From positions 32,401,602 to 32,465,601 of the forward strand of contig JANVCC010000022.1 in assembly GCA_025345505.1 (NCBI GenBank): a stretch of DNA of 64,000 nt, given 5' to 3'. Each line of letters begins with the position of its first letter. The stretch's first letter is position 1. Position numbers and translations under genes: made by a program. Under the pieces are notes generated by a model, which was not told the origin of the DNA, did no database searches, and was given only the letters and a program-made list of their open reading frames with translations. This document shows, piece by piece, positions 1 to 64,000 of the stretch. This DNA comes from Todiramphus chloris collaris. Taxonomy: Eukaryota; Chordata; Aves; Coraciiformes; Alcedinidae.

Positions 1-190
1 GGGAAGGAGAGGAGATTGGGGAGGATTCACAGCCTTCATCTGCACAACTTTGTCTACCCTGGGAGTGAAATTTAGAGAATCCAGGGCTGGAGAACTGAAT
101 CCTGCCTGTGTAGGCTGTAGAGCTCTCTGGGACTGAGTTCCTCCCATCTGTCCTTAGAAGGGGCTGACTGAGGACATTTTTGCTCCTTAC

Positions 191-247
191 CTGGACTTGG
201 TGTGGCTGTATTCTTAGGTGCAGGACTGGTTTCCTGAGAGGCGTTTC
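191..247 (-). CDS. MUC13: MUC13 exon 2: short Ser/Thr/Pro-rich exon
   Basis: 57 nt, phase 1-1, acceptor CCATTCAACAG, donor CCAG^GTAAGG. Codes GNASQETSPAPKNTATPSP with an N-A-S sequon. It is the start of the mucin region, and its symmetric phase matches HEG1 mucin exons. Confidence 0.75.
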
Positions 248-3200
248 CTGTTGAATGGAAAAGGAGATGTCAGCTCTGCTTAGTGCTGTGTGGAGGAGGA
301 GCTCTGGGGAACTGTCATCAGGTAAGAGGTGAGCTGTGTGGAGATGATCCGCCAAAGCCCTGGGCAGCCTTGTCCTGCCTTAGAGTTTTCTCCAGTCCCA
401 ATGCATCTTAGTGTGATATTTTCCCTTGTATCCCTTCTCCCCATACCCTGATATTTAGTTCCTTTCTACCAGTAGCTGTTCTCTACCTTTCCTGCCTTTC
501 TCCTCCATATGATTGTGACATGTTGAGTTGCAGGCACTCTCATGTCTGCTTACAGGAAATCCCCCTCAGCCTTCCTAACGCAGCACCACATTTCCAATGC
601 TGACTGCCAGAGGCAGGGTCAAGGGCATCCTATTCAGTAGTGCATATACTGCAGCCTGAGAGCCAGCAGAGATCCGGTCCAACCTAGTGCTAATATTGAG
701 ACCTTCTATTGCTGTATCAGTTTGCCTTTCTCATCTCTTAAACAAATATTGCTTTTACTGTGATGCATCTCCAGTAGTTGCACTGTTTTTAATTGGATTT
801 ACATGACATTGCACTCCATAATTAAGAGGTTCACAGTGACTGCTCAGATTCTTCTCCAGACATCAGCTAAATCCATTCACTGGGAGATACACTTTGCATC
901 TGTGGAAGATGATCTCAGGAGAAGCAGCATTAAAAACTCTACATGGACTCTTTCAGAACAGCAATGGAAGAATGACCGCCTTTGCCAACACCTCCTGTGA
1001 TGTAACAGATTCAAATGGACATGGAAAGCAGAATATTTTTATTCAAAGAATGCATATTCTGCTAAACTATCAAGAGTCTCTTTCCAGGACTACACTTCTG
1101 TGCAGGTATGACAGTATACATTATTTTTTGCTATTGTTTTCCTTCCTTGTTATAATTATTTTATATGTAAACAGTGTCATTCTTAACTCATATATAAGAA
1201 ATGTTTGGGTATTTTTGTCTAGATGTAAGGAGAACAAATATTAAAACAGCCTTGCCAATAAATGTGTGATACTGGCAAATGGTTGGTTTGGATCATATGA
1301 TCTAACTTTAATCTTAGTTACTATACGAGTTATAAGTAAACATATTTACTTTGAGTTAATGCTGCTGCAATCAAATCCTAATCTAAGCCATTAACAGCAT
1401 GCAAGTGGAAGACTAATATATTTGCAACTAAAATCCTTATCACTAACAATCTTATAGCTGGTATATTTAAAATATATTGCAAATCTCAACAGACATTTAA
1501 AAAATAGACTCTACTGATCAAGGGCTTTGTAGGTCTTTGAAAATCCAAAGTGAGGCAAGTTTAATAAACTTTTTTCTTCTGATCCATAAAGTTGATGTAG
1601 AAAAGGCACATCAAAAAGACGACACCTGAAGTAAACCATTAGTCTCCTCTAGGATGAAGGAGAAACATGAGCAATTGTGCAAGTTCTCTTCCAAGCCTTC
1701 TACCTCCACTGGTCACTGGGTCCTAAAGACAGCATTATTTATTCCCCAGTCAACGTAAAGAAATGTACATTTTTCCTATAAGCTACAATTCCAGGAACCT
1801 GTGCTGGCCACAGGCCATGGTTTTGGAGTATTGTTTAGCCTGTCTTCTCAAAACAGATGTTGGGGCAGTAACCTCTTACAGAGCCAGTCCTTTGTCTACA
1901 ACACCTGCCAGGCTTGTAGAAGCTCTGGCCAACAGTTGGTCAGGACTACCCTTTGGACTCAGGAAGAATTGCGTCGGCGGTGACAGCAGAGCACATGAGC
2001 TGCAATTGAACCTTGCTGGTGGGCTTGTCAAAGGCAATCTGAGCAAAGGTGGCTGTTTTATGGCTCTATCTCCATAGACCCAACCTTCAGTGTAAGGAAA
2101 CAGGATGCGTTAATAGACTTAGGCGTTTACTATGGAGATAAAGAAATGGACATTGTGACTGAGGTTATGGAATAATAGACACCTGGCTGCTGAATAGGGC
2201 AGGGCCTTTGCCAGTAAGTACTATTCAGAGACATCCTGCAAAGGTTTTACAATGTTTGCTTAGAATAAAAAAGGTTTCTGGGCAGGCCCATCCTGATGCA
2301 ATCTGTTCAAGTAAGTGAAAGATTCACTTTGGTTTCAGGAGCTCTTGGGTCAAGATTTTTCATATCTTGCTGTTATCCACAAGCCTCTAAACAGAAAACC
2401 AATCAACTGACAGTATGGAAGGCTTCTATGCTTATTATTTATAGATAAAAATTGGTCTGTAGCATGTTGTAGATACTGCTGGAAATACATATATTCACTC
2501 ACAGTAGACAACAGAGACCCATAACCATTTGTCACCAGTTGCAAGCTAAAGGGCATCAGTGAAGGTCTTTGTCTCCATATTAGCTGGGAGTTCCTGTCCT
2601 CTCGCAGCTTCAAGTCACCACAAACTCTTCATATAGTTGCCTTGACTCTACTTCTGCTAATGCCTTTGCCCCCTCATGTTTGTCACTGAGTGTCGGGGAC
2701 AGGCACGTTTGGGTGGTGGCACTGGCCCACACCCACCAGGTTTGTCACAATGCCAGGAAAAGTAGTGAATGGCTTAAGGAATAACACCTGCCCTTCCGTT
2801 TGAACAGACCACACTGCAACCCTCTGCCAGCCAAGCTGGTGGTGAAGTTCCCATTAATTAATTTCAGGCGGAGGGAGTGAGGGCTCTGTGAGCTCAGATT
2901 GCTTCGGGAGCCTCTGCCCGGCGGGCTGACAGCACTCCCTTCCCTGGGTACTGGGGTGGAACACTCGCACCTTTTGTTGTGATTGCAATAGAGCTTGAAT
3001 TACCTGGGGTTAGTGGGCAGCTCCGGAAAACCGCTCTTGGAATTGGCTAAATTAGGTTAATCACAAGCACCACCGACTTTGCATTGTTCTGTGAGCAAGG
3101 AAAACACTTGGCTTGCAGTGACGCTTTTCGTTATTAATTAATCAAAACCTAGACGTGCTGAATTGTGTCTCACCGCTGACCTCCAGCCTCTCAGCACCTG

Positions 3201-3338
3201 CTGGAAGTACTAAGCAAGCCATTCCCTGACACAGAATAGCTGCCCTGATAAATCCCGAAACAGAAGATAGTGTTTCTTACCTTTCAAAAGGCCCAACACC
3301 AGGCTGAGCAACACAGTGAGGAATACAGAGCGTCTCAT
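191..3338 (-). CDS. MUC13: MUC13 (mucin 13), 5' end; continues beyond the window
   Basis: Two coding exons, 3281-3338 and 191-247, join in frame (phase 1). The product begins with a signal peptide, then N-A-S-Q-E-T-S-P-A-P and further Thr/Pro/Ser residues. MUC13 is an epithelial membrane mucin of gut and airway with EGF and SEA domains downstream. In human it lies just 3' of HEG1 on the same strand, as here. Only about 38 residues are visible, so the assignment rests on synteny, signal peptide and composition. The EGF, SEA and membrane exons must lie left of position 1. Confidence 0.75.
248..3280 (-). other. MUC13: MUC13 intron 1 (3.0 kb)
   Basis: No exon or transposon recognised. The part nearest exon 1 (about 2.8-3.2 kb) is rich in ATTAATTAAT-type homeodomain sites and contains an HNF1-like site. 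Bases 1-190 are the start of intron 2 and show nothing clear. Confidence 0.7.
3130..3142. promoter_or_regulatory. HNF1-like site in MUC13 intron 1
   Basis: GTTATTAATTAAT matches 10 of 12 fixed positions of the HNF1 consensus GTTAATNATTAAC. HNF1 is active in gut epithelium, where MUC13 is expressed. The evidence is a motif only. Confidence 0.3.
3281..3338 (-). CDS. MUC13: MUC13 exon 1: signal peptide
   Basis: ATG in the context GCGGCAATGA. Codes MRRSVFLTVLLSLVLGLLK plus one base; donor AAAG^GTAAGA. Two Arg residues then a 13-residue hydrophobic core make a clear signal peptide. The upstream 5' UTR contains an (CAG)-rich stretch. Confidence 0.85.
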
Positions 3339-3406
3339 TGCCGCTTCTGTTGCTGCTGTCGCTGCTGAACCTTAGAGAAAGTGTTTTTCTCTTCTGGCGT
3401 CAGCTC

Positions 3407-3412
3407 ATTTAA
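3407..3412 (-). promoter_or_regulatory. TATA-like box of MUC13
   Basis: TTAAAT on the minus strand, 69 nt before the ATG. This would place transcription start near 3,378-3,382 and give a 5' UTR of about 40 nt. Confidence 0.4.
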
Positions 3413-3447
3413 GGTCCCGGCCACAGGTAGAGAGTTCAGCCCCGAGC

Positions 3448-3455
3448 TGACGTCA
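3448..3455. promoter_or_regulatory. CRE palindrome TGACGTCA in MUC13 promoter
   Basis: A perfect full-site cAMP response element 110 nt upstream of the MUC13 ATG. A half-site (TGACGC on the minus strand) follows at about 3396-3401. The distance to the inferred start near 3,380 is typical for CREB/ATF sites. Confidence 0.55.
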
Positions 3456-6094
3456 TGGTGGCAAGTGGCAAATGATAGATCCAAGCTGTGTTTTTCTTCC
3501 TTCTTAAGCTGGGAGGAGATTTCTGGACCTGCAGTGTTCTTCCTTTAAGTCAAAAATGTTTGAGACCTGTTGACACAAGGAAGTTGCTGCTAAATAAGCT
3601 AATATGGGAACGGACAGCACACCAGCTCTCCACACTGACACCTTCAGTGCAGATTACATGGAGGGTGCTGTAAAATATGTTCTTAAAGCAGCTATCCCAT
3701 CCAAGGTGTGCTAATTATGCGTTTGGAGCAGAGTACCTGCGATCCACATGCTCACTTCCCTTGCAATAAATTACCAGTACAGATAAGCTCCATGCCTCAG
3801 ACTCCAACTGTTCTTTCCTTATAAGCAAAGTGTTATGCCAAGGCACTTCTTACTGTTCAACAGGGTAAAAAGCAACAGAAAATACCTGCACCTTTAACAG
3901 GAAAGAAACAGGACTGAGCTTGGCCCTGCTGGCAGCAATTATGGCTGTTTTGTTTGCTGCCATCTTATATGTGCTACAGCCTCGAAAAAAAATTGGTGTG
4001 GCAAGAGAAGGGGGAACAGGCAGGACAGGCAGCAGGTGTTTTACTTCATCCTAGTGGCAACCCTCCTTTCTCGAGAAGTGTGTTTATGCCAGGGAAACAT
4101 TTGGAAGCAGGGATGGTCAGGCTGGAGCAAGGAGCCCACAGGAGATCTAGCAATAAGAAATAGCCCAGAAGGCCATGGAGCAGGTAACACAGCTATGATG
4201 CAGGGAAAATAGTTGGAAGACAGAAACCTTTTGACATTGCATACCAGGAAGCTTCTGAAAATCTCTAGGTAGAAACCAAGATGGGAAAAAATGTTTCTCT
4301 GGGCAGGAACTGCTTTTCCCAAATCCTCTTATTTTTCACTGTTTCAACTGCCTGAGTTTCTAGCTGAACGGTGTGTTTGTTCTGCTTTGTGATCCAGTAA
4401 AATGCACTGCTTGAGACCATTAGATATTGGATGGCCCACAGTGATTTCCAGTTCCTCCTTTTCAGGCAAAGGTGTTATTTCTCTCGGTTCAAAGGTCGGG
4501 GTGACCCTGGATCCTACCACAAGGGCCAGTGAAGTCTTTCCGTGAAACAAACACAGGTTACCCCTGTCATTATCAGACACGGACAAGACGAATGAATAAC
4601 CTCCTGTGAATCCCCCACAGAGCCACCTCTAATGGCTGTAGAGCTGGTCTCCTCTGGCCAACTCCACTGCCAGCAGCAGTGGCAGGCTGGGGACATATTT
4701 CTGAACGTGAAGTAGCAGCTCTGCGTGTTACACGCCTCTCCCCTTCCTTCACCTGCTTTTGTTTGATCTGCTGTTTTAGAAACAAGACAGGCAGTCACAT
4801 GTCCTAATCTCATATATTCAGAGGGTGGCTCTTCTTGTACGTAGGAGGGTGGGAAAGACCAGCAGTATTACTCAAGTCACAAGTCATTCCTGAGCTTAGT
4901 GTTGTCCTGAACTTTTACCTTGTACTGAACTAGGAAACACTGGTGAGCAAAAATGGTTGGGTGCCTCTCTGCTGGCACGGGGAATACATCCTCATCCCTC
5001 TGAACCCTGCAACTGGACCTGCTCAGAACACCCAGACCAAACTGTGGGGTTTTTTTTGTTGTATCTGCCTTTGCACCCCCCAGCCAGGGGCCAGGCTAGG
5101 GGGGATCACTCAGGAGCTGGTGCTGGGGTCCCCTGGGCTGGAGGCAGCCCGTGCTCGCTGTCAGGGAGCTGCGAGGCCAAGGGTGGTGGGGGATCACAAG
5201 CAGTGAGGGGCCATCCCACCACCCCCAGACACAGAGCAGGGCCAGCCCGCAAGGGTCGCCAGGATCAGAGACAGCCCTGGGGTGGCCTGGGCCATGCTTG
5301 GAGACCCCACAGCCCCCCTGGACCATTCTGGATCCAGCTTCTGACCCTGCTGCTGCTCACTCCCATACCAGTCACCCAGTACAGCCCCTCCAGACTCCTC
5401 CTCAAATCTCACTCTTGCTGGGGAGCTGGCAGAAAAGGCGAAGGCAGTGCCTGGGAAGCATTTGTCAGTAGAGCACTGCATGTCCCTGCTTCAGGCAGAG
5501 TCTGCCTTCGTCCCCAGGCCACCACCACCCTCCCAGCTTCACCCCACGCAGGGCAGGAGAACCTGAAAACTAAACACAAAGTCTCGCTTGAATGAAGTGT
5601 TTTAGTCGCGAGCAGACTGCGCTGTGAGCCTCCAGGAAGATCCAACACCTCCAGCCATTTGGGGAGCCACAGCATGTGCTTCAGCTGGACATGGATGTAC
5701 AGAGGGAGACAATCCTGGCTGTGGAGCGTGTTTGGTAATGCTGTATGCCACCAGCCATCTGGCATATCTAGACTCTTCAGTGATCGTGAAGCATTCTGCT
5801 TTTCAAATGCTGCCTCAAGGTGCAATTAGATTAATCCAGGTCTTAAAATCTCCCTATTGGCTGTGAAGGAAGCATACAGGACAAAGAGATTTTTCCAGAG
5901 CACTATTAGAAATGATGGTCAGGTCTCCAGCATGTGTAAAAGGTGCTTTGCTGGCTAGACTGGTATCTACTGGTTGAGCATGTAGTCGTGCACATTAAAC
6001 CTGTTCTTTATAGTGGATGCACATCAGGACCTGGCATATTAACTATACATTTACAGTTCACTTCAACTCTTGAGCAATCCCAATGACAAATACA

Positions 6095-6500
6095 GGCTGG
6101 GCAATAAGCAGATTGAGAGCAGCCCTGCAGAGAAGAAGGGTTTCTGGTTGATGAGAAGCTCAACATAACCTGTCAAAGTGCACTTGCAGCCCAGAAAGCC
6201 AACCATTTCCTGGGCTGCATCAAAAAACGTGTGGCAAGCGGGTCAAGGGAAGTAATTCTCCCCCTCTGCTCTCGTGAGACCCCGCATGGAGTATTGTGTT
6301 CATCTCTGGAGTCTCCAGCACAAGAAGGACACAGAGTTCCGAGGAGGGCCATGAAGGTAAGAGGGCTGGAGCATCTCTCCGATGAGGAAAGGCTAAGACA
6401 GCTGGGGCTTTGAGCAACCTGGTCTCATGGAAGGTGTTCCTGCCTGTGGCATGTGGGCTGGAACTAGATGAGCTTTAACTCAAACCGTTCTATGATACTG
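6095..6500 (+). mobile_element. CR1 LINE fragment, internally deleted
   Basis: The first 320 bases match the end of CR1 ORF2 (frame fragments read SREVILPL and LEHLSDEERLRQLGL). The sequence then jumps to CR1 3'-end material (GAGCAACCTGGTCT, GGAACTAGATGAG) ending TTCTATGATA. The middle 3' segment is missing, so this is a deleted copy. Degraded frames, no coding potential. Confidence 0.85.
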
Positions 6501-9500
6501 GGAGTCTTACCTGATTATTCCTGTTTATCACAATCACAGGTTAGGAAGTGTGACTCATTTGCAATGCAAAAGGCACCAGAAGCTATAAAACCAAACTGTT
6601 GCACATCAAATCTCAGATATGGCAGTTAAGAGTAATGGCAAATTATTACTATGGAATAAAGAATGTGTTATATTTAGTAACAAACACTTGTCCTCTTGTC
6701 CTGATCTTTGTTTATGGCAGAAAACCAGAAGCATTAAAGATAAAAGACCTTGTTTTTCTATTAGAAAGTGCATAGTCCCATGCAGCCTCATTATTAACTG
6801 TAAGCTGCATGTAATCAAGAGGCAATCCTGCTGCCAGAAGACAAATTATTAAGTAGGACAAAGTGTCTGCTATAGCTGTTTGTGTGGGTCAGCTGGATAC
6901 TTTCTTCCTGTGTATCTTTTCAATCCTATTCCTTCTTCCCTACATGTTTCACTATCTCATATACAATTGGTTCAACCACTGTATGCTACATAAACAGGTA
7001 GAAATATATGTTGCAATTAGGTAAAAGTTGAAAAAAAAACTCCAGAAAGTTCAACTCAAAGTGCTATATATGCAGGTTCACTCGTAATCAAAGGAAGCAG
7101 ATGCACTTTGACTTCTTTTTAAGTGGTTCTCAAGAGGGTTGAGGGCACACATCATGGATGCATTTGATGGTCTCTGAGGCACTGGTATGCAAATCTGAAG
7201 TGGATAGGGCTGTTAAATCCTGTGCTTGTCCATTACTACAAAGGTCTTCTACCTGGTGTTACGGCAATGTTGTGACAAGTCCTTTTGCACTGTCAATTTC
7301 CTTAAAAAATACCAAAGTCACAAAGAAAATAGATCAACTTGCAGTAGCAAGTAACAGAACCAATGACCTGTTAACAGTCCTTCTCTTGCAAATGAACAGA
7401 ACCTCAGGATCTAGTTGGGTTACTCTTGCCCACTTTTCCCACCAGAGTCTTACTAGACAAGGAGCAGGCATAAAACAAAATTCTGTACTATATCACAATT
7501 GAAAGTAGACTGAAGTTTCAGGCTGTAGCAAGAATTATGTTCTAGACCCATCATTTTTCTGTGAGTGGCCCTCTCTTCATCTAGAGCAGCTGTCTAGCGT
7601 GGGATCTTGTGACACTACTGTCAAGGGTGAGGGTTATCTTACCATGGGGTAAGCTACCCTCTGCAGATGTTGGTGCCTTTTCATGCTACTGCAGGAGCCA
7701 GATGGTAGGTTCAAACTGGTACCTAACTTTTGGTAAGGCAAATGAATCCTACTTTAGTCCTATCCAACTGCTATCACTGTTGAGTGTTGTACTCCTCTGG
7801 AGCAATATAATAAAATATTGTTCCACATGAACATACCTACCAGCACTCTAGATGTTCTTCTACATTCATGCCTCTTCCCAGCATCCTGGGCTGGACATTG
7901 TCTTCACCTGGATTCAAAGTAGCCTCTTTCTTCCTCTGAGAGACACTCAGCTGTATGTTCTTCCCAGTGCCCAGTGGCACTTACTGAGGTAGGACTGATC
8001 TCACTGTGGTCTCAGGTACAGTGCTTTGCCCTTACAAACAACTCTGCTGCGTCAGCTTCTTCTAAGATTTGCCTCCCCATGCAAACACACAACTTTACCA
8101 ATTCTCTCAAAATTCTAGCAGGATGAAATATTAAATTGAGGAAAAAAAAAAAAATTAAACTGAGATGATTAATGTTACTGAAATAAACTCAGCTAAGCAG
8201 AAGTTCGTCCAGCACAACTAACAGAACATACCCATGTCTTCTTTGCTTTTCATTTTAGTCATGCAATCATCACCAAGGACCACCAAAAGAACAATAAAAT
8301 TTCTTATTTTCTACATTAGATTTCTAATTTTAATTAAAACCATCCAGAAGTTGGGTGTCTCTTTACAGGGAAGGCTAAAGACAATTAAAAAGCTGAGACA
8401 TAGTAATATTCATAGTTTATTGTATTCTTTTATAATACTGACTAGAACGCCAGATTTAATAATATTGGATGCAGGTATAAAAATAATCCAATCCTTAAAA
8501 ACTATATTTTGCTTCTACAGTACTGCATAATTAGTGGAGGCTGGAAATATGATACAACTTTAAATAATACTGGTTTGGAAAATGTCCTCAGAATGCCAGT
8601 GACTTGGAAGCAAACATTCAGAGATACAGGGAAGGAAACAGGGCAATGTCAAGAACATAAAGCAGGTTTACATTCAGGTTGATACAAGACGCACAAACAA
8701 ATGCTGAGAATTTACCTTGTGAAATAGAGCTCACATACGTAAGCTTTACTGCTGCAATTCTGAAAGCTGCTCAAATAAACCATTATGATTTTACACACCA
8801 ACTTTTGACCTTCTGTTAGGAGAAAGTCCTGTAGAATTTGACAGGGCTTAAAACAAATATCAGAGTTTAACAGAATTTCCTTTAAAAAAGGAAAGTATGA
8901 AGTATTTATTCCTTTGTTTGCTTGTTTTTTCTTTAAAGTAAACCCACTCTAGTAGATTTTATTGGAGACCTTTTCTGTTAGGTGAATTCTATGGCACTGC
9001 TTGAGTGAAGTAATCAGCTTTTACTGTATTCAGCAGGACTTTTCCACACAGGGTTTTGCAGATCTGGGAGCTGTCAGCTGCAGTCATTAATCCAAGCAAG
9101 TCTCCCATCCCTTCCAGCATTTTACCAGAATAAAGACCAAGGAACTCAGCATTTACATACCACTTTTCAGGAACATCAGGCACCCTCTCTAGGTTTTCCC
9201 TCAACAAGGATATGACACATTTGCAAAACAAGCTAGACACAGGAGAGGTGTCATCCCACATAAGACCTTACAGAAAGCACAGAAGCCACATTTGCTTTAG
9301 ACATATACTTCTGCTAATCAAGTAAGCATATTCCTGTCATCTTTTTCTGTTTGTTTGGGTTGTTTGGTTCTTTTTTATTATTATTTCTTATTCCTTCATA
9401 GATTTATGTCCTGCTTTTTAATTTCAGCAGGTCAAGTGAATGAAGAATTGCATACAGATTGCAAAGCTCCCAAAACACATCACATAGCCCTTCTGAAACT

Positions 9501-10234
9501 GGGAGAGCTTGCTTCATTTCTGAAGGGACAAGTAAGAGTGAGCTAATACCAGTTCTTTTCTGTGACTGCAGGAAGCTCCTCTAAATCCTTAGAAAGTCTT
9601 ACAAGATATGAAACAGGCTGGATGATCAGTAAAACAACTACACAAAATTGACATTCATTCTCTTCTCAGAAAGGTGTTTCAGATCTTGATCCTGTTTTGC
9701 TCAGTCTCACTTAGTACAGGTCCTTTTACAGTAATAACTATACTTTTGAAAACTAAATACAACATGGAAAGGCAAGAACAATATCATAGAAATAGGCAGA
9801 ACACGGAACCATGGGAAAGCATGTACTACACACAGGTGGTGGAATAACTCAGGCCTAGGAAAAACATCATTATAGCCCATGAGAGTTATCCTGGTCACTC
9901 TAATGGATGCTGGATTAGGTCCTTTGTGTGTAAAGAGGAAAAAAACATTAGTCAGCATAGGAAGAGTATTTAAGTAGAATGCATCCATTCTTGTTAATTT
10001 AAGGAAGAAAACTAAAGACTAAATATCACTATGAGGGAATAAGAAGTCCAGCTGGCTTTGGAATGGATATGGCCATTGACCAGGATTAGAGACAAGTCCT
10101 GGGGAAGCACTTGGCATGTGTGCAGCGATGTCCAAACCCACTCTGCTGCTCACTCTGTCAGGTCCCAGCAAACAACCTTTCCAAGTATTGGCACAAACAA
10201 TTTCACAATGGTAAGCACCTCTCTCTGACTGCAA

Positions 10235-10240
10235 TTTATT
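10235..10240 (-). terminator. Candidate HEG1 polyadenylation signal
   Basis: AATAAA on the minus strand, about 5.1 kb past the stop, followed within 45 nt by a GT-rich stretch. Human HEG1 has a long 3' UTR, so a distant signal is expected. Other AATAAA copies lie at 11068-11073 and 8958-8963, and sequence alone does not choose between them. Confidence 0.25.
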
Positions 10241-11129
10241 GCTGCTTTTAAACCATTTTACTACCACTCACTGTGGAAGCAAATACCTTTTAGAAGGCTT
10301 GTCACAAGGGGTGGCTCGGTACATGACCGTGACAGTGGGACGTACGGGAAATGCTGCAACAGCAATGAGATTCATTGCTGCTGGGTTACCCAGTGCTTTA
10401 AATGTGGATGGCAAAAGGCATCAAAATGCCCCTGTCCTGTTTTTTCCTCATAGAGCCCAATTCAGTGCTGTGATGTTTCAACACCATGCATAAAGCCCCT
10501 GATTTTTCCAGTGCAGTTGGGAGGGCTGGCCAGCGCAAGCAGCAGTGCATGGCAGGGATGCAGGAAGGCTGTGTGTATGAGCCTCCCTTTTGAATGCTCC
10601 CCCAAATCTGCATTTTGCAGCTCTGTTCACTGGGGCTACCTCTCCAAGGCTGGCTGCCAGGGGTATTTCTGTGGGTGAGGGGCTTTTGTCAGTACAATTG
10701 GCAGAGCACGGCAGCAGCAAATGTATGCATCTCGCATCTTTTCCCGTCAAGCAACAACACAGCATTTTTTCCAAAGTTAATAAAAAATACACTCACACAC
10801 CACCCGTGGGCTCTTGCCGACTGCTCCTCTCGTTTTCCACAGCAGCCAGGAGCAAGAGCAGACTTCTGTGTAGTGTTGGTGTCATTTTTCATCCTTTCCC
10901 CATGCCTGGCTGACCACTTGCATCCTCTTTACAAGAAACATACTACTTCTGTCTTATTCTCTCAGACAGTACAGAGCAATTCCACTTGGCAAAAACATCC
11001 AGTATGCTCAAAATTTGCAAATTGGGGTAGCTAAAAGTAATATACATAGTCTGAGAAATTAGCTGCATTTATTTAGACATCCTATGAGGTGTTAGGTAGT
11101 GAATAGTGAGTCATCTGAACTTGAAAGTG

Positions 11130-11619
11130 GGCTTGAGGGCACCTGAAGACCCCTCTCACATTTGACAGAGGAGGGCAACGAAGCTGGTCAAGGGACTGGA
11201 GATGAGATCATATGAGGACTTTTTGAAGGAGGTGGGTCTGTTTAGTTTGAGGAAGAGGAGGGTGAGGGGAGACTTTATTACTCTCTACAACTACCTGTAA
11301 GGATATTGTAGAGAGGCTGGTGCTGGTCTCTTCTCTCAGGTAATTAGTGACAGAACCAGAGGGAATGGCCTAAAGCTGAAACAAGGTAGATTTAGACTGG
11401 ACACTAGGAAAAAATTCTTCACTGAAAGCGTGGTGAGATATTGGAATAGGCAGTCCAGGGAGGTGGTTGAATCGCCATCCCTGGATGTGTTTAAGCATCG
11501 CTTAGATGCAGTGTTGGGGGACATGGTCGAGGGGTGAACTTGTAGAGTAGGGCTAATGGTTGGACACGATGATCCCAAGGGTCTTTTCCAACCTGAGTGA
11601 TTCTGTGATTCTGTGACAG
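11130..11619 (+). mobile_element. CR1 LINE 3' portion with intact tail
   Basis: About 490 bases match CR1 from the GAGGGCAACGAAGCTGGT and GGACTGGAGATGAGA region through GGAAGAGGAGGGTGAGGGGA, GACTGGACACTAGGAAAAAA, GGTTGGACACGATGATCCCA to the tail GATTCTGTGATTCTGTGA. It is 5'-truncated, as usual for CR1. It lies 3.7-4.2 kb past the HEG1 stop, opposite to HEG1, perhaps inside its 3' UTR. Confidence 0.93.
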
Positions 11620-14600
11620 GAGTGAGAAACCCCACTCCACTGCCAGAGGGAGCTTAGTTTATGACAGAGGTGGAAGCAGTCAGAGAGAAACCCAGTAGCA
11701 GCTTCAACAGAGGCGAGCTGTACAGAAACAAGTGGCATCCCTGCCACAGCTGGGCAAGCCCATTGCTGCTGGGATGTGGTAGTAAATAACTGCAGTAAAA
11801 TAACTTTTATGAACTGTAGTGAAACACACTCCACTGCAACCACCCCTTCTGCCCTCGTGAGGCTGGGAGCTGATGGGAAGTGATTGAAGACAGAAGCATC
11901 GCAGCACAAGGAGTGGCTGGATAGAGGAGACTGACTCAGCTCAGGCTGCATCTGCCAGCTCCACAAAGACTTCCTGGATTACCGTGTGGGAAAGCACCTG
12001 CACTCACCCCAGTGCTGACACCACAGAAGGTGCTGCAGGTCAGGAGAGATGCTTTTCCTTCTCCTCTGGCTATCCATTGGCTCTGTGACTCCTTTCTTAC
12101 CAAAGCTAAAAGGAAGGACAGGCTGCAATGGATACATTCTTCTAAGAAATTTCCCACTGTCTACCTCTCTAGCAGAGAGAAAATTTCAGTGCCATAGAGT
12201 TCACTCTTTGGGAAAAGGCCAAGTTTTGCTGTCCTCGCTCAGAAAATCCTGCTGGGTTTACTGGGACCCCTTCACTCCATATACAGCATTAAGAAGAATT
12301 TGAAGATCATTAAGAAATGAAAACTAATTACTTGCAAATATTTGTGTGATCTCAGTTAGGATCAGTCCAATCTTATTTCCACTAAAATTCCTTGCAATTT
12401 GCTGTGAGATACAGACCAGGAGTTCTGTTCATGTAGTCTATGTTACTCTTTATACAGAACAATTGATCTCCAACTGTGACTTGCTATTTCCTACTTTGCC
12501 CTTTGTACTTGGTACAGACAGGAACATTTCCCAGTTTTTGAACTATTCAAGCAGTTAAAGATATTTGCCTATAAGCGTGTGCCTAAACTCTTCCCTATCT
12601 GACAAAATGATGGCATGTGGTTAAATCCTATCATCGTTGATGGGACACTCTTCCTTTTTGCTCAGCTGCTTTAGCAAATAGGGTCAGAGCCCAGTGCTCA
12701 TCAATACACTTTGGATTTAGATTTAGCATGAATCCCAGCTTCTCCTTTTCTTTTGTAACACAGACAAAACCCTCTTCCATTCCATGGGAAATGCAGCCCC
12801 TTCTGTCCTGGGCACTCCCAAAACCAGAGGCAACTCACCTGCACAGAAACAACTCTGACAATGTCCTCTTTGAAGGACCCCACAGCACAGCAGGGGCAAG
12901 ACCTCAGTTCACACCACCCAATGGATCCTGTGTAATTAAGACACTAACTTGTCTGCTAACAAGAGGGAGAAGAACATCATTCATGGACTGGAAACACTGA
13001 TCAGCATGACAGGGAACAGCTAGCTCTTGTGCTTTCTGTATTACACTATTTTGGATACTATAACTATATATTTCCTTAAACATAGCTCCTTAGCACAGCT
13101 GTACTTCCCATAAGCATCCATTAATTTCCTCCCTACAGTTGAGATAAGCTGTGTACCACCACCTCTGAGGTTGATTATGGATCAGACAAGCATGAAGTTG
13201 CCTGCATTGTCGCCATATGATCACATAAGTACAAAGAATACTGTCCTAGGCATCCTTAAAGATCTGTTTTTCTGCAAGACCTCACTGATGTTTCTACACA
13301 GTAGATAAAGGGCGAGGCATAAAAAGATACCACATTTGTGTGCTATGGCTGGTGCACCAAACTCTGTCCTCTCAAGTACATTTGTGGTGCCTTTCCTGAC
13401 GTGTACTTTTGAGAAAACAGAAGTAGATGAGCAGAGAACAGAAAGCTCTGAGCCCAGGCAGCTGATGACTGCCTCATGCTAGCTCCCCTTCCTCTGGGTA
13501 CTGTTGCTCACTTTTGATTGGGAACACAACAGCCTTCGAAGTGCTGGGAAAGGATATGGGGACACACAGCATCTGTAGGACACAAGTACTGCTATCTGCT
13601 CCTCATCACTCCAGGTTTACTTCCAGGGAGGAATCACACAACACATCAGCATCTGAACTGCTGTTCTCACTTGGGGTTAGGCACTTTGGGGGATGGATCC
13701 CATGGTCCTTTGTGCTTCAGTCAGCTGAGCTACCTTATGAACTTACTTGTAGGTACTGTGACTTTTTGAGCACTGTGGGAGAGAAGGGAATATCAGAGGG
13801 TATGCACCCTTCAATGAAACTGGCTTATGCATGCCCTACATGACCTATGACATGATGGGTTAACGGCTAAGGAGTTGTGCTATTTGTTAACCTAATACAA
13901 GCAGCCACCTTGAATTAAAAGAACAGTCACAATCAGGGCAAGGGTCCATATGTGGATCCTATAGTTGGACAGGGTTTGAATGACTCAGCTTAACTCTGCA
14001 GTAAAGATTAGGGTTAAATATACTTCATTAATAAAGTCTCTTTCGACACCCAGCTCAGGTCAGAATACAGTCCATGAGCCAAAGTGCTTAATAGGAATTA
14101 ACACACCTAGGTGAAAAAAACTGCCTGGTCTGAGTCACTCAAAACTAGGACAGAAGAAAGAAAAACACTTCAATATAAGTGATCTTTGCTCCGCTACGAT
14201 TGAAAGCATCATGTTTTTTTCTCCCTTAAATGCACCTGACCACAGTGAGCCTTATTTTCCCACGTACTGCAAACCTCCGCAGCTCCCACAGAAGCTGAGG
14301 TGGGCTGTGAAGGTTTCAAAACTGTCTCAGCTGTGGTGCTCAGAATTCAGGTTCCTCCAGCCCAGCCAGGGCTATACTGTTATTGCTCCTTCCCAGATTC
14401 CTTGTAAGGCACATGCTGAATTCCTAGGTCATCTTTTTCTTCCCAGTGGGAAACTATATAACATTATACTGCTGCTTCTACAGGCATTTAAATCCCCGCA
14501 GGGAAATAGAGCCCCATAAGATCCTATATGTAAGCACTATGATGATGTGCAGTGCCATCACTTCTGAACAACGTTGAACAAAACAACATGCTTAGACTCT

Positions 14601-15325
14601 TCCCTAACACACAGGAAGTTTTCAAAGTGGCACATAGGATCAACTGTGTCTTCTTTCAGTTTCAATTGCGGTGGTATGACTAACTTTCCGTAATCCTTGG
14701 AGATAAACCATTAATTCAGCCAACATTGCCAGGTACCAGGCTTTAGCAACGACCCAGCTAGCTGAAGAACTTCTACCAGTAAGAAGGTGAGGGCCAGAGG
14801 ACAGGCCAGCTACCCTGTCATGTAGGAGACAGAAAGCAACGCAACAACGTAAAAGGGAGTGCACAAACTTGCCCTGCCAAAAGCAGCTGCACAGTGAATC
14901 TTTCCATGAAGGCTGGCTAAGAAGACAAGCATAGTCAACAGTGAACAAGATCTGTAAACAAAACACTCCCTAGTGGTATTCAATGCAGAGTGCTGGGCAC
15001 AGTTCATCTGCCTGTACTGATCCATGCCTGCCATGTAGCACAAAGAGTGAAGAAGCAGCGCAGAACAAATCCGGAATACAGGTGTTCACTTCCATCTGGG
15101 TCTGCTAGTGATGTGCACCTCGAGCCGTTGCCTTCTCTTCCTCTCTGCTGCTCAGCAAGTACAACCATTCCTCAGGACAGCAATGCTCATAATGAAGTTC
15201 AAAGTCCTTCCTGTTAAACAGGAAGAGTAAGATTGGTGTGGGCTGAACTGCCCAGGAGACAGATTGTACCTGGGCATCAAGGGCCACAAAACTCTGTCAA
15301 TTTTCCACTCCCTCTCCACTCCCTG

Positions 15326-15475
15326 CTAAAAATAGTCTCTTCTTCTGGTTTCATCACTGATGAAGGATGGATTGTATTGTCCAGGGTAGATGCATGAATG
15401 TCGAGATCCAGGCAAACCAGTGTAGGGAGGATAAAGTCCATTTCTTTCCAGTTCAGGATTTCTCAGTCCAGTTGG
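15326..15475 (-). CDS. HEG1: HEG1 exon 23: last exon, KRIT1-binding C-terminus
   Basis: Acceptor TGCTGATACAG and TAG stop at 15326-15328; 49 residues. Reads PTGLRNPELERNGLYPPY, TGLPGSRHSCIYPGQ and YNPSFISDETRRRDYF. The last residues, ending in Tyr-Phe, are the known binding site for the KRIT1 FERM domain and are unchanged except for one Ser/Thr swap relative to human (...SDESRRRDYF). The 3' UTR follows to the left. Confidence 0.97.
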   Translation of the reverse strand, partial: PTGLRNPELERNGLYPPYTGLPGSRHSCIYPGQYNPSFISDETRRRDYF

Positions 15476-18400
15476 CTGTATCAGCAAAAAAGGAAAAAAA
15501 AAAAATCTTATTCTCACACTCAAATCTTCTTCAGGCACAGCCTTACCACCTTTCCCAGCAGTTATTTCAGTAGCTAAAAGGAACAATGTGATCACTAATG
15601 ATGTCAAAAACCTAGAATGATTTTTACTGTGGGAGTTATGCATTGCCTGAAGGTATTACACTGACGCAATCTAGTTTCAGCATCGTGACAATTAGCAGAC
15701 TAAAGTTTACCCTACCCTACCAAGCACAGCCTGAGTACACAATTTTTAGTCCAAGAGAACTGTGCTGATGAGCTCAGGTATTGAAACACTCTAATAAAAA
15801 AGTATATTGTCCCAGAGTCATCCTTAAAGGAAATGCTTCTAGAAAATCAAAGCTAAGTCTCCTGCTTTGAGTATTACCTGCAAGTGCTTCTCTTCCCATT
15901 AACCACAGGTACTTAATCTCCCGACACAGGCATTTGAATTATATGTCAAATACAAAGTGACCTGATCTGACCTTCTTTTCTCTTCCCTTCTCTTACTTAA
16001 GTAAATCTCCTGTGGACATTTGAGGAACTCTGATGTCTAAGAGCAAGACTGTACAAGACTTTCACCCAGCAAATAACATTGAGCCGCTTGGTTTGATCTG
16101 TTACAAAGCAGACCCATGCAAATCCTCATCACCTACTGCTTGCTAAAAAGCTCCCCTTTCTAGTGACCAGCATAATAAAAGTCTTAAAAAATGGTTAGGA
16201 AATGCATTTTCATTTCCAAATTTCTTATTCTTACTGGAAGCAGGATGGAGGATTATTTCTGTTCATGCTGTGCAACCCAGTAAAATTGCTTCCTGGAAAA
16301 CTTAAAATACAAGCCAGGAAGGAAGAAGTATTGCTCGCTGCTCTCTGCTCTGGAAAGCAGGAGTTGGGAGTGTGTGATTTGGGTGAAATCCTGCAACCTT
16401 CACTCACACAAGTAACCCACACACACCCTAAGTACATCCAGTATGTTGTTGCAGATGAGTGACAGATGATACACCAGCATCACAGCTCCAGATACAGACA
16501 TTAGCAGATGGTACCAACAAAAACAGTAGGTCTTTTGCTTGTGTCTTTCTGTGCCCTACACTGCCTGTTACTCTTCCACCACTTATTTCCTGACTCTTGT
16601 TCCCTCAGAGCTGAAGGGATGCTCCTTATGTACCCTTTCTGCTGCAGGAATGGGCCTGAACCCTGGAGAAGGGAGGAGTAGAAGAGGGGTCTTCAGTGAC
16701 CAGCATCTTCCCTTCTTGGGGTGAAGTCCCCCAGGCAGAGGTCTCAACCTTCCAGCATCATCAGTGTAGGTGGAAGGGAGAAAACAACCCACAGGGATCC
16801 CTAACAGTCTGGCCAAATCTTACAACTATCCTGCTCTACTTTAGGATTGCATTTTTTGGGCATCTACCAAAATGCTCCTTGACATTTCCCTAGTACTCTT
16901 CCTAATGACATCTCTTTGTGATACTCACAGTTTGAGTCCATAGGACTCCTGTTGCCTTGCTGTCTATGCAAGTCATTTGCTTTGCTCTTTTATTTTGCAA
17001 GAAAGGGATCTGTACTTCTGAAAATAAAGAAACATGTCTTTCCTGTACCAGGCACAAAGGGTTAATAGTTATGCTATGGATAGATACCGAATAATACACA
17101 TCTGTCATCTGCAACAGGTTCTTGGTGCTTCCGTTCTCCTGCATCTCTATGGTCTCTCTGCCCCACTCCTGTGCCCGGGGGTTCTTCGGATACTCAGCAT
17201 ACGGTGACATCTGGAAATCCCCACTCTTGAAAATGAGTTTACTTATGTCATTTTTATTCTTCCTGTTTATAAAATAATGAAGGAAAGAGAAAACATACAA
17301 CTTATCCTGCTACCTTGTATGCACTTCGGACATGATTTCAGGAGATTTACATCACGTTATGAACCTTGACAGGAAACAAAGATCACGTCAGAAGGGCTAC
17401 AGCCCAATCTTCTGCTCCAAGGCAAAATCAGGTACAAGGTCAGATTGTGCTACTCGGGGCATTATCTGGTAGCATTTAAAGGGATTTGAAATCTCCAGGG
17501 TTGGAGATGGCATAACCTCTCTGAGCAATCTGTTCCACTGTCTTACTGTCCTCTTGGTGAAAGAGTTTTTCTCTACACTCAGTCTGAACCTCTCCTGTTC
17601 CAACTGCTGCCTGTTTTCTCTTAAAAACATGTGCATTCACCTGAGCCAGAGAAAAACTAATGTAACTCTAGGAAGAAAGAAAAATGTATGGGAGCCTCCA
17701 TAGTATTTAGGTTTCCAGGTGCTTAACAATAGCACTTCTAGGCAGTATGTTAATTCCTAAAAAGTAATTCTTGCAAAGGTCAGGTCTGAATTACTCCAAA
17801 TGCCCCTACATGACTACCATGCTGTATGAGTGGACATGCTGTGTGTTGACACTTGTGGTTCAAAGCAGAGTACCCTCCAGGAAGTCACATAACATGCCAA
17901 AGGCCAGGACTCGTGAGAAGATCAGTTCATCCTTGCAGAGATCTGCACTCCAGAACCTGGAGGTCTATTGGCCATCACACCTCCTCGCTGGGGCTTGCTG
18001 GCACCCCCCTGGCTCAAAACATGGGGGAACAAGTGCACACCACGGGGCTAACTAAAACACTGCCACATAATCCCTGGAAATGTTTAAGACCAGGCTGGAT
18101 GAAGCTCTGAGCAACCTGGTCTAGTGGTAGTTGTCCCCACCCACGGCAGGGGAATTGGAACTAGATGATCTTCAAAGTCCCTTAAAATTCAAGCCTTTCT
18201 TTGACTCTGTGATTCTATGTTACTGATAAAGCCAGCTTCTGACTTTAATTAGAGAGCTTTGCAATCCTATATTTGAGAGCTGGACTTGGGGGAGAGGGTG
18301 TTACTGCAAGGCAATCTTTTTCATGATAAATAAATCAAGAAGCAGAGCTTCCTCAGCAAGCACATCTTGCCTCTAGCTCAAAGCTACCTGCTGGTATGGG

Positions 18401-21400
18401 AACTACATGTGTACACACCCGTGCATCTGAGAGGTAGAATGAGATTGCATGCAGGACTTGTCCATAAAGGGAAATGAAAATAGCCTTAAATACACTCAGA
18501 CACCACTTGAGCAATGGACAGCAACCCTTTCTGTTGTCTATAAACTTCTGCTTTCTACTTAGCTTGCATTTTTGGAGACTGCTCCCCAGCTGCCTTAGAG
18601 CTCTGAGTGGAAAGGACATCTTTGCCTCTCCATCCTTAGAGGACATGATTGCCAGGTGCACACTTATGAGACACCCAGTTCAATTTTATAGCTTGGAAAA
18701 AAAAGAAAAACAAAAGATATGCCCCAAATGAAAGCACTTTGGTATCGCTGAGTAAACCACTTACTTAGTTACCCTATGTGTTAACCTGTGTTTTGGTCCT
18801 TCACAGCTCACACGTGGAGCACTAAGCGTGGTGTAACCCAGTGAGAGGATGCCTCCGATGAGCCAGGGCTGGCAGTGGTACCTACCGGCAGCAGGTGACA
18901 ACCAGGGCTATGCCCATGATCAGCAGAAGTCCTCCTCCCGCAGCCGCGATCACCACAGTGATGAGCTGATACGCTACAGAGAGGAAAGACAGAGGCTCAC
19001 TTAGCAACAGCCACGGGCTTGTAAATACTAATGTAAGCATATCCACAGTCCTCATGCAAAGGGATTAACAGTTTATTTCCCATCTTCCCACCCTCTGTAA
19101 GCAACAATGCCTTAAATTTTCAGGTTAAATGGATGGAGTTGGGAATCTCCTGCTGGAGGAAGAACAAACTCTCGTTTCCCTAGGGGATGGATTCCCTTCA
19201 CTGACAGGTCAGAATAATTCAAACAACATTTCATGGATTCAGCTTTGAATATCTTGCTTCAAGAGTCCCCACTATATATTCTATCATGACAGAGTAACCA
19301 GAGAAAGATCTTTCCTTAGCAGATAATATTAAGTCAACTTTGTCAAAGGTCAACAAAATAATTTTCAACAGAAAATGAAGAAACAAAACCCACCGACAAG
19401 AATAGCACATGCCTACTGCATTTTAGACATAGTCATTTGCAATTACTTTTTTCAAATCTCCCATTTCTGACGCTGTGGAAATTGCAAGAAACGGAACTCA
19501 GTACTTACGGTTTCCACAGTTGAATCCACCTAAGCCAAATGGGCAGCTGGTAACAGAAAACAACAGGGAGTTTCAGTGGCTTAGCTGTGCCAACAGGTCA
19601 CCACAGCAGTGTGAAGAAGGACAATGGGGTAGGAACAGGGTGGAACAGTCACCATACCTCACACAGGTCTCATTTTCCAGCTTATATCCATCTTCACAGG
19701 CTAGAAACACAGACGAGAGAAGGAACATGAGCATCACGTAGTGGTTGGTGCAGGGCAGGCACTTCCCACTGTGGGCAGCCTCACCGCGAGCCACCTTGGG
19801 CACCAACAAGTCAGCCTGTGCTGCTGGCACCTCAGGAACAAGGCACACTCTGATGTGATGCAATCTCCTCTGCTTCAGGCACTTAAGTTCACCAGGCACT
19901 GTCTTTGAAGGGACCATTTCAGGGCTTCCCAGCAGAGCTCGCCCTGAGCCTGGCACATGGTGGGCAGCTGGTATCGTAATTCCCAGAACCTCTTCTCTCC
20001 CAAATGGAACCTCACTGCACACTTGTACCACTTCACACAAGATAGGTGTAAAAAGTCTACAAGTGCCTCTGTTTTTTGTGTAGAAATGTGCTACTTTAGC
20101 ACTGATGCACATTATTAGTTACTTTTAAATGTTAGCACTGCAACAAAATCTCACGCAAACACAGCTGGAGTACCCAAAGTGGTATGTGATGTTTTGCCTC
20201 ATGTCACCTTTTTTAACTTGTCTTTCAAACTTGCAGCTAAATCAGATTTTGAAATATCATATTTTTCTATTGATTACTATAGATTTACTATTTTACTATA
20301 GGTTAGAAATTAAATTTATGTCTAAATAACCCAGAAAACTGCGTTGTACCAACTGTTGGTGAAAAACTGAAACCATCAATTCAAAACAAAGTAATTTCTG
20401 TGCTTATGGACAACTACCCGAGGAAATTCTACTGCCCTTCCAATGAGCAGTAAAGGTTGTCCAATGCATTGGACATACAATTCTAAGCTTCAAATTACCA
20501 ATAGGATCACTGTTTCTCTGCCGCCTTTTGCAGAGGCAGTGAAGGTGGGCGCTCAAAGACCTGAGTAGGAGTGACACAGATGGAGTTGCTTTGGGCAGAG
20601 GGACAAGCCAGGAGCAGCACATGCGCAGCCCGTGGGCATCTGCAAGACATCACCCAGGGGTCTGGGAAACCCCTGCAGCACACTTCACAGGGATTTTTTT
20701 TTTTTCCCCCCTCCAACACCATATGCCTAAAATTGGTGAAGCAGCAGCTCTCAAGCCCTCTTCCTTCTGCATTGCTCTCTAACCATAGAGAACACCCGCA
20801 GCTGAAAGCTCAGGCGCTCTCCAACTCCAGCAAGCGTGAGGAAATGTGTGGGGAGAAGAGGGGGCTGCTGGCAGGTCCCAGCTAAGCCGCAGCAAAGCTC
20901 TCTCCTCCTCCTCTGCTGCTCCCAGCACATCAGATGCCTCTTCCTCTCTGGCACAGACAACAACTGTGTTTTCAGAAACACTTAGTGCAGGAAGGGGAAG
21001 AAGGAAGAAAAGAAGGAGAAATGAGTAATGTTGTCCATTAGGATGGGTGGGTGATATCCTAGTAAGCCAAGAGAGAGCACTACTATTCTGCCTGGATTCA
21101 GAAATTTATGGCTCTTCCAGCATCAATAACAAGTGATATTGAGTCCAGTAGGGAGCAATGTGACTGTGACCTCCCCTTCATAATACAGGTCACAAAACTT
21201 CCCTGAATTTAATTCCAGTTTCAAATCAAATAGCTGAAGTGGAGCTGCGTTTTAGAGCGCCATCCAAGATTGATTTTAATATTTTCAGTGACAGAAATTA
21301 ACCACAATCCTGGGTCAGATGCTCATGAAGTTAATTTCCTCAGCCATTAAAAACATTCACCTTCTTTCTGGTCTGAATTATCCCAGTGTCAAATTCCAGA

Positions 21401-24400
21401 CTTGGGATGTTTACTTGCTAGATTGAAAAAGGTTATATGATCACATATCTCCTCCTCACCATCAAGTGACTGCTTTGCCTTTAATAAAGCTAAATGCACT
21501 GAGAGTTTTGAGTCTCCCTGGTTATTGCAGGTTTTCTTTGAATGCTCAGAGGTTCTCTCTCACTCTTTTGATTTCTGGTTCCCAGAAATAGATACCTCAA
21601 GCCAAAGAATAACAAGACTTCCCCTCTGCCTGCCCATGCCCCCTAAATGCACCCAGGGACCGTATTAGCCTTACAAACCAGACCTCTTCTTTACTCAGCA
21701 AGCCCCCTTTGCAGCTCTGCCCAAGTCTCTGCTTTCCAGGAGAAGCAGCCCACAGTGTGCCTGGCCCTCTGTTCTCGGCTTCCTGGCCTTCCTTGTGGAC
21801 ATACTGAAACACTGTTTGCCTATATACCATTTGCTAATTGCTTCATGTCACCCAGCGTGACATTTTCCCTGCAGGATGTGTGGATGCAGGTGAGCAATGC
21901 ACTCACATCATGAGTATTGCAGCTCTAGGCACAGACTTGCCATAGCAATTGACACCAACAGTGACAGGGGTGGATGATGTCCATCATAGCTGGTCTTGCA
22001 CTCCTTCCTCTTGCCTCTGTAGCCCCACTACTCCTCCCCTACTTCTTTAACTCCATTTATTCCCCAAGAGCTGGGGATGGGGAGGGTGAGGCTCTTTATG
22101 TAGCCCCCTTGCTGCATCTCATGATGGTGCTTTTTGCTCTGGGTTTGTTTTTCTCTCTCTAAAATGGTTTCTTTGAAGTCAAGGAAGAGATCAGAGATAA
22201 TTGGACAGGAGTTAAAAGCCTCAGTCAACAAACAGCCAGGGCAAGGGTAGTAAATCCAAGTTGCTCCTTTCACTCACTAATAAAAGCATACTGAAAACAT
22301 TATGAAACAAATGTTCTACCAAAGCAAGCCACGAGATCAGGCAATACAAAGGAAAAGAAAGATCTTGAACATGCATCTCTCTGTCTTACTTAAACACTCA
22401 GTACTTATGTCTTTTCCTCTCCTCACCCTGCCTTTTCCTGCCACTTCGCTTTCTCCTCTGGCATCTTTCCTGCTCCTTTGAACATCCTCCCAGGAGAGCT
22501 CACGCTGTCACACTCACTCGGCAAGCTTTCAAACATGAGCAGAGAACAGAAGAAAGGCACAAGTGTCAGGGGCCAAGCAAAGCTATCAAGTTATGCTTTT
22601 CTACTCAGGATTCCTTTGCCTTCCCAAAAAAAGATTATGGGGTCTCATTGGAAACCTGCCTTGCTGCTCCCTTCTTTGCTCCAGAAATGCTCTGTACTAT
22701 TAAAAATAGCATACCTTTGAAAATCTGGCACATTGGGTTTGTCACTCTCTTTCTGAAACAGCCCTGAAGATACTGGGAAGCTTGAAAACCAGCAATGACC
22801 CAGAAAAGACAGAACAGCACATCAAGAGGTACCATGGCCAACATGTCAAAACTTTCGTGGTTCAGAGACTCAACCCTCACTTGGCCAAGGAAATGCTTTT
22901 TCGAGCATTCCCAGGGGACAGACACGGCAAGGCAGGACAGAATAATCCCTGGGGGTCAGGGTGGCCAATCCCCTGAGCCACACTGGCTCTCCCAGCTGCA
23001 CTCCCCTTCCCACCGGGGAAACCGGACAGGAGAGCACAATAGGCATTTCCCTCTTTGCAAACGCTATCATTGCAGCTACTGCACCACATTTTCACAACCC
23101 ACAATGGGGGTCGGATGCTCAGGAGACCTCAGTTCCTGTTTAGTCACTGAGAGGGCAGAAATTTTCAGAGTCCAGCATATTGTATGCTTTATTTATCAGA
23201 AAATATCTTTAAATATCAAACAAGGGGCATAGCTCGGCTTTTGAAAAAGCCCTTAAAAATCCCAACCACCCTGTTTACCCAGATGGGAACAAGGTGACAC
23301 TGAAAATCTGGTATCTTGCCAGAACGTGGCACTGTGAGCTCGGTGCTATCCTCATGCCACTGCACTGCAGCCTAAATCCCACTTCAACCCTGTTCCTCAG
23401 ACACTCTCAAGCTTGTCAGTAGGATGTTTCCTACTGACAGCAGTGAGCTGAAGGTGGAATTGAGGCCTCACGGTGTGCAGGTAGGGCTTTTTATGTTTTG
23501 CATGGCAAACAAGACCCATATATAGAGTGTAACCACATGTACAAGATGTTAGATCTCTTATCCCTCTACAGCTATTGTATCCAAGTGCCTCACAGTCTTT
23601 CAGGTATTTATCTTCACAACACTGCTTGAAAAAAGCCATGTACCAGAAAAACGGAGTAACTCACCCTGGTTTCTCACCATCAATGATGGAGAAAGAATCA
23701 AAATGCCTTCCAGGTTTCATCTGAGCTCCCCACCCACTACATAAGCCCTTCTCTGCGCCTCAAGGGTTAGTGGAGAAGGTCAGTGTTTCCTAATAGAAAT
23801 CCTTCCCCCAACAAACAAGATGAAGGGAGAAAAGGAATACATGGAGCAGAAAGGTTTTGCCTGAAGCCACAAATTGGAGTAGAGGCAGGACCATGACCTG
23901 GGATCCAGAGATGCCTTTTTCTGAGATGTCCATCCTAGAGCCTGCAGCACGTGAGTTATTTCCAGGCACGTTTTTCCCACTCTCTGATTTGTAATCAACA
24001 AAACATCTTCTGTTATTTCAATAGCAACCCAGCAGACACTGCCTGAAGCAATATATAATCACTGCTCCAATTCTTATGTCATCAGAAAACTGCATTTCTT
24101 TAAAAGCCCTACAACAACTTCTAGAACTAGGGAATGGTCACCCTGATCCTATAGAAGTCATTCTGACCACTGGCACACAGACAAAGGCCTTGTTTAAAAT
24201 GTAGCAAAAACAAATTTAATGATCTGAGGAGTAGCTAAAAAGGTTAAAATTTCTATTAGTAACCCAACTGAAAAATAAATTCATACTAATTTTCAGATAT
24301 TTCTTTTAAAAATATTGATGATGTATTAATACAACTTATGAGGTTATAGCACTACTCCTAAGTTCACTGAGAGTTCAGACAAAATCAAAACAGGCAGAGA

Positions 24401-27400
24401 GACACGTCATCTCTGCTCCGTGCCACTGAACTGGAGCCCAAAGCAGTCTGGCCCCCTTCTCCCTCTTTTCAATCACTGTGTTTCACAGCAAGCTCCAGAA
24501 AGAGATAATATTATTCCTAGGGAAAGACTGTATCTTCAGTGTCTCCCAAAAATTCCCCTAACTAAACAAAAGAAACTTGAGCTGCTAATATTTATTCATA
24601 ATATTGAGCTCCTTGCATGCACCGCGATACACACACACACTCATTTCCACTGGAACAAAAAGTTTAAGCGAAATTCAGGCAAAATGTGCCACATAAAGAT
24701 CAATACCTCTGCAGGAGTGGTCCATCTTGTTGTATTTGAAGTACCCACTTTTGCACTGGCAAAGAGCGACTCCATCAAAGTCTGTGCATTCAGAAGTTTC
24801 CTTGTCACATTCGGGGTCTTTCTGCTTGCACAAGCTGCCAACTGTTAGGAAGAGGTGGCCAACGTCAGCACAGCTCTCTCTGAACCCACCATTATACACA
24901 TTTGCTATCCCCAGACATCACATTCAGCTCATGTGCTGATTTAATATCTTTCTTTTTTTAAATAGTGTTTGTTCCATTAGGAGACAGTCAGCATTACACT
25001 ATGGCACCACTTCTTGCATATCTACTGTCAGTTGTACAGGCAAATAGAGGGGGCATGAACGTTTCAGCTTGGAGGCAGAAGGAGAAATGAAAAAGAAAAA
25101 TTCAGTTTGGCTCAAGCTGAAACACATCCACTCCGAGACAGTCCAACAAATCAATTTTTCAGTTTATATTGAGCAAAACATTTCGCTCAGCCCAAACCAA
25201 TTTTTTTTCTATTTCAGTATTAAGCACTAGATTTTAAAATTTTTTTTCAAACGAAGAACCTCTCCTTTCATTTCCATTACTTTGAAGCAGTGTTTTACCT
25301 GAGAAAGTCAGATTTGTTACAATGAACATTCAGCAAAACTGAGGGTAAGGTATGGAAATCGTGTCACCAAATTTATGGTTTTTACTGGGAGGTCAGACTA
25401 ATAGGAATGAACAAATGAACAAATATTCATGAGAAACAGGTACTATGGAAAACGTGTCACTCATTTTGGCACTCACCTTTTATAAACTGCTAGATCCTTT
25501 TTTTTTTTTTTTAATCTGACATCTTTTCTTCTAAGTACTTACACAAGAACAGAATCTGTTTCTTATTCTGCTTAGTTCAAGTTACAAGTAGATTTGAAGC
25601 ATTGTATCAGAGGTAGTGGCTAGATATAATCTGAGCTGGTCTACCAAAATAATTCAATCAACTCCATGGTGAAGTGTGGCTTTAAAATATGGCAGGTTAA
25701 AATAAAAGCACACACTGAACTGCTCATCTGCACGTTTACTTTGCCAAAAGGATCCAAGGGATTTCCCACTACACCCAGAGATGATGATTTTCATCTTTAA
25801 AGCCAAACATCAAAGCCTGAAGTCACAGAGCTCCATGTGTGGAAGTTTCCTTGCAGGAGCCCATCTTTCAAGGGTGCTCATTCCCTGCATCCTGCTGGTA
25901 CATCTCACAGCTAAATGTCCTCTATTGCTCCCTCAGAAAGCGTGGACCAGGAGGTGCAGGGCACAGGCTCACTATCACCAATGGAGTCCACATGGAGAAG
26001 GTCCTGCACAACATCAATGAGCTTCTTCGGGTCCCTCTGTTCTGCACCCACCTTCCCCTTTGGCAGGTAGAGGATTCAGCACAGAGATTGAAAGCTCTTA
26101 ATTGTGAACCATTTTGACATCCTGCAACACTGAAACTGGGCAGGCAGGAGAGTGGAGATTCCCAGGTAGCCTCCAGCAGCTCTAATTGACTTCACTGGGA
26201 GGTACTGTCTCTGCTTTCATGACTTTTTCCCAGCTCCTGGCCACACAGGTGGAATTAAGACTTATGGGATTTTGATCTGGCCAGCGCCTGGTGTCACATC
26301 CCAGAGATGAAAGGCTGCCCTACAATGCCTCTGTGTGATTTTTTCACAGAGAGGCAGATTTATCACACATATGACAAAGATAAGGCTCGATGTCTGCATC
26401 CCTTTTGTACTGCGAGGCTCTTAAGATGACTGCCATTTAAATAAGATAAAAAAAGATTCAGAGGGTTTTTTTTCCAAACACCAAAATCTTTCTTCCTCTG
26501 TTATAAAAGAAGCCAAATAAAACATCCTTTTCTCTTCCTATCCGTGTCCCTCCAGATGCTATTTACCTCTGTGAAGCGGTTTCAGGCTGGAGATGAACTG
26601 GCAGGCTTCAGTGGGGGATTTGCAAGCTCGAATGTAGCTTTTCACGCTGCTGACAACATCATAGAATGTCACGTTGGACGCTAAAGAGAACGTGGATTGC
26701 ACTGAAACATGCACAAAATTTGCCTCCCTAACAGAAAACAAAACAGAACAGCCCTGAGTATCATGGGTCAGCCTGATGTCATCATTAGCACCTTATACAT
26801 AGGATTTTTATTAACACACATTATACATAGGACTCTTAGTAATGCAAGCAATGCTTGTCACAGACACAGTACTGCACACACACTAAAATAGCTGTGCATT
26901 ATAACAGACCTTAAAACAGGAGAAACATACACTCAGGAGATGGAATTTGAGAACAGAAGGGATGCTAGTGGAACACTTTAAAACCAAACGTAAATCCCTC
27001 CTGGGCAGTTCACAAACCCATTCCTAAGCTGCTCGGGCCAGGACAAGGGTACTGCGAGAGCTGGACAATGTGGTCAGGCATTTCCAATACGCTGCATCAG
27101 TCTCCATGGGACTGCATCAAGCCCAGCACCAAAATGTTGATCTCAAGTTGAACATGCCTAACACTCAAGTTTCACTTTTCCACTGGTAGCCTTTGCCTTA
27201 CCTGGTCGCCTTAACTGTGGAGAGGCGGTACCCTGGCAAGCCTGACAGCGATGCATTGAGCTGCAAGGAAAGAGAAAGCATCTGTTAGTGCCCTGGGGGA
27301 TGATGGAGGGAGGCAGCCTGGCAGGACAAAGCCCTCCTAGGTCAATGACACCATCTGTGTTCAACAGATCTGCCTGCTGAGGCCATGGGGGTCTGAGATC

Positions 27401-30400
27401 CCAGGGGCTCATCTGATCACTAAGAAATATGCAGTGTCTTTTTGGCAGCAAAGGGACAGCTGAAGTCACCATTGCACAGCCTTGGACAGGAATGAAGACC
27501 TGGGGATTTCGACAAGAGCATCTGCCTGGGGCCTCACTGTGCAATGACCACAAAGGCTGAGGATGAGCCAGAAGCCAGCAGGGAGAGAGTCCCGTGCAAG
27601 GCTGAGCTGAAAGCAGAACCCTTGGAGACTGCACATCTTCCAAGGAGCCTCCCTCCCCCTGGATCCACACGGTTGTTTGTGTTCACTCGCCAGCAGTAGC
27701 CATGAAGGCAGCATCAAGGCAATGCACCCCAGCTCCCCCCTCCTTTGGCAGCATCTCCAAATCACCTTCTCCAAACAGAGTTGGGATGAACCATGGCCAG
27801 TCCAGGAACAGCTAACAGGACAAACTGATGCATGCAATGATCTGGCTAAAAACACATGGAGAATGTACCTAGCCCCAGCCCAGGGGTCTTTTGGGGGCAA
27901 CTGATGTCACAGTATATGGGGAAACCACCAGCTCACACAGTGCTTGCTCTCAGCTGACTGAGGACCACATGGTTACCATAGTGTGGCTGGGACACTCCAC
28001 CAAGAGGAAGGTATGTTTGGGTGGGTGCTGCTGCTGTGCTTCATCCCGTGGAGTTTGACTAAGAACAAATGGCAGCAGCTGCAGTCCAACCCACCTCAGC
28101 ACCTGTGAGATTTACTGATGACTAATAAAGCCTAGAGTTACTGTTTTAATGTTTGACCTTGGAGGAGCACTAATGCCCTTTTGAGGTCTGGAAAAGGCAA
28201 TGCAGTCAGAAGACACTAGGAAAGGATGTGGGCTATGGAAGTGTGAACCCAGTCAGATCACAAAAAGGGCTTCAAGATTTTTGTGGCAGATGTGCTGTCT
28301 TACTCCAGATAGGAGCTGTCTTGACATCCTGGGCCGGGCAGGGGAGAGAAGCACGCCGAGATTTAAAATTGTACATCTCACCAGTCCTACTTACAGCAGA
28401 CTGGGATGTTTAAATGATAAAAAGGCTAAATCCTCACTACAGAGTCTGCTGGTTTCCCACAACAACCGCGAGAGACGCAAAGGGCACCTGTCCCATCAGC
28501 ACTGCCAAAGTCCCAGCAATGACACTCACCATCGCCAGGATTTCATCCTCGATCTGAAGGAGCTCTGCATACTTCCCATGGGTAATATTAAGTCTCAGGG
28601 GAACTTGGCCAATAAATATTCTTACTAAAAAGAAGAATAAGACAAGTCAGTTGGAACACATGTGTCCATGCCTTATGTAGCTGTGGTTTCATCCACCTTA
28701 CATGAGAGTCTGTCTGCATGGAAAATCTCTTCGTACAGTGGACAGAAAACTCCTATCTGAGAGTCGCTACCCCAATAAAGCAAAGCCCCTGCCTTGGGAT
28801 TTTTCCCAAGGGTTGCTGCAATGTTCCCACAGCCCCAGACAAATTCCAGAGCTCAATAATGCTGAATAGCCAGCATTTCACTGCAGCGTTCATACAGTTC
28901 CTATAGAAAAAGGACCCCATGAACACAGAGATTGCTGGGTCAATTTATGAACAAGACAGCTTCAGGTATCAAAGCTATTTATCATAATTTGGGGCAAACA
29001 TGTCAAATCCCTTACCCCACCCTGCAATGGAAGGAAAGCAGATCAGCAAAGCACTGGAGAAAGTACATTTGCATTTTTCCAATTGTTGGACAGAATGAGC
29101 AATGACATTTGAAAAGAGGTCCAAAAGATGCATTTTTCCGTGCTTAGATTCACATTTGATTCATGGCACCAGAATGCAATAATCCAAGTTGTCCAGACTC
29201 AGAGAGATAATATCCCTAAATCTTGTATTAAGTGTCATGAGATCCTCAGTGGAAATGAGAACTCAGAGCTCCAGTTTTATGTTCCATCAGAAAAACAAAT
29301 ACAGTTGCAGATAACATTACAAGCCTCCAATTCTTTCCCATTTTTTCCTATCCACAGAGCCTATCTTCACCACAAATTTTCTATCAGACAGCTCTAATGT
29401 AACAAGTCACCTTCACAGCATTTATATAATCTGCCCATATCCCACTTCAAGGCATAATCAAAACAACTCTCTAAATTAGAAGCTGACACATTCCAACTTG
29501 AAGAAATGTTTCAAAACACCCTTCAGGGACACCTCGCCCATGTTTCCTTAGTAAAATTTCCATGCCTCTAATCCTCACTGATGAAGGGTCAGAAGAAACT
29601 CTAGCAAAACAAATTCCCCTTTACAATGGGACATTGTAAATCCTTGAGAGTCCTCTAATAGGAAGGAGGGGGGCAGAACCTGAGTTCCAACTAATAACTG
29701 TGTTGCATGAAAAATGCTAAAGGTACCAAACAAGACCTTGATCTTACAAAGACTTCCACGGCTGCTTAGTTTTCCACGCATGGCTGATCCCACTGAAGCC
29801 AGGTTATACAGCGGCCCCACTCGCTTCTCCCAGGCCAAGCTCAGTCGCCCAGGTTTGCAGGGCTGGGAGCCACGATAAGCTGCTGAATGCTTTTTGGGGG
29901 TTGTAAAACACTTTAGGAACAGAAGGGTCACATCTGTCCTTACTAACAAGGCTGAGCCCACTGATCTGCTGCTGTGTTTTTAAGAAACCCTCAGCTATTG
30001 CTCCCCAGAGCAGCCCAACACGACAGGCATTAGACACTGCACTTGTATAAACAGTAAAGGGCTCTTGTTAAAAGTGGTGCCTGGGAGGAACAGTAAGCTC
30101 CTGGGCTAGTCTGAACCCAGGTTAATTTATTATAGAAGATTACAGATAATTATTCCCATCTTTTTCTCCCCTGTTTTTTACTTTTGTTTTCTTACCTAAA
30201 TTGCACTTTCCTTTTTCCAGCTCATACCCAAGAGGACACTGACAGATATAGGAGCCGTGAGTGTTGTTGCAGGTGGCCAGTGCAGGACAAGGATTGGAAA
30301 GACATTTATCCACATCTACAAAAGCAGAAAAAGAGGCTGTACTTACAGAATAACAAAAATCATCAACGGTTGAGCTAAAAGAGATGAACTTGGTTCCTCT

Positions 30401-33400
30401 TCTGTGACTGCCTGAGCATTACTAGATGCTTTATTGCATCATTTGCACTTACTGTTTATCCTGGTTTTAATTATACTGTTGGAGCTGAAAGAATAAATAC
30501 AAACTGTTCTCTTGAATATTCATTAAAAAGCTCTTGGGATCCAGTGTTGATACATGTTAATGCAAAGATCCAGCTTGTCAACAGCACTGCTCATCCACAG
30601 ATCTCTGGGTGTTTTTCAAAGACAATTATGCATGAAGGGACCAAAAAAGGGACCTCAACAGCCAGAGGACAACAGCAACACAGAAGCATGGGTTCCTTCA
30701 CTTTTCAGCCAAGTGAATTTGTATGAAATCCGATCCTAATTTCTGTGATCTGAAGCTAGGGCCTGAATACTGATAGAGTTTGTAGATCCCCCAGGAATGG
30801 TGGAAGCAGCTCTGGCTGCTGTCTCCTCCTTTACCTGGGCTGCAGCCTGCCCCATGCTAGGTTGGGGATAGCCACAGCAGAGATACTGCCTGTGCCACCA
30901 CTCGTAATGCACTTCCCACTGGGTGAGCAAGTGCTTGGGGAGCAGACACCAACGGTGAAACACAGAGTAGCAGGGGACTAATGACTGTATGCTCAGATTC
31001 TTCATAGATGGGCCAACTCAAACTGCAAATTCTGGAGAAAGTATCCAATACTTCCCTTTGAAAAAAAATGATGTCCTGGTCAAAAATGCTTTTGACAGAC
31101 CTTAGGCAGGACTGTGTACTTGTTGGTGACAAGGCACTACAAGACAAGCAAGACAGCCTACAAACCACTCGTGCCTATTTTGCAGCTCTGCAGAGCACTG
31201 TGGCAGAGGCAGGAAGGATGGGCTTTGCAGTTAAAGCACAAAGAGCAAGAGCCAAACCCTCGACAGTGCTGCGATACTCTGTGGCATCTAGCAGGATGGG
31301 CAGACCAGAGAGTCCTGAGCCAACTTCCATGTTGGGACACACCATTGGATCCAATCTCCATGTCTCAACTGGCTTGGCAGCAGCTGCCCCAGCATCAGCA
31401 AGAAGGAGGTTTGGTGCCTCTGATCTAAGCAGCCAGAAACGAGTGGGTGTACTTTAAAACATTGTCTTTCACTTTGCCATCCTTCAGTTTGTGCTTTGTA
31501 CAGCAGGGATGAGGGCAGGTTCTTCTGGCAGGGTGGTGAGTGCCCACGTACAAAGCACCATGTCCAAGTCAGCAGAAGGATCTTTTGTGTTCTGGCAAAT
31601 AGTAAAACTCAGTATTTATGGGAAAAAGTAACTTGGCAAAAGTGTTAATCAGTTGGTAAAAAGGATAAGTACCTTAATTTTTCAATTAAAAAAAATCCAT
31701 TCCCCTTCATACAAAAAACTTTTTTGTATGAAGCCAACAGCTAGAAAATTAAAACCAACCACTCTGAGAAATAACCTTTAAATACTCAATTATTGGATGG
31801 AATATATACTATTGCCTGTATTTCAGTGAGAATAACACAATTAGCACACACAATATCATGCAGTGACATGAGAGTCAGGCTCCTGAACCGTAAATGCACA
31901 ATCAGTTTCCATTCATGTAAAAAAAAGTTTGGTCCGTGCATTTACTTAAGAAGATTAGGAGCCTGGCAGTGGTAATAAATGATTGTAACAACACACCCAA
32001 CAAGACTACGGTACGTAGCTTACCACAAAAGGCAACAGGCCCTTGACTAGGAGGTATTTAGTGAGGTGGGGAGAAAATGACTATAGGTTGCAATGACAGA
32101 AGTTCCAACACAAATACCAAGTGCTGGTCAACCACTTTTTCTCATGAATAAGATAGATATTGGTTGATATTGTCAATTGACAAATGTAAAATGCACCCTA
32201 TGCTTACTCCTATACTTACCCAGAAGGCCAGTCAGCTTAAATCTCAAATTTCAGCTTAACGCTTGTATCAGAAATGTTCATGAAAATGCTCACCCTTTTC
32301 CAGCAGTTCAGCTTGATTGCTAAACCCTTAGCTTAAAAGTAACAACACGGAGACTGAGTTCTTATCCTTAAACCCTGCTGACACCAGACGAATCATATAT
32401 ACATACACTACCCTTCAAAGACCCTTAAAGTGGGACCCAGGAATTCCTGTCCCCCTCTCCCCTGACCCCACCACTGACGAGTGCCATTAGACACGTTACC
32501 TGTTGCTGGAGACAACATCCTCAGCCCATTTGTGCTGCTCGATGGAGGAGTGGTGGTTGGCTTGGTAGCAGCCAAAGTAGTTGTAATGCTCACAGTGGTC
32601 TTGCTTGTTGAAGTGGCTTCCGGCGGACTTGTAACGGGGATATTTTCCTCAGTGACTTTACCAGGCCTTGCAGTGGTGGGATCCACAGCTTCTGTGCTTT
32701 CACCAGTGGTATACACATGCTTAGTGACAGAGGGTGTTTGGGCTCTGTGGGTTTTCGTGGTACTAGCATCACCTGGCGTTGGCCAGGGACTGGCTAGTGT
32801 TGTCAGCACAGAAGGCTCCGCTGTGGTCAGTGCCATCGCAGGGACAATGATGCTGTGGTCTGTTGGACTTGATGAGGGACTAAGGGGTGCATCTGTTGAC
32901 CCAGCCTGTGGGGCACTGCTGGCAGTGGTGAGCAGTGGCGTTGCCTTTCCAAAGTTGCCCCCCTGGGCAGTCACAGGTCCAGGCGAGGCAGTCTCCGGTA
33001 CCGTCGCGGGAGCAGACACAGTCACAACGTGTCTACCAAGCTGCTCCATGGGCGCCGTAGGGAAAGGGGAGCCAGGGGTGGTGAAGGTGGTACTGTTTCT
33101 GGGCTGGTGTGTAACATTGTGTTTGCTGGTGCCTCTGGGAGAGCTCCCAGCCACAGCAGCTGTGGAGGGCACTCGCCTGACCACAGTCGTAGCTACAGAG
33201 GTTCTGGCTTGATCACTATCATTGGACTGCGAGACAGAGGACGTTGACGAAAACAGAGGCAATAAAGATGCCAGTGAATAAGCTTGGGAAAGCAATGAGG
33301 AAGTTGGGAAGGGCGATGATAAAGCCTGCAGAGGTGGTGAAGATGCCATCACAGAGGATGAAAGTGGCTCAGTTGATTTTGATGATGTAAATAAGTAAGT

Positions 33401-36400
33401 TGTTGGTGGTGTTGATGACAGCAAGTGATGCAACGATGACAGTGAGGAAGAGGCTGGAAATTCTGATGAAGACAGAGATGATCTGTCAGTGGTCAACAAC
33501 TCAGAGTCAGTGTTGAAGAGAGTTGTATTTTGTATGCTGTCTACAGACGCAGAAGTCAACAGTTTGGAAGAATGTACCAGCAACGGCTCTGTAGATGGCT
33601 CAACAAAACCTGCATCGCTGGATATGTTGCTCGTCCTGTCCTGTCCCACAGAAGATTTTGATGAATCAAAAGAGTTGGAAATTTCGGAAAAGAAGGTGGA
33701 ACTTTCTGAGGAGTCAGCAGAGGTGCTGCTATTCGAGATAGACAGGAGGGTCCTTTCTCCTCCTCTGGTATATGTGGTTGAAATGTATGTGCCGTCTGTA
33801 TGAGAAACCGAGGTCCTTTTCTCAGCTTCTATGCTACTGACTGGCTGATGGCTACTTGAAAAGCCTGGAGTAAAAGGACAAAAATGTATTAGAAAGGCAG
33901 AGTAATACGAAAGTATTTTAATGTAATATTTAAATCACTTGCTAAATACATAAAATATTCTTGTGTGTGAACAGGCCCACGCTCTTCAAAAAAATTAGAG
34001 CACTGTTCAAGCATGGGTATCGAATTAGGAGTCTTCTGCACTCCTTCATTGGTTCTAAAATGGTGAACTCACACAGACACAAGGCTCTTGTGAAACGTGT
34101 ACATTTCTAAAACATATTCTCCCGGTATTGCTTTTCCAATGAGATTGAGCACTTATTGTTCTGTGATACTTTGTAGAAAGCTAAGTAGGAAAACCCATCT
34201 GTTCTCTTCAGCACTCAGAATTTATAAAACTCATATCCTCTCCTCCATTCCCAACTAAAGACTATCCATCCTTTTCAGGCAATTTGGTTTTAGACACAGT
34301 AAACTTTGCCTTTGCAGGAGGAAATTATTACATTATGTTAATTTGCAGCTTATCATAAACTCATTGATTGAAAAATTTGCAGTTAGGAAATCCTAAAAAG
34401 AGTAGCACATCAGTCTGCAAAAAAATTCAGATTACTTTGTATAAAGGGCACAGTCAATCTTTTAACATGAATTTCAGGATGCACAGCTAAGTTTAAGAAT
34501 CTCTAAAAATAAAGAACAGAGTATTGAAAATTTGGTTTCATTCCACAGTTGGCTTAGGTCACCATGAAACATCTCTGAAAGCATCACCCAAAAAACCCCA
34601 GCTACAATGCAAAAAAAAAAGAAACAAACGTGGCCATCAAAACAGGAGAATTTCCCTGACTGGATTCGTGGCTTCGCTTCTGGAACTATTCCCCAGCTAG
34701 GTGGGGTCTGGCTTTGAGTTCTTTGATGAACACATCCCCGAGTGAACCTGCAGGTGGCATTGCATGTACTAATGAATGAGAACCTGTACAGAGCAGATAA
34801 ATGCAGGGCAATGTGAACTTCCCCCCTCCCCCAAAATATACACCAGGAGGCACTAACTTACTTGTGAGAGTGTTTTGGAAAGAAGAGTAAGTGGGTATCT
34901 TGGAGGAACGTGCAAAGGCTGTTTCTGTCGCCAAGCCCATGGAGCCCTTACTTGTGGTGGAGGCATTGGCCACCCCACTTTGCTCCACCGACGCTGGCTG
35001 AGCTGACCCAGGAGAGCTGCTGGTGGTTTCAGCATAGGAAGCGGAGCTCTCCGTGCCATCAGTCAGTGTGACATCCATTGCTGAGTGCAGCATCCTTTCT
35101 CCACCGCCAGCAGAGGTAGATAAACTGTATGCAGGATCAGTGATGGGGCTGGACATCCTTTCCTCAGCACTTGAGCTGCTTAGGGAGTGCTGGCTGCTGC
35201 CCACAGCTGGAACAGGATCGAAAAGCAGGTATCTGATTTTATCATCTCAGAGCAGAGAGCAATTGTGAGTTCTACAACAATTCTGTTTCAAAATGCAGAT
35301 TAATAAAATTGCACAATAAACACAGATTAAACACAGATTAAGTAGATCTCACGTTATCTATCACCTGAATGTGGATTTAACACAAAAAGCTAGTCCAAAG
35401 AAACAAGACTAGCCAAATACAGAGGGACAATCGGTTCTATTAGAGTCATAATGACTTATTTATGCTATTTATAATTATCAGCCCAACTCAGGCAGGTAGT
35501 AGATGTGTCCTATAGCAAGAAGCTACATGTCTCATTCCTAAGACTTTTTTGCTAAGTATCTACTATAACAGATATACAACACCAAGGAGCAGAATCACCA
35601 CAGCCTATAAATCCTGCCCACAACACCCGAAACAGCTCTGGCATGTGTTGGTGGTCATATCAACCTCACAAAGAGGGGAAGGGAGGGGCAGTGGATTTTT
35701 CTCTTAATTCAAATGCCACCCCAGAGTTCAGAAAAACTCACTGGAATGTTCACTGGCAGACGAGAAGTAGGTGGAGGTCCTGGATGAAAAGGTGACCTTG
35801 GGCTCTGGGTACCCTGCTCGGCTGGACAAGGCATGTCCTCCTCCAGGCCATGTTGTGGAGGATGGGAGGGAGCCAGTATGGGGCTCCCCAGCTGTGCCTG
35901 GGTGAGATGTGGGGCTTCCTGACGCTGTGCTCCATATGTCACTGTTAGCTGCAGCCTGAGATGTTCCCTCCTTGTGCCTGGAGAGTGGGCTTGAGACATA
36001 AGTGGTTTCAGTAGGAGCACCAGAAACACTTCTTCCTCTCTCTGGAATCACAAAGCAGAGATATACATAGATATACATAAAAATACATATTTTGTATATT
36101 AATATACCTTTGAGGCCTCTACAAAGGACTAAAACCTGAATACTTCAATCCCCACATCAGAGGTGGTGCTTAGTGACCAACATCACTTATTTAGTAAGCA
36201 GTGTTCCCAGATGATCTGTGATTTTCTCCTTTACACCAGGAAAATAAAATAGATTGGGTTACATGGTGTTTCTGAAGCAGAATGGTGGCAGGGAAGTAGG
36301 ACCTGGTCGTGAACGTCCTACAGAAAATCCCCTTTGGCAGACCAACAGGTTTCAAACCAATGCTGGTGGGACCCTGGCAGCAGAGCTAAGGTTGAAACAC

Positions 36401-39400
36401 ACAGTAACTGGATATAAGGAACAGCAAAAGGTCTACTGATTCCTTGCCACACCTTGTGCCAGGCTTCCCTGGTTGGAGGGATGAGGTCAAGGCTCCATGG
36501 CAGCCTTCACATTTGGCCTAGAAGAGCTGCCTGGCCATCTAGTTCCCAACACAAGAGGTGCTGCCCCAAGTCCTCCGAGGCAAATAACTCACCAACTGGG
36601 CTTACTAAAAAGGCAAATCTAGCTTAATGCTAGAGAAGAGAGAGCGGGAGCTTGGGAGTGGGGCAAAGGGGAGGGATGTCCTCCATGGCAAACCAGGAAA
36701 CCACAAGACCCACCTGAAGCTCTCGGTGAAGGCGAAGGCACCGAAACGCTGGAAGAAAACACAGGCAGTAGCTTTGTTGGAAGCTCACCGAGTCCAGCAC
36801 TGCTCTGCGAAACATCGCTCTGTCTCCCAGGGTCTGTTGCCAAAGAGGATGGCAGAAGGATCACATCCAAGGAGCTGGTGCGGGGTGGAGCGGGAGCAGA
36901 GCTCCCTGCCACGGTGGGTGCTGCGCGGGTGCCTGACACGGGCACCGTGCTCCTCTCCCCGCTGCTGGTGGCTGTCACCGAGCCAGGCGCACTGGTGAGA
37001 GGAGCAGCAGGCAGGCGTCCTCCCGTAGCCGAGTTCCCTTCTGCCAAGAAAGGGCAGAGCAGAATGGATTTCTACACCCTGAAGTATAGACAGGTGGGCA
37101 TGCTCTCTGCCATCCCCACCCTTAGGCTGGCAGCACAGGTACAACGTGGCAGAAGACCCAAACCTGGAGCAAATGCTAACTGTGAAGAAACAACCCTTTC
37201 CTGCTCCCAGGGGGACACCCTGAAGAGGGGACTAGGAACCAATCCCGGGAGTGCTGTTGGGTTGGGTTCCCTTCCCTCCAGTGCTGCTCCTGGTGCCGCG
37301 GAGCCCGCAGTGAGCAAGGTGGGGTTACAGAGGCACCTAACTCTCCCACACTGGAAACAAAGCATGGCAGGCTTGTATGGAATCAGTACACACTGCGTTT
37401 GCATCCCAGGGCAGGAGTCAGGAGTGACTGGTGCTGGCTCCTGCTTGTATAAACACAGCCAACGGGGCAGTCTTGAGAATGAATGTGCTGTCTCAGAAAA
37501 CACAGCAAATCTTGGGGCCAGACTGCTCTTGCAGTAAGGCTTTTTTTCCCTGTCACCAAATTCAAAATCCAGCTAATATATTTTCCTCTGGAAGCTGAAA
37601 TTTCCCTCCACAATGCCCAATGCCATTATCCAGCACATTCTAGCACGCCTTCACTCCTCCATGCAGACCAGATGTTCGAAGTCTACAGGAGGAAGCCCCA
37701 CAGGTATGGGCAGTGCTCACCTGGAGAAGCACTTTCAGAAGCAGATGGCAAGCCTGTGAGCAACGGGTCTGCAGGCGATACAGCGCCACTTCTGCCATCA
37801 CCACTTCTGGCTCCCAGAGAGGACCAAATATGGTCTGGAGAGCTGATGGTTTCAGTAGCAGAGGGGGAAATCTCTGTTGTTTGGGCCAGTCTGGTGCTGG
37901 CTGGCAGAGACCTTAATGTCATCCCTCCACCCTTGGTGGCTGTTGTAGAAATGGAGGTGCTGGCAGTGGAGACATCAGTTCTTCTCTCTGTTGACAGGAT
38001 GCTGAATGACACATGGCTGCTCCCAGTGGCTAGGATGTGATAAAGAAACAATTTACGTTTTTACACATGTGAAAAAGATTTTCTTCCAGTAAAAGCCAGA
38101 GGCAACAAGTACACTCACAAGTAGAAAATATGAGATGTCAATCTAGAGGAAATAGGAAAATTCCGAATATGTGAATTCTCCCTAAAGAAATTTGTCTTCC
38201 AAAAAACATGGTTTGACAGCAAGAAAAGCCCTATTACATAAAAACTGTTGAACTACTAATGCTGTGCACTTGAGTTCACCATTATGTTCCTGAGTACTCC
38301 ATGCTGCCAGAACAAAGACACACCGTAACAGCCCAGAAAACCCTGGAAATCAGTTCAGACAAGACACAACACTGAGAAATGTGGAGGCCTTATAGAAGTC
38401 TGAAGAAATGGGATCAGGACAATCAGGCCCCTTCAGCACTGTATCAGTATCTAAGACCAAACAGCATCATGAAGAACCTCAGGGACCACATTCAAAGTTG
38501 CCTTAAATTTGTTGAGCTGGTTCAATTACTGGGAAGCAGCACGGACCTTCCTACCAAGGAGTAGGACAGAGGGCAGGAACTGAAGTCTGGCCCCTGGGAC
38601 TGCAGGGACATGATCTAATCCTCACTTGCTTAGTTCTCTTGCCTATAAAATGGAGACAGCAACTGGAGATAGTAAGAAAGAATTGTGATTTGAAAGGTAA
38701 CTATTTTTCTTGGTGTAATGAGATTTTACATGCATGTGCCCTCTCTGTAAAAAAAACCAAACCACGTTTTTTGGTCAAGAAAGAGATGAAATATTTCAGA
38801 CACAAAATCACACTGCATCTTTCCAACCAATATATTCCGCAAAGCAGAATAGAGAAGGCAAGTGTAAGGTACAGGAACACTCCTCCTTTTACTTTCAAGA
38901 AAAATGGTATTTCACTTGTAAATTCAGCTCACCTGGGGAAGGACCTTCCAAAAGGGAGTGAGAAGGTGTTAGTGAAGGATCTGCCACCTGCTCGGTGACA
39001 CCTGTGATTTCCCTGGACCCATGAGCTCCATAAGTCTCTCTCACAGAAGATGCAGATGAGGACTGGACTGTGCCCAAGGTCCTGTACATGCCACTGCCAG
39101 ACGTGGAGACTTCTGTCGCCCATCGGCCGCTGCCCGTGGCAGACCTGGGGGGCCTCCTGCTGCTCCCAGTGGCAAAGGCTGGAATGAAAGCGCTGGTGGG
39201 AGAGGAAGCAAGGGGTTTTTTCTCCATTGTTGAGCTGTCAACTGGCCGGTGGCTGCTTCTGACACCTAAGGTACATTAAAACCAGGTTTGATTTATGTAT
39301 ATGGAGCTATACATTTGAGGGACTGTATAGTGTGCTTTTCTATACTGTTTGTTAAGAAATTGAGTCGACCAAGTTCTCAAACTGGAAAAAGCACTGCTGT

Positions 39401-42400
39401 GGTAAGAGGTGAATCCCTTAGGTTCAAGCACACATGGCTTAAAAAAGCCATGAAAATCTCACCTTAAACCCATGGTTTTTGACTGCAGGCTGTGCACAAT
39501 ACCTGACGCATGCATTTAAGCTGCCTTTGAGCCTGTTTAAATCAGGAGTATACATATCTAACTTCAAACTAAATCTAGAGGATGGCTAAACCAGGCCTGG
39601 ATTAGGTTTTCTACTGACCATCCAGAAAGCCAAGGTGCTGTCTCAGTGATGGGCTGAGAGCACGGACATGGGGCCATGCCCTCCACAGCACTGGGCACCC
39701 AAGTGCAGGCACAGCTGGACAGAGCCTTGCCCATAAGATGCTCAGAAACATCTCAACACCCCAGCGTGGCATCTGACTCAGCCTGATTTAGTCCATGTTC
39801 AGCTTTACCCAGCACGCGACTTTCATTAGCAATGAGGACATTGGTGTTTTTCACTTTTTCACCCAAAAGCTGAGATCCACCCCTGCCCTTCCCAACAGCT
39901 TTGCTGAAACCCCAGTGCAGCCTGTAATAAAAACATCCATGTACCCAACAGTGACTGATGGCCGCTATCTAAAGAAAAACAGTGTGGAGATGAAAAATCT
40001 CATCCAGCCCCAAAACAGACAATGTTCAGACTAACGAATTTACCTCTGGAGGTACTTTCGGAGGCAGACAGGGAGCTTGTGAGCAAAGTCTCCCTGGAAG
40101 GTGCTGGGAGAACAGTGGCTTCCTGAGAGCTGTTAGAATGGTGTTTCCTGGCCCTCGAGGAGGAGAAGGTTCCCCCCAAAGAACTGGTGATGTCAGTGAT
40201 GGTGGCAGATCCCCCTGTCACCCCAGCTGTGAGGCCATCTGCAGGGGACCCCGATGCCCCAGCTGTCACACCGGGCACATCAGCATGGTGAGCATCTGAG
40301 TGCAGCGTCACCTCTTCTGCAGCTGGGATGCTCTTGGGTTGGTAATGGCTGCTAAAGGCTAAAAAATGAGAAAAGAAATACAAATGCATACACGTAAATG
40401 AAAAGAGCTAGGTAGGTTTCGTCTTGCTATCAGGAGGTGTAGACAATGTATATGTAAATATTCAATACAGAAACATTTAATACTGGGAAATCATTAAGGC
40501 AGGGGAAAAAAGTGGTCTCTATATAGGAACTCCTGAAGTTATTGCTTGCAAAATTCAACCGAAAGTTTTCAAGGAAAATCAATCCTCCTCTTCCAACAAG
40601 AATAATATTTATCCATAGTTTCATTTCTGTGAAATGCTTTTTATTGTACAGAATGTGCCAAATACAATATTATTCCTTCTTTCTTTAAAATAAAAAGGAT
40701 GTATTTTGCTTATAAAGAGTCTTTAAATAATGTTCTGAGTTATACAGCTAGCTATCAAAACTCACTTGTGGAAGTGCTTTCTGAAGCAGACGGTGAGCCT
40801 GTGAGCAATGGGTCTGTGGCACCTCTGCCACCACCACCCTGGGCCCCCAGATACACCCCAGTGGACCAGGTCTGGTGTGAAGAGCTGATGATTTCAGTAC
40901 CAGAGGTGGGAATCTCTGCCGTATTGGCCAGACTGGTGCTGGCTGGCAGAGACCTTAACGTCCTCCCTCCATCCTTGGTGGCTGTTGTGGAAACAGAGGT
41001 GCTGGTGGTGGGGAAATCTGAAACTCTCTTCTCTGTGGCCGAGACATTGGATGGTTGGTAGCTGCTTCCAATGGCTACAGCACAATAAAAAAGAAAAAAA
41101 AAAATCAAAACAAAACAGGATTTACACATGTGAAATTATAAACAGATGGATCCGTTTTCTCCCCAGATGCTTACACCACACATACGGATATTAAGCATAG
41201 GAAGTTTTCAATCTGGACAAAGTGCTCTTTTGGAAATGCATGATACCTCTCACTGCAGGAAGACCTTGCACAAAGCATGGGGCTCCCTGCCAGGACAGAA
41301 TGGCTTCATGAGAGCTGGGGCAGCGCAACCAGCAGGGAAGCAAAGGGGACAAGGACTGCACTGACTTGCCTTTAAATCCCACCTTTGCTCCAAGACTGGT
41401 TGAAATCAGCCCAGGCTCTCTTAGTACTTTATAGTAGCTTGAACGTGGCATCAAACAGCAAAGGGGAGAAACCTCAGTGCAGCCATGCTCCCATCGCAGC
41501 CTGCAGCTCGCTGCACATCCCAGAGTTTAACAGGACACAGGGAAAAATGCTTAAAGAAGCACAAAGCAGGGTAAAATAACCAACTGTAGACTAACCGAGC
41601 TCACCCATGGCAGTGCTTTCCGAAGCCAGGCGAGAAGGGACAAGGTGATGCTCCATGGGGGCTCCAGGGAAATGTCCCCGCGCTGGGGCCACGGAGGAAG
41701 GCTTCGAGGCCAGGGGCTGAGCCATGGAGACAGGCACTGCCCTTTGGATACTGGACCTTGGGTTTTCTGCAGCCCTGATGCTGCTCCCAGCAGCTGTGAC
41801 AGAGGGAAGGGATGCATCCATGTGAGAAGCCTGGAGATGTGTTTGCTCCTGACAAGCCTCAGGCCCAGGATAAGGACTTGGTAACAGCAAAGTTTTCAAT
41901 GAGATCACGTGGAGTGGGGGAAAGTGTTTGTTTTTGAGGGCTCCAGATGATCTTTTGGGTTTGTTGTCCTGTACTGGTTTTTGAAGCACAGACATCTCAC
42001 CCTGTCTGGACGAGAGCAAACCCACCTGGAGTGGCCATGAGTGTGGGTTACCAAGCTCACGCTCCACTGCGGTGAGACCCACTGCTCACACAGGGCTGGG
42101 GCCTCGCCTTGGCTCTGCACCTGGCACTGAACCAGCCAAGGTATTGTGCAGCTGCAGATGCCCACCCTGCACAAAACGCAGTGATAAGGTGCAAAGATGT
42201 TTGGGTTTTTTTCCTTAAAGTGGAAAATATTGAGGATTTTTGGACCAAATTATTTTTTTCCACTGCTTTTTCCTGCTTCCAGCAGGGAATTTCAGCTAAC
42301 TATGCAAATAATAACACATGGAGTGCATGCAGAACACAGCATCTTCTCTGGTGCAAGAAAGCAAGAGCTGTATAAAGGCTTTTCAAAGGTATAAACCAAA

Positions 42401-44181
42401 TCCATGGGCCAGTAAAACTCACCTCCAGAAGCACTGTCCGTGGCAGGCAATGTTGCGAGCGAAGGGTTTGTGGAGTCCTTTGTGACATCCCTGGGATGTA
42501 GCACGATGTGGTTTGTACCAGTATGGGTACTGGAAGCTGGGATGGAGGACTGGGGCTGTCCTGTAGAACCAGGGAGGGGGGTGCTGGGGTGAGGCTGCAG
42601 TGTCCTCCCATCACTCCCTGAGGGGCTGGGTGAAGTGGCTGCAGTGCCTGTGGGAGGGCTGCCAGGCAGCTCCGTGCCCACCCAACCACTCGCCGGTTGA
42701 GAGGGGCCACTGGTGCCTGCAAGGCAATAGGGGAAAGCAATGAGAGAGCATGGAGACAGTACGAGTCTCCCACCCAGAACCGTCTGATGTCACTCACTGC
42801 TGTCATCCTCCACCTCCCCCAGCAGCCTGTGGTCCCCTTGCCTGTACTCTGCCGACAGCAACTTTGTGTTTGGGAGCCACAATGAGTAATTCATAATTTT
42901 CAAGGCCAGGAGAAGCTGCACAGATTCTTCTCTCCACCCTCATGCATGAAACAAACCAGAAGATTGTCCTGAGCCCACGCTGAGGACCGAGTGCCAGATG
43001 TAGCAGGCAAAGCTCTAGCAATGCAGGGGAGCCAGGCTTAACTAACGTCTGGTTTCTCCTGGGAACAGCATCCACCTTGTTCCCAGGTTGAACTGGGATG
43101 TCTCACCCAAGTGATGAGTCCCCACGGATGAAGGCAGCAGCACTGTCCTCGTCGCGTTGTCAAACACTGCCACATCGGAGGCCCCGCGGTGCCCACCCAG
43201 AGTCCTCTCAGCTGAGTCGGCGCTGACGGCTGCAGAAACCGCCAGTGTCCTCTCGGCAGCTGCAGGGATGCTCGGAGAAGTCAGAGCTCTTTTGCCTCTC
43301 TCCTGACTGCTCACAGCATGGTGATGGCTACCAGAGGCTGGAAAACAATGCAGAGAGGGTCACGTTTTCCCTGGACAAGATAAATTAGGGTCTGAAGTGG
43401 CAGCAATGTCACTCACAATGACACCCAGCCCTGCCATATGCAACAGGTAGGGTCACAGTTGCATCCCCCATGTGTCCTCTATTTAACACAAAGCACAGCT
43501 GCAAGAGGCACTGCTGGGAACAGAAGGTTTCTGTCACCAAAAAAATAGATTTCAAAGTTTGTCTTAATTTGTGCATGGTAAAAGAAATACAGATTTAAAA
43601 AACAAAACGAAAAACCAAACATTAAAAATGCAGAAGGCAGTAAGGAGCTTATGCCACGACAGCCAGCACCTGGCAGCCCGGGCATGCCAGCTCCACACTC
43701 TAGTCCCAAAGCAGGACAAAAATAGAGGAATTAAAAGAATTAAAGAAAACCTCTATGTTCATATCTCAGCAAGATTTCATCTGAGGTTATCAGGAAAAAA
43801 CTGATGTGGGGACAGGGCAATTGGCACAGCCTTGCCCTGCTGGTGTGGGAAATGGGCTTTGATTCAGTTCATGCTTATAAAAAGTACATTGGTTCACTCA
43901 TGACCACAGTCCCACCAAATGTGGTGAAGATTATGAACAAGCCCAAAGATAAGCATTCACTTGCACGATCTTCATGTGAGAACCTCATTTTAACTCGGGC
44001 ATTTATAATCTACGTTGGCTTCATGATGGGCTCAGCTCCTCCTGGGAGGATCTGTGGGGATGACAGGGGTCTCCACTCTGCATGCAGCATTCAAGCTTTA
44101 TGGATGGGCAGGACTCCCTAGGGTGCTTCTGGGTGATGAATAACAACAGTGGCAGCTCTTGAGAATCATCACCATTGTGAC

Positions 44182-44217
<36 letters not shown>

Positions 44218-47200
44218 AGCAGAGCAGCTTTCCTGAGACTGGATTTCTTCCAAAATTCTGAATTTCTATCAGCAGGGAGGGAATACTTCCTAATCCACTG
44301 GCTCTGCTCGGTCCGTGGGCTGGGTAAGGCAAATGAGGACCCTCCCATTGATAAAACTCACTGGAAGGATGGCTGCGGGCAGGCAGGTGGGTCGCTGTCC
44401 CAGCAGACAGGCTGTCAGGGGGTCCTGCTCCCAGTGGGGTGACATCCCCCCCGACAGTGGGGGGACCAGTGCGCCTTGTGGCCCCGCTCGCCGCTGGCAC
44501 TGCACTGTGCCTGGCAGGCAGCAGTGCCCGCTCTCCACTCCAGTCCAGCATCGTCACCAGCTCCACGCTGTTCATGAGAGCACCAGAAGGCCTTATCTCC
44601 ATGGCCGAACTTCTTCTTGCCTGGTGGCTGCTTTTGAGGACTGAAAGAAAAAACAAGAAAATCATTAAAATCCCATCAGAGCTGGACACGGAGGCTCAGC
44701 TCATTGCAGTAACACCAAGGACAAGCTCTGATCTCATTTACACCAGAAAGAATTTTGCATAATCAAAACGCAGACATGAAATTTATTTTTAGATTCACAC
44801 CAGTGGAAATCAGATTGGTCCATAGGGGCCAAATGCCAAAACCCAAGTTTTGTGGATAAAATTAATTCAATTCAGCAGCCTCACGCTTTTTTTGTGTGTG
44901 TGTTAGGAGAAATAAATCTTTAAAGAAGCAAAAAGAAAGTCTTAAACAAATAACCAAGCAATGCGGAGTCCATAGGAGGAGTGTGTAGGTCTCCAGAGAC
45001 AGTGGCCAGATGGAGCCCAGTACAGCCCATGTGCCACAACCTAAGCACGTGATGGGAGCAGGAGGGCCCCACAGCTCTTCCCCTCTATTGGCCAGCACTT
45101 GCTGAGTGCCTGACCTCAAATCCCACCAGCTCCAGAGTGCTGGCACGAAGGCAGCTGAGAACTGCAGGGCAAACAGGAGGGTTGGCATAATCCATCCAGC
45201 CATCACAAGGCACCAGGACAGAAGAGATCAGTGCATGGTGTGGACTACACTGGCCATCCAGGTGCTGAAGCACCCCAAGATGATGGACATTTTGGCATAT
45301 ATGACATTCATGTCTATGAGAACATGAGAAACAAGATGGAAAGGTTGTTTTTGCATCTGCAGATCCATTTTCTGTATGCAAATGTGGCCAGAGACCCTGC
45401 TCCATCCTAAAAGTGTTTGGGTCTTCTCTCTCGCTCCTTCTGGAAGGCTACTCTGAACTCCCACCTCTCCCATTGTCCAGAATCATTTTCTCATTTCATC
45501 AGAAAATGAATAAAAATATTTATGGAATAAATGCTGTTTCCCAAGCCAGCATCACCTTTTAGCTTAGCTAACTCTTGCCCTCCCCCTGCTTGCTCCCCAC
45601 CATGCTGAAGTGTAACAACAGCAATTGCATACCCTATTTGCACCAGTTGCTTCTGCATTTCTACCATCCACTGTATCCCATGGACACAAAAATGACTTCT
45701 CCCAGGCGTGTCAACAGGCATTGCATGCTTTACAGGATCTCCAAAAGCACACAGATGGCTGTGTACATCTCTAGAATTAAACATGCCAAAATCAGGCTCT
45801 AAGCAAGGACTGAAGGGGTTACTCCATTGCCAGCTTGTTGGCTCAATCATTAACACTGATCAGGAGCAGCAGGACTTGGTGTGGTGGCTGTAGCTTCAGC
45901 CTGGGGTTTTCCAGCCTGATACTGCCTGGAGCAGAGCATCTAGTGACAGCTGCTGTGAGTGGTTCCAGTGAAATTTGCTGGGGGAATTTGGGTTCCTCCT
46001 CCATGGTACTCAACCAGGGCTGCACATCAGACACACAAAAGCCAGCAGCAACCATCCCTGTCCTCCATTACAGCCCCAAGTCTTGGCTGGCACTGCAGTC
46101 CCAGATGTTCTTCAAAGGCCACATGTCAAAGTGAGTCCAAATCACAGCTATGTAATCTGAAATTGCAAGATCCCAGTTTTTGCCATATTCCTTAGGAAAA
46201 AAAACATGATCTCTGGGCTGGAATAGCCCATCATATGCTCCACTTGCTGAGTGGGCAGAACGGGAGCCTAGCTAGGGAGAATGGAATGTAGGATGACAGG
46301 AGCTGAAGACTCTCAAGAAATTAAGAAAAGTCCTATGTTTTGGGAGGGGAACTCTCCCCACTTAGCAGCTTGGAGATCCAGCACGCTACGGGGCATGTCC
46401 TGTCACACACACGGCATCTCGAAACAGGGCAGCTGCTAAAGGGTTTTGCCCAAAAGCAGAGACTTATGTTGAACCTTCTTTTGTTGAAGGTTAAGCCTTG
46501 CACATCTGTCCTTGGTCTCTAAGCACTTTCTGTAAGAAAGCTGTGCCTCAGAGAAACACCCATGGGACACCTACTCCTCCTTGCTCTACATATCCTTTGG
46601 AGTGGCTGTACCTGCCACACCACAGGTGGCATTTCAGGAGTGGTTTCCACAGCCACATCCGCAATAGCTTCAACAGGAACTCACCAAGAAAAAAAAAAAG
46701 AGATATGTAGGTAGGACAGCCTGCATTTCATCCTGGGAGTCTGAGCACCACGAGGTCCAAGGAAGCAAGAGCTGCAGTAGAGCAGAGCCTCTTGAGTGCC
46801 TTTACAGACCTGGCCGTGGCTGCGATGCCCAAGAAGCCGAGCACACCAAGCAGCCACTGCCGTATGGAGCCCACTGTGAGCCATCTCCTGCCCCACGTAA
46901 CCAGCTGCTTGCTGTTGCCATTTGGACAAGGGGATGTAAAGTCTCAGGGGACGCTTGCTGTGCTCATTTGCAAGCCAATACCCAGCCTGTAATTGTAGCC
47001 CGCAAGTCCATTTATAGCAGCCCCAGATGCTGAGAAGTCTGGGTGTGCTGGAGGGTGGCACACTGAATTGGTCTCCCTTTCCCTCTTGCTAAAAGCTTTC
47101 AGCTGGGCAACCCATGCTCCCTGTGCCCCAGCAGCCAGCTTTACTGCACAGAAAAAAGGCAAAGCAGCAGATGCTTAAAGAAACCCTATGGGGATGAGTA

Positions 47201-50200
47201 TAGACAGAGGAAAGTTTGCTTTCTCAGGTTGCCAAATCATTTGTCAACAAGAGGTCCAGCCAGGCACCTTAAATATATAGCAGGGCACCACAGCAGGCAT
47301 TGAATTGCCACTTCTTAAAAACAGCCCTGGAAGTGCCAGCAAGGAGTACCTTCAGCCACGACCCTTGATTGGATGTAGCCAGTTCAAAAGTAAAATGCTG
47401 CTGGTTGCTTGTCTGGTTGTTTCTTGCCTGGTTGTCGCTTGCCCTGAAAATCCACCTTGGAATTTTCTCTATCCTCTCTTGGCTCTGCAGAGCTGCTGGG
47501 AATAAACCAAAGCAAAACCTTTCCCCTTATCACGGGTGCCAGCAAACCCAGCTTTGAGGGCAGACAGGGAGCGGATGGGCTGAATAAGAAGGTATTATTT
47601 ACACAGGCTTTTTAAAGTCATCTGGCATTTTTAACTCTGCCCTGCAAGGCATGCCAGGTCCTGCTGCAGGGAGGAAAACCTTGTGCCAGCATGGGCTCAA
47701 ATCCCCAGATCAGTGGGGTGCAGAACATGGGCTGCGCTGGCAAGTCCAACCCACAACATGTAGTAAAGAAACCTGAAAAAATTAGGCCATTCAACAAAAC
47801 AGACATGAAATCTCAGCTCATCACACAGCCATCCAGCCTGCCAGAAGTGCAAGGCAACCACAATCTCCTTTTACTTGCCTGCAGAAATGAGCCTTCAAGG
47901 ACGACCCTCCACTGGAGCAGATTAACCAGGTGCAAACTTTTTCAGAAAAAATACACACGGGATTATTTGGCCTCCCCTGATGCATTAAAGGCTTAAAGCA
48001 GAGAAGTCCTTTAGCTCAGGTACCAGTCTGTCACTAGCAATTTCATCACATCCTAAGCTGCCAACTACTTTCTGTGGTTTAACTTCACGCGACTGCAGCT
48101 GTCGAGAAATATTTGACTTCCAGCACAAAACCCTCCTGCCACCCGCTGGACCGATGTTTTCCTTCCCAGTTAAAACTAGTCGTGATGGTCACCAGACAGG
48201 TCGAGGCTCAGAGTTACTTTTTCTTCTCAAGCATAACAAGACCGCAGCTTGCTGGGAGCAGAGTTATAACGTGGCCAGGACAAACAGATCAAGTTCCAGC
48301 AGATTTCTCAAGCCTTTGGGTTTGCCCCTGGCAGCCCAGCTGGACATCTACCTTGTAAGACTCCTGAAAAATCCCTTTTGGACCAGTTATTTTTTTTCTC
48401 CATCACTGGGCGCGCCATGGGCATTGCCCTGGCCAGAGGGGGCTGCTGCTGGGGGCAACATCATGGTGATGCTCAAGGCTCATCCACAGAACAGCACAGT
48501 ACCAAAAAGCACCATACCACAAGNNNNNNNNNNNNNNNNNNNNNNNNNNNNNNNNNNNNNNNNNNNNNNNNNNNNNNNNNNNNNNNNNNNNNNNNNNNNN
48601 NNNNNNNNNNNNNNNNNNNNNNNNNNNNNNNNNNNNNNNNNNNNNNNNNNNNNNNNNNNNNNNNNNNNNNNNNNNNNNNNNNNNNNNNNNNNNNNNNNNN
48701 NNNNNNNNNNNNNNNNNNNNNNNNNNNNNNNNNNNNNNNNNNNNNNNNNNNNNNNNNNNNNNNNNNNNNNNNNNNNNNNNNNNNNNNNNNNNNNNNNNNN
48801 NNNNNNNNNNNNNNNNNNNNNNNNNNNNNNNNNNNNNNNNNNNNNNNNNNNNNNNNNNNNNNNNNNNNNNNNNNNNNNNNNNNNNNNNNNNNNNNNNNNN
48901 NNNNNNNNNNNNNNNNNNNNNNNCTCCTCAAAGGGCAGAAAAATACCCCAAAATTCACCCCAAAGCAGTCTGTCCTTGGGAGGGTGGCAGATCCCTGGGG
49001 ACCATTCCCGGTATGGCTGCCCATTCAGAGGCTGCTTTGCCAGGGTCACGGCCACCCCGGGAGCATCCCATGCTGAGCTGAGCACGCGTGAAGCTAAAGC
49101 AGTCTCCTCCCGAGGACAGGCAGCTATAATTATAAAGCCCACATCTGTTAACGTTGCATAATCTTAACATCATCCAAGGCTCACAGAGGGGGGAAAAAAA
49201 CCAAAACCCTCATCTTAACTTAGAAAGCTCCTTGCCCGCTGTCAGGAAAGGTTAGGAAGAAAGGCAGGCTGCGAGGGAGGTGCAGCGGGCAGCAGAGCCG
49301 GGGCTGCCGGCCCCTCAGCGGGTGGCACGGGTGGCTGCCGGGGCCGGGCTCTGTGCTGTGTTTTCAACGGCTGCTGCGGATGTCGGGATCATGGGTGGAG
49401 GCCAGTTAGGAGCCAAGTGAGTTTGTGTGAACAAAAGCTACGGCCCTAAATCTGGACCGTCCAGGGCTCTCTGGGATTTTCAATTTCCTTCCTTGTTCTT
49501 GCCCTGAAAGAAGCAGTTCAAGTCACGGGGGGGGGGGGGGGGGGGGACACGGCGGGGGGGCCTGAAATGGAGCTTAAAAAAAAACTAATTTCATACTTGA
49601 AACGGGTCAGTTGAGCATAAACACACTGATAATATTGCTCGGGGAAGGTCCCTCGTGTGCACTAAGCACGGGAAGAATGCGAGAGGTTTTTAACCACGTG
49701 GTCAAGCCTTTTTTGCTAATTCTTTCAATATTAATAAAAGAAATTATTCAGGCTGGATAATGAAAGGTTGTGAGAGAGGGTGGACAGAAAAGAGAAGAGG
49801 TGCAGGAGCCCTGTTATAAGGCTCAGTTTGGATGGGTAGCCTAAAGACACATCCCCTGGCAGCATCTTGCTCTGGTCCTTGTGCTCCTCATCCTCTCCCC
49901 ACTGCATCCCAGGCAAAGCAGGAAAGCAATTCGCAAGACTTTAAATCATTTTATCCGTAATACAAAGGATTTATCCTGCCACCAAAGGTGACTGGAGCTT
50001 GGTGTCAGCTTGAGAAAGATGCTGGGGGCTTAATGCCAGCAGCAGACCCTGCAAGCTGGGAACGCAAAGGTTCAGGTGGTTAACACCTACCTGGCTGCTA
50101 TGGGTGATGGGTGCCTACGGGGCTGGGGACATGGCATTATCCTCAGCCCCTCCTGTGACAGGCCATGGCACTTTGCTTGCAGTGGTGCTTTATGAGACAA

Positions 50201-53200
50201 AAACACGCTGCACTTCCACACCACCTCCCCTTCAGGACTTATAAAACCACAGAGGATGTTAAAGGCCGTTTTTGCTTCCTACTGGTTTTTTTTTTTTCAT
50301 TATCCCAACCACTTAAAGCAAAAAGATCAAAAAAAAAAAAAAAAAAAAAGGATTTGATACTGTTCCTAAGAGCACTACCCTAAAGCAGAGAAACAGGTAC
50401 TTCAAAATAAAGAGCACAGAGAATCCTGTGGTCATTTCCTAAGCATGGGATGCATGCAGAGTGCCAGTCTGCAACCAGGAATAAAACCTGCACAGTGCAG
50501 GGACAGGATATTGCTCTTCTTATACAGTCTTCCAGCCTCTTAATTTTGGTGTCCTGAATGTTTCCCTGGGGAGGTACAGGCTCCCAGATCACTAACTTAA
50601 GCTGATGAAACCCTGAGCTTCTTATTCATCTTTCTTGGACAGTTTGGGTTCAGTCCACAGATCCCTGGGACTGCGTGGATTCATGCTGCCTGAAAACCAC
50701 TACCCAGGGCTTAGAGCAGCACTTTAAACCTCTTTTCATGAGCTTTTGTTTTTAAACAGCTTTTGGCAACTGTATTTAAAGAAAAAGTCCTGGTTTACTG
50801 TTGAGTCTTAGGAAAACACATTCAAATACAAGTCCACTTCCAAAAGGGTTAAGCTGTCTCATGATTATCCATACTCCTCAAAAACCATGTAACCATGCCA
50901 AGGCTCCTGTAAAATTCCAATCCATCCATCCAGACAGTGAAGTGGGGACCAAGTCTCCAGTCCTAGAGAGCCTCCACAGGGCCCCAGAACCTGTGTCCCT
51001 GCTGCCTTTCCTGAGCAGAAATCCTGAATTAGCTGTATTTGCTTGCTTGCCAGCTCATTTATTTTACACCTCAGCAGTGTCCTCTCCAACTTTGTCTCCT
51101 GGTGTTAATGTGGGAAAAGCCCCTGCAGCCCCAGGGGGTGAGAAGGCAGCTCTGCCACAGCACCAGCTGATGAGGCCCAGGAGCACTTACCAAAGGGATT
51201 TCTTCATAACCATTTTCAGTAAACATTAATAAAAATAAGCCAAAAGAAATCTTCCAAATAGCGTAGCTCTCTGAGCACTCGCACCTTCTCTCCACTCCCT
51301 CCCTTTCATTGCTGCCCTGGGATGCTGAAATGTCTCCAAGCACCCTGTCTGCACCACAGATCCCAGATGCTAAATCCCAACACCACCTAATTTGCTTTTC
51401 TGTAAAGTCCTGCAGAAAGTAATAGAAAATATCATCCATGCAGCGCTTCTCCTTCCTCTTTCCAGGGTTTTTTAAGTGCCCTGGAAGCTTTACTAAGCAG
51501 GAAGGCAGCGGTACCCTCACTGGCACTCACAAGGGCAGAGCAAAAGTCATGCAGGGACCCAGCCTGGTGTCACTCCAACTTGTGCTCCCATCCAAGGGCA
51601 ATGCTGCTGGAGACTGTCAGACGGCTCGGGGAGGAAGTCTCCTGGCAGGGCTCCACCAAAGTGGAGTTGCTAGGTCACTAGAACAATAAAAAGGCAAGAA
51701 AAAACATCCTGGCTGTAAAAAAGAAAAAAAAGTGGTGGGGGGAGGGAGTCACGACTGTGTACAGTACTGGTTAAGAGGAAAGGAACAGTGTTGGAGAGAG
51801 CGAGATGATGCCGCTGATGGCTTTTGTAAGCAGGTGACCTCATTTCTAACATGGAACTTTTACCAGAGCTCTCACACAACTCCAGAAACCCAGACTTTGT
51901 CTGCAAAGTTTGCAATTGGTAAAAATCTCACATGGGGCAGTACTTCCAGGGAAGCTAACCCTCTGTGCTATGGAGAGATCAGTTACCCTCTGCATGTTAA
52001 CCAGGGCATCACAATTTATTGCACGACTCTCACACCATCACCTGCCCCAGCAGGTGCCTGCGTTCATTTAAACTGGTAATAGAGGAAGACTGCCTTCAAG
52101 CAGGGCTATCCTTTGGTGCCCAGGGGGTGAGCAGCCTCACCAGGTGCAGAGTGCTGCACAGCCCCAGGGCTTGGGATCCTCCATAAGGAAAGGTGTTAGC
52201 AGCTTACAAGCTGCAGGATGAAATTTTGCTTCCTGAAAAGTTTAATTTCAAGGCCAGAGGGAGCATTAGCTCATTCTGTCTGACCTCAGGTACAACCAAA
52301 GTCATTCTGTGTTGCTTATTTACTCCCAATATAAGCTTGGTGACTTGCATTTGACTTAAATGGATCTTGCAGGGAAAGAAAGACAAACTATTAATATTTG
52401 TGATTATTTGGAATTGTGCTTAAAACCATGAGAACTATAGATTGAAGCACAGATTTTTCTGCAAAAAAAACTCAACAGCATCACAAAGGCATGCCCAGCA
52501 GTGTGAAGCATATGAGCAGCAGGAGCCATCCACCTCAGGAGCTGTGTACTCTGGCCCTTTGTAGACCCAGGAGAAAACAAGGTGATATCTTCATATCAGA
52601 CTCTGGAAACAAAACCACATGTCCCTGCTCCAAAGTGGTCCGAGCACAAGAGCTGCTTCCCACAGCCAGGAGGGAATGATAATTACCAGTAAGATGGAGG
52701 AAAAGGGGTGATGCCACACTGAGAGGCCAATCCAGGAGCAGTCAGGGGCTACCAGAGGTCCCTGGGGGCCAAGTGATGCTGCCCACTGCTGCAGGGTGAG
52801 CTTTGGTCCAGGTGTCTTGACTAGAGCCTCACTGCAGCAGTACACTTAAGAAGAGCTCCCCAGGGAACTATTCTCCATGCTTAACACGAAGCACATGCCA
52901 AAGAGCTTTGCTGGCTAGTGGCCACACCAGGGATGATGACCAGCCTGGGAACTCAGCAACTTCTGAGAGACATGGTGGGGAGGAAAGGGATGAAGGGCCC
53001 TCTCAGATGCCAGAGGATTACAAGACCACTGAGAGACGGATGCAGTTTGGTGACATACAGATACAAGGCTCACTGGATACTGCTCTCCATGTAGACTAGC
53101 AAAATCCAACCCCATCCCAGGGGGAAAACTGAAGGCAGCCCAACCCTTACACCCAGCTTTTGCCTCCCAGCTGAAGGTGGGATACAGGGCATGGTGTCAT

Positions 53201-56200
53201 GGCAGTGGGAGCCATGGATGCTCTCATGACTCCTACTCTTTCAGTGAGACTTGGGAGGGCATAGGGGAAAAAAAGCAAACAGTTGAAAAAAATTAAGCAG
53301 CTTAAAGAGAAATTAATCTCCAGAAGAGATAAGGGCCCCCACCTCCCTTCCCCCATGTGCTGTGAAAGGATGATGATCTAAATCACATTTCCTAGATGAC
53401 ACCACACCGATCTGCCACCGGAAGCGGTGGTGGCAGTGCTTGGGATGGTGCCGGACCTCCTTCTTCCAGGGGACAAGCTGGGTCCTTGCCCACTGGCACC
53501 CACCAACTGGTCACCACCTCCACGGAGAAGCAGTGTGCCGTGAGGCAGCTGGAGCAGGCATCCCTCCCCCTGTCCCCCACCCCATCACTCCCCCACTGCC
53601 TCTGCAGTCACAAGTTTCCTTTCTGAGAACCAGAGAGGAAGGGATTTACCATTTCCAGCACCTTTCTGCATGTGTTTTAGGGAGGCTCAAAACAAGACAT
53701 CTTCCTTTGGCTGCGTGTGGGTCTGGGCTCTGCAGCAGAGAACCCCACAGCCAAGCCCTGCAGCCAGAAGTGGAAACAGGCAATGGAGAAGAACAGGATT
53801 GAGCTGTCACCCTCCAAGCCGTCACTGAGGACTCACAGGAGTCAGGGTCAGGTCGCAGCTCTCCTTGGTGCATGAGCAACAGAGCACAGAGGATCCACAG
53901 TCTGCATCTAAACCCTATCTGCCCATATTACCAAGCATGGAGCTACCTCACACTGACTGCCTTGGCATGCTCTTCCTATCCCCTTACTCTTGCCATCAAC
54001 TTCAGTCCTAACCCAGCATGTGATGAAGCTTACCAGGCCGATCTCCAGGCACACCAGCAATTTGCAGGACAGGATTAGGAGGATCTCTGTCTGCAAGGTG
54101 TGGACTGTTCTCTGAAGCCATAAAATTGCTGGTACTCCCATTCTCCAGGCCAGAAGCCTCCTGGTCCTTATTTGGCTTTCTTCTTGCATCATATTTGCTC
54201 TATGTCCCTCAGAAAAGACCATCCTTACAATTAATCTGCACTCTCTGATCAAGTTTCCAACCTAAGAAGCACCCTTTCAAAGGGCTTTTATCTGCAGGGT
54301 TGGCTGCCAGTCTAAAGCTGCAGTTCCATTCTGTATTTGCTGAAAGAGCTGATAATGTCCTAAAAAGAATTAACATTTAGATGTCAGTCCTGTAACTGAA
54401 TCCGAATCAAACAATGATGACTGTTCAAATGCCTAAAGCTACTCAGGGGTATTTTCCTTTGAGTTCTTCCAAGCTTATAGTAGGGTAAGGCATCTTTCTA
54501 AAGATGCCTTTGTGAGCACCAGCTACTGAAACCCTTCTCCTTGTCCCTCCAGACACAGATAGAATTATGCCCAGCTCCGGCACAAAGATAAAGGCTGAAT
54601 TACAAGAGCAGTATTATGCTCCACAATCAGGGTTCTTCATTCCAGCTGAAAAGGAAAGCAAATCATGTGCAGTTGGTTTGCTAGTGTTTCTACTCCTGGA
54701 AATTCATTCCCATCACAGGGTAAGAAATTCATCCAATACACAGGCTCACCTTTTGCGTTACCTCCCCAGATTGCTAAATTAGCTTAGCTTTTCAGTTCAT
54801 AAGGTCTTACAAGTTATTCAGGGTCACACCTGGCCACTACCTGTATGGGATATCTTTCTTTGCAAAAGGTTTAACTACCAACTGCTACAGTTTCCCTGAT
54901 AAGAAAGTGTTTTCTTACCCTGGCACGGATGCAGTGGGACAGCTATTCAGACAAGCTGTGAAACCTTTCTCTGGAGTAAATTTTAAAAATTAGATAGATA
55001 AGTATCTTCTGGGGTGATCCTGCAAGGGGAGATATCTTGACATCCCTTGGGAGATATCTTGAGGCTCCTTCCAGACTTGCTTTTTGCTTTTATAGAGCAG
55101 TTAAAAAACCAAAACCAAACCAAAATCCATCCAATATCCAAACTCCGACTTCCACCCCTCAGCTAACACATACTCCTCCTTCCAGGACAGGTCCTGCCAC
55201 CCTGGGTGGGCTGCAGTACCCTACTGCTAGGCTACCACAGAAGGTATCTTTCCAATAACACATTGAAGCCAAATCTTCTACTTAGTGTGATTCATCCCCT
55301 TTCCAGCAAAGTTCAACAGAGCATGACATTTCATACTGGTCCTCGGGGCTTAAGAGATTTTCCACAAGAGGAAGGGTGTTAACACCAGCATCCTAACAAG
55401 CAGTGACGTGGATAATTGTGCTCTATAGATCCAAATTCCCCCTGCCTTTCCAGATGCAGAAGTGCCTTTTGGCATGTGCCTCAAGAAAAAAAGAGCCCTT
55501 CTTTGCTACCAGCAACCCAAAGGAGCCTGGTCATTAGTCCAAAACTCCTGCACGGGGTTTCTTTCATGGTCTGGAGATCCCTGAGGGAATCTGAGGATGG
55601 TTCTGGTAGCAGAAATTACAAAGATGACCACCTGGTTACAGAGACAGGAGGTCAGACTGATTCCTGTAATGGCCTGTAAAACTTCAGCCATCACAGCAAG
55701 CTGAAAAACATTGATAAAAAAGCCCTGAATGCATGCGCAACATGATGTCCTCTGGGAGATGTTTGGGCTACACCCCTGGGACAACCGTTAACCCTGCCGA
55801 GTTAACCCTTCATGCACAGTTTGCAAGCCTTTCTATCAGACCACTTAAAATTCCTCCTCATTCCTTTCCCAGCTCATTTCATCCCAGAGCTAAATTAGCT
55901 CAGGGTTAAAAAGAAAAGGGCATTTTCTCCCAAACTTTAGATACAAGGTCCTCATTGCTATCTAACCACTGTACAAAAAGTCCCTCAAACATCTGCATGT
56001 TTGCCTTGGAGAAAGAACTGCAAAGGTCACGGTGACTTCAGAGGACATTTTGCAAGCACTGACTTGGTAGCCCAAGATGGGGTGTTCACACGGATGGGAA
56101 AATAGTAGAAAGAACCTGTGGCATTGGGTCTCATTGTGAGTGACACGGTCACCCTCAAACAACTTAAACCATCCGGGATGCTGGAAAAGCAGTTTTAAAA

Positions 56201-59200
56201 GTCCTACCTTCACATCCTTGCAAGGAATGAAAAGGCAGATGGAGCTTGCTTCTCCCAGTGGAGAGTCAATCTGCCAAGGTCAAGGCGCTTGCACAAGGTA
56301 TTTGGACAGCCGGACAGAAAACAACTGGGTTTGCACCCAATTTTCCAGCTGCATTGCCCTGCACTTTGCACAGCCTCTCTTTTCCTAGCAAAGCAAGACC
56401 ATTGAGATTGTTGCACTTCTCCTGCAGACATGCAGGCAGAGCTCTCCCAAGCAAGAGTGTCTGAAACAGCCCCTCTGTCTGGACTCAAAAACCTCTGGAG
56501 ATGAGCTTTAAGCTAGTGATATTTTTAAATACAGTCAACCTGGATTTCTTGTGTGTCTCCTGGATTTGCAGCTCACGTTTTCAAGGGGTTTTTATCTACT
56601 ACCTCAACAACCAGAAGCAATCTTTCTCCCTAAGTGATTCTCCTGTAATGACAACACCAGGAGTTAGGGTTTAAAGGAAAGACAGCCAAATCTGAGGAGG
56701 CTCTGAACACAGCTCCTGACTTTTGGCAGCAGTGCTCCCTCACCCAAAGCTGAGATGCTGACTGCAGCTCAGGAGATGCTTAAGTAACCAACTGCAGAAC
56801 TATTTATCAGATTACTCCAAGTCAAGGGCACAATGGACGAAGAAGCAGATACAATCCTTCTCAACAGCCCTGCCCATGCAGAGGACAGGCAACAGGAAAT
56901 ATCTTCATCCAAATCATGGGAAGGCCTGGGGCAGCAGCATGGGAACAGCAATAACTTGGATATTTGCTATAGGCACTCTGCTTATAAGAAGTAGGTTGGG
57001 TTTACTGAATGAATTTCAGGCACTTTTAAAATGGTATTTCTATACCTCATGCGTTTTATACTGATTTCTGAAAAGATGAAACTCCTGAGACAGCTTTGTC
57101 TGTCCTCCTACACTGAAACACATTAGCCTGGGAGGCAGAGACCTCCAAGACAAAAAGTTCCTACAAGTTTTATGAAGACCAGTACTTTGCTAGAGAAGAC
57201 TCTAGTGAGTGTCCAACTTGGGAAGCAGCTGCACGCAGACCAAGGAGGATCCCCATGGCTTAGTCCGTGCCCTGGCCATGGGACCCATATGCACACAGCA
57301 CCCACAGAGCCCAAAATAAACAACACCACCCAGCCCATGGTGAGCAGAAGAGAGCAACCCACAGGTACAGCCCACAGAGTAACTTCATCATGTTTCTCTC
57401 CCTTACATGGGTTTGCCCAAACACTGAAAGTTCTAAAAATGAGACTCCTTCTCCCCTGGTTTTACACAACCAGACTTTAGAACTCTGCACCCCAGTGAGT
57501 GGAAACCTCACATCATTTTACTTTACTCCAGTTAATCCCTCTGCTCACCTTGGCCCTGCCCACCCCTTCTCCAAGCTCTTCAGGACCTGGAGTGACCATC
57601 ACCCCATCCAGCACATAGCTGAGGTAAAAAAAACCCAAACAAATTAACCTCAAATAAGGGACGTGACCCAAGATCCTAAAATCTGTATTACAGACCTCAC
57701 AGTATTCAGATCCTACGAGAGGTCCTCATTTTAAGCAAGGACCAGTTCTTACTCCCTTTTCCCCCTTTCTGAGTACTCTGGTAGACTTGATCTGACAGCA
57801 GGGTTACTATAACACAGGCAACAGCTACACTAATGGCTTAGAGAAGCTGAATTTTACAGAGCTTCCTTTACTCGAGGGAACTGCATTTTTCTAAGATTAT
57901 ATTATTACTTGGGCTAGCCACTCAGTAATGCAACATCATTTCCCTTTTGGGTGGGAAAGTTCTCTCCTTGTCCTCAGACGCGAATGATTTCAGCCTGAAA
58001 GGATGAATGTGAACTCTGCATAATCAAAGAACCCTAAAGGAACTGTGCCCCTTGCTGAAGCAGCAGGATGTTATGGTACAACACCTGGGCATTCAAAAAT
58101 ATGTTGTGATGGGTGTACATGCATTGGCTGTATGTGCACAGAAAAGGGTGAGAGGGAAGGGTCGCCAGATGTGACAAACCCATTTTCTCCTGATAGGCAC
58201 CCACAGACTTCATTCTTTCACCAAGCCCGTGCTTGTAGCACTCTTGAATTTGCTCTGGGTGAATATCCCAGCAAATGAACCTCTACTATTTATGGAAGCA
58301 GCAAATTACAATGCAAACATCACCAAACCGCTCAGAGAAATAAAAATTTGAATTTGTAATCAGGTGTACTGCCACTGAAAATTGGATTCTGCCTTTGACG
58401 CTCAACTGATCAGGAAAGAGAAAAAACATATTGTATGACCTACATCTTCAATCGAATGTAAATAACAGGGCCTGTGGTTGGGGTATTAAGGCCTCGTGAT
58501 GAGCTTGCTCACAAGCTACAGACTATGGATTTTGTACTGGACATTATCAGGGGAATATTACAAATGACCAAGCTTTAATTCACTTGTGGCACCTTCTGAC
58601 CCTCTGGCTGATCAAACTGCCCCAAAAGCTTCTCTGCCCCATTGAAATGGCAGAAAGACACACCAACAGGTGTGGGATCTGGCCAAGCTTCTTTCCACAG
58701 GAGATCTGTGTATGTCCAGATGGATCAGCCCAGGTGGCAACTCCGACCCATCCAGACCCACTTGAGAGGGAGGTGGGACAACCCCCCATACCTGAGAAAC
58801 TCTCTTGAAACTACGTGTGGAAGCAAAGCCAAAATCCAGAGGGTTTACACTGGCTATCTATGATCCACCCAGCTCCAGACCATTTCCTCAGGGTATTTAG
58901 GAGGTCACAGCCCTGCCCTCAGCATCCCATGCACGGCAGGGGCAGCTGGACTGGGCGCAGCACACCGTGCCCCCTCCTGCCTCCCCACAGTAGCACAGAC
59001 ACGGGCAGGAGGACAGCATTTTTGTGCTGTAAAGAGGTAACAGGCTCAGCCACAGCTGAACCCTACCACTCTGTACTCATCCTTATTTCAGAAATGGTAT
59101 GTAGCTACCACTGACCGGGAACCTACAGAACCATCCAGTGGGTCCTTCCAGCAGCAACTCCAAAAGAGCTGCAGGCTTCGGCAGTGCCTTAGTCTCTGCA

Positions 59201-62200
59201 CCACAGCACTGAAACACTAGTACTACACTGACAGGTTTTATTAGCTTGATTAACTTGTTAATTGACATTGTTCCTTATTATGTGCTTTTTTTATTATGCT
59301 GGATGAATGCTTCATAAATAAAACCATCACGACCAGACTGATGCTACCAAGGCTTCAGTCCGCTCCAGTACAGCTGTAGGAGCGAGCAGGGCTGGCAGCA
59401 GTGCCCACCACAGCCATACACGGCCCCAGAGCCCAGGCTGGCTGGCAGCAGCACCCAAGCAGGCATCCAGCACACACCTACAGTCAGCCAGGCTTCGGTC
59501 CCCACTATTACCCAAGGGACAGCTCAGTGGCCAGTTTGGTAGCTCACAAACCAGCAATCCCCTGCTCCTAACTGCCCAGACATATCCTGAAATTCCTTTG
59601 ACAAGACTGCCTGAAACAGTGAGGGTTTGAAGAAGCAGCTTTATGTTTCAGATGCACCCACACAGTCCCAGCCACGGCAGCATCCACTCAAGTTCTGCAC
59701 TGCAACCACACCAGGACCACCTTTCAAGCCAGGTTATCACAGCCTTTCTGCTAAACGAGGACCATCCTCTGCCACCTCTGCGAGGTGTGATGATGATGGA
59801 GCCGTCAGCCTCTGCATGGCCCAGCTGCTGTGACATGACCCCTGCAGAGGAACGGGATGGGGAGGATGGAGGCAGCACACAGAATAGCTTGGGAGCTCAA
59901 TCACGGAGGGTTTCTGATCGCCAGACTAAAACTTGGGGTCTGTAAGAGCAGAGGAAGGAAGCAGGTTGTCCCAGAAACCCCACGCTCCTCTAAGCTTATC
60001 AGTATCTGTAACTCGTCAGCCACGAGTGGAAATTAAAGCGAATTAAGCTATCCCTTCGGAGCGGCGATGGCCGGTGGAGCAGCACGCGCTGCGAACGCCT
60101 GCTGAACGGGCACGGGCTGCCCCTGACGGTTTGCTACCAGGAAATAAAACTTTGTGACCAGCCCAATAACAGGCTTTAGCTACAGCAGTTATGCCCTCAC
60201 CAGCTGTGCCCTAGTGACAGTTTAGCCCTCACATTCTCTGCCTGTGGAGGTGTAAATCAATACACAACACTGTGCGCTCCCCGTCAGTCATGTTACACAA
60301 TTATCTCTCAGACTATTCATTTCCAACTTAAATATCTTGCAAGGTGCTTTCACAGACTGATGCAAACCCATCTGGTCAGTGCACGACCCTCATTACCTTC
60401 AGGGGTCTGGGATGGGGAGTGATAGGGGAAGCTAATCTTCTATCTCCCTCCTTTTCCGAAACTCTTGTTTTTCTTTCTCTATTCTCTTTTGCTTTTAATT
60501 ATGCACCCCAAAGGAGCAGAACTAAATCTATACAACTCCGGGGACTTCACGTTCGCATCACACCAGCCCAATCCACTTACAGCTCACAGAGAGGAGTAGC
60601 AAAGATGCCCGAGAAAAGAAAACCCTGCAGCCTATGGGTCTTTTGACAGCAATGTAGAGGCATGGGAGGCAATCCTTCCTTGTTCCCGTGCTGCAGCAGG
60701 GGGGGAAGCCTCCTTCCTGCACCACTGGCAGTCACCTGAAAACCTATCAAAGCTAAACAGTAGCATCTTACACCTCTCTGCATCGGTGTGACTGCAAAGG
60801 AAGCCAGGCTTCTGCTCCTAGGAGTCACAAAATTGGTACTGTGAAATTTGAGGTAGGTTTGGAGGCAATACCACGCTTTTGTACAAAGGGGCATCCCCAT
60901 CATCTTCTTCCCTCGCTCCACCATTTGCTTATCCTGCACACAGAAAGTTTCAAAGGTAAAGTTTAAAAACCCTCTAAAAGGGCTGGGAAGTTTCTCATAG
61001 TAGCCATCCTAACTCTCTGCTGCAAGCTAAGCTGATTCCTTCTCGGGTGATTTCACACCTTATTTTCAGGGCTCCCACTGGGGAAGCTGCAAAGAAAGAC
61101 AGCAGCTGGCATGGGAGAGAGGAAGAAAGGACAGAAGGCTGGACACAGATGGCAGAAAAGCAGATCAACTTTGCAGGGCAAGCCCACTGCTAGCGGCCCC
61201 ATGCTGTGCTGGGCGGTGCAGCCGGGCACTGGTGTGGGTCATAAGGGAAAATGAACATTGCAGAAACAGGGGGAGACCCTGGCCACCGTGATTTTGTCAG
61301 GGGCTTGGTGCCACCTCCGCTGTCCCCATGGTGTCACTGGAATTATTCCCATTACAGATGGGAAATCTAAAATAAGGAGACCTAGAGGAGGACAGAGCTT
61401 GTAAGCGAACCCCTGCCCATGTAAAGCAGCTGGCAGGAGGAATTTCACAGAAGGCTTTGATGATGCTTTAACTCTACTGTCACCAGCTTTCTCGCTTCCT
61501 ACTTCACCTAGTTTTTTCCCCTCTGTTCCTCTTCCCAGGTTCAGCCTGTACTTTAAACAACTCACAAAAGCCATCTGCTCTCATTTCTTCACCAGACAAG
61601 CCCAGGGTTGGTTTGGCAGGGAGGGGCAGAAGACACGGGCCAAGACACAGGCAGGCCAGGGAAGGCAGCAAGGCTCTGCAGGGCAGCCTGGCTCCCACCC
61701 TGCTCCCTCACCCCACGCTTTGTGAGAGACTCAAAAGCCCCATTTCTACACCCACTGCCTCACCATCTGCTGCTCACTAAGCCCTGCCTGAGAAAGGGCT
61801 TTTTTCGCCTAACCTCAGACTTGTTTCAAATGGAGATGTAATCTTCATTTCCATGTAGTGCTGGGGCGATTGGTTTACAAGAAACCCTCCCTGCCCCACT
61901 TCAAGAATTCAAGCATTTTCAAAGGTGAAAAAAAAAATTTCAGAGAGGCAGGAGCGGCAGTGAGACAGACAAGAGGGTTTTATCAAGCATCTACAGCTCA
62001 ACCTGAGAGTGATTCAGGAGATCCCATCAGCCCGCTCCCATAACACCAAACAATTCCCTTGACTGACAAGCATAGAGCTGTAGCTAACAGTGAGTGAATC
62101 GCGGCTGTCAGGACCCGGCATAATTCATGATGCCATTTGCTAGGGAGCGAGCTACTGCCGAGCTATTTATCACTCCTTCACGATGCTTCCCCCATTCCTT

Positions 62201-63948
62201 CTGGATGGGGTTGACATGATTCACGAGCACCTGTAGCTGCTGAGCATGGGGCTGCAGGGAGCAAAGCCTCGGAGCTGGGCGGCCAGACATTGGTAGCCAG
62301 ACAAATGGCTTTTCCAGCATGTGGACAGATAGTTAGAGCTTTTCAGACTCATAACAAAGGAAATGCATTCCTCCACTGACTCTCAGGAGTCATCAAGGTC
62401 ACAGGAAAAGATGCCAGATCGAAAGCTGAGATGAAATTAAATATTTTTTTCTGTCCACCAAGAAATTTGTGCAGCTTTCATCAAATAATAAGTGAGCACT
62501 TTGCTGGCAAGTCACAGATTTTTATCTTCACAAGGTTGCTAGCAGGTAAGACAGCGTTATTCTCTCCTGGTTTGGAGGGCAAAATGACACTTGGAGTGGC
62601 ACAAAGAAGTGGCTGAGCTGGGAACAGACCCAAACCTCCTTCATTTCAGTGCAGTATCCTAGTCACCAGGCTGCTCTCACACAAACACTGTTAGTTAGGA
62701 ACTTTCTAATCCACTGCAGGGTACATTCCGGTCGATATCCCCAACCATACATTTGCTCCAGGGTGGATATGTGTTACAAAGGCATGCCTTGGGTTTGTGA
62801 AGAAAACTAAAATGTTACAAATGTAGTTTGGTCACATTTCCTGAAGTTGTACAGCTCCATGAAAGCAGACTTAACCCCAAGTACCAAAGTATGATATTCT
62901 CTCCACATCAGAAATGAAAAGATGAAATTTGACAGTCCAGCTCAGGCAGGTGAACAACCCTGAAACCTACTTAACACCTACACAGAACTAATTTGACACA
63001 ACTGGATTTCCTTACACCACCTGCAGACACACGGCACTTTCCAAACTCATGGGGAGTTAGTTATCATTTGAGCTACGTGTCTTCTTCAGCAAGGAAGTGG
63101 AGCAATGCACTGGGTGACACTTGAAACGAGTCCAACTTATTCTGGGAAAAATATGGTTTATCCTGTGCTGAAACCAAATTCAGCATCATTTGTAAAGGAC
63201 CAAACTAGTCATTGCTCCTGATAATGACACCACAGATAGGACATCCAAGGAAAAATGTGACTTTATACATGACTAATCTGACAGTTCGTAGGTGACGTGG
63301 AGAGAGAGGGGATATTTATAGAAAGCTGATGGCATCTGTCCCCACACCTGGATGTGGCTCAGCACTTAAGGTGAGATGAGGTCCGGAGATGAACAGTAAA
63401 CACAGACCCTGAAGGCCACCTACGGCAGCCACCAATTTTCCACCTGGGAAACATTTTGGCGGGTGTGTGAGTGTCGGCCATGCCCCTGGTACCCGCCAGC
63501 GCCTTCCTCAACTTCCTCTGTGAAGTTTCCACCGCTCGCCTTCAAGTCAATCCATGCAGCGACCACGCGTTTACAGTTTCCCACTCACGATTGCCATCCC
63601 GAACCTTCGCCCCATTGAAGGTTCCTCCTGTCTCCTCGAGGGGCTGGGCAAGGAAGGGTTCCCCGAGTGCCCTGGGATACCCACCCGCTCACCCCCCCCG
63701 CCCCTTGCCCAAACCCCAGCCCCGTGCCCCTGCCGGAGCGAGGGGCACTCACCCGGGCTGCCGGCGTGTCCCGCGGCGGGCAGCGAGCAAGGACGGCAGA
63801 GGCGGCTTCGGGACGGAGGAGGAGGACGAGGAGAAGGAGGAGGAGGAGGAAGACGCCGCTGGGAAGCGAGGGGCGACGACCCGGCGGGCGGGAGCAGCCC
63901 CAGCCCCAGCAGCAGCAGCAGCAGCAGCAGGGTGCAAGCTGCCGGCAT
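15326..63948 (-). CDS. HEG1: HEG1 (heart development protein with EGF-like domains 1), whole gene, 23 coding exons
   Basis: Type I membrane mucin of endothelium and endocardium. In the known family its cytoplasmic tail binds the FERM domain of KRIT1 and brings the CCM complex to cell junctions. The model joins exons at 63753-63948, 44362-44640, 43107-43337, 42423-42716, 41605-41793, 40766-41074, 40044-40358, 38933-39265, 37721-38029, 36714-37040, 35742-36041, 34862-35206, 32500-33864, 30196-30315, 28530-28624, 27202-27260, 26567-26727, 24707-24841, 19658-19700, 19509-19546, 18886-18973, 17088-17262 and 15326-15475. All introns are GT-AG and every phase fits, giving 5,856 nt or about 1,951 residues. 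Order: signal peptide, long mucin region, Ca-binding EGF, SEA-like stalk, EGF, Cys-rich stub, membrane span, tail of about 108 residues. Identity rests on near-exact recall of the human C-terminal half. It is longer than human HEG1 (about 1,381 residues) because of the mucin exons. Extra exons hidden in intron 1 or its gap cannot be excluded. Confidence 0.93.
17088..17262 (-). CDS. HEG1: HEG1 exon 22: cytoplasmic tail, proximal
   Basis: 175 nt, acceptor TTTATAAACAG, donor TTCG^GTATCT. Codes KNKNDISKLIFKSGDFQMS, PYAEYPKNPR, a GRETIEMQENGSTKNLLQ block and MTDVYYS. Almost identical to human, in contrast to the diverged mucin region. Reading through the donor would add a non-conserved tail, so the splice to the last exon is preferred. 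Confidence 0.97.
17397..17640 (-). mobile_element. CR1 LINE fragment
   Basis: The minus strand reads like the CR1 segment coding ...LEQERFRLSVEKN then VRQWNRLLREV and PTLEISN, the avian CR1 sequence just upstream of the 3' end. It is truncated on both sides and lies in HEG1 intron 22. Confidence 0.8.
18060..18219 (+). mobile_element. CR1 LINE 3' end
   Basis: Contains the typical CR1 end: CTGGAAATGTTTAAGACCAG..., TGGAACTAGATGATCTTCAA, and a terminal TCTGTGATTCTATG octamer tail. Its 5' part is lost. The opposite orientation to the fragment at 17.4-17.6 kb shows separate insertions. Confidence 0.85.
18886..18973 (-). CDS. HEG1: HEG1 exon 21: transmembrane segment
   Basis: 88 nt, acceptor CCTCTCTGTAG, donor GCCG^GTAGGT. 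Codes PYQLITVVIAAAGGGLLL then IMGIALVVTCC and a stop-transfer Arg. The single membrane span covers about residues 1818-1842. It is followed by paired cysteines that could be palmitoylated (inference). Confidence 0.96.
19509..19546 (-). CDS. HEG1: HEG1 exon 20: 38-nt micro-exon, Cys-rich stub part 2
   Basis: Acceptor TCTGTTACCAG, donor AACC^GTAAGT. Codes SCPFGLGGFNCGN, one residue different from the human stretch I recall. Only a 111-nt intron separates it from exon 19. Together they form a C-x10-C-x2-C-x8-C stub, half of an EGF fold, next to the membrane. Confidence 0.95.
19658..19700 (-). CDS. HEG1: HEG1 exon 19: 43-nt micro-exon, Cys-rich stub part 1
   Basis: Acceptor TTTCTAG, donor TGAG^GTATGG. 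Codes CEDGYKLENETCV; human HEG1 has CEDGYRLENETC. It begins the juxtamembrane cysteine stub, with the sequence N-E-T as a sequon. Both phases fit the exons on either side. Confidence 0.95.
24707..24841 (-). CDS. HEG1: HEG1 exon 18: third EGF-like domain
   Basis: 135 nt, acceptor TTCCTAACAG, donor AGAG^GTATTG. Codes SLCKQKDPECDKETSECTDF and DGVALCQCKSGYFKYNKMD then HSCR. Six cysteines with EGF order and spacing; nearly the human sequence. Residues about 1743-1787. Confidence 0.96.
26567..26727 (-). CDS. HEG1: HEG1 exon 17: SEA-like stalk, part 3
   Basis: 161 nt, acceptor TTCTGTTAG, donor AGAG^GTAAAT. Contains VQSTFSLASNVTFYDVV, which is almost the human segment, then two cysteines (RACKSPTEACQF). 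The G-S-x-x-x autocleavage motif of self-cleaving SEA mucins is absent. Residues about 1689-1742. Confidence 0.95.
27202..27260 (-). CDS. HEG1: HEG1 exon 16: SEA-like stalk, part 2
   Basis: 59 nt, acceptor CCTTGCAG, donor CCAG^GTAAGG. Codes LNASLSGLPGYRLSTVKAT, matching the L-N-x-x-x-S-x-L-P-x-Y segment of human HEG1. It carries an N-A-S sequon. Residues about 1670-1688. Confidence 0.9.
28530..28624 (-). CDS. HEG1: HEG1 exon 15: SEA-like stalk, part 1
   Basis: 95 nt, acceptor CTTTTTAG, donor ATG^GTGAGT. Codes RIFIGQVPLRLNITHGKYAE and LLQIEDEILAM, the start of the region between EGF2 and EGF3. The pattern (hydrophobic strand, N-I-T sequon, helix) resembles SEA domains and aligns with the same part of human HEG1. 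Residues about 1638-1669. Confidence 0.9.
30196..30315 (-). CDS. HEG1: HEG1 exon 14: calcium-binding EGF domain
   Basis: 120 nt, phase 1-1, acceptor TTTTGTAG, donor TTAG^GTAAGA. Reads DVDKCLSNPCPALATCNNTH then GSYICQCPLGYELEKGKCNL. It has six cysteines with EGF spacing, the D-x-D/N-x-C start and the C-N-x(4)-G-S-Y core of calcium-binding EGF modules, plus an NNT sequon. It corresponds closely to the second EGF of human HEG1. Residues about 1598-1637. The phase allows direct splicing from exon 13. Confidence 0.95.
   Translation of the reverse strand: MWINVFPILVLHWPPATTLTAPISVSVLLGMSWKKESAI
30835..30950 (-). pseudogene. Possible relic or damaged exon for HEG1 EGF-like domain 1
   Basis: Human HEG1 has an EGF domain just before the calcium-binding EGF. 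In the matching intron the only candidate on this strand reads CSPSTCSPSGKC at 30909-30944, the C-x4-C-x5-C spacing of human EGF1. After that the same frame loses its cysteines, while a neighbouring frame reads YLCCGYPQPS and a third reads GAGCSP up to a good donor (CCCAG^GTAAAG at 30835). No single frame gives all six cysteines, no convincing acceptor precedes it, and none of the three frames joins openly to the next exon. It is either a decayed exon, a sequence error, or chance. Confidence 0.35.
31705..31733. repeat. Perfect 14-bp inverted repeat with 1-nt loop
   Basis: CTTCATACAAAAAA, one C, then its exact reverse complement TTTTTTGTATGAAG. No wider terminal repeats were seen. Confidence 0.95.
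32500..33864 (-). CDS. HEG1: HEG1 exon 13: large mucin exon
   Basis: 1,365 nt, the largest exon, phase 1-1, acceptor TTTTACTCCAG, donor ACAG^GTAACG. It opens FSSSHQPVSSIEAEKRTSV, then YTRGGERTLLSISNSS, DRTSNISSDAGFVEPSTEP, and long Ser-rich and Thr/Pro-rich stretches with several N-x-S/T sequons. Human HEG1 has recognisably related stretches in the same order (GERALLSI; SNISS..; QPSTESP), so this is the ancestral core of the mucin domain. It ends ...LRMLSPAT. Residues about 1143-1597, heavily O-glycosylated by composition. Confidence 0.92.
34862..35206 (-). CDS. HEG1: HEG1 exon 12: mucin unit
   Basis: 345 nt, phase 1-1, acceptor CCTGTTCCAG, donor CACAA^GTAAGT. Head VGSSQHSLSSSSAEERMSS, middle LSTSAGGGERMLHSAMD, which aligns with the TxxGGxRTLRSL motif. 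The rest is dense in Ser/Thr. Residues about 1028-1142. Confidence 0.85.
35742..36041 (-). CDS. HEG1: HEG1 exon 11: mucin unit
   Basis: 300 nt, phase 1-1, acceptor TTGTGATTCCAG, donor TCCA^GTGAGT. The head RGRSVSGAPTETT is unlike the consensus, but the tail TYFSSASEHS keeps the SASE signature. Ser/Thr/Gly/Pro-rich. Residues about 928-1027. Confidence 0.83.
36714..37040 (-). CDS. HEG1: HEG1 exon 10: mucin unit
   Basis: 327 nt, phase 1-1, acceptor TTTCTTGGCAG, donor TCAG^GTGGGT (a weaker donor than its neighbours). Ser/Thr/Ala/Pro-rich with no SSHQP head. It begins GNSATGGRLPAAP and ends SVPSPSPRAS. Residues about 819-927. Confidence 0.8.
37721..38029 (-). CDS. HEG1: HEG1 exon 9: mucin unit, twin of exon 6
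   Basis: 309 nt, phase 1-1, acceptor CACATCCTAG, donor CCAG^GTGAGC. Head TGSSHVSFSILSTERR, middle STTATKGGGMTLRSLPAST, tail DPLLTGLPSASES. It is nearly the same as exon 6 in those blocks but diverged between them, where both read EI..(S)..TE.ISS. Residues about 716-818. Confidence 0.88.
38933..39265 (-). CDS. HEG1: HEG1 exon 8: mucin unit with internal second head
   Basis: 333 nt, phase 1-1, acceptor TGTACCTTAG, donor CCAG^GTGAGC. Head VRSSHRPVDSSTMEKKPLA. A second head-like ATGSSRRPPRSATG occurs about 33 residues in, which suggests fusion of two units. The middle has MYRTLGTVQSSSASS. Residues about 605-715. Confidence 0.85.
40044..40358 (-). CDS. HEG1: HEG1 exon 7: mucin unit
   Basis: 315 nt, phase 1-1, acceptor CATTTTTTAG, donor AGAG^GTAAAT. 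Head FSSHYQPKSIPAAEEVT, tail TSSLSASESTSR. The middle is Gly/Ala/Thr-rich without the TLRSL motif. Residues about 500-604. Confidence 0.85.
40766..41074 (-). CDS. HEG1: HEG1 exon 6: mucin unit, twin of exon 9
   Basis: 309 nt, phase 1-1, acceptor TGTGCTGTAG, donor CACAA^GTGAGT. Head IGSSYQPSNVSATEKR, middle STTATKDGGRTLRSLPAST, tail DPLLTGSPSASES. Exon 9 has the same length and the same blocks, so the two are duplicates. The middle resembles a GGPRTLRSL stretch that I recall in human HEG1, so the unit predates birds. Residues about 397-499. Confidence 0.88.
41605..41793 (-). CDS. HEG1: HEG1 exon 5: short mucin unit
   Basis: 189 nt, phase 1-1, acceptor CTCTGTCACAG, donor ATGG^GTGAGC. Head AGSSIRAAENPRSSI and tail LASESTAM match the shared head and tail motifs. 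It is the shortest unit because the middle motif is lost or eroded. Residues about 334-396. Confidence 0.78.
42423..42716 (-). CDS. HEG1: HEG1 exon 4: mucin unit
   Basis: 294 nt, phase 1-1, acceptor CTATTGCCTTGCAG, donor GGAG^GTGAGT. Head TSGPSQPASGW, then Pro/Ser/Thr-rich sequence (SPSPSGSDGRTLQPHPSTP), tail ATDSASG, a diverged form of the SASES tail. Residues about 236-333. Confidence 0.8.
43107..43337 (-). CDS. HEG1: HEG1 exon 3: mucin unit
   Basis: 231 nt, phase 1-1, acceptor TTGTTTTCCAG, donor TTGG^GTGAGA. The head is SGSHHHAVSSQERGKRALT, a variant of the SSHQP...SSxxEKR head motif. It carries a related AERTLGG middle and an NAT glycosylation sequon. Residues about 159-235. Confidence 0.78.
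44185..44213. repeat. 29-base A homopolymer
   Basis: Lies in the intron between HEG1 exons 2 and 3; poly-T on the coding strand. No retroposed body or target-site duplication was seen next to it. Confidence 0.95.
44362..44640 (-). CDS. HEG1: HEG1 exon 2: mucin unit
   Basis: Acceptor TTTTTCTTTCAG and donor TTCCA^GTGAGT, 279 nt, phase 1-1, codes about residues 66-158. The head reads LKSSHQARRSSAMEIRP, the SSHQ-type start shared by most mucin exons here. The middle has SGERALLPARHSAVPAASG, resembling the GGxRTLRSL motif of exons 6 and 9. It is less Ser/Thr-dense than the later units. A 29-base A run lies in the intron just 3' of it (in gene order). Confidence 0.8.
48524..48923. other. Assembly gap of 400 N
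   Basis: Exactly 400 Ns inside HEG1 intron 1. Frames that cross it are artefacts. The flanking sequence is GC-richer than the rest of the intron, consistent with a hard-to-sequence stretch. Confidence 1.
49527..49546. repeat. 20-base G homopolymer followed by another G run
   Basis: Twenty Gs, then ACACGGC and eight more Gs. It could fold as a G-quadruplex on the plus strand and is a likely place for base-count errors. Confidence 0.95.
50329..50349. repeat. 21-base A homopolymer
   Basis: In HEG1 intron 1, about 25 bases after a shorter T run. No adjacent SINE or processed pseudogene was recognised. Confidence 0.9.
54487..54510. repeat. Perfect 11-bp inverted repeat with 2-nt loop
   Basis: AAGGCATCTTT, CT, AAAGATGCCTT, in HEG1 intron 1. 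It could form a short hairpin; function unknown. Confidence 0.9.
63753..63948 (-). CDS. HEG1: HEG1 exon 1: signal peptide and Pro-rich start
   Basis: The ATG at 63948 opens a frame reading MPAACT followed by an eight-Leu run and LGLLPPAGSS, a clear signal peptide with likely cleavage near residue 23-25. A Pro/Arg/Ser-rich stretch follows (PPPPPSPRPPPPS). The poly-Leu core is coded by a CTG trinucleotide run and the Pro stretch by a CCT-type run. The donor is CCCGG^GTGAGT, leaving phase 1, which fits the phase-1 mucin exons. Human HEG1 exon 1 has the same architecture (poly-Leu signal, then Pro-rich) but little residue identity. It is assigned to HEG1 by position, strand, phase and CpG-island context. 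No nearer exon was found, so the splice to 44640 is the simplest model. Confidence 0.82.
63909..63930 (-). repeat. CTG trinucleotide run coding the signal-peptide poly-Leu
   Basis: Seven consecutive CTG codons on the minus strand (AGC repeats on the plus strand) form the hydrophobic core of the HEG1 signal peptide. Confidence 0.9.
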
Positions 63949-64000
63949 GGCGCTGGGGGTGGATGGAGGGAGGGGGGCGGCGAGGGGGGGCGGTTGTTCA

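What the first reader, a model, noticed from the sequence alone, without database searches (positions are those of the whole stretch)
32500..44640. HEG1 mucin domain is an array of about twelve related phase 1-1 exons
Ten of twelve mucin exons start with variants of one head motif, roughly x-G/S-S-S-H-Q-P-x-S-S-x-x-A-E-K-R (for example exon 8 VRSSHRPVDSSTMEKK, exon 13 FSSSHQPVSSIEAEKR, exon 6 IGSSYQPSNVSATEKR). Many share a middle motif T-x-x-G-G-x-R-T-L-R-S-L (exons 6, 9, 12, 13; weaker in 2, 3, 4) and a tail S-A-S-E-S (exons 5, 6, 7, 9, 11). All twelve are phase 1 at both ends. The domain therefore looks built by repeated exon duplication, not by tandem repeats inside one exon. Motifs of the same kind that I recall in human HEG1 suggest an ancestral unit of about 100 residues, expanded or retained as separate exons here. 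The predicted protein is about 570 residues longer than human.
Basis: partly seen in the sequence, partly recalled or inferred. Interest (0 to 1): 0.8.

Follow-up and report, generated by a model that had tools for sequence, protein, structure and literature searches.

The report
Exon-by-exon mucin repeat in HEG1
The sugar-coated stalk of the blood-vessel protein HEG1 is built largely from copies of one roughly 114-residue unit, each copy on its own removable exon, and in birds two of these exons keep overwriting each other's middles; published work on the human protein describes this stalk as having no repeats.

Summary
Largely confirmed and extended. Twelve phase 1-1, stop-free mucin exons lie at 44640-32500 (minus strand) of a bird HEG1 gene. 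They are related beyond chance. The head motif is significant at the acceptor in 8 of 12 exons (reader: 10). Profiles tie E2 and E6 and E8-E13 to one unit (93.7% or more; E2 over 45 columns only) and E7 at 72%. E3-E5 stay doubtful. Turtles show the unit plainly: up to 15 contiguous copies of about 114 residues; the gharial has 12. A turtle-only profile finds units in 113 of 113 bird, 74 of 74 mammal and 43 of 43 turtle proteins, none in shuffled ones. Mammalian unit starts mostly fit published human exon starts; human exon 6, about one unit long, is a proven cassette. Two papers say human HEG1 has no (typical) tandem repeats.

New: array ends are positional orthologues, while middle units evolve in concert. 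Bird E6 and E9, 3 kb apart, have orthologous heads (100/99) but bodies repeatedly homogenised within species or clades (AU p=3e-6). The window's introns, and E8 between them, are spared: gene conversion inside the exon. Birds also lost EGF1; a fossil remains here. Expression and function are untested.

The parts
63753..63948 (-). Exon 1: signal peptide and Pro-rich start, ends in phase 1
44362..44640 (-). E2, mucin exon, 1-1; head significant; unit 93.7% over its first 45 columns
43107..43337 (-). E3, mucin exon, 1-1; head significant, profile match not (1%)
42423..42716 (-). E4, mucin exon, 1-1; weak unit match (39%)
41605..41793 (-). E5, short mucin exon, 1-1; tail significant, weak profile (39%, 26 columns); filled in 46 of 113 bird rows
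40766..41074 (-). E6, unit; interior homogenised with E9 by gene conversion
40044..40358 (-). E7, unit (72%); head and tail significant; ostrich, eagle and window copies one clade (99/95)
38933..39265 (-). E8, unit (98.4%); single orthologous clade in 16 birds (100/98)
37721..38029 (-). E9, unit; interior homogenised with E6
36714..37040 (-). E10, unit without recognisable head (95.4%)
35742..36041 (-). E11, unit without recognisable head (97.0%); orthologue of gharial unit 10 and turtle unit 13
34862..35206 (-). E12, unit (99.7%); orthologue of gharial unit 11 and turtle unit 14
32500..33864 (-). E13, long mucin exon (454 aa) whose first ~114 aa are the last unit (99.9%); by place and length the counterpart of human exon 7
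30852..30956 (-). Decayed EGF1 exon (3 of 6 Cys in frame, frame slip; by eye no AG at the expected edge)
30196..30315 (-). EGF2 (calcium-binding type) exon, 1-1
18886..18973 (-). Transmembrane exon
15327..15475 (-). Last cytoplasmic exon, ends with the HEG1 peptide of PDB 3u7d

Best explanation
HEG1's extracellular stalk is a modular rod. One unit of about 114 residues equals one phase 1-1 exon, so exons can be duplicated, lost or skipped without breaking the frame. The unit has a head (SSHQPxSxSATEKR), a short conserved block that may form a beta hairpin (TYISTTFTRGGERTLRSLTN), a Ser/Thr-rich stretch for O-glycans and an end block (FTEPSTEPLL). The array arose by exon duplication before turtles, crocodilians, birds and mammals parted and was later resized: 15 units in the two turtles looked at closely, 12 in the gharial, 12 exons in this bird (8-9 clear units), 1-5 detectable in mammals. 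End units keep position and identity; middle units evolve in concert. In birds E6 and E9 repeatedly copy each other's interiors by gene conversion, while their heads, the introns (as far as this window shows) and E8 between them are spared. SHOWN here: exon structure in this bird, homology, positional orthology, exon-interior homogenisation in protein, whole-unit differences between annotated isoforms. From a paper: human exon 6, about one unit long, is skipped or included. INFERRED: that bird exons are spliced as cassettes in tissue, that unit number sets stalk length and glycan load and so the surface accessibility and mechanics of HEG1-KRIT1 signalling, and that heads are spared because they had already diverged too far to pair or carry exon-specific splicing signals.
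For: Gene model. Motif and pair tests. Profile-profile: eight bird exons at 93.7-99.9% and E7 at 72%, four controls at most 0.23%. Seven-unit Emydura profile: 15 contiguous units in P0137 and P0143, 12 in the gharial; 1352 domains in 249 proteins, 0 in a window-shuffled copy of the same set. Turtle-only profile (49 units): 113 of 113 bird, 74 of 74 mammal, 43 of 43 turtle proteins with at least one unit, 0 shuffled; langur P0226 unit starts 308, 419, 531 against a human exon 4 start near 305 and 531 (exon 6, or exon 7 when 6 is skipped). Orthology of array ends with strong support. E6/E9: head tree separates E6 from E9 (100/99); body tree pairs E6 with E9 inside Anas, Oxyura, Struthio, Rhea and Apteryx, 8 label changes (7 forced by starred branches), AU p=3e-6 against one E6 clade. 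E8 and E12 are single clades in 16 birds. In the window's DNA only exons match each other at E 1e-3 (3 hits, no intron-intron hit); E6/E9 flanks are no better than shuffles although E6/E9 dS is only 0.39, at which jointly copied introns should still align. Isoforms of one genome drop whole exons (E3, E5, E6, E9, E8+E9, E9+E10) or, in turtles, exactly 114 or 228 residues in several comparisons. Human exon 6 with/without by cloning and RT-PCR (PMC5374711 passages).
Against: E3, E4 and E5 are not firmly units, and E2 matches over 45 columns only. E4, E5, E10 and E11 lack the head by test. Most exon pairs in the bird taken alone are not significant (53 of 66 with z of 3 or less). No RNA data were seen; isoforms are annotators' models. 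Exon borders outside this bird were not seen in DNA: in turtles they are inferred from isoform steps, in mammals from the literature; human HEG1 itself was not among the proteins listed. One langur isoform (P0227: 375, 499, 589) does not fit the human borders. Some isoform comparisons gave no clean unit step (Trachemys P0146 and P0149, Trachypithecus, Chelonia; Calypte differs outside the mucin region; Pelodiscus 111 aa, Bos 116). Mammalian units are poorly resolved on the tree apart from the last, whose link to E13 is itself weak (97/35). The head tree rests on 22 columns, the body tree on 73. In Neoaves the E6/E9 excess is weak and absent in columns 41-60 (0.71 within, 0.71 across clades). 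Structure models are weak and disagree in extent (mean pLDDT 52 and 55). pN/pS for E6/E9 is 0.59 (0.39-0.95), only mild constraint.
Confidence: 0.87

Rival explanations
1. The exons are unrelated Ser/Thr-rich filler; the motifs are composition noise.
For: Low-complexity regions often give false similarity; E3-E5 are weak; 53 of 66 pairs have z of 3 or less.
Against: Composition-matched shuffles and same-gene Ser/Thr-rich controls give nothing; turtle units align end to end at high score.
Confidence: 0.01
2. E6 and E9 look alike because each bird lineage duplicated a whole exon anew, not because of gene conversion.
For: Whole-exon duplication built the array; the full-length E6+E9 trees alone would allow it.
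Against: The first ~22 residues of E6 and of E9 form two clean clades across 26 birds (100/99) while the bodies pair within five species; the window's introns do not match; E8 (16 birds) and E7 (3 birds) stay orthologous between them.
Confidence: 0.05
3. The array is an old vertebrate feature that birds and turtles merely kept, and mammals lost or blurred; there was no expansion in sauropsids.
For: Units occur in mammals, turtles, gharial, tuatara and birds; first and last units are orthologous between gharial and turtle.
Against: Turtle and gharial middle units group within species or lineage, which points to later duplication or homogenisation. No fish, squamate or certain amphibian HEG1 was examined.
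Confidence: 0.35

Closest known systems
Canonical membrane mucins (MUC1, MUC4, MUC12, MUC16)
   Same: Long O-glycosylated Ser/Thr-rich repeat region on a membrane protein (in HEG1 followed by EGF domains).
   Different: Their repeats lie in one large VNTR exon (PMC13345508, abstract and passages); here each repeat is its own 1-1 exon and carries conserved non-mucin blocks.
Schistosoma SmPoMuc mucins, and modular spider silk genes as told there (PMC2576457, passages)
   Same: One repeat per exon, alternative splicing, concerted evolution ascribed to gene conversion.
   Different: SmPoMuc repeat exon is 27 bp; there introns are homogenised and exons differ between clusters. In HEG1 the exon interior is homogenised and the window's introns are not.
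Abalone VERL repeat array (PMC2704960, passages)
   Same: Array of ~153-aa repeats in which repeats 3-22 are homogenised while the first two evolve independently.
   Different: HEG1 units are separate exons among diverged introns, both array ends are stable, and in birds two non-neighbouring units convert over part of their length.
CD44 variant exons (recalled, no call)
   Same: Symmetric cassette exons lengthening a glycosylated stalk.
   Different: I know of no shared repeat unit among them; not tested here.
Human HEG1 as described (PMC5374711, PMC6155162; passages)
   Same: Ser/Thr-rich exons 2-7, exon 6 a cassette, last one long (456 aa; 454 here).
   Different: Both papers state that there are no (typical) tandem repeats; a turtle profile finds units in all 74 mammal proteins tested, human not named among them.

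Membership tests
HEG1 | KRIT1-binding C-terminal peptide | tested here: met
   match to PDB 3u7d_B, E 4.7e-12; binding itself not tested
HEG1 | Ser/Thr-rich region, EGF domains, transmembrane segment, in order | tested here: met
   EGF1 is decayed here and missing from all 113 bird rows
Canonical tandem-repeat mucin | Repeats inside one large exon | tested here: not met
   one unit per exon, introns between
Canonical tandem-repeat mucin | Dense O-glycosylation | not testable with these tools
   S/T/P fraction 0.28-0.51 per exon; human HEG1 is glycosylated per PMC5374711 (passages)
Tandemly duplicated symmetric exon array | Same phase at both ends of every exon | tested here: met
   12 of 12 exons 1-1
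Tandemly duplicated symmetric exon array | Exons homologous to each other | tested here: met
   8 of 12 exons at 93.7% or more, E7 at 72%; E3, E4, E5 inconclusive
Tandemly duplicated symmetric exon array | Cassette use in RNA | not testable with these tools
   isoform models only; human exon 6 by RT-PCR in PMC5374711
Concerted evolution by gene conversion | Paralogous copies closer within species than orthologues, over a bounded tract | tested here: met
   E6/E9 body against head; strong in palaeognaths, waterfowl and gamefowl, weak in Neoaves
Concerted evolution by gene conversion | Tract edges seen in DNA of several species | not tested
   only this window's DNA was at hand

The most novel reading that the evidence does not exclude
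HEG1 is a length-tunable endothelial mucin: each exon is an interchangeable unit with a small hairpin, exon choice sets the height of the HEG1 glycocalyx over the KRIT1 signalling complex, and recurrent gene conversion, confined to exon interiors, keeps unit bodies alike while heads stay exon-specific as splicing identity tags. Human exon 6 would be the surviving tunable unit.
Probability: 0.3. Interest if true: 0.82.

Novelty: new variant of a known kind. Interest (0 to 1): 0.68.

Why it matters
HEG1 works through KRIT1/CCM signalling in heart and vessels (recalled) and is a mesothelioma antigen, yet its stalk, about 70% of the mature human protein, was described as non-repetitive (PMC5374711, PMC6155162; passages). 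A repeat unit that equals an exon gives the stalk a grammar: units can be counted, deleted one by one and followed through evolution, and the human exon 6 cassette becomes one unit of a series. The E6/E9 case is an unusually clear natural record of gene conversion bounded inside an exon, the opposite of the intron-homogenising pattern described for other exon-repeat genes in PMC2576457.

Tried and rejected
Chance similarity of Ser/Thr-rich sequence: rejected. Further unit exons or remnants elsewhere in the 64 kb: a six-frame scan with the iterated unit profile found only known exons (10 of 12 at E below 0.05; not E3 or E4); of twelve exon-specific profiles one, E8, gave one extra hit (E 0.03) on the other strand opposite E3, taken as chance. 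These profiles held the window's own exons, so those self-hits prove nothing; independence rests. Extra units inside E13 after the first: none convincing. A solved or curated domain for the unit: on P0135, P0137 and P0178 no Pfam or NCBIfam model passes its cut-off there (the HK, spectrin and thiM hits of P0137 stay below theirs), although the protein database's own precomputed lists give PF02110 to P0137, P0139 and P0144 and PF24611 to P0140, which I take as spurious; no PDB sequence matches outside the EGF and C-terminal parts of P0135 at E 0.01 (P0135 only). Structure: two AlphaFold runs on the last unit, mean pLDDT 52 and 55; both place a hairpin near residues 29-39, only the first shows more strands; no fold search was made on such weak models. 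Dating by dS: pairs other than E6/E9 are near or past saturation. Two hits, a frog protein (P0141) and a mussel protein (P0179), were left out of the counts as not HEG1-like; P0141 had no unit. Papers: HEG1 with 'exon duplication' 0, HEG1 with 'turtle' 0; the listings of five other HEG1 searches showed no title or abstract start on repeats in HEG1. 'Not in print' covers only this library and these searches; apart from passages of PMC5374711 and PMC6155162 I read none of the listed HEG1 papers.
Full report
WHAT THE WINDOW HOLDS. The minus strand carries a bird HEG1 gene (the C-terminal 354 residues are up to 97% identical to bird HEG1 proteins). A model of 23 exons with consistent phases at every junction gives 1951 residues. 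Its last exon ends with the HEG1 peptide of PDB 3u7d, and tblastn with bird and tuatara HEG1 proteins places the EGF, transmembrane and cytoplasmic exons. The twelve mucin exons E2-E13 lie at 44640-32500.

ARE THE EXONS RELATED? Yes. Anchored at the acceptor, the first 17 residues score 6.14 on average, against -8.70 (sd 1.78) for random internal windows, 0 of 5000 as high; tail blocks also exceed all 3000 draws. 13 of 66 exon pairs reach z above 3 (E6/E9 29, E9/E13 11.4, E6/E13 11.1, E12/E13 9.3); Ser/Thr-rich chunks from the rest of E13 reach it in 0 of 36. Leave-one-out scoring puts the head in 8 of 12 exons and the tail in 5, with E11 marginal.

RELATIVES DECIDE IT. Three protein searches brought in HEG1 of birds, turtles, gharial, tuatara and mammals (20 hits; best 120 of 475; best 120 of 191). 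I saw no squamate, fish or human name in those listings. In the turtle Emydura the unit can be read by eye: seven head-to-tail copies of 113-115 residues. A profile of those seven finds 15 contiguous units in Lepidochelys (P0137) and Macrochelys (P0143), 12 in the gharial, 2 in a tuatara fragment and 4 in elephant, and none in the same proteins shuffled in 40-residue windows. A profile from turtles alone (49 units) finds at least one unit in 113 of 113 bird (3-10 each), 74 of 74 mammal (1-5) and 43 of 43 turtle proteins (3-16), 0 in shuffled ones; these rows include isoforms, fragments and several proteins per species, and some hits are partial units. Profile-profile comparison of 63 turtle, gharial and tuatara units with bird-exon alignments gives E13 head 99.9%, E12 99.7, E6 99.4, E9 99.0, E8 98.4, E11 97.0, E10 95.4, E2 93.7 (45 columns), E7 72, E4 39, E5 39 (26 columns), E3 1.0; four controls at most 0.23. 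E10 and E11 align from unit column 11-13 on, so they have lost or replaced their heads.

THE UNIT IS AN EXON IN MAMMALS TOO, AS FAR AS PAPERS SHOW. The legend of figure 3 in PMC5374711 (passages) gives human exons 2-5 as residues 107-530, exon 6 as 531-630 and exon 7 as 631-1086; PMC6155162 (passages) puts the end of exon 3 just before Ser305. Langur units start at 308, 419 and 531 in an isoform of 1389 residues (P0226), and elephant units at 302, 421, 536 and 627, in fair agreement; another langur isoform (P0227: 375, 499, 589) does not fit. Human exon 7 (456 residues) is by place and length the counterpart of E13 (454). The same paper cloned HEG1 with and without exon 6, so a unit-sized exon is a proven cassette. 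Both papers state that HEG1 lacks (typical) tandem repeats.

HOW THE ARRAY EVOLVES. A tree of 93 units shows positional orthologues at the ends: E13 = gharial 12 = turtle 15 (99/94), with the last mammalian unit beside them (97/35, so weakly); E12 = gharial 11 = turtle 14 (100/99); E11 = gharial 10 = turtle 13 (100/97); gharial 1 = turtle 1 (100/96); gharial 2 = turtle 2 (100/98). The middle behaves otherwise. Ridley units 6-11 have a sister copy within the species at 0.94-0.99 identity and snapper units 6-11 at 0.81-0.98, while the two species share 0.76-0.93 at the same position (unit 11 of the snapper is an exception: 0.84 within, 0.93 between). Units 1-5 and 12-15 are more alike between the species (0.81-0.96) than within either one. 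In birds the columns of each exon are at least 60% filled, of 113 rows, in 113 for E12, 112 for E13, 111 for E7, 110 for E8 and E11, 109 for E2, 108 for E6, 107 for E10, 103 for E4, 101 for E9, 90 for E3 and 46 for E5; 37 rows have all twelve; some absences are isoforms. By eye, oscine songbird, gamefowl and waterfowl rows lack E5, three barbet/woodpecker rows lack E4 and E5, and about a dozen other rows lack E5, some as isoforms.

GENE CONVERSION INSIDE AN EXON. E6 and E9 lie 3 kb apart with E7 and E8 between them. In 16 birds E8 and E12 each form one clade (100/98, 100/100), but E6 and E9 each need 4 label changes, and single clades are rejected (AU p=0.008 and 0.011). Cut by position, the cause is plain. 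In columns 1-20, E6 and E9 of one clade share only 0.26-0.46 while orthologues of different clades share 0.56-0.69. In columns 21-100 the two exons of one clade share 0.58-0.97 and orthologues of different clades 0.46-0.75. The signal is strong in palaeognaths, waterfowl and gamefowl and weak in Neoaves, where columns 41-60 show none (0.71 within, 0.71 across clades). In trees of 26 birds, heads (22 columns) give an E6 and an E9 clade (100/99), whereas bodies (73 columns) pair E6 with E9 within Anas, Oxyura, Struthio, Rhea and Apteryx, 8 label changes, 7 forced by starred branches, AU p=3e-6. Both exons therefore existed in the bird ancestor, and their interiors have been copied between them several times since. 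In the window's DNA, E6 and E9 match over 329 aligned positions at 73%, from -3 to +5 of the exon edges, with an ungapped 170-nt core at 82%; 120-nt intron flanks are no better than shuffles, though dS is only 0.39. The tract edges in other birds were seen in protein only.

CASSETTES. I compared isoforms within twenty species or assemblies. Whole-exon differences: Grus E5; Pezoporus E9 or E9+E10, and Neopsephotus E9+E10 (each with another E3 state); Corvus E3; Zonotrichia E9 or E8+E9; Ficedula and Melospiza E6; Pogoniulus E9. Turtles: Gopherus 114 or 228 residues, Chrysemys 114 (plus 6 gained), Chelonoidis 114 or 228 (plus 75 gained); two Trachemys isoforms exchange one 114-residue stretch for another; Pelodiscus 111 (plus 26 gained). 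Mammals: a squirrel drops the third unit (86 residues), a dolphin two units or one stretch of 100, a yak 116 residues. Not clean or outside the mucin part: Trachemys P0146 and P0149, Trachypithecus, Chelonia, Calypte, squirrel P0186. These are annotators' models whose RNA support I did not see.

WHAT THE UNIT MAY BE. In the 186-unit alignment R37 is the most informative column (2.81 bits); others stand at H5, E14, the block Y26-I-S-T-T-F-T-R-G-G-E-R37-T-L-R-S-L-T-N44, E53, E60, Q69, Q76 and F89-T-E-P-S-T-E-P-L-L98. AlphaFold puts a hairpin in the first block with modest confidence (mean pLDDT of residues 31-40: 77 in one model, 63 in the other) and leaves the rest mostly without structure. The picture is a short structured bead followed by a glycan-bearing string; this is inference. 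No curated Pfam or NCBIfam model above its cut-off, and no PDB sequence, covers the unit in the proteins tried.

FUNCTION. Known for HEG1 (papers, partly recalled): cytoplasmic KRIT1 binding, heart and vessel development, heavy O-glycosylation. My reading is that unit number tunes stalk length and glycan load above that signalling tail. Nothing here tests it. Mild constraint on protein sequence is seen between E6 and E9 (pN/pS 0.59, 0.39-0.95), which conversion also affects.

NOVELTY. Exon-per-repeat arrays, mucins and concerted evolution are each known; PMC2576457 (passages) describes a mucin family with one repeat per exon where introns are homogenised and exons kept apart. HEG1 shows the reverse, with a long unit carrying conserved non-mucin blocks. 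Seven searches of the held library that named HEG1 (listings only) and two on the general theme listed no report of repeats in HEG1.

Noticed in passing
window 30852-30956 (-): Fossil of the EGF1 exon: score 72 to turtle EGF1 against a shuffle maximum of 55 (0 of 200 as high), but a frame slip, only 3 of 6 Cys in frame and by eye no AG at the expected edge. None of 113 bird rows has EGF1, 7 of 7 turtle rows have the 39 residues and the gharial has EGF1+EGF2, so birds seem to have lost it after parting from crocodilians. An older pelican model (P0014) reads part of the stretch in another frame.
   Followed up: partly
E5, window 41605-41793 (-): E5 is missing from most bird rows (filled in 46 of 113), seemingly lost in oscine songbirds and in gamefowl/waterfowl and, with E4, in barbets and woodpeckers (by eye).
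   Followed up: partly
P0137 and P0143, residues ~98-1809: Ridley and alligator snapper HEG1 hold 15 contiguous units; the middle ones (6-11) are largely homogenised within each species.
   Followed up: partly
E10 and E11, window 36714-37040 and 35742-36041 (-): Both have lost the head motif though the rest matches the unit; the acceptor may have moved inward.
   Followed up: no
window ~48480-48930: A run of N (assembly gap) in the long intron 1, seen in the translations.
   Followed up: no
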